Source: Acholoe squamosa (taxonomy: Eukaryota > Annelida > Polychaeta > Phyllodocida > Polynoidae). From it: a stretch of DNA of 64,000 nt. Both the position numbers and the translations under genes were made by a program. Every line of letters starts with the position of its first letter. Position 1 is the stretch's first letter. Positions 1-64,000 of the stretch are shown here, one piece after another. Under the pieces are notes generated by a model, which saw only the letters and a list, made by a program, of their open reading frames with translations, made no database searches and was not told the origin of the DNA. The stretch covers positions 74,745,972 through 74,809,971 of the forward strand of contig OX439040.1 of the NCBI GenBank assembly GCA_949317995.1, read 5' to 3'.

Positions 1-186
1 CCTCAGTCATAAGCCGGGGATAGACTTTTGGGAAATGCTATAAGCCAATTTGGGGGCCATATTTTCCCCCATTTTCTCTTGAATCTGTTGTATTAAAACC
101 CCAGCAAATCCATACTAAGTTAGTCAAATTAGAAGCCAATTTTGACCAAAAACACCAAAAAAAGATGTCCGGGGTTTTACGGGTAG
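1..186. repeat. Fragment of an 'ATAAGCC' dispersed repeat
   Basis: The first 60 bases contain CATAAGCCGGGGATAGAC followed by TTTTGGGAAATGCTATAAGCC. A similar phrase (ATAAGCCACACCCTGACTTT, then GGGAAATTGCTAAAAGCC) occurs at about 30,470-30,510, so this is probably the end of a dispersed repeat cut by the window edge. No gene is visible. Confidence 0.35.
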
Positions 187-1215
187 TCATCATAATCATC
201 AAGGAGACACACTAACAAGCAGACATCGGAGACTATTTACATGATAACCTCTAAAGCCTTGTATGGTTCTCCGCTTTAAGGTTTCTGTTTTCATGATTAG
301 TAACATGCATCATGACCTGATGACAGCCAAAAGGTAGAGAGCTGTAAAGCAATATATAGCCCATAAAGTGTTAATATGCTTCAGTCCGTTTTCACCTCTG
401 GGAAATCACTTTTTGATAGCATCAAATCTCTCCCAAGGATGATATGACTCATGGGATGAAACTGCTTCAATTGCACTTCAGGATTTCCATCAAGGCAAAG
501 ATGGATATGATATCAATAGTGATTTGGAAGTCTATTACTTGGAGTGATGGATTGTGGGATTTGTGAGGTTATATATGGCGTCTATCAGGTTAGGGGAGGC
601 CAGAATGAGATCTCAGGGAGGGAAGAAGGATAATTCACAACATTCATAAGTAACTTCAGTGTTGAAATAGCTTTGAGTTTCAGTAACCTTTTGTCTCAAG
701 TTCTTATCACTGTTTTTTCAAGCTTTTATTTTTGTTTTTTCAGCCAATCAAACTCATTGCCTGCCATCTCCAAATATCTCATTCTGTCTTTCTTCTTTTT
801 ATTATGCACATCATCTGACATTCTTCCTCCTTCATTCCATGAACAGTTTTTATTCCATAGATCCTCTGTCAACCTTCAATCCCTACCCCCTGTCTCCCTC
901 CACCTTCTCTACCTGTCCTTACTTATCTACGACTCTTAACCATGCACGGTTGGTACACTTTAAGAAATGACTGTTAGATCTATTGACATAAACTGAACAG
1001 TGAATCACACTATTTGTAGTGCAGAAAAGCAGTATAATTTCTATAGACAAACCCCAAAAAAGAGTAGTGTGAACCTATGTGGTAACTCTCTAATTGCCAG
1101 AGAACCACCATTTTTTATGGTTTTTTTTTCCCTTTTAACAGTGTATCCCTCCACCCGCTCTTGTGGTGTTGAGAGGTACCATGTATGAGAGGTACCATGT
1201 AAGAGAGATAAAAAC
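187..1215. repeat. Long 5' repeat, copy A (partial)
   Basis: This stretch aligns by eye with 1,244-2,150 and 5,745-6,820. Shared landmarks in the same order are ACATGATAACCTCTAAAGCC, GGATTTCCATCAAGGCAAAG, a T-rich block near 700-830, and GAGAGGTACCATGT near 1,170-1,200. The copy stops where copies B and C continue. Substitutions and small indels are frequent, so the duplication is not recent. Short reading frames inside are not conserved between the three copies and I do not call them genes. Confidence 0.75.
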
Positions 1216-1243
1216 TTTATCCGGCAAGTCCAGGTCAAGCTAT

Positions 1244-4210
1244 AAACAATTGTCATAATCATCCGGAATAAACCAAACATAGAAACCTACTCTCAAGGTT
1301 TATAACACAGCCGTGGTGAGTAAAATGCATCATGACAGCCAAAGGCTATACTGCAATATAGCACTATAAAGCCTATAAATCATAAAAACACCCCGGTCAG
1401 TACTTACCTCAAGGGAAATAACTATTTTAATAGCATCAAATCTCTCCCTAGGATGATATGACCCATGAGACAAAACTGCTCCAATTTCACCTCAGGATTT
1501 CCATCAAGGCAAAGATAGATTTGACTCCAATAGTGATTTGAAATTTGCAGCAAGTCTATTACATGGAGTGATGGATTGTAGGATCTGTTGAGGTTACCTA
1601 TGTCTACTATCAGGTTGGGGGAGGCCAGACTGACATCTCAAGGAGGAAAGAAGGATAATTCACAAGATTCATAAGTACCTTCAGTGTTGAAATAGCCTTC
1701 AGTTTTGATGACCCTTCATCTCCACTACTCATCTTTTTTGTTATTATCATTGTTTATTTCAAGCTTTTTTATTTGTTTTCCCTACAGCCACTCAATCTCA
1801 TCTGTCTGTTTCCTCCAAAATATATCTCTTTCTGTCTTTTCTTTTATTATGCATATTTCCTGACATTCTACCTCCTTTATTCCATGAAAGGTTATCATTC
1901 CGTAGATGCTATGCCTCATTTTGTTAGCCTTCAATTCCTACTCCCTATCTTATTTGCCTAACACTCTTAATCACATACAGATAGTATGCTGAGAAATGAC
2001 TGTTCAATCTATTGACATGAATTGTACAGTGAATCACCACAATTATGATACAGATAAGCAGTGTAATTTCTCTACACAAACCTTAGAAAACAGTACGGTA
2101 GAGCTATGTGATGAGTGTCCAAATTGCTGAGAGGTACCATGTAAACCCTGAGGGTGAATTTCACCAGATTGGAGATCTTCCTTAATGGATGTAGATACAG
2201 TAAATGAATGCCTGGGTTCAGAGAGGCATCTGTTTGCCTCATAGGGAGGCAGGACAACTTTTAACAGAATTACCCCCACAGAGGTAGAGGCAATATACCA
2301 CCTCAGTGGATTGGTCTGCTCCTAAAAAATGATTGCCTGTGAGGTTTGGTCTGTAATATATTCCTGAAACTACCTATTTATTTCACATTTACACTTCTAT
2401 GCTAACTTAACCACAACATTGACAGTTTCTGTCCCCAGGACTGGCATCGACAAGGGAGGTTAACAACCATGATTCACACTCAATAATGATTAGTACCCAT
2501 ATCCATTGGTTAAAGAAGGCATCTGTGGCCCGACTCGGGGCAGTATCGTTCTGCAGAGAAATGGCCCTGCAGGGGCAGAATAGATTATTACCCAGAAGTG
2601 TCTTGCTGAGTAAGATAGTTTCATTGAAGCCTACAGTACCCTACTTCCTTTCAATCTTTTCACATTTTTTCTATGTTGCCTGAAATAAGTTAGGAAGCAA
2701 GGTGCCAGAATTTGACACTCAGTAATCATAGGCAGTACAGTGTATGTTTTAAAAAGGTTGGGTTACTTTTTACTCTAATTGGGTAGGTTGTTCGTAGAAG
2801 GGTGAAACATAGCATATCTGTCAAACCTGAGCGCACTTTTTTAGTGCATCAGCAGTAGCCTTAAATCTCACTAGGATGACACTGGGGGTTAGGTGATGTA
2901 GAGTGCCATGCAGATCATAAAAAGCATTTTTCTTCGCACATCCAACATGAACAGTTTTGGAGGTCCATTTACTTTCTAATCAGAGTATTGAAACAGCTGT
3001 GTTAATGAGCAGCTGCACTTATTCTAACATAGTGCTTACAGTAATGAAAATCCTGAGATTAACATTAATTATAAATGCATGAATTAGTACCTCTGAATAG
3101 TTTAATGGAGAAGTCCACAATACCAAACTGCACGGAAGTAATTGGATGTGCTACACTAATTACTTAATATTAATGTATAATTGAGTGGACAGGGTTACAT
3201 GATGTTCCCTTGTCCTGCATAACAACATGTGAAGGTGGCATCTGAAGATATGAAAAATGGCTCTTGACGACTCTTGGCCATGACTCGCTCAGTGATTAGC
3301 TCTGCTTAAAATTGCTTAATTCCTTCTCAAATGGACCAAAGCACCCTGCAGTAGTCATGCAAATGCCTGTGAATAGGTTGGATTGGCATGCAGGGTGTTA
3401 AGGGGAATTTAATTTCTAAGGAGCAGATGTTTATTGTTCCACTGCTCTTTTGATATCTTTGCATAGACATCTATGATGGTCGATGCAAGGTTGAAATATG
3501 GTTGGACTTGAAATTAGACACAACAGAATCAAGTCATGTGCAACTTAACAGTTAAAGATCAATGCTGATTCAACCTCTGTATTCTATGTTGATTCTTCAT
3601 ATAATATGGTGTCAAGGTTGATATTTGTCAGTTGACACATAAGTCAAACTGTTGCCAATGCTGATTAACAAGAAGGTAGTGCAGCTGAATACTCAGGCTT
3701 TGAGGCTACAATATGGCACATGGTGTAAAACATAATATACCAAGGTCTCAAAACTCTGAGAGGCATTCTCTAAACTCTCAGCTATAATTCTGCCTGCATC
3801 TGTCATGTTCTCACCCTCTCTTTTCCTCCCCTCCCAACCTGCTCTGGCCCTCTCTCCCTCCCCATGACTCCAAACCGAACACTGATGTTATTCATGAAAA
3901 TATGCCCCTAAAAGCTGCTCAGCTCAATGCTCTACACTGCTAGCTTTATGTAAACATACTTCTTTCAATAGAACTACTCTCCAACCCCCCAACCCCTTCA
4001 AACTAATATAAACATTCAGTTCTCCATAGTGCACTGTTCCTCCACAATTTTAACCCAAAGGCCCTTCAGGGGCTGTATGGTCCAATGTACTTCAAAGATG
4101 AAATCAAACAAGGGCCTACAAGATGACAGGTTATTTTCTTGATAAATATAACTTTTTGTCCAAGAACTCTCCAAAGCCATCACTGCAACCTAAAGCATTT
4201 CCTTCAACTC
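1244..4210. repeat. Long 5' repeat, copy B (with extra internal segment)
   Basis: This is the longest copy. It matches copy C in two blocks: about 1,244-2,450 with 5,745-7,130, and about 3,270-4,165 with 7,180-8,165. Shared landmarks include CTTCTCAAATGGACCAAAGC and CTTGATAAATATAAC. The segment at about 2,460-3,265 has no counterpart in copy C, so it is either an insertion in B or a deletion in C. No long open frame survives in more than one copy. Confidence 0.7.
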
Positions 4211-5744
4211 AAGGTATACACCAACTTTCCACAGGTGAGAACTGATTTAGGCTGCCTTAGTGTAGTATTTGACAATTTGCCAACATGCATTGAGACATCA
4301 GACAAAACGTAATCTTAAAGGGTTTAAGCCCAATGAATTCCAGTCACAATTCTGAGATAGTTATTTGGACAATAGGAATTAGATTTGATTGCTTTTGTGT
4401 AATAATTTTCCCTTGCACAAAAGAAAAACCCTGGTGTTGCACATTCTGGACAGAATAGTGAGATACTCACTTGCCATGTAATATATAGTAGTGGTAATGT
4501 GGGGGCATCTTTCATGTATGATATTGACATGTTAGCAACCCAGTATAGTGGTAGCTTAGCTCTTTGGTGCACAAAAACAGTGATAGTGAATAATCCATCA
4601 GAGGTAGTTTTGTTCATTATGAAGACAAATGGTGAGTGAGCTTGATGAATCCTGTCATCCTTAATTGGTTAGGATGTTAGGATCCACTTCAACTGATTGA
4701 TATCTATATAGTCTACCTGTACCTACCTGACTGAATAACTGTAGAATCTTGTAGGACCATGCACATCATGAGCCGTCATAATGGAATCTGATTTTAACAG
4801 ATGAAATACAATGGTCAATTGGCCTCTTGATAAAGTCTGCTTAAACGATGTTATGGTTGTTTCTGTTTTCACAGAAAGGTTAGAGACACTAACTGTTGTC
4901 AATCACAAAATTGTTAATTGCTTATATCTCATGTTTAAGGCTTGTCTCTATACAGGGAGGGGTGGTCTGAATGTCTTATGATGTTTGCCCGTTGAGAAAC
5001 CACCCCATAATACAAACAGTAAGTACCTGCCTAGAATGTACCATCTTATGGTGGATGCCCATTCAGACTCTGCATGGGCCACCACAGGCACCACTCTGAT
5101 ATTAATAGTTCTTGCTGCCAGGGGCTTGTCTAATTAAAGGGAGATCACTTACATTACCACTGAGATGTAAGGAAATAATGAACTTGAGCTGGGCACTCTT
5201 GACAACCATCAAAAATACTTTTTATCTAAATATTCCTGAGTTATTCCTACGGAGTGCTCTAAATGTATGCAGTAAGGACCGTAGATATATAGGCTTGTAG
5301 CAGGTTGATTGTGTAACCAAGAGTGAAGAGGATGTGTCTCAAGGTGCTCTGTTATGAAAGAAAGGTATGCCTGCAAATGACAATGCTATTCCTGTTGGGA
5401 TTTTGGTACTGCTTGAAAGTTGTAATAACCTACTAAGGAAACAGGACCTGGAATTTTCAGTCCTCTTCATTCATATTAACTAGTCCCTTTAAAGGTGGTG
5501 GCTTATTGAACAATGTTTTGTTGGGATGAAATAAATACCAGTACGTCTGACTGAAGAACATATGCCACAAAAAAAAGTCACTAAATGGCAGCCTGCTGAG
5601 AATGATCAGTTACACTGCTATGTCAGCCCTTTATGTTTATATCATACATATTTCCTGTTACTAATTACCAAGACTTGACACCTAGCACCAAAGTTTCTGA
5701 GGACATCACATTGCAGAAAGTCTGTCATCTTGTCAATTAGTGCT
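4211..5744. other. Gene-free stretch, nothing recognised
   Basis: I see no long open frame, no terminal inverted repeat and no obvious tandem array here. It separates copies B and C of the long repeat. Confidence 0.6.
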
Positions 5745-8053
5745 ACAAACAGTTGCCATAATCATACAGAACTCATCCAACATGGAGACCCATTTTATCT
5801 CTAGAGCTGTACATGGACTATTGAAATTTATTGTATAGGTGTTCACATGATAACTTTCAAAGACTTGTATGGTTCTCAGCTTTAAGGTCTCTGTTTTTTT
5901 AATAACAGCCCTGTGGAGTAAAATGCGTAAAGACAGCAAAGGAGTATGGTGTAGTAAAGAACTATGTAGATCATTGTTAAAACACCCCGGTTTTCACCTT
6001 GGGAAAATTACCTCTGTAGTAACATCAAATATTTCCCAAGGATGATGTGACCCATGGGACGAAACTGCTTCAATTGCACTTCAGGATTTCCATCAAGGCA
6101 AAGATAGATGTGACATCAATAGTGATTTGGTATGTGCTATCACAGGAGGTCTATAACATGGATTGATGGATTATGGGATTTGGTGAGGTTATCTATAGCT
6201 GCTTTCAGGAAGGGAGAAGTTAGGATGTCAGGGAGGGAGGAAGAAGGATTATTCACAAGATTCACAAGATCATTTAGTGTCGAAATGGCTTTCAGTTCCA
6301 AGACCCCTTCATCAAAGTGAGTCAATACTTTATTTGTTTATTCCTGCCTCATTTTTGTTTTACCTAAAGCCACTCAATCTCATCTGTCAACCTCCTCCAA
6401 CTATAGCTATTTCTGTTTTTCTTTCCTTTTGTTATGCACATCTTCTGACATTCTACCTCCTTCATTCCATGAATGGATCTTATTCCATAGATCCTATGCC
6501 TACATTTTGTCAGCCTTCAATTCCTACTTCTTGTCTCCTTCCACCTTCTCTACCTTTCCTTACTTACCTACCACTTAACCAAACACAGTTGGTACACTCT
6601 AAGAAATGACTGTTCAATCTAACAACATAAACTAGACACTGAATTGCTGTATTTTTCATACTGATGAATAGTGTAATTTCTATAAACAAGCCTCAGAAAA
6701 CAGTGTTGTAAAGCTATATGATAAGTCTCCAATTGCCAGAGAACTACCATGGCTTGATGGCATTTTCTTTATAGTTTACCTCCTCCTGTCGTCATGGTAA
6801 TGAGAGGTACCACGTAAACCGCAGGAGTGAACCTCACCAGATTGAAGATCTACCTTAATGGAAGTAGGTCTGCATTCAATGATTGCCTTAGTTCAGGGAG
6901 GCATCTGTTGGCCCCACAGGGAGGCAAGACAACTTTAAACAGAATTACCCCAACTAAGGTAGAGGAGATATATCACCTCAGTGGATCGGTCTGCTCCTGA
7001 AGACCAAGTGCCTGTATGCTTTGGTCTGTAATATCTCCCTGAAACTGACTCTTCCTTTCACATTTAGACTCCTTCTCTCCCTTTACCACAACATTGACAG
7101 TTTCTGCCCAAAGGACTGCAGGCATCTCTAACGCCCCTACGGGCCAAAGTGCGAAAAACATGAAAGCTGCCTCCAGAAACCTTTTGGTCATGAGTCTCTC
7201 AGTGGTTTGCTCTCTTTAAGATGCCTTAATTGCTTCTCAAATGGACCAAAGCACCCTACAGTAGTCATGCTTCTGTGAGTGTGTTTAATTTAGCGCACAC
7301 TGTTCACTTTGATTTCTGTGCATCTTTAGCTTATCATTCAACTGTTCTCTTCATAACTTTGCATAGAGAGAGATTCAAGGTTTCAACATGGTTGATTTTG
7401 ACATTTGACATAAGGCAATCAAATCATATTTGATTTGACATCTAACCATTTATGCTGACTCAACTTTTGCACTTTAGATATTGGCAGATTGCATGACAAT
7501 TCCTATTTGTTACTTGATTAAATACTGCTATATAAACCTGCTGCACGGGTATACTGCCGGACAGGGTGGTTTCATTTTCTCACTGTCTCTCATGTTCTTC
7601 TTCTCTCCCTTTTCCCAATCTCCATCCTCCCACTCTGCCTCCTTGCTCACTGTCCAATGACTCCATCCCAAACACTGATGTTATTCATGAAAATATGACT
7701 TTATCAGCTGCCTAGGTCAGTGCTCCAGACTGCTAACTTTATATAAACACATACTGCTTTCTACAGAACCACTCTTTTACCTCTGCAACATGGCACCATT
7801 AACATTCAGCTTTGCAGAGAACAGCAATGCACACTGCTCTTCAACACCGTTAGCACTGAAACCCCTCTGCTGTATAAAACTTCTAAGTTGATGCTCGTTG
7901 GATGGCATAATGCCTCTCCTGATGTCACTGTTCACACCTTTCTCTCTTCCATGCTCTACTGTTCAAGGGTCTCGAATAAGCGCCAGGTATTGAAATCAAT
8001 AAATACCCAGGCACTTAAATTGGCCACTACGGTCTCTCCCCCCTCCCTCAATG

Positions 8054-8086
<33 letters not shown>

Positions 8087-8215
8087 ATCTATATCTCTCA
8101 TCCAAAGCCAAGGGTCTGGGGCCTCCTGATGACAGCTTATTTACTTGATAAATATAACCTTTTTTCTGAGAACTCCAATCTTACCCTGCTCTTGCAATTG
8201 TCAGGTGTAGGACCC
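5745..8215. repeat. Long 5' repeat, copy C
   Basis: It is colinear with copy B (see 1,244-4,210). It lacks the roughly 800-bp middle segment of B but carries its own insertion near 7,965-8,098, made of a fragment of the ACCGTA-type MITE and a TC microsatellite. The order of shared landmarks argues for duplication of one unit rather than chance assembly of smaller repeats. Confidence 0.7.
7965..8098. repeat. ACCGTA-type MITE fragment plus TC microsatellite
   Basis: GTCTCGAATAAGCGCC and TTAAATTGGCCACTACGGT are the reverse complement of phrases in the complete element at 26,138-26,333. This is immediately followed by a run of CTCTCT at about 8,050-8,090. It sits inside long-repeat copy C only, so it arrived after the duplication. 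Confidence 0.55.
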
Positions 8216-8402
8216 TTCCCCTACTGCCATGGTTATATATACACATGGCTGTTTCTATTGAACACAGCTATTGCATTGTGGCCCACCACATGCCAAGGCG
8301 TGGCGGCACTCATTTCCTGACACACCATAATACAGTAATGGCCTTTATAAGCACTGTGTCATTAATAGGTGCCATAGGTATAGTTGCATTGAAATCAAAG
8401 AG

Positions 8403-8632
8403 TACCCAGCAAATTGTCGTCATCTGTCGCCATGATTGGTCATCAATGGTGACTCCTTTTTTTTTGAGTGATAACTCATTCCGTCATCTTTTGCCACTGT
8501 GTGTTAGACTCACTTGGCATAGCAATTGCTACTCCTGGTGATCTTGTGCTATAACGACGTCGTGTTCCATCTAGCGACATGTGTGAGCCACTTCACACAG
8601 GTTGACGAGGACTCACGACAATTTGCTGGGTA
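8403..8632. mobile_element. Small TIR element, 18-bp perfect TIRs
   Basis: The left end reads TACCCAGCAAATTGTCGT and the right end is its exact reverse complement, 230 bp apart. If the outer TA is counted as target duplication, the TIR is 16 bp with TA flanks, as for Tc1/mariner-type non-autonomous elements. There is no coding capacity. The superfamily assignment is inferred only from the TA. Confidence 0.65.
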
Positions 8633-9043
8633 ATGTATAAGATAATTAAGTCTTGAATAAGCACCGGTCTTACATTAGAGCAGATGTAGGTTAAAATATA
8701 GAGGCACTTGGATGCTTATACTATGGTATGAGGCTCAGCTTATATGCATGGATAGTCCCTTCCAACAGGATTGGCCAAAGTTTTGAGGTGCACCTCATAG
8801 CTGCGGATACCCTACTAAAGAACAGCACTTAACTGCTCACGATTAAGCTCTCGGTGCTACATACAGCATTTCCATATACACAAGGTGGCAAGTATTAAGT
8901 CACCTACCATACAACATAACCATCAATGGTAGCATTGTGCTTGGACCCTTTATTGTGCTTTTACACATCATGCCCCTGGTTGTAATGTAATACCTGAGTA
9001 ACGAGAGGGTTGCTACAGTACAGACATTCAGCATGATGTACCA

Positions 9044-9310
9044 GGAGGCCATTTCTCAATGTAAGTACTACGACTGCACACAGCCACTATGATTTAAAAA
9101 TGCAATGAATATGCCAGGCTATCGTAGGAACTGCCCTATGACTGCTCACTACGATAAGCAGCTATGGAGTAATTACGTAAGGTTTAGTAGGGCAGTTGTA
9201 CTGGTGCAGACATTAGGGACTACTACTGCATGGTACTGTTAAGGCCAAATTGCTAGGTTCTCACTACGATTTAAAGGACAGCAGTCGTAGTGTGTTAAGA
9301 AATGGCCTCC
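9044..9310. mobile_element. MITE, GGAGGCCATTTCT family, copy 1
   Basis: The termini are GGAGGCCATTTCTCAA at the left and TTAAGAAATGGCCTCC at the right. The inverted similarity continues inward for about 30 bp (CTACGACTG against CAGTCGTAG). Length is 267 bp with no open frame. A second, longer member lies at 26,420-26,843. Confidence 0.75.
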
Positions 9311-10898
9311 AGTACAGTAACCCTCACTGTATTGGTGCTAAGAAACCTGCATGAAGGTATCATGTGGCCCTCTTAGGCTTAGAGGGTATCATTACTGTCC
9401 AATTCATTAGTCCGTGTATACAAAGTGCTAACTCTGGGAAACGTACAGTACCACATGACCACATGGATCACGTGATCTACACCTCGGGGTCCCTGGTTAA
9501 TGAATAGCCAGAGTTCCTAGAGTGCATGTGAAACACAGATCTGAGCTGTAGTGGTATAGATATGTTATGGAGAACCTGAATCGAACCAAAAGGTGGTTCC
9601 TTTTGCCAATTCTGCTAGCCAGCACGTCTTTGGTGCACCCTGCTGGATCTAGCCTTTTCAAGGGCTGCATAAAATCATGCATCATTACAAAAAAAAAACA
9701 CTGACAATGAGAAGGATACAATTTTCAGGTTTAAATCATCTGAAGACTCATAATTGAAGAAGGGAAATCGGGAGGGCCTGAGTGTGGCCTTAATTAGCGT
9801 TATTGATGAGGGAAAGCTGCCCTTCTCCCCACTCCTACCTGTCCTCCACCTCTGGCTGCCAATATTGATGAAGCCCTGGATGGGCATCCTTCTGTCATAT
9901 TTAGGCTAGATTTTTAATAAATGTCTGTCACATGCCATGTCATTATTTTTCTTCACCTGTCAGATGTGAGGTCCCTGTCAAATGTGACAAAAGGTCATTT
10001 CATCACGTCAAATATATGGCTTTAGGAGGCTGTAATTCATATTACCTTTGGGGTGGCTAGTCAATAATCACAGGGAGCATCTAGTAAATTATATCAACGA
10101 TGTGTCTTAAAAATCGAAATATATTTTGTACAAGGTGTATACCAAATGCTGTAAGGTAATGAGGAAATTATGACTCATTGAGGGTATTACAAATTATTTT
10201 TTCCCTAGTTTCATATGCATACGGTGAGATAGTATCATTGCCATAAGACGCCAAAGGAGTGTTGGTAAGCAGACTCCGCAGCACTCCATTGGTGCAGCAT
10301 CACGACCAATACACATGAATCACTCCTGCATCAGTAGCCTTTAAGGGCTTAGATGATGGTTCCTTAGAACAGTGCATGCAAGCTATCCAACTCTCATAAC
10401 CCTTTTGCACTTTGAACAATGCATGTCTGCCTTAAGTAAAGTGGTTCCCCCTTGGCACTCTTGTCTTTTCGTAAAATATGGTCAGAGTCACTTAGCACTT
10501 CATTCTTTTTGTGCCAAGAACGTCAAGGGTTGCGTGAGGCCTCTAGGTTCATGTTGCACGGGCAGCATGATGCTCACCTCTGACGTAGTCCTAAAATGTG
10601 TAATACTACTTAGTTTGTTGTTAAGAGAGTGATAGTTTATAAACAGAATAGTGTGGTGGGTATGAACGCGGTTGAGGGCAAAATATTTTCGACCCCTTGA
10701 CTTTCCATATATCCACTTGCAAACACACCACCCCCCCCCCCCTGTTGATTTCTCCCTAAGTTAGAAGCCTTTGTATTTGAATCTGATGTGTATGCATAGA
10801 AACATGTTAAGGTGGGAAGAATTGCAATAAGGATAAATATGATTTTCTAATTGCACTAGAGGTAAAAACAGGAGGCTTAATACTGCTTAATTTGATAC
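9311..10898. other. Gene-free stretch with a weak dispersed-repeat fragment
   Basis: No gene was recognised. Around 10,225-10,350 there is a weak copy of the 'CATCATGCC' dispersed family also seen at 13,140, 14,600, 18,575, 25,240 and 29,000. There is a C-rich homopolymer run at about 10,730-10,742. Confidence 0.5.
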
Positions 10899-11263
10899 CT
10901 GGAGGGTGTTGCTCCTATTGTAAAAAGAGCTGTGAGTATGTGCCCTCTTTTCTAAACAAGTCATGCACCGCTTCACCTAAGTACTTGCACTCACCACATT
11001 CGTCTGAAAAGTCACCTGCCTTGTTTAAGATAGAGAGAGCTGCACTACCAGGTACCTACTCATGTCACATGCTCTATAGTTTATTATACTGACTGACTTC
11101 TCCCAACTAGGTACCTACTAAATTCCCCCCTTTTTAGCACTGTACTTGAATGACCACTTGTGAGCAACAAAAGGGACAAGTTATAGCTACATGAAAAGAA
11201 GGACTGGAAACAAGGGCATTTTTAGTCAGCTCTTCCTTTTACTATAGGAGCAACACCCTCCAG
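10899..11263. mobile_element. TIR element, GGAGGGTGTTGCTCC family, copy A
   Basis: The left end is CTGGAGGGTGTTGCTCCTAT and the right end is ATAGGAGCAACACCCTCCAG. The inverted match extends inward to the AGAGCTG sequence. Copies or parts of it occur at 19,559-19,836, 24,211-24,583 and 24,584-24,829. There is no transposase frame, so this is a non-autonomous element of about 365 bp. Confidence 0.8.
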
Positions 11264-11394
11264 ACGATTGCATGCGACAGGAAATGTGTTGCCCACGGTC
11301 CCATATTCTCTACACTCTCAGCAGTGACTGTTAAAGCTACCAGCCATCCCCTTAAACTGTCTACACATATCCCTGCTATAGTCACACTGCAAAA

Positions 11395-12284
11395 ATGGTG
11401 TTTAGATTTTAAACATGTTTAGGTCTAAACACGTTTAAAACCTAAACATATAGGGCAGTTAGGTGTCTCATCGACTACACATTTAGGAAATGAACACTTT
11501 TATTCTAATTACATAAACATTTACGCTAAACATGTTTAGATGTTTAGAGTTGAAACAGTTGAATAATAGGTGTTTAGATTTAAACATCAATATGTTTAGA
11601 TATTGGATGTTGAATCCACACCAGGTAGCAGCACTACCTATGAATGGACTATCTGCACATAGTTATAATCAATTGTTGTGACAAATGTCCCCAAATCCCA
11701 TGTTTATCATGGTTTCATTTTATAGAATGTCATGTGAAAGAAAGGGCAATAGAAAATTGACTAGATTCACCTTATGCCACCATCATTAGCATTAAATAAT
11801 CAATAAGCTCCATGCCTGACACCTATTTGATGTTATTCTGGAATAGATAAGGCAATGTCCTTCCTGCCAAGCTGTTGTACTTTCTCAAGTCTCTCATTCT
11901 GATGCAGTGTGTAATACATGTACATGTATATAGCTGTGGCTGACATCTTTGGAGACTTTGACAAGTAAATACCTGCTGACCCCCCCCCCCAAGTAAATGA
12001 GAAAACAAACAAAATATATCTCTTTTTTTAATGCATACATGTCTGCAAACCTTAACCCTCCATCAAATCATTTAATCATCTAAACACAAAAATTCATAAA
12101 CACCTAAACACAAAAATTCATAGATATCTAAACACAAAGTTTTAACCTAAACACCTACATTTCTAAACACTTGAGCTAAGCACATTGTTTGGCTAAACAT
12201 GTTTAGGAAGTTAATGTGATTACAAAAACGTTGCAAGAATATGTTTAGAATTGTGTTTACGATCTAAACACCATTTTTGCAGTG
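11395..12284. mobile_element. Non-autonomous DNA transposon with CACTG termini
   Basis: The left end CACTGCAAAAATGGTGTTTA is matched by the reverse complement at 12,265-12,284. The element is about 890 bp. The interior is full of short AAACATGTTTA-type palindromes and repeats such as TAAACACAAAAATTCATA. Both flanks show CA next to the ends, which may be a 2-bp target duplication. CACTG ends recall CACTA/EnSpm-like elements, but without a transposase that is only a suggestion. Confidence 0.75.
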
Positions 12285-13139
12285 CAGACAGTGTAATTTA
12301 AAGGATGAATATACTAATGCACTGTATCATAAGGAATCCCCATGATATTAATGAGAAAACCTGGCCAATAAACACAATACTGGTATGATGCAGCCTTAAT
12401 CAACTCCAGCAGCTATATGAAATATGGACAGTCCCATCCCTCCATCACTCTATCCACTCAGGGTATTGAGACCCTCCCACTTACCTTCACATAGCCTATG
12501 TGCATTCAGCAGTTAAACCCCCTCAGAGCCGGGTCCATCAGACAGTACTATTTCATACATGAGGGCATAGCATACAAGAACCAATCCAACACCTCCAGCT
12601 TTACTCATTCTCTTTCAACTTCTAGCTGCAGACATTTCTTAATATAATACTACTGTCACACTCATGAGTGGCAATTTAGGCTCATCATGTCAATTTGGTT
12701 GTGCAATAATCAATTGCTGGGTCAGCATGAATTAAAGACTGATACTGCAGCAACTAGGGTAGTTACTCACCTGCACTGCATTAATGCAATAAGGGCAATG
12801 GGAACTACCTATTACAGGTTAAATATAAAGGCAGATATATCATGGTATTAATAGGGTTATGTAATATATACCCAACGTCTCATATACTAATGTAACCCAG
12901 GGGTATGTTTCAGAATGATTAACGATCGCCAGATGCCCATACGATGCCTATAAACAAGTTTATTGGAAATGATGATGGGTGGGATACAAACGACCCATGG
13001 CGCTTTGCACTCCTCATGTTTCTTAACCGCCTTCTCCTTTTTGATAGTTGTATAACATGTGAGATCACAACTACTTACCATTTGCCCCTTAAGGCAGCTC
13101 AGGTATTAATGCATTATACCCATTGGCCGGATACCAATT
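12285..13139. other. Gene-free stretch
   Basis: No gene, array or clear TIR pair was recognised. Only short frames are present on either strand. Confidence 0.5.
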
Positions 13140-13345
13140 AAACAGCATGATACGTGAATGCAGCCCTAGCGAGTAACTCACCAAAGCTACATTTAAGTAT
13201 CATGCCTACAGGTTTGATACACCCTCTGAGAATTGGCATGATGCTCCAATGAAGTGCTGTTGAGCACTCCTGCCAGTACTTCATTGGTTCATCATGGCAA
13301 CAAATGGACATGATGCACTCATGCATCAGCGGCCCTTAGAGAGCG
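13140..13345. repeat. 'CATCATGCC' dispersed repeat copy
   Basis: It shares ordered phrases with the copies at 14,600-14,975 and 29,000-29,230: GAGTAACTCACC, then a CTACAG phrase, then CCAATGAAGTGCT, TTCATTGGTTCA and GGACATGATGCACTC. ATGATGC and GCATCAT motifs in both orientations suggest a partly palindromic short element. It contains no coding sequence. Confidence 0.55.
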
Positions 13346-13904
13346 AGGGATGGTTTTATACAGAGGCACCCTGTTTTTACACATTACAAAAGTAAATATT
13401 TCGTTTACCTACTTTGGTTGAAGATTATGTTTACACAGAGTTGTTTATTTTAACATTTAAATTAGCATTCTGTAGAGACATTGAGTAGGCGTTTTCAAAA
13501 TGGTGAAATTCACACTGATGTGAAAAAAGAAACTGAAAATATATACAGGTAAGTTTGTTCTTTTAACACATTCCATTCAGAGAGAAGGATGGCATTGACG
13601 GCATTTGGTGGTGGTATTTCGTGTGGTCCCAATAGCTGTGAGGGATACTTTATATGAGATAAGACATTTCTTGCGAGTGCAACTCATGATAATGTGGATT
13701 AAAGTAGAAATTGGTTTGATGTAAAATATGCACGTTAATGGCATATTCCCTTTGGTTCTTTATGCAACAATAATATGATTCTGCCCAGGGCAATGCATCT
13801 TTCATGGATGCATCATATGGCCAATTGAACATAGGGCATTAAATTCCTTTAAAGACAGATAGTGCTAGACAGGGCTACATGCATGCATGTTTTATGCTAA
13901 CCCT

Positions 13905-14203
13905 TTGAGGCATAATTATCTACTCAATCCCAGACAGCTGGCAGGATGCACCAATCAAGGGCTGTGAGGCATAACTATCTACTCAATCCCAGACAGCTGG
14001 CAGGATGCACCAATCAAGGGCTGTGAGGCATAACTATCTACTCAATCCCAGACAGCTGGCAGGATGCACCAATCAAGGGCTGTGAGGCATAATTACCTAC
14101 TCAATTCCAGACAGCTGGCAGGATGCACCAATCAAGGGCTGTGAGGCATAATTACCTACTCAATCCCAGACAGCTGGCAGGATGCACCAATCAGGGGCTG
14201 CCA
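13905..14203 (+). repeat. 59-bp tandem repeat, about five units
   Basis: The phrase TACTCAATCCCAGACAGCTG starts at 13,921, 13,980, 14,039, 14,098 and 14,157, a constant 59-bp step. Units differ at only a few positions (CTATCTAC against ATTACCTAC; CAATCCC against CAATTCC). Each unit includes GGATGCACCAATCAAGGG, which resembles the core of the surrounding dispersed family, so the array probably grew by unequal exchange inside one copy. Confidence 0.95.
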
Positions 14204-14599
14204 AGAAGACTCATCATACCAGCCAACAGGCATGATGTATAATTAATGCATGCAATGATCCTGTGTTTTATATTTGATAGGCCTATCATGTTTGACCTTT
14301 CTGATTCCTGAGTATGAGAGGAGCATGTTTTTGGCTTGATAGTATTCACCGTAGCATTGGCTCAGGTCTCAGTCTGGCTACTTTTACATTTCAGTGACTG
14401 CTTTTTAACAACATTAAGGGCTGCCAATGCAGTAACGTATCATGCCCAAGGGTCGGCACAATGCTTGGAAGCAATTGTATAAGAGGGCGAATTGACAATT
14501 CAAAATGACGCATTTGGCAGCATAGCAAGAGGCATCTCAGCAGCTGGAAATTGGCTGACAGAGACACTTGAACAGTCAAACAGCATTGATGAACCTTCA

Positions 14600-14975
14600 A
14601 GTACCAATAAAACATTCATGCATGATACATAAATGCGCACTAGTGAGCCTGAGAGGTGTTACTCACCGGGGCTACCTTCTTGCATCATGCTCACCCTATA
14701 GGGGTGCATCCACTGCAGATGAATGGACCATCCGTCAATTTCATCCATTTCATTTATCATAGATTTCTATGGAGAAAAATACGGATGAAGGGAGACGGAT
14801 TGTCCATCCGTCGCAGTGGATGCAGCCCTTATGGAAAGGATTCACACCTGGAGGGTTGGCGTATGTGGCTTGGAAGCAGACTCACTAGCATGCACTTTAT
14901 TGGTGCCTGGTGCCAACCAATGGGCATGATGCACTCCTGCATTAGCCCCCCCCCCCCGCTAAAGGGTTACAGCTT
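14600..14975. repeat. 'CATCATGCC' dispersed repeat copy, interrupted
   Basis: It is the same family as 13,140-13,345 (TTACTCACC, CATCATGC, then ACTTTATTGGTGCC, GGGCATGATGCACTCC). It is split by the 133-bp MITE at 14,699-14,831. A C-run lies at about 14,947-14,957. Confidence 0.6.
14699..14831. mobile_element. 133-bp MITE, GCATCCACTGC family, copy 1
   Basis: The ends are TAGGGGTGCATCCACTGC and, at the right, GCAGTGGATGCAGCCCTTA. A second inner inverted pair (GGACCATCCGTC against GACGGATTGTCC) makes the element foldable over most of its length. It sits inside a dispersed repeat. An element of the same length and layout lies at 62,303-62,435. Confidence 0.85.
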
Positions 14976-15569
14976 TAGCAGCAGTAGCATCTAGTGCATG
15001 AGACTAGCTGATGATGCAGAGATTGGGAGATATCCCAAAACATGGCTACTATGCCCTGGGGACGGTATCAGGTTTCTGCCTGATTTTGGTAAACTCACGT
15101 GAGGAGGCGGCATACACACCATGTCGGTCTGAAATACATAGACAAAGGTGCACGAGAATTGGTCATCACTGTGATAACCCTAAGTGCTGACCAATTTGAG
15201 TGCTCCTTTGTATCTATCTCAAGTTAATTTAGTCAGATATGTTCAAAATTCCATTTATTTTGCATCATAATTGATTTTATCATCAGTTATTTGACCATTT
15301 TGTATGTTTTCCCTGGCAGTGTGATATGGGGATGGGTTATCACACTGGGGAGTGTGATACAGAGGTTCTTGGTTAAACCTATGGGGCTGCCGTATTCAAC
15401 TTGAGATAAATGAAGATGTGCATGCACCGTCGGCACTAACACAAACAGTCCATGATGAGTCTGAAGGTCATTTCTTAACACACTACAACTGTACTCTCCA
15501 AGTCATAGGGCTGTCTGCGGTGTGCATTTATAGATAATCAACACTGTTAGTAGTAGGCAGGATTATTTT

Positions 15570-15945
15570 ACAGAAAAAACCCTTGGCAACTTTGGTTCCA
15601 ATACATTTTGCTGTAAATCTACAGGAGGTGAGTCGCTGTAATTCTACAATACAATCCACAGTAATCATACAGTAACAACCACTGTAACCATACAGCAAGA
15701 TTATTCAGATCTACAGAAACATCTGTTGTAAATTAACAGGAAGATATGTTGTAGAATTACAAAAATATGTCTTGTAGAATAACAGTGATATTTTCTGTAA
15801 TTTAACAGCAGAAAATACTGTAAATTTACAGAAACCTTTGCTGGCAACTGAGGTTGCAGCAACTATTGCTGTAAATTTACAGAAATTATGAGTGTAGAAT
15901 TACAGCTAGAGGTGCTGTCAATCTACAAGAACTGTATTGTATAGT
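15570..15945. repeat. Palindromic CTGTAAATTTACAG motif cluster
   Basis: Variants of CTGTAAATTTACAG and TGTAGAATTACAG recur roughly ten times over about 350 bp at uneven spacing (for example near 15,610, 15,710, 15,735, 15,800, 15,820, 15,872 and 15,895). The phrase TTGGCAACTTTGGTT at 15,582 is echoed by GGCAACTGAGGTTGCAGCAA at about 15,842. It looks like a small element made of palindromic sub-repeats. No coding sequence is present. Confidence 0.65.
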
Positions 15946-17354
15946 ATGTATAGGCACTGCTATATATACTCTACCAGTGAGGTGAGTCCATGATATAGTC
16001 CCCATAATATTTTTTATGTGTGCATTCTGTGCAGGCATTGATACTACAAACCATGCATGCCTAATGAAGACAAGAATGTCTCCAATCCCAGTGAAGTGCC
16101 ATCACTGAGAGCGAGAGAAGTAGACAACTGTCTCTCCCAAACCATTTCATGGTCAGTAAGTTTTAACACTGGACTAACCGAAAGGCAGGTAGGCCTATGC
16201 TAGCTTCAAGTTCAGAGTCCAGGCACTTGTATATACAATTTAGACACAGGTGTGGTGGCTTTGAGGTATATTACTGGTTGTTCCTATTATCTATTGTGCA
16301 CAATGTTAGATTGAACCCATTGGGGTTATTATTGTATTACAATTAATTGATAAGCTCTGGGAACATTATTGGATTGAGATGGCACTATCAGCACATACAT
16401 TCTTAACAAATGGTGGATACTGCTGCCCCCCAGTAGCAGGACCTAGAGGTAAGGCTATTTTGATAAAGCCTTTATGGGTCACTCTGGTGCAGAGTGACTG
16501 GCTGGCCTAGGGTATGCAAGAGTAATTATACAGGACCACTCACAGTACATTTGTGTCTACAGGTAGAAGCTTGTCACTAAACAGTGACAGTCAGTTTATT
16601 TGAGAATACTGCTCTTTCCCCTGTTGATTTACATAGAACAGCCCTGTTATATAACCCCAACTCTTTACAGTGAAGGGGAGGGAAAAACATATATTTTGAT
16701 GACATAATCATGTGCAGCTGGGAAGGATAGCTTTCACACAAAATTCCCTTTAACAAGAGTCCTTTTTCAGCCAAAATCGGCCAAATGGCGCTACGTCTGA
16801 CTGGAAATTCATTTACAAAGGTAAATTATGAACAAAATGTCTAAGCTTTGGGGAAGAGTTCAAGACTTTTCAAGTAATTGACTGGGAAACCCTCAGAATA
16901 TCTAATGCACATTGCATTATTATCATATAATATATTAATTATAATTATACTATTTCACAACCGTATGCAACTTGGTAAGACAGTCATCTTACCATATTTA
17001 TAAACATCTATAGCGAAACTCTCATCCCAAATTGTAAATGGGCTATAGAAACTACTGTGGTGGGTATAGTACAACCCACTGTAGAGTCAAAATATTTGTA
17101 CTGATAGCACCTACTACTGTTTTCCAGAAAGAAAAGCAATCCACTGCAAAAACATGGGCGCAGTCTGACAATGTAGGGTTATGCAGGAAGTGAAGTTTGA
17201 ATAGGCCACTGGGTACCTCAGCATATTATATCTTCATGTGGACTGGGAGGAGTATTCCATCTAATAATCACCCTCTGCATGTCTGCTGTATGCATGTAAG
17301 ATATGCACAGTGGGCATTTTTTGGAAAATGTGTGACTCAATTGGTTAACTAAAT
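15946..17354. other. Gene-free stretch
   Basis: No gene, array or clear terminal inverted repeat was recognised. Confidence 0.5.
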
Positions 17355-17432
17355 ATATGTGGATCAACATGGTAAAAGGTACACCCGCGCACCCCCTCAC
17401 GGGCGTACCTTTTACCGTGTTGATCCACATAT
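17355..17432. mobile_element. 78-bp hairpin element, copy 1
   Basis: ATATGTGGATCAACATGG at the left pairs with the right end, whose last bases are GTTGATCCACATAT. The stem is nearly complete through GTAAAAGGTAC and leaves only a short C-rich loop. A copy of exactly the same length lies at 63,905-63,982. It is too short to code for anything and is probably a minimal hairpin MITE. Confidence 0.8.
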
Positions 17433-18020
17433 TTCTAATTATTTGACTACTATAGCATGTTTCTAACTGATATCTCATTCTGGCATTGCTTTATTCTTTT
17501 AATAATCATATTGTAAGAGCCAAACTGCATAGGAATGCAAAAATAATTCTCAACCACTGAAAACACACCTTTTTCTGGGTATGATTTTCTCTATATATGT
17601 TGATCAGACTAAACTATAAACATATATTAGCTGACCTTTTGTTTGTTTGTTTTTTATATGAAGTTAGCTGCCCCATAGCCAGAACCCTTCTTCTGCCATG
17701 GATGGCAGCTGCAGGCTGAGTCCACAAGATGTTAGTTCACTGACTCACCTCTTTACTTTACCACAGCCACTTCTACTCAGCTTGGCTCTGTCAATATTGA
17801 GTTAGTTATGGATGGGAAAGGGGGGTTTAATGGGGTCCAGAGGAGCAGTGTGACTCCATGTATAGCTCCATAAAGGGGACCTGCAGGGAGGAGAGTTGGG
17901 GTGGGATGTGGTGATGGTGGTGAAGTGATTGAGGGTAGTTAGAGGAAAGGATGGATGCACAGGGTAAAAGGAGAGGACATAGCCCAGTAAGTAGCCATGC
18001 CCATAAGGCCTATAACAAAA
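17433..18020. other. Gene-free stretch
   Basis: No gene or repeat structure was recognised. The stretch at about 17,810-17,950 is G-rich on the plus strand. Confidence 0.45.
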
Positions 18021-18260
18021 ATGTGTTATGTTCAGGTAACCTACCCCAATTTCTTGGCCCTTCCCTTTCTTATTGGCCTTAAGGGAAAAAAACTGATTCT
18101 TTGTTTTTTTTTTTTGTGACCCCGCACATTAAATTCGCTTTGTATAGGTCCCGGGGTGTAGGTGTTGTAATTTACAACCAGCCTTATTAAATTCTCCGGA
18201 AAAAAAGTTTCTCTACCTACCTACCCTAATTTTTTCGACCCACTTACCTGAATGTAACAT
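18021..18260. mobile_element. Hairpin element with CTACC / GGTAG core
   Basis: ATGTTCAGGTAACCTACC at the left is mirrored by CTACCTACC and TTACCTGAATGTAAC at the right. Poly-A/T tracts flank the stems. Elements at 31,250-31,399 and 58,456-58,683 share the GGTAGGT plus poly-T style, but their ends differ, so a common family is only a possibility. Confidence 0.5.
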
Positions 18261-19558
18261 TTTTTAATAGGCCCAAACTCTCCAGAATTAGATTTCAGTC
18301 CTAGAGCTGTCTATTTTCTTCAGCATAAGAACTAAAGTTATGCTATATGGTGGTAGGCAAGGGAATGCTTGCTCCAGGGGGATATTTTCTATCACTCACT
18401 GAGTAACTGACCAGGATAAATGTCAGACTGTCCAGTTGTAACACTAACTACCATTGGTCAGTAGGAGAATAGACTGCTTACCCTTGCTCTATTGACACAT
18501 ATTGATTGCCTAGACAGCTGGCCATAAACTACTATATGCGGCAACTTCCTATAAGACCAACCCCTTGTGGGCTGCTAATGTTTTATTGCCTCATGCCCGT
18601 TGGTCAGCATGATGATGCACCGATGACATGCTAATGAGTCTCACCAGTGCTTTTTACGCCATCATACACCAATTGGCACATTATGCCGAATGACACAAAA
18701 TTTCAAACATGACAATGTTCCCGCTGTTGTGGAATTCTACATGTACCTTAAACCTTTAATGGCCATTGTGTGATTTATTGCACGATTGTCTTTGGTTGTC
18801 ATCATTCATAGCACCCTCAGATGAATCTGCCATTGCTGTATTCTCATATAAGGCTGAACCTACAGGGCCAATATACTGCATATAGTGTGGCATGGCTCAA
18901 TACACTGCTAATGGATAGCCTTGCCAGGAGACTGGTACCCATCTGATAGCTCTTATCAGTAGAACTTACTGGTAACAAGCTCCAGCAATGGTCGCGCCCA
19001 CTGGACAATTCGCTACCTTTGGTGATGCCAGTCAACTCTGCATCTCTTTGAATGTCAGTTAAATATAAAGGCATTATGACACTGGGAGGGCCTATTATCT
19101 CAATTTACAATTCCTCTGTAGGCAATCTTTTCTGAATGCATCCTTTGGCACAGAAACATTATCAGTTTGTATCACTCACCCTCACGAAGGGTGTTTTTGA
19201 ATGATGAAAGTGGCTTTTCGTGATAGGTAGCTCACCTCACACAATCATGCTCTGGGTCCACCTTCAAAAAGCACTCACCACCCTAGACTGGAAAAGTGCT
19301 CTCGCGTCTATGAATCAAAAGTGTTCTATCCACTTCCCTGTTCAGTCACACCTCAGTGGGTCTTGTAGTAGTGTCCTTCCGCAAAGTTACTTCCCTAGTA
19401 CACACCCAGCACTTTTAATTTGACTTTCATAGGAAATGACTTTTGGAAACACATAGGAGAAGTGACCATCCACAAGGTAGTCCTTTCCTTCTGAGTAGGT
19501 GCTGCTCTAACAAAAGTGACTTCGTTCATTTCAGAAACACCCTCTTGGTTTCACATAA
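18261..19558. other. Gene-free stretch with one dispersed-repeat fragment
   Basis: A weak copy of the 'CATCATGCC' family lies at about 18,575-18,700 (CATGCCCGTTGGTCAGCATG, CACCAATTGGCACATTATGCC). Nothing else was recognised. Confidence 0.45.
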
Positions 19559-19836
19559 GGGTGTTGTTCCTATGGTAGAAGTGCATCACCTGCAGCAGTC
19601 TCTGTAGCCCTAACAGTTTTGTGTTGCACACATGTGGTCAAAGTAAGGGCACTTGAAAGAGTGTGTGACAAAAGTAGGTACCTCAAATTGCACCACACAC
19701 TATTTTTAAGCAAGGCAGGTGCCTTTTCAGACTTATATGGTGGGTGAAGGTTGAATGGTGAAGCAAAGCGTAACCTCTTTGGAAAAGAGGGCACCTACTC
19801 CCAGCTCTATTCAGCATAAGAGCAACACCCTCCTGT
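19559..19836 (-). mobile_element. TIR element, GGAGGGTGTTGCTCC family, copy D
   Basis: It begins with AAGGGTGTTGTTCCTATGG and ends with TAAGAGCAACACCCTCCTG. The interior (GGCAGGTGCCTTTTCAGAC, GGTGAAGCA, AAAAGAGGGCACCTACT) is the reverse complement of the first half of copy A at 10,899-11,263, so it lies in the opposite orientation and is shorter. No coding capacity. Confidence 0.7.
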
Positions 19837-20324
19837 AATTGTGAATAATTGCTTTAATGTAGTACTTACCTATCTTAGCGCAGGTAAGTAGCGCCAGACG
19901 AGGCATGTTACTCCGCTCATGTCTGCAGTAGTCGTTCTACCGCTCCCTCCGTACCCCCTGTGGCATATGCACCGTAGGCGCCACCGTGCACCATATGTAT
20001 GCAGCCTTTGTCGTGTAGTAGCGGGTTGTAAATCCAAATACACTAGTAAATCCTCAATGCTGTCGGGTTGATAATTCCCTGTATTCACTGCTGGACTATG
20101 ACGGTACAACTGGCTCCCATAGTGTGTTAATTGTGCTAGCTTATCTTGCCAGCACCAAATTAAGCAAGGGCTGTGCCAATAGGAAACTAAGGTAGACTCT
20201 AGGGGTCAAACGAGATGGATTTTCGACAAAGGGAATAATTTGATGTATTCACTGCTGCCATAGGGAAACAGGGTTGACTCCTATAGGCAATATGCATAGA
20301 TGTTGGTTCTGACTCACCCACTAT
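19837..20324. other. Gene-free stretch
   Basis: No gene or repeat structure was recognised. Confidence 0.45.
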
Positions 20325-20665
20325 TCCTCACTGTAAAAGAAAAAGAATGTCATCAAAATAGCAGCGGAATCCTTGTCCCAAAGTTGCGAGAGATCCAACG
20401 ATATATTCCTTGTTCCACTAAACTGCCACCTGGGGCTTCTTGTAAAGCCTACACCGGTTCACTGCAAAACAAGTACCCTTTGTCCCAAATTTGCAATAGA
20501 TCCATCGTTATATTTTACAGTGATGTTGTTATTTTCACAGAGATTCCTTGTACCACCACACTGCCACCTGGGGATTCTTGTAAAAACTACAATGGCCCCT
20601 GGCTAAACAATACCAGTGGTTCAAGGATCCCTGGTAGATTTAACAGTTATTTTCGTTAGTGTGCA
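20325..20665. repeat. Two direct copies of a roughly 130-bp unit
   Basis: Two blocks share TTTGTCCCAAA or TTGTCCCAAAG, AGATCCAACG or AGATCCATCG, CTGCCACCTGGGG and TTCTTGTAAA in the same order. The repetition gives an apparently repetitive 119-residue frame at 20,300-20,659, but that is explained by DNA duplication and I do not call a gene. TGTTATTTTCACAGA also recurs at about 22,788. Confidence 0.5.
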
Positions 20666-20929
20666 GTGTGGACATAGCCTGCTTTGTGCTTTAAATATGG
20701 ATTCTCGGGTTTATCAGGCTTTCACTCTGTCACTTTTTAGAAGGGGTGGTGTCTCGTTCCACCACCTGCATATTAGAATGTACTAGGCACTGACAGAACA
20801 CCCTCTGTCCATCAATTTTTAAAACCCTGGTGACACCAGTATCAATCTTTAAAACAGCTTTGTTGTTCTTTCTACTTTTGTCCTTGTATCTATCTACTGG
20901 TGCCTATGGCATTACATGTAGTTCTGAGA

Positions 20930-21840
20930 TATTTTCTTAATCCACTGGTGAGGGGAGTGAATCCTATATGATCATTGTATTTTTTGGTATAAAAGGGAAT
21001 TCCTTTGGTGTGCTGCCTTGATAATCCACTGGCAAATTTGATAACCCCCAGAGCACAGGCCTACATATGTGTTTGGCGTATACAATAGGCAATTCTTCAG
21101 AGATATTGTTTTTATATCTGTTAAATCCTAGAGCACAGAAATGGTCTACATTTGTGTTTGGACTAAGAGACAGTTCCTCTGAGGTGTTGTATCAATAATC
21201 CACTGGTAAATGCAATGCGGTCATCCCCAGCACAAAGGTCTACTTTAGTGTTTCTGGTACATAACAGGCGTTTAAAGACTGATATATCACAATACAACAA
21301 GATAAGGGCATATTTCTATGTTTTACCACAGTAGCACTGCAGCACTGGTATAGATAGAGTGGTTGCCTCCCTCTCCCTCCAACTGCCTCCCCACTATGAG
21401 CAGCTCATCTGAGTGGCTCTCTCATGCCCTACTCAAAGCAGTGAGCAGCTCTTTTGGGGTATTATCCCGTTAATCCACCTGTGAATCCCATTTGATAATC
21501 CACAGGATATAAGGCTTCCTAAGAGGGTGACAACTGTAATACTGCAGCGCTGGTATAGGTGAAGGGGGCCACCTCCTTTCCCACTGCAACTTCCTCCCCT
21601 TTGGGGTATTGTCCTAATAATCCAGTTGCAAAACCAATTTGGTAATCCCCAGGCTGCATGCAGCCCCTGTTTTAAGTTTGACCACACTGCCACTGCAACA
21701 CAGTGGCTTTAACCGCCTCCTCCGTCACTCTGAGCACTAGGGAGCACATGGGGAGAGGTATTAGGTGTTGGCAGGTCTCCAAGGTGCCAAAGCAGCGTGC
21801 TGTCTGTGATGGTATGCTCACTGGTAATCCACAAGTAGTG
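20930..21840. repeat. Degenerate repeats around 'AATCCACTGG'
   Basis: AATCCACTGG or close variants (AATCCACCTG, AATCCAGTTG, AATCCACAAG) followed by a GATAACCCC-like phrase occur near 20,938, 21,023, 21,196, 21,473, 21,620 and 21,828. GAGCACAG..CTACATnTGTGTTTGG recurs near 21,052 and 21,132. The spacing is irregular. It reads as an old, decayed tandem or nested repeat. Confidence 0.45.
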
Positions 21841-21999
21841 TAGGCCTAATAGATACACCTATTACCACAGAACCTCCCCCTCACTGCCTCTCATAGGGAA
21901 TAAGAAGACAAGGTATAGGTACATTAAGTGACACTAAAATCGAGGATCCCTGGAACATTCGACAGTTCTCTATTTTACAGTGTGCCTTAGATAAAATGA

Positions 22000-22750
22000 G
22001 ACCAGGCTTGCGTTGGTGGCTTCTCTAGTGTTGCTATATGACCTCGATGCATGCAAGCTACAATGGTGCAATATCACTATGCTGGTACCACACATGTAAT
22101 AGGTAAACGTATGACACTTACAGGAATTATCAGCTTTACAGACCTACCCGCACCATAGAAAAAGGGCGGCATTGTACCTTTTTACTTAAGAGTTTCAATA
22201 AGAAAAAAGTGTAAAAATCCCACATTCAGTAAGATAATTCTTCCCAAGACAATCCCCATTTGAACATCTACAATGTCAGTCTGTTATTTATTTGATTTAT
22301 TGGGGAACAAATAATCAAAAAAGGTTTTGACAAAGATATTTACTAAATGAAAATAAAAAAGGCCACTCTAAACTCATATGAAAATAGATAATAAAAAAAT
22401 TAAAAAAAGCCTCCCTCCTGCACTTTTTTTTCCCAGAAAGGTATCTGCAATCCTAAAAAAAAAGTTTAAGTGGCCTTAGTAACACTAAGACACCTCACTG
22501 CCTCAGACAGAGGATACCCTGGCTTCTCTTGTCTTAATATAAGACCTCTTTGTAAGCCACTTTGGTACTAAAAGACTTTGCTACTGCAAGGGTATCTGGT
22601 ACTTCACAGGTAGAAGCACAATGATATATCTCACAGCCTCCTGACCAGGTGGCTTCTCTTGTGATCCTATAAGACCTTCATGAAAGCTACCATGGTATAC
22701 TGCAGTAGTAACTGCTAATCCACAGGGAATGCACTGAGAAAAAAATACCC
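22000..22750. repeat. Degenerate 'TGGCTTCTCT...AAGACCT' repeats
   Basis: Related phrases appear near 22,018, 22,520 and 22,650: GTGGCTTCTCT, then a TATAAGACCT-like phrase, then a CTACnATGGT-like phrase. The intervening 22,180-22,480 is A/T-rich. No gene is visible. Confidence 0.4.
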
Positions 22751-22880
22751 TCAAAATAATGACAGTTCGACGGAAAAAGATTTGACTGTTATTTTCACAG
22801 ACATTCCTCATGACACTGTGCTCTATTGTATTGTTTTCTGGCTTCTCATAACAGACATTCCACTGTTACAAGGATGACCA

Positions 22881-23628
22881 GGAGCTTAATTCAAAAGATC
22901 CTGGGATCCCAACCCCAGCGATCTTAGTGTAGGCACATATCATAAGACCTGACTGGTCTACCCTATGTAATGCAGTGGTTGCAGGCCTGTCCAGAATAGC
23001 TAGTCCTGGGATCACTTCACTATTCCATTTCCACCACTAAGATCACTGCGATCTTAGTGAAATAATTGCATAGTGGTTTCACCTGAGTACAAGAGCACTT
23101 ACAGGGAACACTCCTGATCAAAGGGTGAATAGCCTGCTGCATACATAAAGAGGGGAGGGAGGACATTTGCTGAGTGTCCTTGAGGGCTCTTAGGGCTACT
23201 CATGGGTTAAGTGCACTGTAAGGTAATTCTTCCCTTCTCTCTCTTTGTCCTGGGGGGGAGGGCACAATGCTTCTAATAGGCAAGCATAAATCATACATTC
23301 ATGGGAACAACTCTTGAATACTGTACGGGGGTCAACTGCACCCTGTGCTCTTTTGTTAGCCCATATGGGGATGGGGAACAATGGTATAAGCACTCTTGTG
23401 AAGAAGAGTGACTCCACAGCTATTCCTTTATTTTGGGACTCTTACCCCTGTGCTTAGTCAGTTCTTCTTGGAATAGTGTAGGAGGGCTGAGGCTAAGATC
23501 GATGCGATCCTAGTGCTGGCTAGGATATGTGAACCCAGTCAACTCTTAAAATCACTTAATAGGATAAGGCTGATTTATTCCTAAGATCGCTGGGGTTGTG
23601 ATCCCAGGATGTTTTGAATTAAGCTCCA
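22881..23628. mobile_element. TIR element, GGAGCTTAATTCAAAA type
   Basis: The left end GGAGCTTAATTCAAAAGATC pairs with the right end GTTTTGAATTAAGCTCC. The inverted match continues through CTGGGATC and CCCCAGCGATCTTA, giving TIRs of about 45 bp. Inner palindromes such as CACTAAGATCACTG/CGATCTTAGTG lie near 23,035-23,062 and a related one near 23,491. The ends resemble the elements at 61,090 and 61,676, so the three may form one superfamily. Length is 748 bp; no transposase. Confidence 0.8.
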
Positions 23629-24210
23629 GAATATACAACAGTAATTTATTAGAGTGTATGTACACTCTGCGCGCATATTATTCTTTGATGGAGAACATTG
23701 TGGCTTCTGTCACTATCTATGGTATTCCTGTGTTCTCTCCTCTCACAGTCCTTGTGGCCTCTGTGGCGTTTCTGCATCTCAGCCTCTCAAAGCCGTACTT
23801 CATCTCTAGTCCAAGGCTGGGTGGCGAGTCAAGGGGAGGCATGGAGGTATTAGTGCTCAGGCCCCTACTACCCAGTGCTGACATAGGGAAAATGGCTCAA
23901 CTGCTAATCCATAGGTATTACCTACACCTTACAGCACTGATACACAGATAACTTTATGGTTTCTATGGTATGATTTATTATGCCTCTGGCCTCGTTCCCC
24001 TAAAAAGAAAACAAATTAAGGCTTTAGGTAGTTAATAAAAGGCAAATGTTAACAGACCCTATAGGTGGTAGTGCGCAGGCAATCCCCAGGTAAAAGGAGG
24101 GTCCTATGGGAAAAGGTAGTACTGGCAGACTGGTAGTTCTACAGAACTGGGTTTCCATGTAGTGATAACATTTCACTTGTGTTGCTCACATGTGGCCATG
24201 CTAGTTCAGT
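23629..24210. other. Gene-free stretch
   Basis: No gene was recognised. A 117-residue open frame on the plus strand (23,598-23,951) starts inside the preceding TIR and shows no recognisable domain, so it is not called. Confidence 0.45.
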
Positions 24211-24583
24211 AGGCTGTTGCTCCTATTGTAAAAAGAGCTGTGAGTATATGCCCTCTTTTCTAAACAAGTCATGCACTGCTTCACCTAAGTACTTGCACTC
24301 ACCACATTAGTCTGAAAAGTCAACTGCCTTGTTTAAAATAGATAGAGCTGCACTACCAGGTACAGGTCTACTCATGTCACACGCTCTATAGTTTATTTAT
24401 AGTTTATAATGCTGACTGACTTCTCCCAACTAGGCACCTACTCAAATCCCCCTTTTTGAGCACCGTACTTGAATGACCACTTGTGAGCAACAAAAGGGAC
24501 AAGTTATAGCTACATGAAAAGAAAGGACTGGAAATGAGGGCATTTTTAGCCAGCTCTTCCTTTTACTATAGGAGCAACAGCCT
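24211..24583. mobile_element. TIR element, GGAGGGTGTTGCTCC family, copy B
   Basis: The left end is AGGCTGTTGCTCCTATTG and the right end is ACTATAGGAGCAACAGCCT. It is colinear over nearly its whole length with copy A at 10,899-11,263, with few differences (for example one extra TTTATAG near 24,392). This is the closest pair in the family. Confidence 0.8.
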
Positions 24584-24829
24584 CCTGTGCTAGAAAAGTG
24601 TGATTTGAGTAGGTACCCAGTTGGAAGAAGTCAGTCAGTATAGTAAAGAGTGTGTGACAGGAGTAGGTACCTGATAGTGTAGCTCCATATATTCTGAACA
24701 AGGCAGGTGACTTTTCAGACGAATGTGGTGAGTGCAAGTTGGTTAATGGTGAAGCAGAGCATGACTTGTTTTGAAAAGAGGGGACATACTGACAGCTCTA
24801 TTTACCATAGGAGCAACACCCTCCAGGCT
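24584..24829 (-). mobile_element. TIR element, same family, copy C (abutting copy B)
   Basis: The interior runs as the reverse complement of the first half of copies A and B (GGCAGGTGACTTTTCAGACG, GTGAAGCAGAGCATGAC, AAAAGAGGGGACATACT) and ends in ATAGGAGCAACACCCTCCAG. It follows copy B with no spacer, so B and C form a head-to-head pair. More fragments of the family continue to about 25,110. Confidence 0.65.
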
Positions 24830-25239
24830 CACATAGCATCACTGGAGGCTATTGCATATAAGTGAAAACGAGCACTTAGTAGGTACCCTCTTGCGCTAAA
24901 ATGTTACACTCTGCTTCACCATTCAACTTGTACTCAGAATATTAGACTAAGAATTAAAGCCACCTGTCTTGTTTAAAAATATTGTGTATTTCACAAGCAG
25001 GTATGTTACCGTGTGACATACCTGCTCATTAAAAGGTATTTCCACCTGACACACATGAGCCCATCTGTGCGACACAAAAATAAAGTCCGGACTGAAAAGG
25101 AAGTGACCACTGCAGGTAAGGTACTTCTTAAACAAAACTACCTTTTCCTCTATATGCAATACCTTTCTCAGAACCTTACACATGAGTTATTATGGCTTCC
25201 GTGGTGTTACTTGAGTCCCAATCCTGGTTATGCTACTTT

Positions 25240-25365
25240 ACTTTCTATGGAGTTTCTGGCAACATGCATCATGCCCATCGGTTGCCATGATGCATGGATG
25301 CCACCCTGGTGAGTAACTCGAAAGGGTTACATACATGCATCATGTCAATCCTACGGGGTGTGGTG
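25240..25365. repeat. 'CATCATGCC' dispersed repeat copy
   Basis: CATCATGCCCATCGGTTGCC is followed by ATGATGCATGGATGCC, GAGTAACTCG and CATCATGTCAATCCTACGGG. These are the same ordered phrases as at 13,140 and 29,000, in partly inverted order. Confidence 0.5.
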
Positions 25366-26137
25366 TGTTGAAATCCTATGTAACAACTAAAAGATCCCTA
25401 ATCTTAGGGAGATATCACTGACAATAGCATTAGTCAAGTCCATATTCAAAATATCGATGTCTTAAAGCAAGAAGGTTTCAACTGCATTTTTCAAGTGTTG
25501 CAGGAGAGGAAGAACAAGTGTTACACTTACTATAGCACAAAGTGGAAACAGCAACACTGCACTGGAGTCTGTTGGCACACATAATCTTCACACACACACA
25601 TATTTAGTACTTTCACAGTAGGTAGATAAGGTTCAATGGATGTTAGAACAGAAGAAACCTCAATTTTGCAAAAATGTCTGCTATGTACAACCTTCTTGAC
25701 GTATTAAGGCGACGATGTATATGTGAAAGATCTAAGCATGTTTAGGTAGAAATGCTCTAAGAATTGACTTCGAGCGTGCTGAGTTCAAATATGCCATATG
25801 CCGGCAACTCATCCTTCGGCATACATTTCTTCCCAAAAATGCATAGCACATCGTTATTAAGCATCTTTTACACAATTGCCTCCAGACCACATGCCTTAAC
25901 AGTAAGATTACGAAATCGTTAGAGAATTAAGTTTTGGGATCGTCGTCCATGTTGAAATAGGTCCCTGGTCTACTTCTTCCACTTTGCTGCTTTAGTCCCC
26001 TCTAATTGTTTCCTCTACATTTGTGGGAGGAATCCTTCTTCCTGCTGAGAACTGCAGATGGGATCTATGAGGTCCCTAATGGAAACCTTCCCTCCCACAT
26101 TATACTGATAACTACCCAGAAATCCTATAGCCAAAGA
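25366..26137. other. Gene-free stretch
   Basis: No gene or repeat was recognised. Confidence 0.45.
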
Positions 26138-26333
26138 TACCGTAGTGGCCCGTGTTAGCAACTGGGTGCTTATTAATTTCAAACCCACTGTACCCCGGCG
26201 CTTATATGGGACAGGCGCTTATTCGAATACTGTTTTAGTGCCTAAGATCAATTTCAATACACGTGTACCCCGGGCGCTTATTCGAGACTGGCGCTTATTT
26301 GAGACCCCAGCGTTTAAACGGGCCATTACGGTA
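26138..26333. mobile_element. MITE, ACCGTAnTGGCCCGT family
   Basis: The left TACCGTAGTGGCCCGTGTTA is mirrored by the right AACGGGCCATTACGGTA. The interior repeats GGCGCTTATTCGA/GGCGCTTATTTGAGAC phrases two or three times. Length is about 196 bp with no coding capacity. A fragment lies at 7,965-8,036. Confidence 0.75.
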
Positions 26334-26419
26334 AGCTGCTTTAGATAGGGACAGACTGTGATTGTATTACAAATAACAGCTCCTGAGAAGTCAAAGTCCT
26401 GGAATGTTGGCTGTTACTC

Positions 26420-26843
26420 CAGAGGCGATTTCTTAACAGATTACGACTGCTATCCTTAAATACGAAGTGAGAGGCCTTACAATATTGCATTACAGTATAT
26501 TACACCATAGTAGGACTGCTCTGCCACGCTCCGGGCTTCCTTAGCCCACTTAAAAGGGTCTTTATCCCCTCTTTACTATCCCCTCAGGATATGTGTGGTG
26601 CACACATGCGTGGGCACTGACACATTCCTCTGTGAAATTGTGTAATGTCGTTCTCGCCATGAATATGACCTTAGCTGTCGAAATGGCATTAAACATCTAT
26701 TACTCACTCACTCACTCTGCCACGCTCATGTAAGTACTGCATAGTTGCTAATAGTACAGGGCATTATGCTCACCTGCAATATTCCTAGGAGTCTCAAAAC
26801 TAGGTGGCTGTGTTTAGTCGTAGTACTTTAAGAAATAACCTCC
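26420..26843. mobile_element. MITE, GGAGGCCATTTCT family, copy 2
   Basis: The left GAGGCGATTTCTTAACAG with TTACGACTGC pairs with the right AGTCGTAGTACTTTAAGAAA followed by TAACCTCC. The ends match copy 1 at 9,044-9,310, but the interior is longer and largely different. Confidence 0.6.
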
Positions 26844-28083
26844 AGGGTTCCTGATAGAAAGATGTTCTGTGAGAGGGAGCTATCCTCTACAGAGAAGGTC
26901 AGATGTAGCGGAGTTGAAACTTTAAATTTGGTAAACCATCATTAGTGTGGAAAGAATCTCTGCTCTCCGAGAATCTCTGAGATCCCTCAATCTAATGCCA
27001 ATACAGCCCTGCATCTAGCGGCCAGTATTATGGTTAAACTGGTACGATTACCCTGCCAATCACTGTATGCATCATACTATAGTCGCTATCCATAGTAGTA
27101 CCACGTTGGGAAATGCCTTCCAGTGCCACCTGACAGAGACCCATTGAGGAAAGATCCATGAAAATGGCAATGGTTCTCCTGCAACTTTGGGGGAAATTTC
27201 TCACATTTGTTTTCCTTGCAACACAGTGTATTACTTTACCTAGTTTTCCCGGGATTCATTGTGAGGATTAGGCTGACCCACGGCATCGCATACATGTAGG
27301 GAGGTTCACCATGTAGTTTACACGGATGCCTTGTAGATTTAAGCAAATTCTCAAGACCGGCGCTCTTTTAAAACTGTAGAGCCAATACTGGTACTACACT
27401 CTAAAAGAGCTGTTGAATCTACCAGGGAACCTCATAAATCTAACAATGAACTACCATGATTGTCGTGCAGTGCATCTCCGTAATAGTAACGATGGATCTC
27501 TTTTAGACACGGATTTCACAATCATCTTGACTGTGCTTCCTTTACAGTGACATGTACTCCCAGTGATAAATACCTCTGAAATGAAAAGAAGATTCTTGTG
27601 ATCATTTCAGCAGAATTCAACCCATACAGGCCATCGGAATACCTCTACTCCAGATGCACATTTTGCCCATTAGTATAACAGTACATGGGTATTACTATCA
27701 GGCGCTCCTTTTCGCGTTGTCAGTTTGACATTGAACTTTTGCAATGAACTCCAATGAATGAGTTGAGCTGGTTTCTTTGCTCATCCGTACACTACTCCAG
27801 TGGTATCCAGTATCCTTATCCCTCATGAGCTGCTCACTGCAGCAGGTGTGGCACCACTCCCTCACTCACTCAGTTATTGCTCACTGGGAGGAAGCTGCTC
27901 CTCCAGTAGCTGGACTGGTTTTGGCTGCTGTCCTCTCAGTTGGCAGGTCCTCCCCCTGTGCCTGTCCAGCCCTCTGAACATTCATTTACCACCTAGGCTG
28001 CGCAATGTTAGTGTCATGGAACCAAATATGGCAAAACGGGAACTAAATTATAGTCCTCTATATACACTTAGTAATTAACCCAT
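26844..28083. other. Gene-free stretch
   Basis: No gene was recognised. A possible end of another GGAGGCCATTTCT element (GGGAAATGCCTTCCAG) lies at about 27,111. Otherwise it is featureless. Confidence 0.45.
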
Positions 28084-28544
28084 CTCAAGCATGCAACACT
28101 GACGAAATTTGGACCTTAAAGCTATGGGAGTTTTATCACTGTTTTCGCCACAGGCAGGTGATGGAAACTCTGCATATAAACTAAAGCTGCTGTTTCACAG
28201 CGGACTGAGAGCCATCAGTCACTGCCGGATGGTGTAGTGACAGTATCCTTAGCCCTCCCCGGCTTTCTGGTTCTATAAGACCTTGGAGTATGATTATTTA
28301 GTTCACAATTCATCCCAAATATTTTTAATTCGACTTTCACTGCACAACAGCAGCTGACTGGCCAGCCGCTATTGCTGTGTGTGACATCATGACCTCATGA
28401 CCTAATTGGACATGAAAACAAGGCTCATTGCCATCAGCTCCTAGTAGTAGTGCCCTGACTGCCATCACCTGGCTGTGGCTAAAACACTGATGAAAACTCC
28501 CATAGTGTTAAGGTCTAAATTTCGTCAGTGTTGCAGGCTTGAGG
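28084..28544. mobile_element. Long-arm inverted repeat element, about 80-bp TIRs
   Basis: The left arm starts CTCAAGCATGCAACACTGAC and the right arm ends TCAGTGTTGCAGGCTTGAG. The arms match over about 80 bp, including ACGAAATTT, GGACCTTAAAG, ATGGGAGTTTT and CCATCACCTG/CAGGTGATGG, with some ten differences. The central spacer is about 300 bp. No coding sequence is present; it is a non-autonomous TIR element of unknown superfamily. Confidence 0.8.
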
Positions 28545-28999
28545 GACCTGATATCTGTCCATATGGCTGCAATATAATCTCAGCCAACTAGTAAAAAAAA
28601 AATGATTTCTTTTTTATTTGTTTTCACTGGTAGTAACCTCGAAGCTATGTGGTTAGGTCGTCATTAAGCGCCTCCTGGCTAGCAATGCTGCTAGTGTCCA
28701 ACCTAGGCCTGTCCCTGATTGAGCCTGGATTAAGTATGTGTTCTCACGGGTCACCTGTACATTTAAGTAATATCTGAGGGAATTGAAGGTCATGGCTCAG
28801 AGGTATTGAAAAAGAGAAAGAGGCAATTCCAAAAGGTCGCAGACCATACCTGTATAAAAAGTGACAGTGTGTCGATCCATTCTTCCTAAAGACTGAACAT
28901 GAGTGAGATCCTGAAGATTATGAGCACCCATATGTAGGCACCCCTCTACCTGCTGTCATCATGGTGAATATTTGGTTCCTCCTTATCATTTCTAATCAT

Positions 29000-29230
29000 C
29001 ATACCTGTTGGTTCCATCATAATCATGATGCAAGAATGTAGCCCTTGTGAGTGACTCACCAGAGCTACATACATGTCGAACCTACAGGGGAGATACATTT
29101 ACGCGGGATCGACATGATGCTACAATAAAGTGCTACCAAGCAGACTCACCAGCATTTCATTGGTTCACCAAACCAACCAACGGGCATGATACACCGCTGC
29201 AATAGTGGCCCTTGAAGGGTTAAAGGGTAA
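29000..29230. repeat. 'CATCATGCC' dispersed repeat copy
   Basis: The ordered phrases TAGCCCTTGTGAGTGACTCA, CCTACAGG, ATGATGCTACAATAAAGTGC, TTCATTGGTTCACC, GGGCATGATACACC and GGCCCTTGAAGGG match the copies at 13,140-13,345 and 14,600-14,975. Confidence 0.55.
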
Positions 29231-29479
29231 AAGCTGGTATCCATCATGTGTATAGATCGTGGCGCTTGTTACCCAGTACATTACCTTGCTCTAATCAATA
29301 CATCCAGCAGGTAAGTAGTTCTCTATCCATCCACTAGAGGCTGCATCTGAGGTGGACCCTGGGGCCAGCAAAAGGGTGTGTGTTTGGAGAATGAACCTGG
29401 CCCTCCGCAAAGATGAATATTGATGCCGTGGCAGTTTCGGGGGTGCCTGGCCAAATGGGGGTTCGATCAAGGATATATG

Positions 29480-30090
29480 CCAGATCTCATCTGAATTTGA
29501 ATTACATTCAGATGAGATCATCTGAAACTTATGGAAACTTAAATGAAAGATTATTATTCAGATGAGATCTCACCTGAAAACAGTCAGAAGAGTGTGACAG
29601 CATGGTCCCACCACATCCCTGAGGAACTGAGGCGGCGTGAATGTTTGTCTCCAATGTTACATCATTCTACTTCCGGCCAGGTACAAATCCCCAGAAGAGA
29701 TGCCTGGGCCCACATGCAAGATGGGATTCAGCCGTATCCAGTGGTGGACACCTCTGTTTCCCCCCTCTCCCTCTAGGTGGCAGTACCAGACTGGAGGAGG
29801 ATGTCACACTCTGTGGCTGGGGATGGAGGAGATATCTATACCTACATCTTCCATGCTTGATAGAAGAAAAAGGAAAATATACTGAATTAAGTTCTTAATC
29901 TTTGCTGAAACTTGTCCTAAGCTGAGATTCCAGCTTAACCTCAGGTGCATTGCTACTTTCAGCTAAGATCTCAGCTGAATCTAATTGTTAATCTCAGCTG
30001 GATTTTTGGTTTAATTTGAGATCTCAGCTTATCTCAGCTTCATCTCAGCTGACAGGAAGCTGACTCTCAACTGACAGGAAGTGGACCATG
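29480..30090. repeat. Two clusters of short palindromes
   Basis: In 29,480-29,575 the phrase AGATGAGATC or its near complement CAGATCTCATCTGAA occurs four times, forming nested hairpins. In 29,925-30,085 ATCTCAGCT and its variants recur about eight times (TCTCAGCTGGATT, GATCTCAGCTTATCTCAGCT). The function is unknown; they look like remnants of small hairpin elements. No gene is present. Confidence 0.5.
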
Positions 30091-30295
30091 GTACTGGTGG
30101 CTCCATCTGGAGTTAACTGAATCTCAACTGAACACAAGTGTATTGACGTCTTGCGGGCCACATCTATAGAGCATAGGTACATGGATTGTCAGCAGGATTA
30201 TCTTATGATAAAAACCTGTGTTTTTGGTGTTGAAATAGAATATAGAAAATGGTAGGGGAAACAAGTGAAACAAGAAATGCCGTTGTGACCGCGTA

Positions 30296-30430
30296 AAAAA
30301 ACGCCTCCCACTGTTATTTTGTATTGTGAGACCTCATCACATGGGGCAAATGAAATCATCATAGCGCACTCCCGTACCGCTTCGCGGTATCGCCGCTACG
30401 CGGCGTGGGAGGCGCTAAAAAAGGGTGAGT
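30296..30430. repeat. Short inverted repeat with GCGCCTCCCAC arms
   Basis: AAACGCCTCCCAC at about 30,299 pairs with GTGGGAGGCGCT at about 30,405. An inner GC-rich palindrome series (GTACCGCTTCGCGGTA, CGCCGCTACGCGGCG) lies at about 30,372-30,405. It is probably a small hairpin element with uncertain outer ends. Confidence 0.5.
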
Positions 30431-31249
30431 GGTTAAGTCCTGCATATTATTATTATGCCACATCCATGTATAAGCCACACCCTGACTTTTGGGAAATTGC
30501 TAAAAGCCGCACCTAAGGATTGAAAAGGTTGAACAAATCTTGCAATTGAAAGCAACATTTTCACATGGGATATGTTATATTTGCAGTTTTAATATCACAA
30601 ACAGTAAGGTATTGTACTGCATGGGATCAGTATTCACCTCTCCTACTACTGATTTTACCCATGGGTTCACTTCTCCACTGGTACCCTGCAGGCCGTTGCA
30701 AAAAGACAGTGAAAACTCAGTGTAACTAGTGCACCTTCCAGCTCCAAGTAATTCTCCAGCCTGAGAGACCGATTTATAGATATACTGTAATGGAATTGAC
30801 TTGTTCTGTTTTAGACTGTGTTGTAAAAAATTGGGGGAACTGTTTCCATGATTGGTTCCACCTTCCAAAAATGATGTTTTGCCCCCCCTCCCCTCCTGCG
30901 TTAGTTCCAAAGCCTGTCAATATATTCTAGCGCACTAATTGTGCCCTATTGCTGTAGCTGAGCCCATATGGAAGCATCGATTGCTACATCAAAGGGCTGG
31001 TCAATGTAGTAGGCATTGATCACACATCCAGAGTCAATCCATCCTAGAGATGAGGGATTGGAGCTGACCACTATAATAAACCGATTCAGTAAAAGGTGTT
31101 GGCTCCATCTGCCAATGCAGAACACTATGATAAGGAATCTGCGGAGTTCTATGTAGGCCTGTTGTGAATTGCCTTAGCCAAAGGGAGGCACTTATATATG
31201 TGTGAACAGCCACCTAGCTAGTCAGAGCCCCCCCCCTCTCACAGAGGCC

Positions 31250-31399
31250 TAGGCCTAAAAAAAAAGCTGTTTCCGGTAACATGGTCAAAAAAGTTGAGGT
31301 CGGTAGGTCGGATTTTTTTTTCATTTTTTTTTTTGTATCCAAGATCTCAGAGCTGAGGTCGGTCGGGTTACCAGAAACAAACCTTTTTTTTTGGCCTTA
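31250..31399. mobile_element. Hairpin element with poly-A/T arms
   Basis: TAGGCCTAAAAAAAAAGCTG at the left, with TTTCCGGTAAC, is mirrored by GTTACCAGAAAC and TTTTTTTTTGGCCTTA at the right. The core contains GAGGTCGGTAGGTCGGA and GAGGTCGGTCGGGTTA. Length is about 150 bp. Confidence 0.6.
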
Positions 31400-31445
31400 C
31401 ATGTTAGCTGGGGAGCCAGCCAGCTCAAATATCAATATTTACAAA

Positions 31446-31944
31446 AGCACAAGGTATCAGAGTTGCATCTGGGTATTTTGATAGTGCTGATTACAGATCT
31501 GAGGTGCGTATCTTGATGTAGGTCGGAACAAGGTCAAATCAAAGGTCAAAGGTCTCCATACTATTGCAATGGATCCTAATCAACTTAGGATACATATATG
31601 AATGGGAATCCGGTTATGTCTTTCGAGGAGAAGCGCTAACGCGGCGCCATTTTCGCTTGTAAAATATGAGCATTAGACTTTCGCATATTCACCACCGGAA
31701 CCAGGGACACACTTCCGATCATACCGTTTCTCCCCGAAAGGGTTCACGTGGGAATCCACTGTGCACTAAGGACCTCTAGTGTTAATGAGTGGAATAAAGC
31801 CCTCTGTCTGTTCTATATTAAGTACCAGATCGTGACCTTTGACCTTTAATTTGACCTTGTTCTGACCTAGATATCAAGATACTCACCTCAGATCCGTAAT
31901 CAGCACTATCAAATTACCCAGATCAAACTCTGATATCTTGTGCT
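31446..31944. mobile_element. Long-arm inverted repeat element, about 110-bp TIRs
   Basis: The left arm AGCACAAGGTATCAGAGTTG pairs with the right arm ending CTGATATCTTGTGCT. The match covers about 110 bp per arm, including TTTTGATAGTGCTGATTACA and GGAACAAGGTCAAAT, with around ten differences. The central 270 bp has no long open frame. Confidence 0.85.
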
Positions 31945-31998
31945 GCTTTCAACACCAGGTAATCGGCCTGATCCCAGACTGGCTCCCTAACTATGTAT

Positions 31999-32169
31999 GG
32001 GGCCATCCATAAATGACAACATGAAAAATTTGACCTTTTTTGACCCCCCCTCGTCATGTTTTTGGCCAATTTTCCAATGCTGAAGGTATATGGAAAATCA
32101 ATTCCGTCATGCCGGGCCTGACCCCCACTCCCCCCCCCCTCCAGCATGACGTCATTTGTGGATGGCCCC
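31999..32169. mobile_element. MITE, GGGGCCATCCATAAATGAC family
   Basis: The left end GGGGCCATCCATAAATGAC pairs with the right end GTCATTTGTGGATGGCCCC. Length is 171 bp. The interior has two C-runs and GTCATG / CATGACG motifs. One end of another copy lies at about 57,536-57,600. Similar 'GGCCATCCATAAAT' MITEs are widespread in animals from memory, but I could not check this. Confidence 0.8.
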
Positions 32170-32609
32170 AATGATCCTTGGCTTATTGAGCAGCACTTGA
32201 GATCTATATGACTCTATATAAGTCTACTGCAAAGCACTGCGCATTGGGGTAGCAGCCTAGCCCCTGCACTCCCTACATAAAAATGGCCCATCCTCGTTAT
32301 AAAATAATGGAATTGAAATGTACCCCTATCTGCTCTACCTGACACTAAGGGGCTTATCCTCGTGCCTTATATGCGAGGTATTACGGTACTCACAATGCTA
32401 AATAGGTGCCTGCCATTATAAATGCGATAAATAAGCATAAAAGCAGCCGGCCTTTTGTCACTCACTTTTACATGAACTTCTTTTTGTTATCAAAACATTT
32501 TTTATTCATATGTATACTTGCTTCTAAAATATTTTCTTGTGTGTAAACGTTTAAATTGAACTGTGTGATGTGAAAAATAAAAGGCTATGAAATCTCAAAT
32601 CTCAACTAC
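32170..32609. other. Gene-free stretch
   Basis: No gene or repeat was recognised. Confidence 0.4.
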
Positions 32610-32765
32610 ATTATATTTCCTCTGATAGACACCAGGCGGCAGTGTAGTGTGGCTGTGCACTACTGACCTAAATATAGATTGCAACATTCCATGGTGTCAG
32701 GTACATATACACAATTCCCACTGCAGCCTGCCATGGTAAGCCACAGTCTAGGTCTCAGTGAAGGA
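32610..32765 (+). repeat. Dispersed repeat 'ATAGACACCAGG', copy 1
   Basis: TAGACACCAGGCGGCAGTGT, GCACTACTGACCTA, TGTCAGGTACATATACAC and GCCACAGTCTAGG recur in the same order at 34,362-34,492. Confidence 0.65.
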
Positions 32766-34119
32766 AATCCTGCAGAAAACCGGAAGTCATATACGATTGT
32801 GGTCAGAAGTGAATACTGCAGGCACACTGAATGGTCAAAAACCATGTTGAAAATAATGCCAATAAATATAAAACCACTACACATATTGTTGAACATTTGC
32901 TGCTTTGGAAAAAAATACCAGGAGGGCATTTTTCAAAGTGCTTACCCATTTTTTCAAGGGTTAGATTGGAAATAGTGAATCTACATTTTATTCAGTGCAG
33001 ATTTAGGCAGAATTAGGGGGTTTTTACGCGATAGTCCAGTGCTCAAAATATTAGTAGTCAATTCATATTTTAAGTCAGCCTATATTTTGAAGGAAGGATG
33101 TATCTATTAATTCTGGGGTGATTTTTAGAAAATGAACATGTTCCAATTGGTGCTATCGCGTTTCGCGCTATATTAAGTTATAGTGCGGAAACAATTCCTT
33201 CTATGAGACCTAAAGCATATGGGGTATTAGCATGAAGATTGAAAATACCCCTCAAATCAGTTTTTTTCTATATTGATTATTTAGAGAAGGACTGTTTTTG
33301 CCAAATTCTATGGAAAATATGTTCATAGGTCTCTAAAATGTGTCCAAAATCAAGGAAAAATCATGTTTATATTATTGTCGGAGTGGTCCGCAGGCCGAGC
33401 TGCAGGTGTATTTCAGTCTAGGCCCACTGGCATAGTGCAGATTATTTTGATAGGCCCGATTTATTTTTACCTTATTCTTAACAGGGTAGGCATATCATAT
33501 CTGTGTAGTATTAGCCACTTGCAGCTAGTCTAGGTAGTACAGAGTGGAGTTATTGTTGCGCTCTGACATATCATCTGTATTAGTTAAGTTAGGCACTGAC
33601 ACCGCAAATGGCATATCTACCACTTCAACTGTTCAAGGAAACTATCCAGGGTATAATATTTTGGAACATTTCCTTGAAATCATCTAGAAATGTAGTATTG
33701 TATAACCCAGTATCCATGTTACCTACTCTCATAAATCTTCCCAGGCATGGCATGTGAATATTGTGCACTTTTTGCAGTGATTTTTATATATTTTTCTAAA
33801 ACTGTTCATAATTTTTCAATTATATCGACATTAAACTGCAGCAAGGACACTTGCACCATATAGAGGAAGATCAAAAGAATATCCATGCCAGATTTGATGG
33901 TCCTAGAGGCACTGCTTGTCATGAAAATGACTCAAAGATGAAGAGGGCGGTGTCCTCGGCCAGAGACATAGAAATCAGGCTGATTTTGGGTATTACTTGG
34001 CCCGAAAGGCAACCTATATCATGAGATGGAGTGGTCCAAGGAGCATAAAACCTAGGGGCCTGTGTAAAAACATCTATTGGATTATAAAAATCTCAATTAT
34101 AGACAAGACATGCGCACAG
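32766..34119. other. Gene-free stretch
   Basis: No gene was recognised. There are only short frames and no clear inverted or tandem repeats. Confidence 0.45.
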
Positions 34120-34680
34120 CCCATTAATAGTCTAGGGGTTTAGAACTTTGACACCATACTTCTCAATAATAACTGTACATGGTTCAGTATGGTTCAGATA
34201 CTGAACTTCACATGCACATGCATGTATGCCAATGATCCACACCATCATACTGGTGTTGGATCACCCCTGCCAAGACAGAAAAGATACTCGCCATGCTTTC
34301 ATGAATTTTTGTGTTGTACTTTACTTTGGCTGCTTTACCCTCTTACAACAGTTTACTTTCTCTCATAGACACCAGGTGGCAGTGTGCTGTGTCAGTGTAC
34401 TACTGACCTAGATAGGATTGCACCACCCCATGATGTCAGGTACATATACGCACTTCCCACTGCAGTCTGCCATGGTGAGCCACAGTCTAGGGGTTTACAA
34501 ACTTTGACCGCAACCCCCTCTACCACTACATGGTTCAAATACTGAACTTGACAATTACATGTACGCCAATGATCCACACCATGTTCATTTCGTCTGAGTG
34601 ATGCTGGTGTAGGATCACCCCTGCCAAGACAGAAATGACACTCACCATCCTTTTGATATTTATTTTATACTACAGGCTCT
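34120..34680 (+). repeat. Dispersed repeats 'ATAGACACCAGG' and 'CCAATGATCCACACC'
   Basis: Two copies of a phrase set lie at about 34,130-34,330 and 34,490-34,670: GTCTAGGGGTTTA, GCCAATGATCCACACCAT, CTGGTGTnGGATCACCCCTG and CCAAGACAGAAA. Between them, 34,362-34,492 repeats the unit at 32,610-32,765. A further relative of the second phrase set is at about 57,680-57,790. This is a duplicated non-coding repeat, not a gene. Confidence 0.65.
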
Positions 34681-34838
34681 GTATCATGAGTTTGATGCAA
34701 CTTTTGGATCCATAGGGATCGGGAAGGGGTTAGACCTAAAACTGTAGTAGGCTTAAATCCATCTGTATGAGTAAACTATATTTATTGATGGATGACCATA
34801 CAAGGTTGTTTTTTCTTAAATATGTGCACTCCCCCCAT

Positions 34839-35718
34839 GGCACCTCTTCAGACATATGGTACCCCATTCTGTCCCGTTCCCAACCACTTTTGTTTTGTCC
34901 TCATAGATAGTCTTTAATATCCAAACCTTCTATACATTTTCTGTGGAAAATTATTTGGTCATGAACATACTTCATAGCTGTAACATCCTTTCCACTTATC
35001 TCATTAGGGATTTAAGACCCCAGCCTCCCTAAATTTGAATTTTCACCCCTTTTTTGCAAGAATTTATACTAAACTTTGAAATTTTGTACAAGGTAAACAA
35101 ATAGGGCCAGAGTAATACTTTTGGTCCCAGGGGTACTGCAAAACCTTCCCCTTAAATTGTTATCCTGGGTGAGAACCATATCCATAAAGATGTTTTCATA
35201 ATTTTCAATATACTCAACCATGTAAAGTGGTTGGGAACGGGACAAAGGTGATTGGGAGCAGGATATGATCAGTATATACATATATAGGTGAAATGACATG
35301 TAAGGCCCTATATGCACACTTTCTATGATTTGTGACCGAAGGTATAGTCTGGTAATTAACCCAGGGTAATTAACCTGTATAGAATGAGACTCGATCTACT
35401 GTGTATAAGAGAAGGGGTAACTATATAGCTTCATCTACAGAAATATTATTTGACGCTGTGTTAATCAGAGCGAGTTATTATATGTTACATTCTGTACTAG
35501 GTTGTAATTAAGTACATGATGTGACTGTGTTTACTGCACCTCTATATTGACCTGGCTGTTCATCTTTCACTTTCAGTATCTCAACATTTATGTAATGGTT
35601 ATCTAGCCTTTACTCAGAAAAGGGAATTCATAAAAACAAACAAGCAAATTTCAAACACTTCACAACACAGACATCTTCCCCAGGATTTAGTTTCCCCCAT
35701 GAGAATTTAGTTTCCCAC
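34839..35718 (+). repeat. 880-bp tandem repeat, unit 1
   Basis: The unit starts at TGGCACCTCTTCAGACATAT and the next starts at 35,719 (TGGCACCACTTCAGACATAT), an 880-bp step. Landmarks are GTCCCGTTCCCAACCACTT, CCATATCCATAAAGATG, AAAGTGGTTGGGAACGGGAC and GGGTAATTAACCTG. The unit contains the box of the adjacent 185-bp satellite in both orientations, so the two arrays are related. Confidence 0.9.
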
Positions 35719-36070
35719 ATGGCACCACTTCAGACATATGGTACTCCATTCTGTCCCGTTCCCAACCACTTTATTTTGTCCTCATAGATAGTCTTTAATA
35801 TCCAAACCTTCTATACATTTTCTGTGGAAAATTATTTGGTTATAAACATACTTCATAGCTGTAACATCCTTTCCACTTATCTCATTAGGGATTTAAGACC
35901 CCAGCCTCCCTAAATTTGAATTTTCACCCCCTTTTTTGCAAGAATTTATACTAAACTTTGAAATTTTGTACAAGGTAAACAAATAGGGCCAGAGTAATAC
36001 TTTTGTTCCCAGGGGTACTGCAAAACCTTCCCCTTAAATTGTTATCCTGGGTGAGAACCATATCCATAAA
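35719..36070 (+). repeat. 880-bp tandem repeat, unit 2, left part
   Basis: It matches unit 1 from its start to CCATATCCATAAA, then identity stops abruptly at about 36,070. The remainder of the unit resumes at 54,789, 18.7 kb away. Confidence 0.9.
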
Positions 36071-36171
36071 AAAAACATGAAGTGCAGTGAGGCGTGATGA
36101 GTAGCTAATTCCGACTCTCCGGGGGAAATCGGGGAAAATCTCCTGCATCCATCAAGTTTAAGTCTGCAAGT

Positions 36172-36902
36172 TACGGAGCCCCTAATAGGACATACCAAAA
36201 ATAATTTTTTCACCAAAAAAATATTCTTGCGGATGCACAAATAATTCTTGTGGGTGCACAAATAATTCTTGCGGGTGCACAAATAATTCTTGCGGGTGCA
36301 CAAACATTCTTGCGGGTGCACAAATAATTCTTGCGGGTGCACAAACATTCTTGCGGGTGCACAAATAATTCTTGCGGGTGCACAAACATTCTTGCGGGTA
36401 CACAAAGTACTCTTGCAGATGCAGAAGTATTTCATGCAGTTAAAGGAAGATGATTTGTGTACCCACGCAAATGTTTGTGCATCTGTAAGAATCTTTGTGC
36501 ATCCACAAGAATTATTTTGAGTATCGGCAAGAATGTTTTGTGGACCTGCAAGAATTATTTTGTGTACCCGCAAGAATGTTTTGTGCATCCGCAAGAATTA
36601 TTTTGTGCACCCGCAAGAATTATTTTGTGTACCCGCAAGAATTATTTTGTGTACCTGCAAGAATGTTTTCTGCATCCGCAAGAATTATTTTGTGTACCCG
36701 CAAGAATTATTTTGTGAAACCACAAAAATGTTTTGTGCATCCACAAGAATTAGTTTGTGTACCCGCTAGAATTTTTTGTGCATCTGCAAGAACTTTTGTG
36801 CATCCACAATATTCCTGTACCCGTAAGAATTGTCAAGTACCTGCAAGAATATTTTTTCTCCAGAAAATCTTTTATTTGGGATGTCCTATTAGGGGCTCCG
36901 TA
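36172..36902. mobile_element. Foldback element, copy 1
   Basis: TACGGAGCCCCTAATAGGAC at the left end is matched by the reverse complement at the right, which ends in AGGGGCTCCGTA. Both ends are flanked by GCAAGT (36,166-36,171 and 36,903-36,908), a 6-bp target duplication. The arms consist of a minisatellite whose unit is about 22 bp, consensus AATTCTTGCGGGTGCACAA plus two or three bases: about 10 units in the left arm, and about 18 in inverted orientation in the right arm. There is no protein gene; the long frames seen here are translations of the repeat. The structure fits Foldback-type elements. Confidence 0.9.
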
Positions 36903-37043
36903 GCAAGTACAGTCAAAATTACAAAAGAATCATCGTAGATCACTATTACAGTATTTTTTCAACGGAAATCCAAGGAACAAGGCTGGATTTTATGATTTCA
37001 AGGAAGGGCACCTTGGGGGCGATAATAGGTGAAATCCTGTGTT

Positions 37044-37220
37044 ATGGAAAACCAAGTGAGGTCGCAGCGGGCTGGAGCCCGGGGGACAAATAAGAAGGAT
37101 GACAAAGGAGAAAAGAAAGATCCAATAACAATTCTGACTGAGCAAATAGCAATTTTCAGAACTGAATTTGCAGAGGGAATGAAAGATAATTCTTGCGGGT
37201 GCACAAACAGAGCACCTTGA
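37044..37220 (+). pseudogene. LINE ORF1 N-terminal stub, tandem unit 1
   Basis: This is the first 58 codons of the same ORF1 that is longer at 41,202. It reads MENQVRSQRAGARGTNKK and so on up to the residues EGMKD, then diverts into 19 bases identical to the foldback minisatellite unit and stops. The following 330 bp of coiled-coil coding sequence are absent compared with the unit at 41,202. It would act as an upstream frame to the open frame at 37,231. The start used is the first ATG; an in-frame GTG lies 15 bases upstream. Confidence 0.7.
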
Positions 37221-37230
37221 AAGGGAGGTC

Positions 37231-38184
37231 ATGAAAAGAAGTTTGCGCTTTGATAATCTAGAGGAGGTCATGAATGAGAATCTGCCAAAGGTGGTAAGAG
37301 ATATAGTTTATGAAATAGGTTATGTGATTGATGTCTCTGACATTACCAAAGTTGCACGAGTGGGCCCCCCATCCAAGAGTCGAGGACGTCCCAAAAATAG
37401 GTCAGTGTCTTGCACCTTTACTTCACAACTTATCAGAGACCGAATCTATGCAAGTCGCACACAGCTCAGAAGGTCTAAGATAGACAGGTTTCAGAAAGTA
37501 TGGGTCAACCCAGAGTTCACAATAGAAGATGGAGAGTACCTTCTGACTCTACGAGGTGTTCAAATGTTAGCCCTGCGTAAATCCCACAAATGCGCCATAT
37601 ACGGAGACACAATAGTCATAGATACTGTACGGTATGAGAGGAGCAAGTTGCACCTATTACCAGAACATCTATCAGTAGAAAACGCCTTTACGGTAGATAC
37701 TCCCAAGGGCGTAGCCTTCATGTCAAAAAATAGCCCCCTCTCAAACTGGGCTACTGCTCCATTCTGGCTAGATGGTGTCTTGGGGAACTCTGTAGAGCAG
37801 TACTACATGTACTCCAAATGCAAATATCATGGAAAAGATGCTATGGCGACTTACATCATGAACATCGAGGATCCATGCCAAATAAAAGCAGCTGGTGACT
37901 CCTTTCCAGCTACACAAATATGGAGAGACGAAAAGCAGATAGAGGTTCTTGAGAAAGGATGCTACGAAAAATTCAGACAAAATCGTAAAATGCTAGAATT
38001 TCTGCAGAAATTCCCAGGACAGCCCTTCATAGAGGCGACCAGGGATTCTAGAATGGCAGCGGGAGTCACCATTTTTTCTAGAGAACTGTTTGAAGGAAGT
38101 TGGACTGGGAAGAATCTCATGGGGAAGGCACTCATGAGAGTCCGAGACCGGCTCGAGGAGATACGCTCGAGGCGTGATGAGTAG
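37231..38184 (+). CDS. NADAR-domain LINE ORF1 fragment, tandem unit 1
   Basis: This is a 317-residue open frame. Residues 1-150 correspond to the RRM-like and C-terminal region of a LINE ORF1 protein (KRSLRFDNLEE, then a basic stretch with RGRPKNRS and a predicted nucleic-acid-binding fold). Residues about 161-309 form a NADAR domain: S171-N172 (SPLSNW), E189-Q-Y-Y (NSVEQYY), K217-AAG, E268-A with D272, and W291-T-G-K-N-LMG-KALMRVR. NADAR proteins bind ADP-ribose or related nucleotides; some members remove ADP-ribose from guanine in nucleic acid. The coiled coil normally in front is lost, and the C-terminal tail is cut at EEI by the tandem junction, adding RSRRDE. The start is the first ATG after the rearranged junction. 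Expression is unproven; it may simply be an open remnant. Confidence 0.75.
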   Translation: MKRSLRFDNLEEVMNENLPKVVRDIVYEIGYVIDVSDITKVARVGPPSKSRGRPKNRSVSCTFTSQLIRDRIYASRTQLRRSKIDRFQKVWVNPEFTIEDGEYLLTLRGVQMLALRKSHKCAIYGDTIVIDTVRYERSKLHLLPEHLSVENAFTVDTPKGVAFMSKNSPLSNWATAPFWLDGVLGNSVEQYYMYSKCKYHGKDAMATYIMNIEDPCQIKAAGDSFPATQIWRDEKQIEVLEKGCYEKFRQNRKMLEFLQKFPGQPFIEATRDSRMAAGVTIFSRELFEGSWTGKNLMGKALMRVRDRLEEIRSRRDE

Positions 38185-38251
38185 CTAATTCCGACTCTCC
38201 GGGGGAAATCGGGGAAAATCTCCTGCATCCATCAAGTTTAAGTCTGCAAGT

Positions 38252-38981
38252 TACGGAGCCCCTAATTGGACATACCAAAAATAATTTTTTCACCAAAAAA
38301 ATATTCTTGCGGATGCACAAATAATTCTTGTGGGTGCACAAATAATTCTTGCGGGTGCACAAATAATTCTTGCGGGTGCACAAACATTCTTGCGGGTGCA
38401 CAAATAATTCTTGCGGGTGCACAAACATTCTTGCGGGTGCACAAATAATTCTTGCGGGTGCACAAACATTCTTGCGGGTACACAAAGTACTCTTGCAGAT
38501 GCAGAAGTATTTCATGCAGTTAAAGGAAGATTATTTGTGTACCCACGCAAATGTTTGTGCATCTGTAAGAATCTTTGTGCATCCACAAGAATTATTTTGA
38601 GTATCGGCAAGAATGTTTTGTGGACCTGCAAGAATTATTTTGTGTACCCGCAAGAATGTTTTGTGCATCCGCAAGAATTATTTTGTGCACCCGCAAGAAT
38701 TATTTTGTGTACCCGCAAGAATTATTTTGTGTACCTGCAAGAATGTTTTCTGCATCCGCAAGAATTATTTTGTGTACCCGCAAGAATTATTTTGTGTACC
38801 ACAAAAATGTTTTGTGCATCCACAAGAATTAGTTTGTGTACCCGCTAGAATTTTTTGTGCATCTGCAAGAACTTTTGTGCATCCACAATATTCCTGTACC
38901 CCCAAGAATTGTCCAGTACCTGCAAGAATATTTTTTCTCCAGAAAATCTTTTATTTGGGATGTCATATTAGGGGCTCCGTA
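38252..38981. mobile_element. Foldback element, copy 2
   Basis: It is carried within tandem unit 2. It has the same GCAAGT flanks (38,246-38,251 and 38,982-38,987) and the same minisatellite arms as copy 1, one base shorter. The TIR pair here is slightly mismatched (CTAATTGGACAT against the ATGTCATATTAGG side). It was duplicated with its host unit and is not an independent insertion. Confidence 0.9.
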
Positions 38982-39122
38982 GCAAGTACAGTCAAAATTA
39001 CAAAAGAATCATCGTAGATCACTATTACAGTATTTTTTCAACGGAAATCCAAGGAACAAGGCTGGATTTTATGATTTCAAGGAAGGGCACCTTGGGGGTG
39101 ATAATAGGTGAAATCCTGTGTT

Positions 39123-39299
39123 ATGGAAAACCAAGTGAGGTCGCAGCGGGCTGGAGCCCGGGGGACAAATAAGAAGGATGACAAAGGAGAAAAGAAAGAT
39201 CCAATAACAATTCTGACTGAGCAAATAGCAATTTTCAGAACTGAATTTGCAGAGGGAATGAAAGATAATTCTTGCGGGTGCACAAACAGAGCACCTTGA
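39123..39299 (+). pseudogene. LINE ORF1 N-terminal stub, tandem unit 2
   Basis: It is identical in translation to the stub at 37,044-37,220, including diversion into the 19-base minisatellite unit and the same stop. The shared rearrangement shows that the coiled-coil loss preceded the tandem duplication. Confidence 0.7.
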
Positions 39300-39309
39300 A
39301 AGGGAGGTC

Positions 39310-40263
39310 ATGAAAAGAAGTTTGCGCTTTGATAATCTAGAGGAGGTCATGAATGAGAATCTGCCAAAGGTGGTAAGAGATATAGTTTATGAAATAGGTT
39401 ATGTGATTGATGTCTCTGACATTACCAAAGTTGCACGAGTGGGCCCCCCATCCAAGAGTCGAGGACGTCCCAAAAATAGGTCAGTGTCTTGCACCTTTAC
39501 TTCACAACTTATCAGAGACCGAATCTATGCAAGTCGCACACAGCTCAGAAGGTCTAAGATAGACAGGTTTCAGAAAGTATGGGTCAACCCAGAGTTCACA
39601 ATAGAAGATGGAGAGTACCTTCTGACTCTACGAGGTGTTCAAATGTTAGCCCTGCGTAAATCCCACAAATGCGCCATATACGGAGACACAATAGTCATAG
39701 ATACTGTACGGTATGAGAGGAGCAAGTTGCACCTATTACCAGAACATCTATCAGTAGAAAACGCCTTTACGGTAGATACTCCCAAGGGCGTAGCCTTCAT
39801 GTCAAAAAATAGCCCCCTCTCAAACTGGGCTACTGCTCCATTCTGGCTAGATGGTGTCTTGGGGAACTCTGTAGAGCAGTACTACATGTACTCCAAATGC
39901 AAATATCATGGAAAAGATGCTATGGCGACTTACATCATGAACATCGAGGATCCATGCCAAATAAAAGCAGCTGGTGACTCCTTTCCAGCTACACAAATAT
40001 GGAGAGACGAAAAGCAGATAGAGGTTCTTGAGAAAGGATGCTACGAAAAATTCAGACAAAATCGTAAAATGCTAGAATTTCTGCAGAAATTCCCAGGACA
40101 GCCCTTCATAGAGGCGACCAGGGATTCTAGAATGGCAGCGGGAGTCACCATTTTTTCTAGAGAACTGTTTGAAGGAAGTTGGACTGGGAAGAATCTCATG
40201 GGGAAGGCACTCATGAGAGTCCGAGACCGGCTCGAGGAGATACGCTCGAGGCGTGATGAGTAG
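39310..40263 (+). CDS. NADAR-domain LINE ORF1 fragment, tandem unit 2
   Basis: This is a 317-residue frame whose translation is identical to that at 37,231-38,184. RRM-like region at 1-150, NADAR at about 161-309 with the SN, VEQYY, EA..D and W.G.N..G..LMRVR signatures intact. It is preceded by the same disrupted N-terminal stub and ends in the same RSRRDE extension created by the tandem junction. The frame is intact in both duplicates while the only copy with a complete N-terminus (41,202) is broken in its NADAR. Recency of duplication is enough to explain the identity; no selection is implied. Confidence 0.75.
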   Translation: MKRSLRFDNLEEVMNENLPKVVRDIVYEIGYVIDVSDITKVARVGPPSKSRGRPKNRSVSCTFTSQLIRDRIYASRTQLRRSKIDRFQKVWVNPEFTIEDGEYLLTLRGVQMLALRKSHKCAIYGDTIVIDTVRYERSKLHLLPEHLSVENAFTVDTPKGVAFMSKNSPLSNWATAPFWLDGVLGNSVEQYYMYSKCKYHGKDAMATYIMNIEDPCQIKAAGDSFPATQIWRDEKQIEVLEKGCYEKFRQNRKMLEFLQKFPGQPFIEATRDSRMAAGVTIFSRELFEGSWTGKNLMGKALMRVRDRLEEIRSRRDE

Positions 40264-40330
40264 CTAATTCCGACTCTCCGGGGGAAATCGGGGAAAATCT
40301 CCTGCATCCATCAAGTTTAAGTCTGCAAGT

Positions 40331-41060
40331 TACGGAGCCCCTAATTGGACATACCAAAAATAATTTTTTCACCAAAAAAATATTCTTGCGGATGCACAAA
40401 TAATTCTTGTGGGTGCACAAATAATTCTTGCGGGTGCACAAATAATTCTTGCGGGTGCACAAACATTCTTGCGGGTGCACAAATAATTCTTGCGGGTGCA
40501 CAAACATTCTTGCGGGTGCACAAATAATTCTTGCGGGTGCACAAACATTCTTGCGGGTACACAAAGTACTCTTGCAGATGCAGAAGTATTTCATGCAGTT
40601 AAAGGAAGATTATTTGTGTACCCACGCAAATGTTTGTGCATCTGTAAGAATCTTTGTGCATCCACAAGAATTATTTTGAGTATCGGCAAGAATGTTTTGT
40701 GGACCTGCAAGAATTATTTTGTGTACCCGCAAGAATGTTTTGTGCATCCGCAAGAATTATTTTGTGCACCCGCAAGAATTATTTTGTGTACCCGCAAGAA
40801 TTATTTTGTGTACCTGCAAGAATGTTTTCTGCATCCGCAAGAATTATTTTGTGTACCCGCAAGAATTATTTTGTGTACCACAAAAATGTTTTGTGCATCC
40901 ACAAGAATTAGTTTGTGTACCCGCTAGAATTTTTTGTGCATCTGCAAGAACTTTTGTGCATCCACAATATTCCTGTACCCCCAAGAATTGTCCAGTACCT
41001 GCAAGAATATTTTTTCTCCAGAAAATCTTTTATTTGGGATGTCATATTAGGGGCTCCGTA
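40331..41060. mobile_element. Foldback element, copy 3
   Basis: It lies in the leader of the longest ORF1 copy. GCAAGT flanks at 40,325-40,330 and 41,061-41,066. Same length (730 bp) and the same terminal mismatch as copy 2. It separates the start of the LINE leader from the ORF1 start region. Confidence 0.9.
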
Positions 41061-41201
41061 GCAAGTACAGTCAAAATTACAAAAGAATCATCGTAGATCA
41101 CTATTACAGTATTTTTTCAACGGAAATCCAAGGAACAAGGCTGGATTTTATGATTTCAAGGAAGGGCACCTTGGGGGCGATAATAGGTGAAATCCTGTGT
41201 T

Positions 41202-42805
41202 ATGGAAAACCAAGTGAGGTCGCAGCGGGCTGGAGCCCGGGGGACAAATAAGAAGGATGACAAAGGAGAAAAGAAAGATCCAATAACAATTCTGACTGAG
41301 CAAATAGCAATTTTCAGAACTGAATTTGCAGAGGGAATGAAAGATATTCGTGAACTCAAAGAATCTGCCAAGGTATGGAACACCCTAGTTGACAGAATAA
41401 CTGCCGCTGAAAATAATGTCACACTCTTGACAGAGCGGGTATGTACCAATGAAGTCAATGTCAGATCAGTTTCTGACACTGTCACCGGAGTAGAATCATC
41501 AATAACTTATGCAACCAAAGACATTGATGCACTTAGAACTGAACTGGAGGTGAAAGAAAAAAGAATAGCTGGTAATGAGGAAGAGCTGGGAGATCTTCGT
41601 TATATGATAAGCATGCTAAACAAGCGCCAAGATCATATAGAGAAGGAGATGTCAAGTGACATCGAGTCCCGAGTCACAGAGCACCTTGAAAGGGAGGTCA
41701 TGAAAAGAAGTTTGCGCTTTGATAATCTAGAGGAGGTCATGAATGAGAATCTGCCAAAGGTGGTAAGAGATATAGTTTATGAAATAGGTTATGTGATTGA
41801 TGTCTCTGACATTACCAAAGTTGCACGAGTGGGCCCCCCATCCAAGAGTCGAGGACGTCCCAAAAATAGGTCAGTGTCTTGCACCTTTACTTCACAACTT
41901 ATCAGAGACCGAATCTATGCAAGTCGCACACAGCTCAGAAGGTCTAAGATAGACAGGTTTCAGAAAGTATGGGTCAACCCAGAGTTCACAATAGAAGATG
42001 GAGAGTACCTTCTGACTCTACGAGGTGTTCAAATGTTAGCCCTGCGTAAATCCCACAAATGCGCCATATACGGAGACACAATAGTCATAGATACTGTACG
42101 GTATGAGAGGAGCAAGTTGCACCTATTACCAGAACATCTATCAGTAGAAAACGCCTTTACAGTAGATACTCCCAAGGGCGTAGCCTTCATGTAAAAAAAT
42201 AGCCCCCTCTCAAACTGGGCTACTGCTCCATTCTGGCTAGATGGTGTCTTGGGGAACTCTGTAGAGCAGTACTACATGTACTCCAAATGCAAATATCATG
42301 GAAAAGATGCTATGGCGACTTACATCATGAACATCGAGGATCCACGCGAAATAAAAGCAGCTGGTGACTCCTTTCCAGCTACACAAATATGGAGAGACGA
42401 AAAGCAGATAGAGGTTCTTGAGAAAGGATGCTACGAAAAAAATTCAGACTAAATCGTAAAATGCTAGAATTTCTGCAGAAATTCCCAGGACAGCCCTTCA
42501 TAGAGGCGACCAGGGATTCTAGAATGGCAGCGGGAGTCACCATTTTTTCTAGAGAACTGTTTGAAGGAAGTTGGACTGGGAAGAATCTCATGGGGAAGGC
42601 ACTCATGAGAGTCCGAGACCAGCTCGAGGAGATACCCTCTCACACTCCATCACCTGCTACATCTAGAGCTTCATCTCCCCCTCCCCTGCTCACACCTATT
42701 GCACAGCCTGCTCACCAGCCTACTCCGCAATCTGTCCCACAGCCTGCTCAACAAGCTGTTGGAGGCGAGCCCAATCATAATACCCGAGTAAAAGAAGATG
42801 AGTAG
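41202..42805 (+). pseudogene. LINE ORF1 with coiled coil, RRM-like region and NADAR, broken
   Basis: This is the complete-length ORF1 of the plus-strand LINE. From ATG 41,202: a basic N-terminus (SQRAGARGTNKKDDKGEKK), a coiled coil of about residues 40-165, an RRM-like region, a NADAR domain and a Pro/Ser/Gln-rich tail (TPSPATSRASSPPP) not present in the tandem copies. Two lesions disable it: a TCA codon of the tandem copies is TAA at 42,192-42,194, at the very start of NADAR, and two extra A in an A-run near 42,436-42,442 shift the frame. Both fall in or just before NADAR. An in-frame GTG 15 bases upstream lengthens the frame, but ATG is the likely start. The architecture is the usual LINE ORF1 (trimer-forming coiled coil plus RNA-binding region) with NADAR added. 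Confidence 0.85.
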
Positions 42806-44560
42806 GTAGGAATAACTCCACTACAATGAAGTAAGTTCAACGCACCTCCCCCAGGTAAAAACATTAACTCAGATCACCGTCATGTTTATAAACACTAGCA
42901 CGTGAGCCTCTTCAACCTAGCCAATAGGGAGCCTCCTCCTCTGTGTCCAATCCTCGCGCCAACTTGAACACGCCCACCTGAAGCTGACCAATCGCAGCGA
43001 CGGACGCTGTCATTCAAGGCACCATCGAAATAATCGCTGCTACCAGCGGCCCTCTTCCTCTCCCTATTATCGCTCAGACGAGCACGTGGACTAAAACGCC
43101 CAGACGATCGCCACCAAAATATTCTGAAGCCTGCAGTAAAATTTAAGACCTACAGTTGAAACCTTAACAACGGCTCTCTACCTGCTATGTCTACACTATC
43201 TGCAGCCCAAAACATGGTGCTCCTGTCATACTAGTGCTTGGCATGATCAAGTTGTCATATGAGAAATATCATAAGACTAGTGGTATATGGTGTAATTATC
43301 TCAAGGCTCTTATAAATAGTGTTATTTCCAGTTGTCACTGGTTTATTCCGCTTTAGGCAACATGTAAGAAATATCAATCATACAGTAGTTAGTATGCAGG
43401 TAATTTGTACATACAGTAAATATACAGTAATTTATAAAGTACAATGTTCAGTTCCACTCCACCTGTGAGGTATTAATAATACAATGTCCAGCATAGTTCT
43501 AGGTGGGTTCCCACACCTAGCTCCTGACCTGCTGTTTAGAGGAATAATGTAATAATGAATAACTTTACCCTCTGGTGGAAGTCTTGAAGAAGATAGCCCC
43601 TGGCCACTAATGATAGAAAACCAATGCCTGTCTAGCATAGTTTCACCATAGTGCAGTGGTATAGCAGGTAGCAGGAGATGACTGGAGATGTTACCTCTAG
43701 AGCGGTTCTTGGTGATCTGTTTTCCTGGAGGTGCAGACAGGCTATTTGTAGCAAATCTTGGAAAAGCACCTCCAGACTGACTGGAGCCAGCAGCATCTGC
43801 CTAACTCTACAATTGTTTGAGGGGTGTCTTTCATGTGTCACAGGGGGACAAAGGACCCCCATGGATGCCGCTATGCCCCCCATTGTCTTGGTCGGTTCTG
43901 CATCTTCAAACCCTCATAACTCGGTCGTTTACGCGTGTATAACTGCCATTTTGGGCATGCGCGGAGTTGAATATGCCAAGTTTATAATGCCCGCTGGATA
44001 GGCGCGTAACTCGCGCCGGTTTGTCTGTAGTGCACTCGGAGCTCCTTTCAGTCTCCATGGCATAACTTCCTTAATAATGGGAGTTCCGCCTTGATCTTGA
44101 TATTTGACCTAGCTCGCTCAGGAGCGACGCTAGAGCGACCGGACGGTTATGGCGTCGTGCTTATGTAACCCATTGTTCAGTTATTAGAGTGCTCAGACAC
44201 TCATGACGGCGTCAGCGGTGCTCAGGCACCCGTGACGGCCGGTTGCATTCACTTACAAGTTATTAATTTGTGCATTGAACCATGAGGTCGCACACTGAGA
44301 CCCTTATTCTTATTATATTGTGCAGTGAACCATTAGGTCGGAGCCTTTGATGTCATAAACTCTGTCTAACTGACTGTGGCTGGTGTGCAGTGGGGCATGA
44401 ACGCTCTTATATAAAGTTTGAGCGCTCTTATAGCTATGTATTAATTTCATAGATATTCTTTGATTTATACAATAATATGTTAGAATTTATGGAATAATAA
44501 AATGGTATATCACTCCACAGTGAACAAAGCGCTACATCTTCCCCGGTAAGAAGAGTACAA
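42806..44560. other. Stretch between plus-strand ORF1 and an unassigned ORF
   Basis: No protein domain was recognised. 42,880-43,090 is more GC-rich than its surroundings and contains CCAAT-type phrases (CCAATAGG, CCAATCGC). CCCCCAGGTAAAA at 42,849-42,860 resembles a splice donor. A 107-residue frame at 43,678-44,001 has no recognisable domain and is not called. Confidence 0.4.
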
Positions 44561-45226
44561 GTGGAAATAATGAGCGATATTAGGGGCGAATTCTTGCAAC
44601 CGGCACTTGATCCCATAGATGAACCAGCAGCTGTGTACACAGTTCTATACAGACCACGACGCACGAGCAGGCAAGTGATAACAGAGGCGATTGGGAGAAT
44701 CACGTCTGGCAATGTAGATAAGATGCTTATCAACGTTGGATTATATGATTTTTGCACCTACGATGAACCCACCGAGCGCAGCCCACTTCCTAAAAATATA
44801 TTCCCTAGGCTGTACAACTCTGACGAGCTATGCAGCCAGATTCAACAGGAATTATACACCCTGGATGATATGGTAGATCAACAAGTGCAACCGGGAGCCT
44901 TGGTCTGGCTTCCCATAGTAGGGGCCAAATCGTCACCTTGGCCAAACAAAGGCAAATCCACAGCCAGCCCTGACTTGCAGGGGATAATAAATAGTGCTCT
45001 CATTACAGCCAATGATAGCTTCAGTCAATTTAATGAAGTCAGAGGGCTTCCCACCCCTCCACTCCAATTTCCTATTCATTACCAGTCAGGCTCAGTCTGG
45101 CACCATGATTACAGTAAACTACATTACAATATGATACCCACTGCCCATATTATTACCTTCTGGGCAGATGCCATCGACCAGTATATAGCATCTTGGCTTA
45201 CCTCAGTTGTAAGCAGAAACAACTAA
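44561..45226 (+). CDS. Unassigned ORF, 221 codons; possibly SGNH-hydrolase-like
   Basis: This is an open frame of 221 codons. The annotated start may be a non-initiating codon; the first ATG, at 44,571 (MSDIRGEF), gives a slightly shorter product. I do not firmly recognise the protein. Weak hints of an SGNH/GDSL fold: a hydrophobic strand then LINVGLYDF (block III-like), LVWLPIVG as a later strand, and near the C-terminus WHHDYSKLHYN followed by WADAIDQYI, resembling the Asp-His block. No clear GDS serine block is visible, so if related it is either N-terminally incomplete or inactive. SGNH domains do occur in some LINE and tyrosine-recombinase retroelements, so an origin in a mobile element is plausible. 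It lies inside the composite insertion, upstream of the minus-strand LINE's 3' end. Confidence 0.5.
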   Translation: MEIMSDIRGEFLQPALDPIDEPAAVYTVLYRPRRTSRQVITEAIGRITSGNVDKMLINVGLYDFCTYDEPTERSPLPKNIFPRLYNSDELCSQIQQELYTLDDMVDQQVQPGALVWLPIVGAKSSPWPNKGKSTASPDLQGIINSALITANDSFSQFNEVRGLPTPPLQFPIHYQSGSVWHHDYSKLHYNMIPTAHIITFWADAIDQYIASWLTSVVSRNN

Positions 45227-45249
45227 GTGTAAACGTAAAGAAAAATATG

Positions 45250-45286
45250 GTCCTGATGATGTTGGCATTATGAATGCCCCCAGGAC
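45250..45286 (+). other. Stem-loop just after the unassigned ORF
   Basis: GTCCTG at 45,250 pairs with CAGGAC at 45,281, and inside it GGCATT pairs with AATGCC. It lies about 24 bases after the stop of the preceding ORF. It could be a 3'-UTR hairpin or chance. Confidence 0.35.
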
Positions 45287-45502
45287 ATATTCAATTCTAT
45301 GCTATTTCTTCCTACATAGTATCTTGAAAATCATAGAATGTCAGGGGCATAACTGAAGCTCATCATATGGAATATCTAATTACAGCTATCATATAAATTG
45401 CCTGATACGCTCTTGTAACTCATCAGGGACTATATATATGTATATTGCCTGATACACTTACAGCTAATATGATTTTTGTCAATATAAGTCAAGTAGTCAA
45501 CA

Positions 45503-45575
45503 GTATGATTAACATGTCATAGTACAGATCAGATACCACAATATGATTAACATGTTATAGTACAAATATAATGGG
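45503..45575 (+). repeat. Two direct copies of a roughly 40-bp unit
   Basis: ATATGATTAACATGTTATAG and its near copy GTATGATTAACATGTCATAG, each followed by TACAnAT, sit side by side. No gene is present. The surrounding 45,290-45,800 is A/T-rich and probably includes the 3' end of the minus-strand LINE, which I cannot place exactly. Confidence 0.55.
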
Positions 45576-45808
45576 TTACTGACATTTGTATATATGATAC
45601 TCCCTGGAAGAGATACAAAGTTCAGGCTGATAAGTTATGGTATTGCCTTCAGGACCTGTTATGATAGCAATACCATTTAAATCAAAAAACCATAAAATAT
45701 ATAGCAGTGACATATCCCACTCCCACTAAAAAAAAATAAATTATAGAAAAAAAAACAAGTTAAAAACCCTTTTTACATTATATGATATATAAGTTTTTGC
45801 GTTGAGTT

Positions 45809-48480
45809 TTAAGTCAGTGGCCTCAAAAGATCCTTTTTTATTTCAGCTTTAAAATAATCTATGTCAAGAATATTTCTGATTTCTGGGGGGAGTGCATTCC
45901 AACTCTGCCCACAAAATACTTCAGGACTACGAGAGTACGATACCAATTTAATATGATCATACTTTAATACAGGTGCTGAAGAAAATCTAGTAATTCTAGC
46001 TCTGTTTGTCACAAATTCCGGATTTTTTGCTCTTTTGAAACCTTGGACTTTCGAGTGATACACTCTTCTATCCTTCAAAAAAGGAATGTTTGTCTGGGTA
46101 TGAATATACTGTGTGGGTGTTAAGATATGGGCATTTAAACAAGTTTTTATACATTTATTTTGTAGCCTTTGCAGTTCACTAATCAATGTGTCTTTGGCAC
46201 CATGATAAAGAATATCGCAATAGTCTATTACCTGTAGAATATGAGTTTTGTAAATCCTTAATCTAGCCTCTATAGACAAACATTTTCTAACTTTGTACAA
46301 TAAAAATGATTTGTATCGTACACTCCTGATGATACTTGAAACATACATATTGAAGTTTAACATTTGATCAAGTGTAACACCTAAATATTTATACGAAATC
46401 ACATTTTTTAGGGTTTTACCATTCAACTTAATATTGGGCTTGGGGAGTTTTTTTAATTTTATCTCAGAAGCAAATACCATGACTTTTGTCTTGGATTCAT
46501 TCATGGTTAACTTATTAGTAGTAGTCCATTGGTAAAAACTATTCAAGGCAATAGAAAGTGCATCACATAATACATTGAAATCCTTTCCAGATACAAACAG
46601 TACAGAATCATCAGCGAACAATAAAGTTTCATGTCTGTTCCAGATCTTACATGGTTAGCTATGGAGCATTGTTGACGCTTGGAAAGGTAATTCTCTATTA
46701 GTGTTAAGTTTCTATTTCTAATGCCATAATTTTCTTTAGTAATATTAAGTAATTAACGGAATCAAATGCCTTTTTTATGTCAATAAAGGCTGCCAGTGTA
46801 ATATTTCCCCTGTTTCTATTACTTAAAATATGGTTTACCAATTTTGAGATAGTATCTAAGGTTGATTTTGATTTTTGGTATCCACCCTGATTTGGTGTTA
46901 AAATTTCATACCTTTCTAAGTGCAACGATATAGCTGTATGTATAAGTCTTTCCAGGATTTTACCTGGAAGGGATAACACACTAATGGGTCTATAGTTAGA
47001 CACGTTCAATGAGTCTCCACCTTTAGGGAGGGGGGTGACTATTGCAATTTTCCAAGCATCAGGAATTTTACCGGTAGAAATACACAATCTGATAATTTTT
47101 ATAAATTTCTGTGGAACTTTCAATACTGCAGCTTTAAAAATATTGGATGGAAGGTAATCAAGTGCTGATGATTTTGAGGTGTCAATATCCCTTAAACAAT
47201 CTATAATTTCATCATCTGAAAAATTAAAGTCTGGCATATCGACTACACATCGTTCCCCAAAGAATCTAAATTCCACATTATGGGCCTCTGCTAATTTGGG
47301 CCCAATACCAGCAAAGAATGAGTTTATAAATTCAGCAGTATTTTCCATTATCACAGCATTTCCATTGTCGTCTGTAAGACTAATTTGCTTAGTTCCAGTT
47401 TTACTATTAGGCATTATATCTTTAACAGTTGTCCAGAATTTCTTAGAGTCTTTGGCATACAGGGCTGAAAGGTCACAATAATAAATTTCTTCGGCTTTTT
47501 TTAATTCATCATTTACACGATTCCTTAGAACTCTAGCTCTATGCCATACAATAATACTCATTGCATTACGAGCCTCTGATAACATGGAATTTTTGTCGTG
47601 AATTAACTCTAATAAATAATTAGTCATCCAAGGCTTGGCCTTATCCTTAACTTTAAAACTTCTTACTGGGCATTGAACATCTAGATATCGTTTCAAAATA
47701 TTTTCAAATGTAGACCATGCTTCTGAACTTTCTGTACAGTTGTCAAAGTAACTCCAATCATGATTTGCAACCTGGTTAACAAATTCAATCATGTTCAGAT
47801 TCTTATAAGACCTGCCAAGGAAGGACCTAAAATTCTTTTTTATTCTTAAGTTCTTTTTTATAAAGTGTATAGGGAGGTGATCACTTAAATGAATATTGAC
47901 TGGCCCTGAGGAAATAATAGATTCACAGTTTGAAAAAATTAGGTCAATACACGATCTAGTACCAGCGTTTTTCATTTGAATTAAACAGTGTATTAACATT
48001 AAAATCTCTAATTAAAAATATATCGTATTGATCTATAGGATCGAATTGAACAATGCTTTAAAAATATTGCAGAAATTAAGCAGTGATCCACTAGGGGGTC
48101 TATACACATTACAAATCACCATCTTTTTATTTAGGCCTTTGATTGATTGTAGCCATTGAACTTCAATATCCGGCTCACATCTATTTAAATGTTTATATAC
48201 ATCTACAGAACAAGTCACCTCGTCGTCTACATAAGCACATAGACCTCCCCCTCTAAAAATGCTCATTCTGTCTTGGCGAAACAAATTATAGTGTGGAAAT
48301 GAATATAGACCTGAATCATTACTATCGTTTAGCCAAGTTTCAGAAAATAATATTATATCGATGCCTTTATTATCTAATTCTTCACCAATACTAGTAAATT
48401 TATTTCTTATACTTCTAGCATTCAAGTGGACAGTAGAGAATCCCCTCCTAAAGTTTACAGAATTATCAGTTGTTGCCTAT
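45809..48480 (-). pseudogene. Minus-strand LINE ORF2: endonuclease and reverse transcriptase, broken
   Basis: Three segments in order: (1) about 48,480-48,033, the APE-type endonuclease N-terminus (FSTVHLNARSIRNK, FSETWL, VYRPPSGS); (2) 47,999-46,704, the endonuclease end (CIDLIFSN, LSDHLPIHF) and RT fingers/palm (RPISVLSLPGKILERLIH, then AAFIDIKKAFDSV with the first catalytic Asp); (3) 46,621-45,809, from FADDSVLF (catalytic DD intact) through the thumb and a C-terminal SWNALPPEIR phrase. Breaks: a frameshift and small loss near 48,010-48,050, where the GDFN motif reads RDFN, and an internal loss near 46,630-46,690 removing the expected G.PQGS..GP block. A stop lies just upstream of 48,480. 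The type is CR1/Jockey-like by EN and RT motifs; a clade needs a tree. Confidence 0.9.
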
Positions 48481-48775
48481 TGTGTAACAATACATTCAAA
48501 GAAGATTGAGGCTGGACATTAGGGAACTCAACAGGTGTGACCATTATTAAAAAATATTTCAAAAAAATCACAGGATATTCCCATACGATTAATACCCCCC
48601 CCATGCATAATTTTCCGGCTCTTAAGGCCAATCATGCTTCCTTGTATGGAGGTAAAAGGCGACTTTCGGCTACAAAGTGACACTATGAAGTATATACAGT
48701 CCTTAACTTACAGTCCTGATGTAGATTAGGTTCATGTACCGGTAGGGTAACTGTCTCAGAAAAAATGTTAGACCA

Positions 48776-50206
48776 TTAAGAAGCTAGTGCTTGGTCATGT
48801 CCTTCAGGAAGCACACTATCTTGTTCACCTTGTTGTTCATCATCTTGCTCATCATCTTGGTCATCATTTTGCTCATCAACCATTTCAGGTTCATCAGATT
48901 TCTGCCGTAGTAGTTCATCTCTTACCCTCATTAGTGTATAGCCATGCAGGTTCTCGCCTTTAGTGTTACCTCGAGTACACAGGTCAGCTTGCCCTAAGTG
49001 CATACGTACCCCCCAAGTCGGGTTAAAACTAGCCTCATATAGTTCCTTGCCCTCCAGGGTTTTCAGGAGCTGGATCATTGATGGGGATGAGAATTTCGCC
49101 TTCAGAACTTTGTACATTGTGGTCTCTGCATTTTTAGTCCATTCTGGTCTCGATTTTATTTTCTTGCCTTCATCCATAATTTGATAAGGGCACGACAGAG
49201 ACATTATGCGTTTGACAGCATTAGGATCCTTGCATTGACTTGCTTTTTTGGACTGGTATGCCTGCTCTGCACAATTGTATGTAGTTCCCTCCATCTCGAA
49301 ATTCTGTATGTACAAATTTGACAGTCGATTGTGATGAGAACGGTACATAACACCATCAGGGGTTATAGCAGTAGTAGCTTTCTCCCTTGTCAGATCAGGG
49401 TGAGGTAACGAGTTCAATTGATGATGACCATATGATTTACCTTGTATAATCACAGCTCTTTGGCGGAGTTGGGCACTGAGTCCCATCCCTTTGGCGTGGA
49501 AATACATGCACCTTACGTCATTGAAACGTTTGTATTTGTTGTCATTCAACTGGTCCCCAACAGATACCTTCTTGTATTCAAAATTATTCTTCAAATTCTT
49601 CAGGTTCTTCATGATTTTTGGCTTCGTGTCTCCTTTTTTTAGTACCACTCGGACCGTGCGGTGTTTACCCTGGGCGCCGCCATCTTGGAATGAAGATTCT
49701 TCGCGATCCACACTTTCGATACACTCGATGTCAAAACTGACTTTAATATCTCTAAAGAATTTACCCATTTTCTCCAGAAGGTTTTCGTCGTTTTGCTCAG
49801 GTAAGCCTTTAATTAGGAGGATTTTTTTCATTTCAGCCAATTCATTTTTTTCGAATTTCTTGGCATGTTCGGTTAGAATCCTAGTTTGGGCTTGTAGCGT
49901 CTTTGTATGTTTGCTCATGGCCTCTTCTGTGGCTGTCATCGTGGAGGCTATACCTTTATATACTGTATCAATGGAAGTTAGCCTTTCTTTGATCCCCTCC
50001 AAGGTTGTATTAGTTGTGGCATTAGTTCCGTTCAGAGAATCAATGGATGACTGTAGCCCCTCGAGCGTTGTTTGCATATTTGACACCTTCTCCTCACTGT
50101 CCATGACTCGTATTGACAGTCGGTTGACTGCTGCTATGACATCGACCAATGTCGCATCCATGGCTAGATTTACTTCTTTTCCTCGTTTACCCCTGCCAGA
50201 CGCCAT
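48776..50206 (-). CDS. Minus-strand LINE ORF1: coiled coil, RRM-like, NADAR
   Basis: This is a 476-residue uninterrupted frame. The start ATGGCG at 50,206 has a favourable Kozak context. Layout: basic N-terminus; coiled coil about 20-120 (repeated heptad-like VSNMQTTLEGLQSSIDSL, TTLEGIKERL); RRM-like region about 126-215 (KKILLIKGLPEQNDENL, TVRVVLKKG) and a C-terminal-domain-like region to about 262; NADAR about 285-433; acidic D/E/Q-rich tail from 437. NADAR signatures: L295-S-N297, A313-E-Q-A-Y-QSKKA, W356 with KAKF, YEAS at 390-393, TWGV at 397-400 and GENL..YTLMRVR at 417-429. The RRM-like part is expected to bind the element's RNA and the coiled coil to multimerise. NADAR family members act on ADP-ribose-type substrates; its job here is unknown. 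It is not close to the plus-strand ORF1, sharing architecture rather than sequence. The downstream ORF2 is broken, so the element is not autonomous. Confidence 0.9.
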   Translation of the reverse strand: MASGRGKRGKEVNLAMDATLVDVIAAVNRLSIRVMDSEEKVSNMQTTLEGLQSSIDSLNGTNATTNTTLEGIKERLTSIDTVYKGIASTMTATEEAMSKHTKTLQAQTRILTEHAKKFEKNELAEMKKILLIKGLPEQNDENLLEKMGKFFRDIKVSFDIECIESVDREESSFQDGGAQGKHRTVRVVLKKGDTKPKIMKNLKNLKNNFEYKKVSVGDQLNDNKYKRFNDVRCMYFHAKGMGLSAQLRQRAVIIQGKSYGHHQLNSLPHPDLTREKATTAITPDGVMYRSHHNRLSNLYIQNFEMEGTTYNCAEQAYQSKKASQCKDPNAVKRIMSLSCPYQIMDEGKKIKSRPEWTKNAETTMYKVLKAKFSSPSMIQLLKTLEGKELYEASFNPTWGVRMHLGQADLCTRGNTKGENLHGYTLMRVRDELLRQKSDEPEMVDEQNDDQDDEQDDEQQGEQDSVLPEGHDQALAS

Positions 50207-50400
50207 GATGAGTATATTCCTTAGTTGCCTGTCCTATTTGTGGAATAATTTACCACAAAATCATGCGTCTTGCACGCTCAGGAACTTTGGTAAACTAGAA
50301 ATTATTTGGAGCCCCGTCTGCCGCGTTTTCACCCCCTCGCCGCCATCTTCTCATTTGAACATAGAAGTGAAAATGCACTTTATTCCAGAGTGCCTTTAGA
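50207..50400 (-). promoter_or_regulatory. Minus-strand LINE 5' leader with YY1-like site
   Basis: Upstream of the ORF1 start, the minus strand reads AAGATGGCGGC at 50,339-50,349, matching the core of the YY1 site that lies near the 5' end of mammalian L1 elements. A second match, CCAAGATGGCGGC, is inside the ORF1 coding region at 49,676-49,688. The true 5' end of the element is not marked by any duplication I could find and is put near 50,400 by inference. Confidence 0.4.
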
Positions 50401-51210
50401 GCTGTGTTGTACCTGGAGGACTGTGGATCCCAGAAGATACACCAAACCAAGGCCTAAATATGTTCTAGAGAATGACAGACTTAACATATAATTTTCAGTA
50501 TTCAGATTAGCACAGCCACAAAATGAACATTCACCCTTGAATTTACAAAGAGAAAAGAACACAACTGAACTAACATGGTTCTCTAATTGGCCTAGGTCAT
50601 TGACGGCACCTCTTTGGTTGAAAATCGAGGATCAGGAATCGGAAACAACTCATGTCGTGTGCATGTTCTAACTTTAGTCATGACATATCTACAGCGACAT
50701 ATAAGCATGTGTGTATTTAAAGAAAGACACCTCTTTCCATGAAAGTCACCTTGTTGTGTATGAAAACTGAGGAAAATGTTCTGATACTGTAAATATGATA
50801 AGAGGATCCCATACTCTACTTATATGCTAGCTTATGTGCCTTAAACAGTGTCACACCTTGTTCCATGTCTGACACTTATGAAATTACAAAAGGCCACTCT
50901 CAAAAGGGAACCTCTCCACGTGTTACAGTTAGAAGTTAATGTTATAGTTAATGTATAAAAATAAAAACACTGATTAAGGTCGAGGGTGGATGACATCAAT
51001 TAACTGTTTTTTATCATGAAGTTAGAAGTAATGGTACTTACTTTCCCTGATCTTCCCCCAGGACCAGCACCCACGACAGGGTGCTCATGGTTTCAGCGCT
51101 TTATGTGTATTATATGTATTATGTGTGTTATATGTATGCTGATGTGAAGTTGTGTTGTCTTTTGTGTAAACCTCAAGCATGGAATTTATTAAGTAGCATT
51201 CCCTCGTCAA
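50401..51210. other. Stretch between the two LINEs
   Basis: No gene was recognised. CTTCCCCCAGGACC at 51,053-51,065 resembles a splice acceptor. The last part (51,060-51,210) is probably the leader of the plus-strand ORF2. Confidence 0.4.
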
Positions 51211-54152
51211 ATGTCTGAATCATCTCCTGTTAGACCCAAAGGGCTCATGGTCATGTCATGGAATGTCCGAAGTATGGTTCATAAAAAAGTAACCCTTAGA
51301 TATTATACATATATACATAAGCCAGATGTGTTCGGATTTTCTGAGACATGGCTTAAACCCGACATGAGTAGTCATTTGAACCAGTTTGATGGTTATACCC
51401 TACACAGACAAGATAGACCTCTCACTGTAGCTGGAGGCGTTTGCATTTTAGTATCACATAAACATGCCCATGAAAGACTGACATACCCGGAAACTAACAT
51501 AATGAATGCGGACTGTGAGCTTCTCACAGTGAGGTTAGCCAGAACAGGATGTAGGCCGGAATTTTTTATACAATTATATAGGCCTAATGAAGGTGATTTA
51601 TCCAGATTTGTTCAGCATGTAACAGCTGCGGTGTCGAAAATCCAAACACTGCACAGAGATCCCTATATATATGTCATGGGGGATTTTAATATGGATGTAT
51701 CTCCCTCGGGTATTTCTTCCTCCCATATGGAATTTCTCACCTCCAAATTTCACCTTACACCATATATAACCGACCCGTCTAGGCCTCTATACCATCCAAC
51801 AAATATCATAGACCAAATTTTTTCAAACTCCCCTTTCATTGCGGCATCAGGTACTTATATGACTAACATAAGTGATCATATCCCTCAGTATGTAATCATG
51901 AAAAAAACCAGAGAGAGATACATAAGGGCGGTGTTCAGAGGTAGATCATACAGGAACTATGATGTTGACAGGATAAGGGATGCTATTGATATGCAACGAT
52001 TGTATAGGATTGGGTTGAAAGTGAAAGAAAAAGAGAGTGCGAGTGTAGATAAGTATTGTAATGAATTTTCAGATGTGGTAACGTCCTTAGCTGATGAACT
52101 TTTTCCTGTGAAAGAGTTTAAATTCTCTAAAGAGAAGCCACCATGGCTCACCAATGGGTTACTAGAAATGATGAAAACTAGAGATAAAGCCCTGAGAATG
52201 GTAAAAAAGCGTAGAACTGAGGCAAACATTTTATATGCCAGAGAAATGAGAACCATGACTAAAAATGCTGTTAACAATGCCCAATCTGATTATGTCAAGA
52301 GATTGTTAGAAAGATACAAAACGACTCCAAAGAAGTTCTGGAAAGTTATAGCCGAGTTAATTCCTAAGAAGTTTAAGAGAGCTCCTATAAATCTGGTGAA
52401 TGGTGACATGGACCCTCTTCCCTCGGGGGAAGTGCCTGAACATGTAAACAATTTCTTTGTTGAGGTAGGCCCTACTCTGGCAAATAAGGTTCCGGAAGCA
52501 TCCTCGCCGGGGGGAGGGAGTCTCTGTCATCTTTCCCTGATACTGAAGCCAGTGGTGATTTTTTTAAATTCAGGAAATTCAGAGAAGCTGAAGTACTCAA
52601 ATGTATAAATGATGTTGATATATACAAATCATCAGGAATTCCTGATATATCTGCTAAGCTACTGAAAGATTGTCTGACAATACTCCTGACCCCCTTTACT
52701 GATCTGCTAAATTACTCTATTGAGAAATCGGAATTTCCATCGTTGTGGAAATTAGCAACAGTGGTTCCCATACCTAAGGTTAATAATCCTTCGTCACCTG
52801 ACCAGCTGAGACCTATATCATTATTGCCAGTCCCAGGGAAGATCCTAGAGCGCCTTATTCATTCACAGTTCTACTTATATCTAGAGAAAAATTGCCTCTT
52901 GTCAAAAAGTCAAAGTGGCTTTAGGAAAAACAATGGAACTTTAGACTCAGTCTTTCAGGTGATCGAAGCAGCTCATTGCTCTCTTTCTGAAGATAAAAGT
53001 ATGGGCATTCTTTTTCTTAACTTCACTAAGGCGTTTGATTCCTTGAACCACTCAAAGCTACTAAGTAAACTAAAAAGTTTTAGAATTTCCGACGGGGTTA
53101 TAAACTGGTTCAAGAGTTATCTGAGCTCAAGAGAGCAAAGGACTATCTGTAACAACTCAGTCTCAGGTTGGAAACCGTTAACACATGGCGTACCCCAGGG
53201 ATCAATCTTGGGCCCGCTCTTATTCAACCTTTATGTAAATAACTTGCCCGAGTTAAAAACTGAAAGCACTATTAAATTATATGCCCATGATACTATGATA
53301 TACTTAAACCATCAGGATGCGGAAGTTCTGGGTCATTTATTACAGGATGACATGAATAAAGTAACTCAATGGTGTAATGTAAATGGACTTACCATCAACC
53401 CAGCAAAATCCAAACTGATGATGTTAACCAAAGAGGTTGACCCAGAGCTTCCTAACCTGCTTGTAAGAGATACTGTATTGCAAGAGGTCAAAGTGTATAA
53501 GTACTTGGGAATAAGCATTGATAGCGGTCTCACTTTCATGGAACATTATAAGGAAATGTGTAGGAAAATCCGAAACAAACTGTGGATATATAGAAAAACA
53601 AGAAGCTCTATGGATGATCATTCAGCTCTTGTATTCTTTAAAACAATGATTTTGCCATACTTTGATTACGGATGTGTTTTCTTAACTGGTCTACCGGTGA
53701 CTTGTTATAAAAAACTTCAAGTTAACTGTAATACAGCTTTAAGGATTTGTTTCAAAGTAAAGAGCCCCATTGACTGTCATGTAAAAGAGTTATATAAATG
53801 GGCAAATATTCTTCCTCTAGACTTAAGGCGTATATACTTTCAATTATCTCTCTGCCATAGGCTGGTATTTGCAGGTAAAATTCCCACCCTTCCTTCCACC
53901 GGTACTAGAGCAACAGCAGGACCCATCATCAAACTCCCTGCTTTCAAACTCATGTCCCAGATAAACAGTGGCCCATATCAAGCCGCATCTAGATGGAATG
54001 CCCTGAACTCAGAATTAAGATGGATATTAGACAGAGACGCTTTCTCTGTACAGGTTAAAAGGAGGCTGGGTAGGGTATTCATTGACCAATGGGATCATGA
54101 AACCCCGTTTCTTCTATTTCAAGGAATAGATATTTTAAAAGGTCATGCCTGA
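51211..54152 (+). pseudogene. Plus-strand LINE ORF2: endonuclease and reverse transcriptase, broken
   Basis: Segment one, 51,211-52,608: APE-type endonuclease with WNVRS (N17), SETWL (E46), YRPNEG, GDFN at 157-160, TNIIDQIFSN (D201) and SDH at 221-223, then a linker. A frameshift near 52,505-52,520, in a G-rich run, moves into the second frame; 52,743-54,152 then carries the RT: LRPISLLPVPGKILERLIH, SQSGFRKNNGT, GVPQGSILGP, thumb and a RWNALNSELR C-terminus. The total length of about 980 codons fits the family. Catalytic changes in the RT segment (numbered from 52,743): N93 in LNFTKAFDS where Asp is expected, H182 in YAHD where Y/FADD is expected, and N167 in YVNNL. These should abolish polymerase activity. 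The ORF2 is followed by a 3' UTR and A-tail. Confidence 0.9.
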
Positions 54153-54788
54153 TGAAGGAATAAAATTATTGTATGACTTGAGTTGTATATTAACATGCTT
54201 AAACTTACGATAGACACCAGGCAAAAATATATTCAATCGACACATTTATCAAAACACTCCACAATGTTGTTTCACATATATCTATGCAGTGACATAAATA
54301 GTAATGTGGTTCTCATCACATGTATTGATGCATGTATTACATATGTTACAATAATAACATAATCCGCTATATTTCCATGCTTCCTCCCCCCTTAAGGGTC
54401 ATCCTCATTCTTAAAGACATCATTCCCTCAACGAACAAATTGGTGAATGCGGAGGTGCTGTATGGTGTCTGCATCATGTCCTGTAAAACAAACTTGTTAT
54501 TATTTGTATTGTGAATTCTATGTCCAGTTACATGTCAAATACTGTTATCATGTATTCAATTCCGCTGTGATATTTATTTATTCCTTGATTCTTATCCTCA
54601 ATTACTGTCTTGTTCAAATTATGTATAAGTTGAAGCAAAAGATTGCAGAGTTTTGTATCGTACATGCTTTATTTTTACCCATCAAATATAAGGTGTGTTG
54701 GCTTCACTCGCCGACTGGTTCTATAAGGGTAGACCAGATATTCTGATTGTACAACCAGTTTAATGAAATAAAAATGTCTCAAAAAAAA
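54153..54788 (+). other. Plus-strand LINE 3' UTR and A-rich tail
   Basis: Non-coding, ending TTAATGAAATAAAAATGTCT and then eight A. The AATAAA lies about 16 bases before the tail. The tail abuts the resumed 880-bp repeat unit and so marks the 3' insertion point. A TAGACACCAGGCAAAA phrase near 54,210 resembles the start of the dispersed repeats at 32,618 and 34,366, perhaps by chance. Confidence 0.75.
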
Positions 54789-55299
54789 TATACTCAACCA
54801 TGTAAAGTGGTTGGGAACGGGACAAAGGTGATTGGGAGCAGGATATGATCAGTATATACATATATAGGTGAAATGACATGTAAGGCCCTATATGCACACT
54901 TTCTATGATTTGTGACCGAAGGTATAGTCTGGTAATTAACCCAGGGTAATTAACCTGTATAGAATGAGACTCAATCTACTGTGTATAACAGAAGGGGTAA
55001 CTATATAGCTTCATCTACAGAAATATTATTTGACGCTGTGTTAATCAGAGCGAGTTATTATATGTTACATTCTGTACTAGGTTGTAGTTAAGTACATGAT
55101 GTGACTGTGTTTACTGCACCTCTATATTGACCTGGCTGATCATCTTTCACTTTCAGTATCTCAACATTTATGTAATGGTTATCTAGCCTTTACTCAGAAA
55201 AGGGAATTCATAATAACAAACAAGCAAATTTCAAACACTTCACAACACAGACATCTTCCCCAGAATTTAGTTTCCCCCATGAGAATTTAGTTTCCCGCA
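54789..55299 (+). repeat. 880-bp tandem repeat, unit 2, right part
   Basis: It resumes unit 1 sequence at TATACTCAACCATGTAAAGT and runs to the next unit start at 55,300. It is very similar to 35,213-35,718, with few substitutions. Confidence 0.9.
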
Positions 55300-55745
55300 T
55301 GGCACCTCTTCAGACATATGGTACCCCATTCTGTACCGTTCCCAACCACTTTATTTTGTCCTCATAGATAGTCTTTAATATCCAAACCTTCTATACATTT
55401 TCTGTGGAAAATTATTTGGTCATAAACATACTTCATAGCTGTACCATCCTTTCCACTCATTAAGGATTTAAGACCCCAGCCTCCCTAAATTTGAATTTTC
55501 ACCCCTTTTTTTGCAAGAATTTATACTAAACTTTGAAATTTTGTACAAGGTAAACAAATAGGGCCAGAGTAATACGTTTGGTCCCAGGGATACTGCAAAA
55601 CCTTCCCCTTAAATTGTTATCCTAGGTGAGAACCATATCCACAAAGATGTTTTCATAAATTTCAATATACTCAACCATGTAAAGTGGTTGGGAACGGGAC
55701 AAAGGTGATTGGGAGCAGGATATTATCAGTATATACATATATGTG
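55300..55745 (+). repeat. 880-bp tandem repeat, unit 3 (partial)
   Basis: Starts TGGCACCTCTTCAGACATAT and follows unit 1 to GATATTATCAGTATATACAT, after which it passes into the 185-bp satellite. A small deletion near 55,456 removes part of the ATCTCATTAGGG phrase found in units 1 and 2. Confidence 0.9.
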
Positions 55746-57360
55746 GGTGAAATTCTAAAGGATACATAGTAAGAAATTTGTCATGAGTTAGTATGAAGGA
55801 AGGGGAAAGGATATGGCCAGTGGTAAGTGATTTTCATGTGTGGTAGAACTGTACAAAGTCACATTTAAAATATGGTTGGGAACGGGACAAGAAGTGGTTG
55901 GGAACAGGACATTATCATTATACTGACTGGGGTCTATTCATCATATTGATGTAATTCCATGTGCTGAGCTAAAGGAGGGACGGGGCCAAAGGAACAGGTG
56001 CTTGTGAGTGAGGTTCATGAATGACAAAAACTGAGTAATGTTACTTTTCTTTAAAGAAGTGGTTGGGAACAGGACATAAGTGGTTGGGAATGGGACATGA
56101 GTAATGGGGAACAAAATATAATCATTACAGTGAATAAATTGACATAATTCTATGCAATCAGTGGATGGGGGGACAGTAGCCACGGGATTGGTGCTGGTGA
56201 TTGAGGTGTACAACTGAATGTCACTTTCAAGAATAAAGTGGTTTGGAACGGGACACAGAATGTGGTTCGGAATGAGATGCTATCATTACAGTGACTGTGA
56301 TTTACTTCATTATACTGAGACAATACTATGTCATAAGTGAATTGGACGACCGAGGTGAAGGGATAGGTAATTGCGATTGAGTCTCACAAGAGTTATGATT
56401 GAATAATGTTACATTTGAAAAAAATGGTTGGGAACAGGACACAAGTGGTTGGGAACAGGACATTATCATTACAATGACTGGCATTTTTTTTATTTTTATG
56501 TTATGAGTGGATGGGAGAACAAAGGGGAGGGAATATGTGCCTTAGAGTGAGTTTAATGCATTGTAGAACTGAACAATGGTGTCTTATAAGAAGTGGTTGG
56601 GAACAGGACAAAAGTGGTTGGGAACAGGACACATGTGGTGACTGATGAAGGGTTGCAGAGAAATGAATGACCAGAAAAGCTCTATATTAAATTTTCTTTT
56701 AGGGCTCAAATAGGGCTAAATTGTGCATATTATGCAAACAGTTAAATATGAAAACTATGGAGATACTATTATCTTAATTTTTTGTGGTTGGGAATGGGAC
56801 ATAAGCACCATGGTAAGTTTAGAAGATCCTGAGAATGGATAAATAAGGAGACAGAGGCTAGGAAAGATTGGGCATTGCTTCAGAGACATATGGATTTCAC
56901 TTATAGTACAACTATTGTAGCTTCAGGAAAATCATCATTAGAAATACGGTGGGAAGCATTCATTTTTAAAGACTCTTTTAAAAAGTGGTTGGGAATGGGA
57001 CTTTGCTATTTTCTCATATATACCTATACCATGTTGACCAGATTGCTTACTAAAACATGCCCATAGGTTAAAATGATAGCCAATGGTATAGACATAAATA
57101 TGAACACAAAAACACTTACATATAGTGGATTAGCATTTGTTTTTTATATCACTGAAAAGAGGAATATGATGAAAAACATGGAATTTGGGACATGTATTGC
57201 CCCCTTTTAACAAAAGAATAACAAAGCAATAGGGTAAATCATACATCTTCTGAAAGGGCACAACTAACACAACCTCCTGGGCAAATAAAAACCTAAGATA
57301 TCAAAATTTATCATGATTTGGAGTAGTCCAAATGTAAAAGTGGTTGGGAACGGGACAAAC
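55670..57360 (+). repeat. Degenerate satellite, about 185-bp spacing, with a conserved box
   Basis: The box TGGTTGGGAACRGGACA occurs near 55,684, 55,873, 56,056, 56,238, 56,424, 56,592, 56,783, 56,984 and 57,339, about 170-200 bp apart, the last gap being near two periods. In several units a second box follows about 20 bp later (55,893, 56,080, 56,446, 56,613). Between boxes, TATCATTACAGTGACTG and a GTGAGTGAGGTTCATGA-like phrase recur but have drifted much more than the box. No coding sequence is present; a 63-residue frame near 56,875 is not called. Confidence 0.85.
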
Positions 57361-57535
57361 TCAAAAGTTGCATTGAACTCATGATACATAGCCTACATTG
57401 ATTTTCATGTTCTAAAGCTAGGCCAGGACAATTACAAAATTATTTTAGAAAAATTCTGGGGTATAGATTCTAAGGCTAGAATGTGGATAGAGCCCAGGGA
57501 ATAGAGCTCAAGGTGGTGTGCCCCCTACCCTTCTT

Positions 57536-57620
57536 AGGGGCCATCCACAAATGATGCCATGCTGGAGGGGGTGGGGGATTAGGCCCGCCATGACGTGATT
57601 AGTTCTCAATATCACCTTGT
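57536..57620. mobile_element. GGGGCCATCCA MITE, one end only
   Basis: AGGGGCCATCCACAAATGAT, then CCATGCTGGAGGGGG, matches the reverse complement of the right end of the MITE at 31,999-32,169. The opposite end is missing. Confidence 0.6.
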
Positions 57621-57679
57621 ATCCCCAAAGTTGTGCCGAACTGAAAGGTTCACGTCCTGAACCAAACATATATATGTAT

Positions 57680-57790
57680 CTGCTTATGGTCCACATCATG
57701 TACATCTCAATGATGTGTGCTGGTGTTGCATGGCCACTGCCAAGACAGAAATGACACTCACTGCCCTTTTATTCATTTTAGTGTTGTACC
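57680..57790. repeat. 'CCAATGATCCACACC' dispersed repeat fragment
   Basis: GGTCCACATCATGTACATCT, GCTGGTGTTGCATGG, CACTGCCAAGACAGAAATGA and GTGTTGTACCTTTA match the units at 34,130-34,330 and 34,490-34,680. Confidence 0.55.
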
Positions 57791-57879
57791 TTTAAGGCCA
57801 TTTAAGTATAATAACTTGAAATTACCAGATTTTTGAACTGATATTTTGGTGTGCAGGGCTTAGATCCTGAGGAATGTAG

Positions 57880-57990
57880 GACCCCTGATGATGGGCCCCC
57901 TGATGATTAGCCCCCTGAGTTTCAGCCCTGCAGAATAAAGGCCCCCTGATGATAGGGCCTGATGATCTAAGGCACCCCTGAAGATAGGCC
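57880..57990 (+). repeat. Short repeats of 'CCCCTGATGAT'
   Basis: ACCCCTGATGATGGGCC, CCCCCTGATGATTAGCC, CCCCCTGATGATAGGGCC and CCTGATGATCTAAGGC occur within about 110 bp at roughly 20-35 bp steps. It is a small minisatellite. Confidence 0.7.
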
Positions 57991-58039
57991 ATGCTTCAAA
58001 CATTCATTTCCAACATTCGAGAATTGACAGAAGGGGATG

Positions 58040-58410
58040 TTTTCCAACATCCATTCCCCAGTGTCCGAGTAGACTGACCTGATCATGTGACATAGTAGTA
58101 TCTATGTCTGAGGCTTACCCAACGTCCGAGAACCCAACATCTGTGTACCCAGCATCCGAGGACATCTCTACCCAATGTCCATGTAACTAATGTCTGAGGA
58201 TGAATGTCTGAGGCCCACCCAATATCAGAGAACCCAGCATCCGAGAACCCAACATCTAAGCACAGGTCTAACCAATGTCCAAGTACCCAATGTCCGAGTA
58301 CCCAACATCCGAGAACCCAACATCCGAGCAAAGGTCTAACCAACGTCCGAGTACCCAACATCCGAGTACCCAATGTCTGAGTAGCCAATGCCCGAGCCAA
58401 GTTGTAACAC
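58040..58410 (-). repeat. Minisatellite arm, left ('CCCAACATCCGAG')
   Basis: Units of 14-15 bp based on TACCCAACATCCGAG or ACCCAATGTCCGAG repeat for about 370 bp, interrupted by longer AAGGTCTAACC-type spacers. The same sequence in inverted orientation forms 58,985-59,330. The 'WVLG' frames here are translations of the repeat. Confidence 0.9.
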
Positions 58411-58455
58411 ACCCAAAATCACATTTGTTATGATTTTCTGACTTATATCACAAGT

Positions 58456-58683
58456 CCACACTAAAAAAATGGTTTGTTTCTGGTTGAGAGGATGAGTTAG
58501 TAGGTAGGTAGGGATTTTTTTTGTTTTAAAAATTTTCCTGCCCGTGAGTGAAGCGCTGCTGTCCAGAAGCTGTGTAGGGATAACTATTGCAAGTTTTCTG
58601 TTGGGATCTTTTGGGCCTGAAAAAAAATGCACCTCTCACACTCATACGGCCTCTCAACCAGAAACAGCCTATTTTTAGTGTGG
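58456..58683. mobile_element. Hairpin element between the minisatellite arms
   Basis: CCACACTAAAAAAATGG at the left, with TTTCTGGTTGAGAGG, is mirrored by CCTCTCAACCAGAAACAG and ATTTTTAGTGTGG. A TAGGTAGGTAGGGATTTTTT core sits just inside the left arm. Length is 228 bp. Confidence 0.65.
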
Positions 58684-58984
58684 CCCAATGGTAAAAACAT
58701 GATATACAAACCAATGATTGGAGCTCTGACAAAAGTAATGGCAACCAAGGTAACCAAATTAAAACTTACACTTATTGATGAATCTTATATTTTTAAAAAG
58801 AGAAATTATCTATAATGTTTTATGTAACTGTAATTTTTAATTAATCTGTTTTATCATCATCTTTGTGTCATTGTCTTTGTCGAATAGAACAGAGAGGAAA
58901 CTGTTTTATACATAGGAACAAAGAGAGAAACACAGTCAGTAACTAGTCATGATGGTGGAAAACACTCCTGGACTGTCTATTCTC

Positions 58985-59330
58985 TGATGTACACGGATTG
59001 TGTACTTGGACATTGGATACTCGGACATTGGGTCCTCGGATGTTGGGTACTCTGACGTTGGGTAGACCTGTGCTCGGATGTTGGGTTTCCGGATGTTGGG
59101 TACTCAGATGTTGGGTACTCGGATGTTGGGTAGACCTGTGCTTGGATGTTGGGTTTCCGGAGGTTGGGTTCTTGGATGTTTGGTAGGCCTCAGACATTGG
59201 TTACATGGACATTGGGTAAAGATGTTCTCGGATGTTGGCTACACGGATGTTGGGTAGGCATGTACTTGGATGTTGGGGACTCAGACAGTGACCTGGCATG
59301 TATTAGTTCTCGGACATTTGATTTGAGTGA
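58985..59330 (+). repeat. Minisatellite arm, right ('CTCGGATGTTGGGTA')
   Basis: Reverse complement of the left arm: units such as ACTCGGATGTTGGGTA and GCTCGGATGTTGGGTTTCCG with TAGACCTGTG spacers. With 58,040-58,410 it forms a large foldback of about 1.3 kb with a non-repetitive centre. Confidence 0.9.
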
Positions 59331-61089
59331 GACAAATAATAAGCTTCAAATGGCTTATATTCCTATAGCTAGCACACTCTATCAACTGTAAGAAGGTCCC
59401 ACCAGAACATTATTCAGTCCACTTATCGAGAGCTACTTTTCCCACTCAATCTCGGAGGCATTTACAGAGTTGAGGAAGGGCATCCTCATCACTCCAACCC
59501 ACTTATTTTCATGTCATCCATGAAACCTGCTAACCATTCTAGCAAAGGGATATCTCCCCTGTATGGTTTAGGCTGTGATGCAACTCTTCTACCAGCATTA
59601 GTTGATCTTTTGATTGAACGAGCAAGTTTTACACTTTTCTCGACAACATCAAAACCATCAGAACGTCAAGAGATTGTATCTAATCCCAAGCCAGTGATCG
59701 CGGGGTTAGCGTTATACAAATCACTTACTCTTGGGCTTAAACTAGACCTTCCGACCGGTGTGGGTGTAGTAGGCCTCGTTAAGTAACGTTATCCACTTAT
59801 TGTTCCATTGGCATATTGAACAGTTACTGCTATCGGTAGGCGACTTCAAAATTACAAAGTTCCTATGAATTGTGGTCACAGTTTACCCTGAATAAGCCTG
59901 CAACCTACAATTTCCTGTGAGTAGTAGCCAAAAAGTGAATAGACCTACAGACTCTATGGATCCAAGCTTCGCCACTAGTGTGGTTTAATAAAAGATATTT
60001 GTGCTGGCCTGGATGGATATTAAGATTTAAAAAATGGAACCTTTTTCAGTGAATTGCCGATCACCTAGTAGTAAATGTTTTGTACTTTTCTATCATTTGT
60101 TGTCATCCTCTCTGAATGTATTGTGTTTGGTACCAAATTAAAGAGAAAATATTGGACTTTAAGGAAAGCTTCCCCTAGAGGTGATCCTTGTGGTAAATAT
60201 TTATATTATATCTAAGGATCTTTGAGGACAATGAAGAAATTCTCATCCAAATTAAGAAGCACGAAGATTATTAGTACCTATCATCTCATGATTTTCATTG
60301 GGTTGTCCTCATTTTTACCAATAATCTCTTTTACATAGTATACTGGTGAGTCTCAACACTTAAAAATGACAAATTATTAAAATTCTAAATTTTTCCCTTT
60401 AGGCCTTATTATCTGCAGCTTCAACAAATGTGGCATGTGCCTGATTGCAAGAAAACACATCACAATTCTAACGAGTTGAAATACAACTGATTTCAAAGAT
60501 ATTTCTTCAAGATTAAACTGTAAACAACCTTCATGCCAAACAAATACCAGAACTGTAACTGAATATATATATATATATGGCCAAAATTATAAATGTTTGA
60601 GGTCACTTGTAGAAAAGTCATATCTTTTATAGTTTAAAACAGGTCATTGCTATAGCACAGTTACTACATAGTAGGTTGCTATAGTAGGTAATATAGTGTG
60701 ATCTGATGGTGCCAGAGCCAAGGGTGCCACAGCCTGGGGTGCTGGGAAAAGGATAGAGGAAGGTGGTTGGCTAGAGAGACCATACCCTGTTGGATAGAGG
60801 GCGGGACTGGAGGGCATTTCTCAAGATGGTATGACTAGACCCCAGTCGGATCATAGTGGGATCACTCAATCAGACAATTTAGGTTACCGTTGTCACTTTT
60901 GGCAGGAAATATGGAAGTTAACACCACTCATTTTTTAGTGGAAACATCATTTCCGCTTCAAAAGAGACAACTTATTGCAGTTTTGTTACTTTAACATGAT
61001 AGAGATATTGTATGGGGCCTTTAAGCATATACATACCTGCTGGGGTCGCGGTCTATGGACTGAGTGGGACACCCATCCTTAGTACCCCA
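59331..61089. other. Gene-free stretch
   Basis: No gene was recognised. A 91-codon frame at 59,511-59,786 has no domain I can name and no stop-free extension, so it is not called. A short TA run lies near 60,566. Confidence 0.45.
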
Positions 61090-61674
61090 GGAGGTTAATT
61101 CAAAACATCCTAACATCAGTCCCTCAGCAATGGTAGATATTTCCAGCCATAGTGATTTATCAGTAGGATGTGACTGGCATGCATTGCCACAGACAGCGCT
61201 TTTGATTGTACTTGTGTTAAGCTGAGCCCTGCACACAGTATCCCAAGCAGAACACACTGTGTTAGTGTGTACAGTGGCAAGAAGGCCAAAATTAGTCTGT
61301 GGAAAGACGCCTTTTCACAAAAGGGCATAAACAATCATTCAACTTTATCCTATGAGCTATTTATAGTGTGTAATGGCTCCCCCTCGGAAAGGGAGAATGA
61401 ATCACTTGATAGGGCATGTATCACATGAGTGGCTTTTGAGTAGAGGAGTAGTCATAAAACATACATCTAGTAATGTGGCAATCGACTTTCAATTTCTTTC
61501 ACTGCCACAACCTTTGGTGGTAGGCTTAGAGAATAAATAGTGAATAATCACCAGGACTTCCTCTGTCTGACTGGGCTACCACCAGTAAAATAGATAGGTA
61601 GAATGACTAGCTCTTTTAAAATCAACAGGACCATAGTTGGGGGACTGATGGTAGAATGCTTTGAATTAACCTCC
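61090..61674. mobile_element. TIR element, GGAGGTTAATTCAAA type, first of pair
   Basis: The left GGAGGTTAATTCAAAACATC with CTAACATCAGTCCC pairs with the right GGGACTGATGGTAGAATGC followed by TTTGAATTAACCTCC. Length is 585 bp. The right end is separated by a single base from the next element. Confidence 0.85.
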
Positions 61675-61675
61675 T

Positions 61676-62613
61676 GGAGGTTAACTCAAAATAGCCTGCC
61701 ATCAGCCCTACAGCGATGGTAGCAAGCCCCAGCCCTATTGATTTAGCTGATGGTAGTGTTTAACTTAAGGGTATTAAAATTGTAGACTAAAGTGCCCAGC
61801 GGTAATGACTTGGTCCTCCTGATATGACTGACAGGCCAGGTCTGGCTTATGTCGTTAATCACACCTGGGTACATGGTTGATAGCATGTGTTTTATCATAG
61901 CCTGCAGTGCAGTTCCCATAAGAAACAGTGGACCAACGTTCATGGTGTTGGTCAGAGGACCAACACACTGTGATGACGTCATTCCCTCACTCTCCCAGCA
62001 GTTATTTTAATTCAACTACATTATATATCTATTGAATGGGGAATTCAAGAACATCTGTAGTTTTGTTATATTCAGATAATGTGAGACAATGGTAGAACCA
62101 TGTTTACTGTGTTGGCCTTGGCCGAGTGGGTTGGTCAGGGGACCAACATTCCAACCCCATGTGTAAACATGTTGATGTCTATTGTGTTTAATAATGTGCA
62201 GCTGTTTTTGCACATCCTGTCCTAAATGCATGTGATTGTGGCTCCTGTTGGAGGAGATCTAACTGTAGATAAAAAAGAGCCAAAAAAACAAGCTTACTCC
62301 AATAAGGGTCGCATCCACTGCCCACATAAGGACCATCCATCTGCCTTCTTTCGTTATTTTCTCCACAGAAACCCATGATAAATAAAACGGATGAAGGCAA
62401 AGGATAGTCGATCTGTAGGCAGTGGATGCGACCCTATTCTCCTGCCACCTCCCCTGATGGTAGCTGTGGAAAATAAATAGGTTTGCTAATTCTTTTTTAG
62501 CTACTATCACCCTTGATATTAGCTGCAGAATGTGGACTATGACATAACATCCACAAGATTGGACACCACTACAATTGCTGGGGGCTGATGGTAGGATATT
62601 TTGAGTTACCTCC
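61676..62613. mobile_element. TIR element, GGAGGTTAACTCAAAA type, second of pair
   Basis: The left GGAGGTTAACTCAAAATAGC with CTGCCATCAGCCC pairs with the right GGGGCTGATGGTAGG and TTTTGAGTTACCTCC. Length is 938 bp, of which 133 bp is the nested MITE at 62,303-62,435. An inner short inverted pair, GGTTGGTCAGGGGACCAACA, lies at about 62,130. Confidence 0.85.
62303..62435. mobile_element. 133-bp MITE, GCATCCACTGC family, copy 2
   Basis: TAAGGGTCGCATCCACTGCC at the left pairs with GGCAGTGGATGCGACCCTA at the right. The inner inverted pair GGACCATCCATCTGCCTT/AAGGCAAAGGATAGTC is like that of copy 1 at 14,699-14,831. It is the same length as copy 1 but nested in a different host element. Confidence 0.85.
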
Positions 62614-62763
62614 AGAGAGTATAGCATGGATTTAGTAGGTAGGCAGAATGGTGCTTCTAAAAGAGAAATGGTGCATTTCCATGGAAGGTTGAGACAGTCA
62701 CACTCAGTGTCTACACTGAAACAGACCTCATTGTTAGACATGCTCTACTCGCTTCCTTCCGCC

Positions 62764-62765
<2 letters not shown>

Positions 62766-62830
<65 letters not shown>

Positions 62831-62849
62831 CATATATATATATATACAT

Positions 62850-62885
<36 letters not shown>

Positions 62886-62964
62886 TATATATAAATACAT
62901 ATATATAAACATATATATACATATATATACATATATATATATATACATACACATATATATGTAC

Positions 62965-63005
<41 letters not shown>

Positions 63006-63040
63006 CATATATATATATACATATATATATACACATATGG
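62766..63040. repeat. TA microsatellite with TATACATA variants
   Basis: An almost pure (TA) tract, with ATACATACA interruptions after about 62,825, extends for roughly 275 bp. The Tyr/Ile-rich frames on both strands are translations of it. Confidence 0.95.
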
Positions 63041-63904
63041 GTCAGGTCACCAGAAAGCAGTAGATTTTGTGTTTTTGGGTCATTTTGGACGTTTATGACT
63101 CTGGAGAAAGAAGTTGTGAACCAATCTTGTCTAACATAGACTCATTTGATAGAGAACTCCTAGGGCTATCAGAAAAATGTAAATTTGTGGTCATCCATCA
63201 AAAACTCCAGGACTTATAGCCTGCCGAAGTGAAAAAAACTGCCAAATTTCTTCTTTTTTATACTTTTTGTATTTTTACAACTGTCCTGTATTGAATAAAG
63301 AACACTATAGAGTATCCCAAAGTTATTTTTTGTATTGTATATGATCAAAGGTATCATTTCCGTGAAGTTTGGACATGTTACTAAGTGAGAATTTTTCATG
63401 ATGTGTCTTTCAAAATGGAAATCTGTCATTTGTAACGTCCGGTACCTAAATCTAAATCGGTTATAAAACATGGAAAAAATGAAGTTTCAAAACCTTTGTT
63501 ATTACCCATATGAAGGGCCCTATCATCCCCTACTTTGGTGAAGAAATTGTATGTCTACCAGCATTTGTCTCCATATGAGAACAGCTTATGTGAAATAATT
63601 CTGATAAAAGTACCGGACGTTACGTAACTTCCGGTACTTTTATCATCATGTAGGAGGCAGTCTACTGTGCATGCATAACTCAAATTTTGTTCCATTCTGT
63701 AATTGAAGTCAATAATAGACATATTGGCCTTGTTATTTTATGTGTTTGTTATGCATAATGGGACATTCTTATATTACTGAGAGCAACTTCAATTACCTCC
63801 ATATTTCATTATTTTGGTACCGGACGTTACATGACACCAAACAAGCAATAAAAATGGAACAGGATGGCCTAGATCGGTATTTTTTGGTCTTCTGAGCTGA
63901 GGAG
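63041..63904. repeat. Stretch with repeated GTACCGGACGTTAC motif
   Basis: GTACCGGACGTTAC-type sequence occurs in inverted sense near 63,432 (GTAACGTCCGGTAC), at about 63,610 and at 63,819. The middle copy is part of a hairpin with 15-bp arms, 63,603-63,617 with 63,630-63,644. The rest of the stretch has no recognised gene. Confidence 0.65.
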
Positions 63905-63982
63905 ATATGTGGATCAACACAGTAAAAGGTATGCCTGCGCACCCCCTCCTGGGCGTACCTTTTACCGTCTTGATCCACATAT
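63905..63982. mobile_element. 78-bp hairpin element, copy 2
   Basis: ATATGTGGATCAACACAG at the left pairs with a right end closing in CTTGATCCACATAT. It is the same length as, and clearly similar to, the element at 17,355-17,432, with a few substitutions in the stem and loop. Confidence 0.8.
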
Positions 63983-64000
63983 ACCTTGACAATTTTGTTA

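Follow-up and report, generated by a model that had tools for sequence, protein, structure and literature searches.

A LINE ORF1 with a C-terminal NADAR domain

The window, i.e., the whole stretch of 64,000 nucleotides that was analysed, carries an open reading frame for a LINE ORF1 protein on its minus strand. The frame and its parts are as follows.

48776..50206, minus strand: ORF1, 476 aa, uninterrupted open frame
49829..50182, minus strand: coiled coil (residues 9-126), modelled by AlphaFold2 as a single unbroken helix
49373..49828, minus strand: L1-ORF1p-like RRM (residues ~127-220) and CTD-like region (~221-278)
48899..49354, minus strand: NADAR domain (residues 285-436)
48779..48898, minus strand: acidic C-terminal tail (residues 437-476), weakly constrained as judged by dN/dS

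The coordinates and the 476-residue length given in the preliminary description were exact, and the strand is minus; the plus-strand reading of 48776..50206 contains many stops. The C-terminal NADAR domain reported there was borne out by the profile search it had proposed, where Pfam NADAR (PF08719) matched residues 291-432 with 76.1 bits (cut-off 35.1, E 4.9e-21). The coiled coil and the RRM-like region noted earlier were both present in the AlphaFold2 model, which consists of the helix 9-126, the RRM-like domain, the CTD-like region, and NADAR (block pLDDT 84-98). When this model was compared with solved structures by Foldseek/VIA-align, the top matches were 8bau (an oomycete NADAR with ADP-ribose) and 2b3w (YbiA, the comparison suggested in the preliminary description), and the human L1 ORF1p entries came next. 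In the CTD-like region, 2ldy and 2ykp aligned through residue 276-277, with rmsd 9.8-13.8. The model thus shows a predicted coiled coil-RRM-CTD-like-NADAR architecture, of which the CTD part is less sure, and its start, a coiled coil followed by an RRM, is predicted to be of Type II (L1-type). Compared with L1-type ORF1, the window ORF1 has the same order of coiled coil, RRM, and putative CTD and a fold match to human L1 ORF1p, but it has an extra NADAR domain and an acidic tail, and gave no match to Pfam Transposase_22 (PF02994) at E 0.01.

Protein database searches returned one protein with the window ORF1 and one with the NADAR domain; the alignment query yielded 59 NADARs, which served for fold and tree. 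A 323-aa open frame at 49428-50399 on the plus strand, antisense to ORF1, is probably a by-product of codon composition.

The minus-strand LINE and its sister copies

ORF1 belongs to a LINE copy with the following features.

45475..50349, minus strand: whole LINE copy, by blastn to the sister copies L029 and L030 (85-92% identity in three blocks)
48033..48476, minus strand: endonuclease-like piece of ORF2, matching the beginning of the 944-aa ORF2 frame of L029; Exo_endo_phos 16.2 bits, E 0.009, below cut-off
46704..48011, minus strand: RT piece of ORF2; RVT_1 49.1 bits, E 7.2e-13; 62% identical to L018 ORF2
45809..46654, minus strand: C-terminal piece of ORF2 with FADD motif; RVT_1 25.5 bits, E 1.2e-5, below cut-off; 60.6% identical to L018 ORF2

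The 5' end lies near 50349, and homology to the sister copies stops at 45475, taken as an approximate 3' end. An EN/RT ORF2 directly 3' of ORF1 had been described, and its pieces are indeed found on the same strand from 48476 to 45809; this ORF2, however, is interrupted in the window copy, so that the term "intact", used there for the ORF1 protein, holds for ORF1 but would not extend to ORF2. The window copy also lacks two short stretches present in the sisters.

When the genome was searched with ORF1 and 89 of 3587 candidates were scored, the three best besides the window showed 94% identity to it across the full 476 residues, and two of these, L029 and L030, are free of internal stops. The sequences of these two, taken as found, with no mending or joining, are 99.55% identical to each other over 5156 bp; in both, ORF1 is a frame of 489 aa and ORF2 one of 944 aa, and the 3' end carries an A-run. 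Both ORF2 domains of L029 scored above cut-off (RVT_1 113.6 bits; Exo_endo_phos 25.0 bits, cut-off 24.5), and its ORF1 matched Pfam NADAR with 77.4 bits. The near identity and the uninterrupted frames of L029 and L030 suggest that this family was active recently. With an APE-type endonuclease and an RT in ORF2 downstream of ORF1, and an A-rich 3' end in the sister copies, the element is identified by sequence as a LINE.

A second NADAR-LINE on the plus strand

Three further NADAR-coding stretches (37183-38184, 39262-40263, and 42195-42805) are located on the plus strand and belong to another LINE.

36089..42805, plus strand: ORF1 region, ~2.08-kb tandem copies, with NADAR-coding frames 37183-38184 and 39262-40263 and an interrupted one, 41187-42805
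44501..45226, plus strand: middle ORF, 218-241 aa, suspected to be SGNH/GDSL-like; 49% identical to the middle ORF of L019
51193..54152, plus strand: EN-RT ORF2 in overlapping frames 51193-52608 and 52488-54152; Exo_endo_phos E 3.8e-10, RVT_1 E 2.5e-26

Pfam NADAR matched the translation of 39262-40260 with 81.4 bits, and the middle ORF at 44501..45226 had no Pfam match. The plus-strand ORF2 shares 55-59% identity with the ORF2 of L014, a locus laid out as ORF1-NADAR, middle frames, and ORF2. The minus-strand LINE is located between the middle ORF and ORF2 of the plus-strand LINE. When the left flank of this insertion was searched in the genome for another copy of the plus-strand LINE, the window alone matched and no empty site was found.

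The ~2.08-kb tandem repetition at 36089-42639, with copies ~99% identical and short internal repeats, reflects either a recent duplication or an assembly effect. A dispersed repeat of 20-22 bp (GTGGTTGGGAACRGGACA-like) occurs at 54787-57361 in 15 copies plus inverted ones, and the stretch 54787-55645 recurs at 35207-36070 with 97% identity. An Rfam search gave 0 matches.

NADAR-LINEs across the genome

Searching the 1.48-Gb genome with PF08719 gave 3224 first-look candidates, of which only the best-scoring were scored; 150 of these 150 matches were above cut-off, and this count is a lower bound, as the window's own copies lie outside it. No stop interrupted the match in 143 of the 150, a best-scoring sample that leans to intact copies. 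Together with the Pfam score and the fold match of the window ORF1, the 150 matches led us to reject a chance or spurious ORF. Two of the 150, L001 and L002, are stand-alone NADAR frames and probable host genes, judged by their short frames only.

From the remaining matches, 20 LINE-like loci were fetched, hand-picked to spread over frame lengths. The preliminary description had proposed a search of animal genomes for ORF1-NADAR fusions beside an RT, and in this one genome 18 of the 20 loci have, downstream, a YADD-containing frame that is 150 aa or longer. One of these 18 is L023, where the downstream RT comes from a second LINE inserted into ORF2 of the first. The ORF2 of L025 is interrupted by stops and was recognisable by similarity; no YADD-bearing frame of at least 150 aa was found downstream in the fetched stretch of L026.

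At least two ORF1 layouts occur among the NADAR-LINEs compared (L017 and L020 were left out). The first, coiled coil-RRM-CTD-like-NADAR, was fold-tested for the window element and assigned by profile similarity to L009, L010, L012-L014, L018, L019, L022, and L024-L027. The second, in the L016 group, has no recognisable RRM, and its NADAR is followed by a stretch that is esterase-like by eye (Pfam esterase E 0.069, a weak match). Both parts lie in one frame at L016:916-3147. The ORF2s of the copies of this element (L011, L015, L016, and L028) are 97-99.6% identical. In hhalign comparisons of the 190 residues before NADAR among four groups, five of the six comparisons matched with a probability of 94-99%; the window group and L012/L026 did not match (0.5%).

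In several NADAR-LINEs, ORF1 and ORF2 are separated by one or two additional ORFs of 210-260 aa, and many of these contain a GGxND-like motif.

L009:2952-3740 and 3859-4590: extra middle ORFs
L010:5573-6208 and 4822-5529: extra middle ORFs
L019:5574-6314: extra middle ORF
L020:3417-4085: extra middle ORF
L024:5941-6618: extra middle ORF
Window 44501-45226: extra middle ORF

Most of these had no Pfam match; one matched GDSL lipase (E 3.4e-5) and one NarE (E 9.7e-4), both below cut-off. The best E in a PDB profile search was 0.2, and a single-sequence fold reached pLDDT 37.7. By eye, the catalytic serine seems absent. The middle ORFs are possibly degenerate SGNH esterases.

Phylogeny of the RT and NADAR domains

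The RT tree resolved the NADAR-LINEs into three kinds: a large group that includes both window LINEs, L012, and L016, the latter two on long branches. The RT of the minus-strand LINE grouped with L018, away from L012 and L016. L012 has L1-like features, with a zf-RVT match of 24.6 bits, just below the cut-off of 27.5. The RT of L016 is, among solved RTs, closest to that of L1 (96.6 bits vs 70.8 for R2); the RT of L029 scored 50.2 bits to L1 and 43.9 to R2, and that of L024 scored 53.9 and 53.7, respectively. The large group may be CR1/L2-like by its motifs, among them a C-terminal WNxLPxxIR of CR1/L2 type. A bivalve survey described a bivalve-specific amplification of CR1-Zenon elements with a mean length of 5204 bp (PMC10294476), close to the 5.16 kb of the sister copies of the window LINE, which we note as a lead only.

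The NADAR and RT trees, compared over sister sets, gave the same sets: window-minus/L018, L022/L027, L017/L020, L009/L010, L013/L024, and L014/L019/window-plus. The sole mismatch, L023, arises because a second LINE is nested in ORF2 of the first. By these trees, NADAR and RT form one unit that appears to have been inherited together for a long time. The possibility that the NADAR frame is an unrelated nested gene, and not a part of the LINE, was rejected on the sister sets shared by the two trees in all six comparable sets. In the NADAR tree, in which 13 of 47 inner branches are open, the LINE NADARs fall into six lineages that are clearly set apart and have long branches, and the tree is compatible with one origin or with several. 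A recent capture of a host NADAR gene was not supported, as L001 and L002 grouped apart from the LINE NADARs.

Active site and selection

The residues that matter for guanine de-ADP-ribosylation are E43, K50, and E125 in the oomycete enzyme and E88, K95, and D171 in E. coli C7 (PMC11543638). Their equivalents in the window ORF1 were compared among 17 LINE NADARs, namely those of 15 of the 20 fetched loci and the two window domains, near-copies being left out.

49265..49267, minus strand: codon of Glu314, equivalent to E43 of 8bau; invariant in 17 of 17
49244..49246, minus strand: codon of Lys321, equivalent to K50 of 8bau; Lys in 15 of 17, Arg in 2 of 17
49034..49036, minus strand: codon of Glu391, equivalent to E125 of 8bau, the YbiA-type glutamate; invariant in 17 of 17

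The K95R variant is active in vitro (PMC11543638). Only 9 of 152 columns are invariant among the 17 domains. With a Pfam match, a YbiA/NADAR fold, and the catalytic Glu, Lys, and charged residue of the last strand, the window domain has the marks of the superfamily, and the glutamate at the E125 position (E391), which is Asp in BC4488 and His in phage, places it by sequence in the YbiA subfamily. Four ADP-ribose contacts of 8bau are changed in the window copy (K75 to M344, Y84 to R353, R93 to A360, and D130 to a gap), and its substrate or ligand may therefore differ. The domain is apparently kept in working order.

Between the window and L029, dN/dS was 0.021 in NADAR (22 synonymous and 2 nonsynonymous changes), 0.039 in RRM-CTD, and 0.117 in the coiled coil. 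The corresponding tail value was 1.94, on few changes (2 synonymous, 12 nonsynonymous); the tail gave 2.11 between the window and L030 and 0.27-0.68 in the other computable pairs. NADAR and RRM-CTD were both at 0.032 for the window vs L030, at 0.064 (43 and 17 changes) and 0.073 for L018 vs L025, at 0.057 and 0.046 for L035 vs L018, and at 0.089 and 0.254 for L032 vs L033. For the window vs L031, where the dS of NADAR was saturated, NADAR had the higher dN (0.173 vs 0.100 for RRM-CTD); other dS-saturated pairs were excluded from the comparison. The NADAR dN/dS of 0.77 for L011 vs L016 is based on 1 and 3 changes, too few to show constraint, as are the changes in the close pair L012 vs L026 (0.26 in NADAR and the same in the rest of ORF1); L029 vs L030 had too few changes for dN/dS. 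The sequence comparisons thus indicate strong purifying selection on NADAR, which is about as constrained as the RNA-binding part and not clearly more so, since in some pairs the two tie or RRM-CTD has the lower value.

Proposed role of the NADAR domain

We propose that an L1-type ORF1 gained a C-terminal NADAR, kept in apparent working order, which strips ADP-ribose from guanosines of the element's RNA or cDNA; we think this could well be the case, while holding it tentatively. ORF1p trimers would coat the element RNA, as judged from L1 ORF1p, so that three NADAR active sites per trimer would face first the RNA and then the cDNA. Host or symbiont ADP-ribosyltransferases would place ADP-ribose on guanosines of these nucleic acids, and NADAR would hydrolyse it, leaving reverse transcription unblocked and the RNP unrestricted. 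The activity, the guanosine substrate, the presence in the RNP, and the opposing host enzyme are what we infer for this scheme. A role in erasing host ADP-ribosylation had been suggested in the preliminary description, and this suggestion is strengthened because the catalytic residues are retained, purifying selection is strong, and the host has several PARP-domain genes.

As a hint of where such ADP-ribose might come from, alongside the clam enzymes and viral NADARs described below, the genome contains 37 PARP-domain matches, several of them in single frames of ~1900-2300 aa, and clustered. Clusters lie at C6:5.37-5.44 Mb, C9:57.2-57.8 Mb, C13:37.88 Mb, and C16:57.9 Mb, in frames of ~1100-2300 aa that often hold two PARP matches each. 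Counting against the proposal, PARPs are mostly known to modify proteins and nucleic-acid ends. A search of the genome for the Scabin-like guanine-ART (PF22596) gave 0 matches; the controls likewise gave 0, so this carries no weight either way. Molluscan haemocyanin also gave 0 matches, as did its controls. NADARs remove ADP-ribose from guanine in DNA (PMC11125620, PMC11543638), and when three hydrolase families were tested on RNA, only NADARs removed guanine ADP-ribose (PMC11833690). A further point against the proposal is that NADARs were reported inactive on phosphate-end ADP-ribose in the same paper.

A rather unlikely alternative, given that the demonstrated NADAR activity is on guanine-linked ADP-ribose in nucleic acids (PMC11125620, PMC11543638, PMC11833690), is an active hydrolase with another target, either ADP-ribosylated protein (ORF1p, ORF2p, or granule proteins) or soluble ADP-ribose immune signals. 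Viral NADARs have been posited to prefer soluble ADP-ribose derivatives and, in the same paper, those of eukaryotic RNA viruses to target macromolecular ADP-ribosylation (PMC9503650). Furthermore, L1 RNPs are restricted by ZAP/PARP13, which is likely inactive itself and recruits active PARPs (PMC4441479), and the PARP-domain genes of the host agree with such a target. The fusion to an RNA-binding-type ORF1, on the other hand, favours a nucleic-acid substrate.

Slightly less probable still is a module of the RNP that binds a ligand or RNA 5' ends, serving as an adaptor for ends that are capped or of NAD type, in which catalysis would be of minor importance or lacking. The loss of some ADP-ribose contacts in the window family would suit such a module, as would the essential nematode protein SNA-3, whose three NADAR domains link the SL1 snRNP with the cap-binding CBC-ARS2 complex (PMC9303266). 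However, mutating the SNA-3 residues homologous to the catalytic ones of YbiA also impairs its function (PMC9303266), and the catalytic glutamates are invariant across the LINE NADARs.

It is very improbable that NADAR works as a general N-glycosidase for the clean-up of nucleotides that are damaged or glycosylated, comparable to YbiA in riboflavin metabolism, as no metabolic context was seen and the domain is tied to LINE ORF1s, which in most of the groups examined are RNA-binding in type. LINEs differ greatly in their ORF1 domains (PMC4120745), but a passive passenger or structural part of ORF1 with no function of its own is hardly credible and largely refuted by the dN/dS comparison, in which NADAR (0.02-0.06 in informative pairs) is close to the RNA-binding domain and the adjacent tail is much freer; the conserved active site also speaks against it.

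Returning to guanosine de-ADP-ribosylation, it is conceivable, with more reserve than for the window element, that a guanosine de-ADP-ribosylase tethered to the RNP is encoded in one animal by several LINE lineages, deeply separate from each other, as a counter-defence against nucleic-acid ADP-ribosylation. If so, the host or its microbes would attach ADP-ribose to the RNA or cDNA of retroelements, which would be feasible for clams that have CARP-1-like enzymes; guanine-N2 ADP-ribosylating activity is found in six edible clams (PMC11209040). Given the conserved and constrained NADAR of ORF1, guanosine ADP-ribosylation of retroelement RNA or cDNA may be a real pressure in invertebrates. The physiological roles of animal NADARs have been described as unclear (PMC11125620). 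The ORF1-NADAR fusion joins three loose ends: the NADARs of invertebrate RNA viruses, the guanine ADP-ribosylating enzymes of clams, and the diversity of LINE ORF1 domains.

Relation to known systems

The preliminary description left open whether such elements had been reported. NADAR-bearing LINE ORF1s have been described before, briefly, for Crassostrea gigas, where the ORF1s of several Tx1 families appear to contain NADAR, as noted in passing (PMC12477816). Like the window element, these are LINE ORF1s with a YbiA-family NADAR; the RT tree, by contrast, places the window RT away from the L1/Tx1-like L012. The passages of that paper on these ORF1s, to which an alignment figure in the supplement belongs, give no catalytic-residue, selection, or whole-ORF1 structural analysis (PMC12477816). 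The paper also mentions NADAR in the Pol of brown-algal (Ectocarpus) Gypsy, likewise a retrotransposon but of LTR type and with the domain in Pol instead of ORF1, and considers that retrotransposon NADARs may have a part in processing the RNA intermediates that arise in transposition (PMC12477816). Among the open-licence papers listed by the literature searches, which take in neither subscription papers nor preprints, no further NADAR-bearing LINE came to light, and the main texts of a 448-element survey of Jockey-superfamily ORF1s (PMC4120745) and of the bivalve survey (PMC10294476) mention neither NADAR nor YbiA. Invertebrate positive-strand RNA viruses carry NADAR in their polyproteins (PMC9503650); they are likewise RNA-based replicons, but not retrotransposons.

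The DarT1-NADAR toxin-antitoxin systems use the same hydrolase family. Membership of the window domain among these antitoxins was rejected, as it has the YbiA-type Glu391 and not the BC4488-type Asp, and its neighbouring frames are LINE ORFs with no DarT1 adjacent. The hydrolases 8bau and 2b3w share with the window NADAR the fold and the equivalents of E43, K50, and E125, but the window domain is fused to a LINE ORF1 and several ADP-ribose contacts are changed. A different fusion was seen in a metagenomic protein (P0058), in which NADAR (PF08719) is joined to PF02540, presumably an NAD-synthase-type domain.
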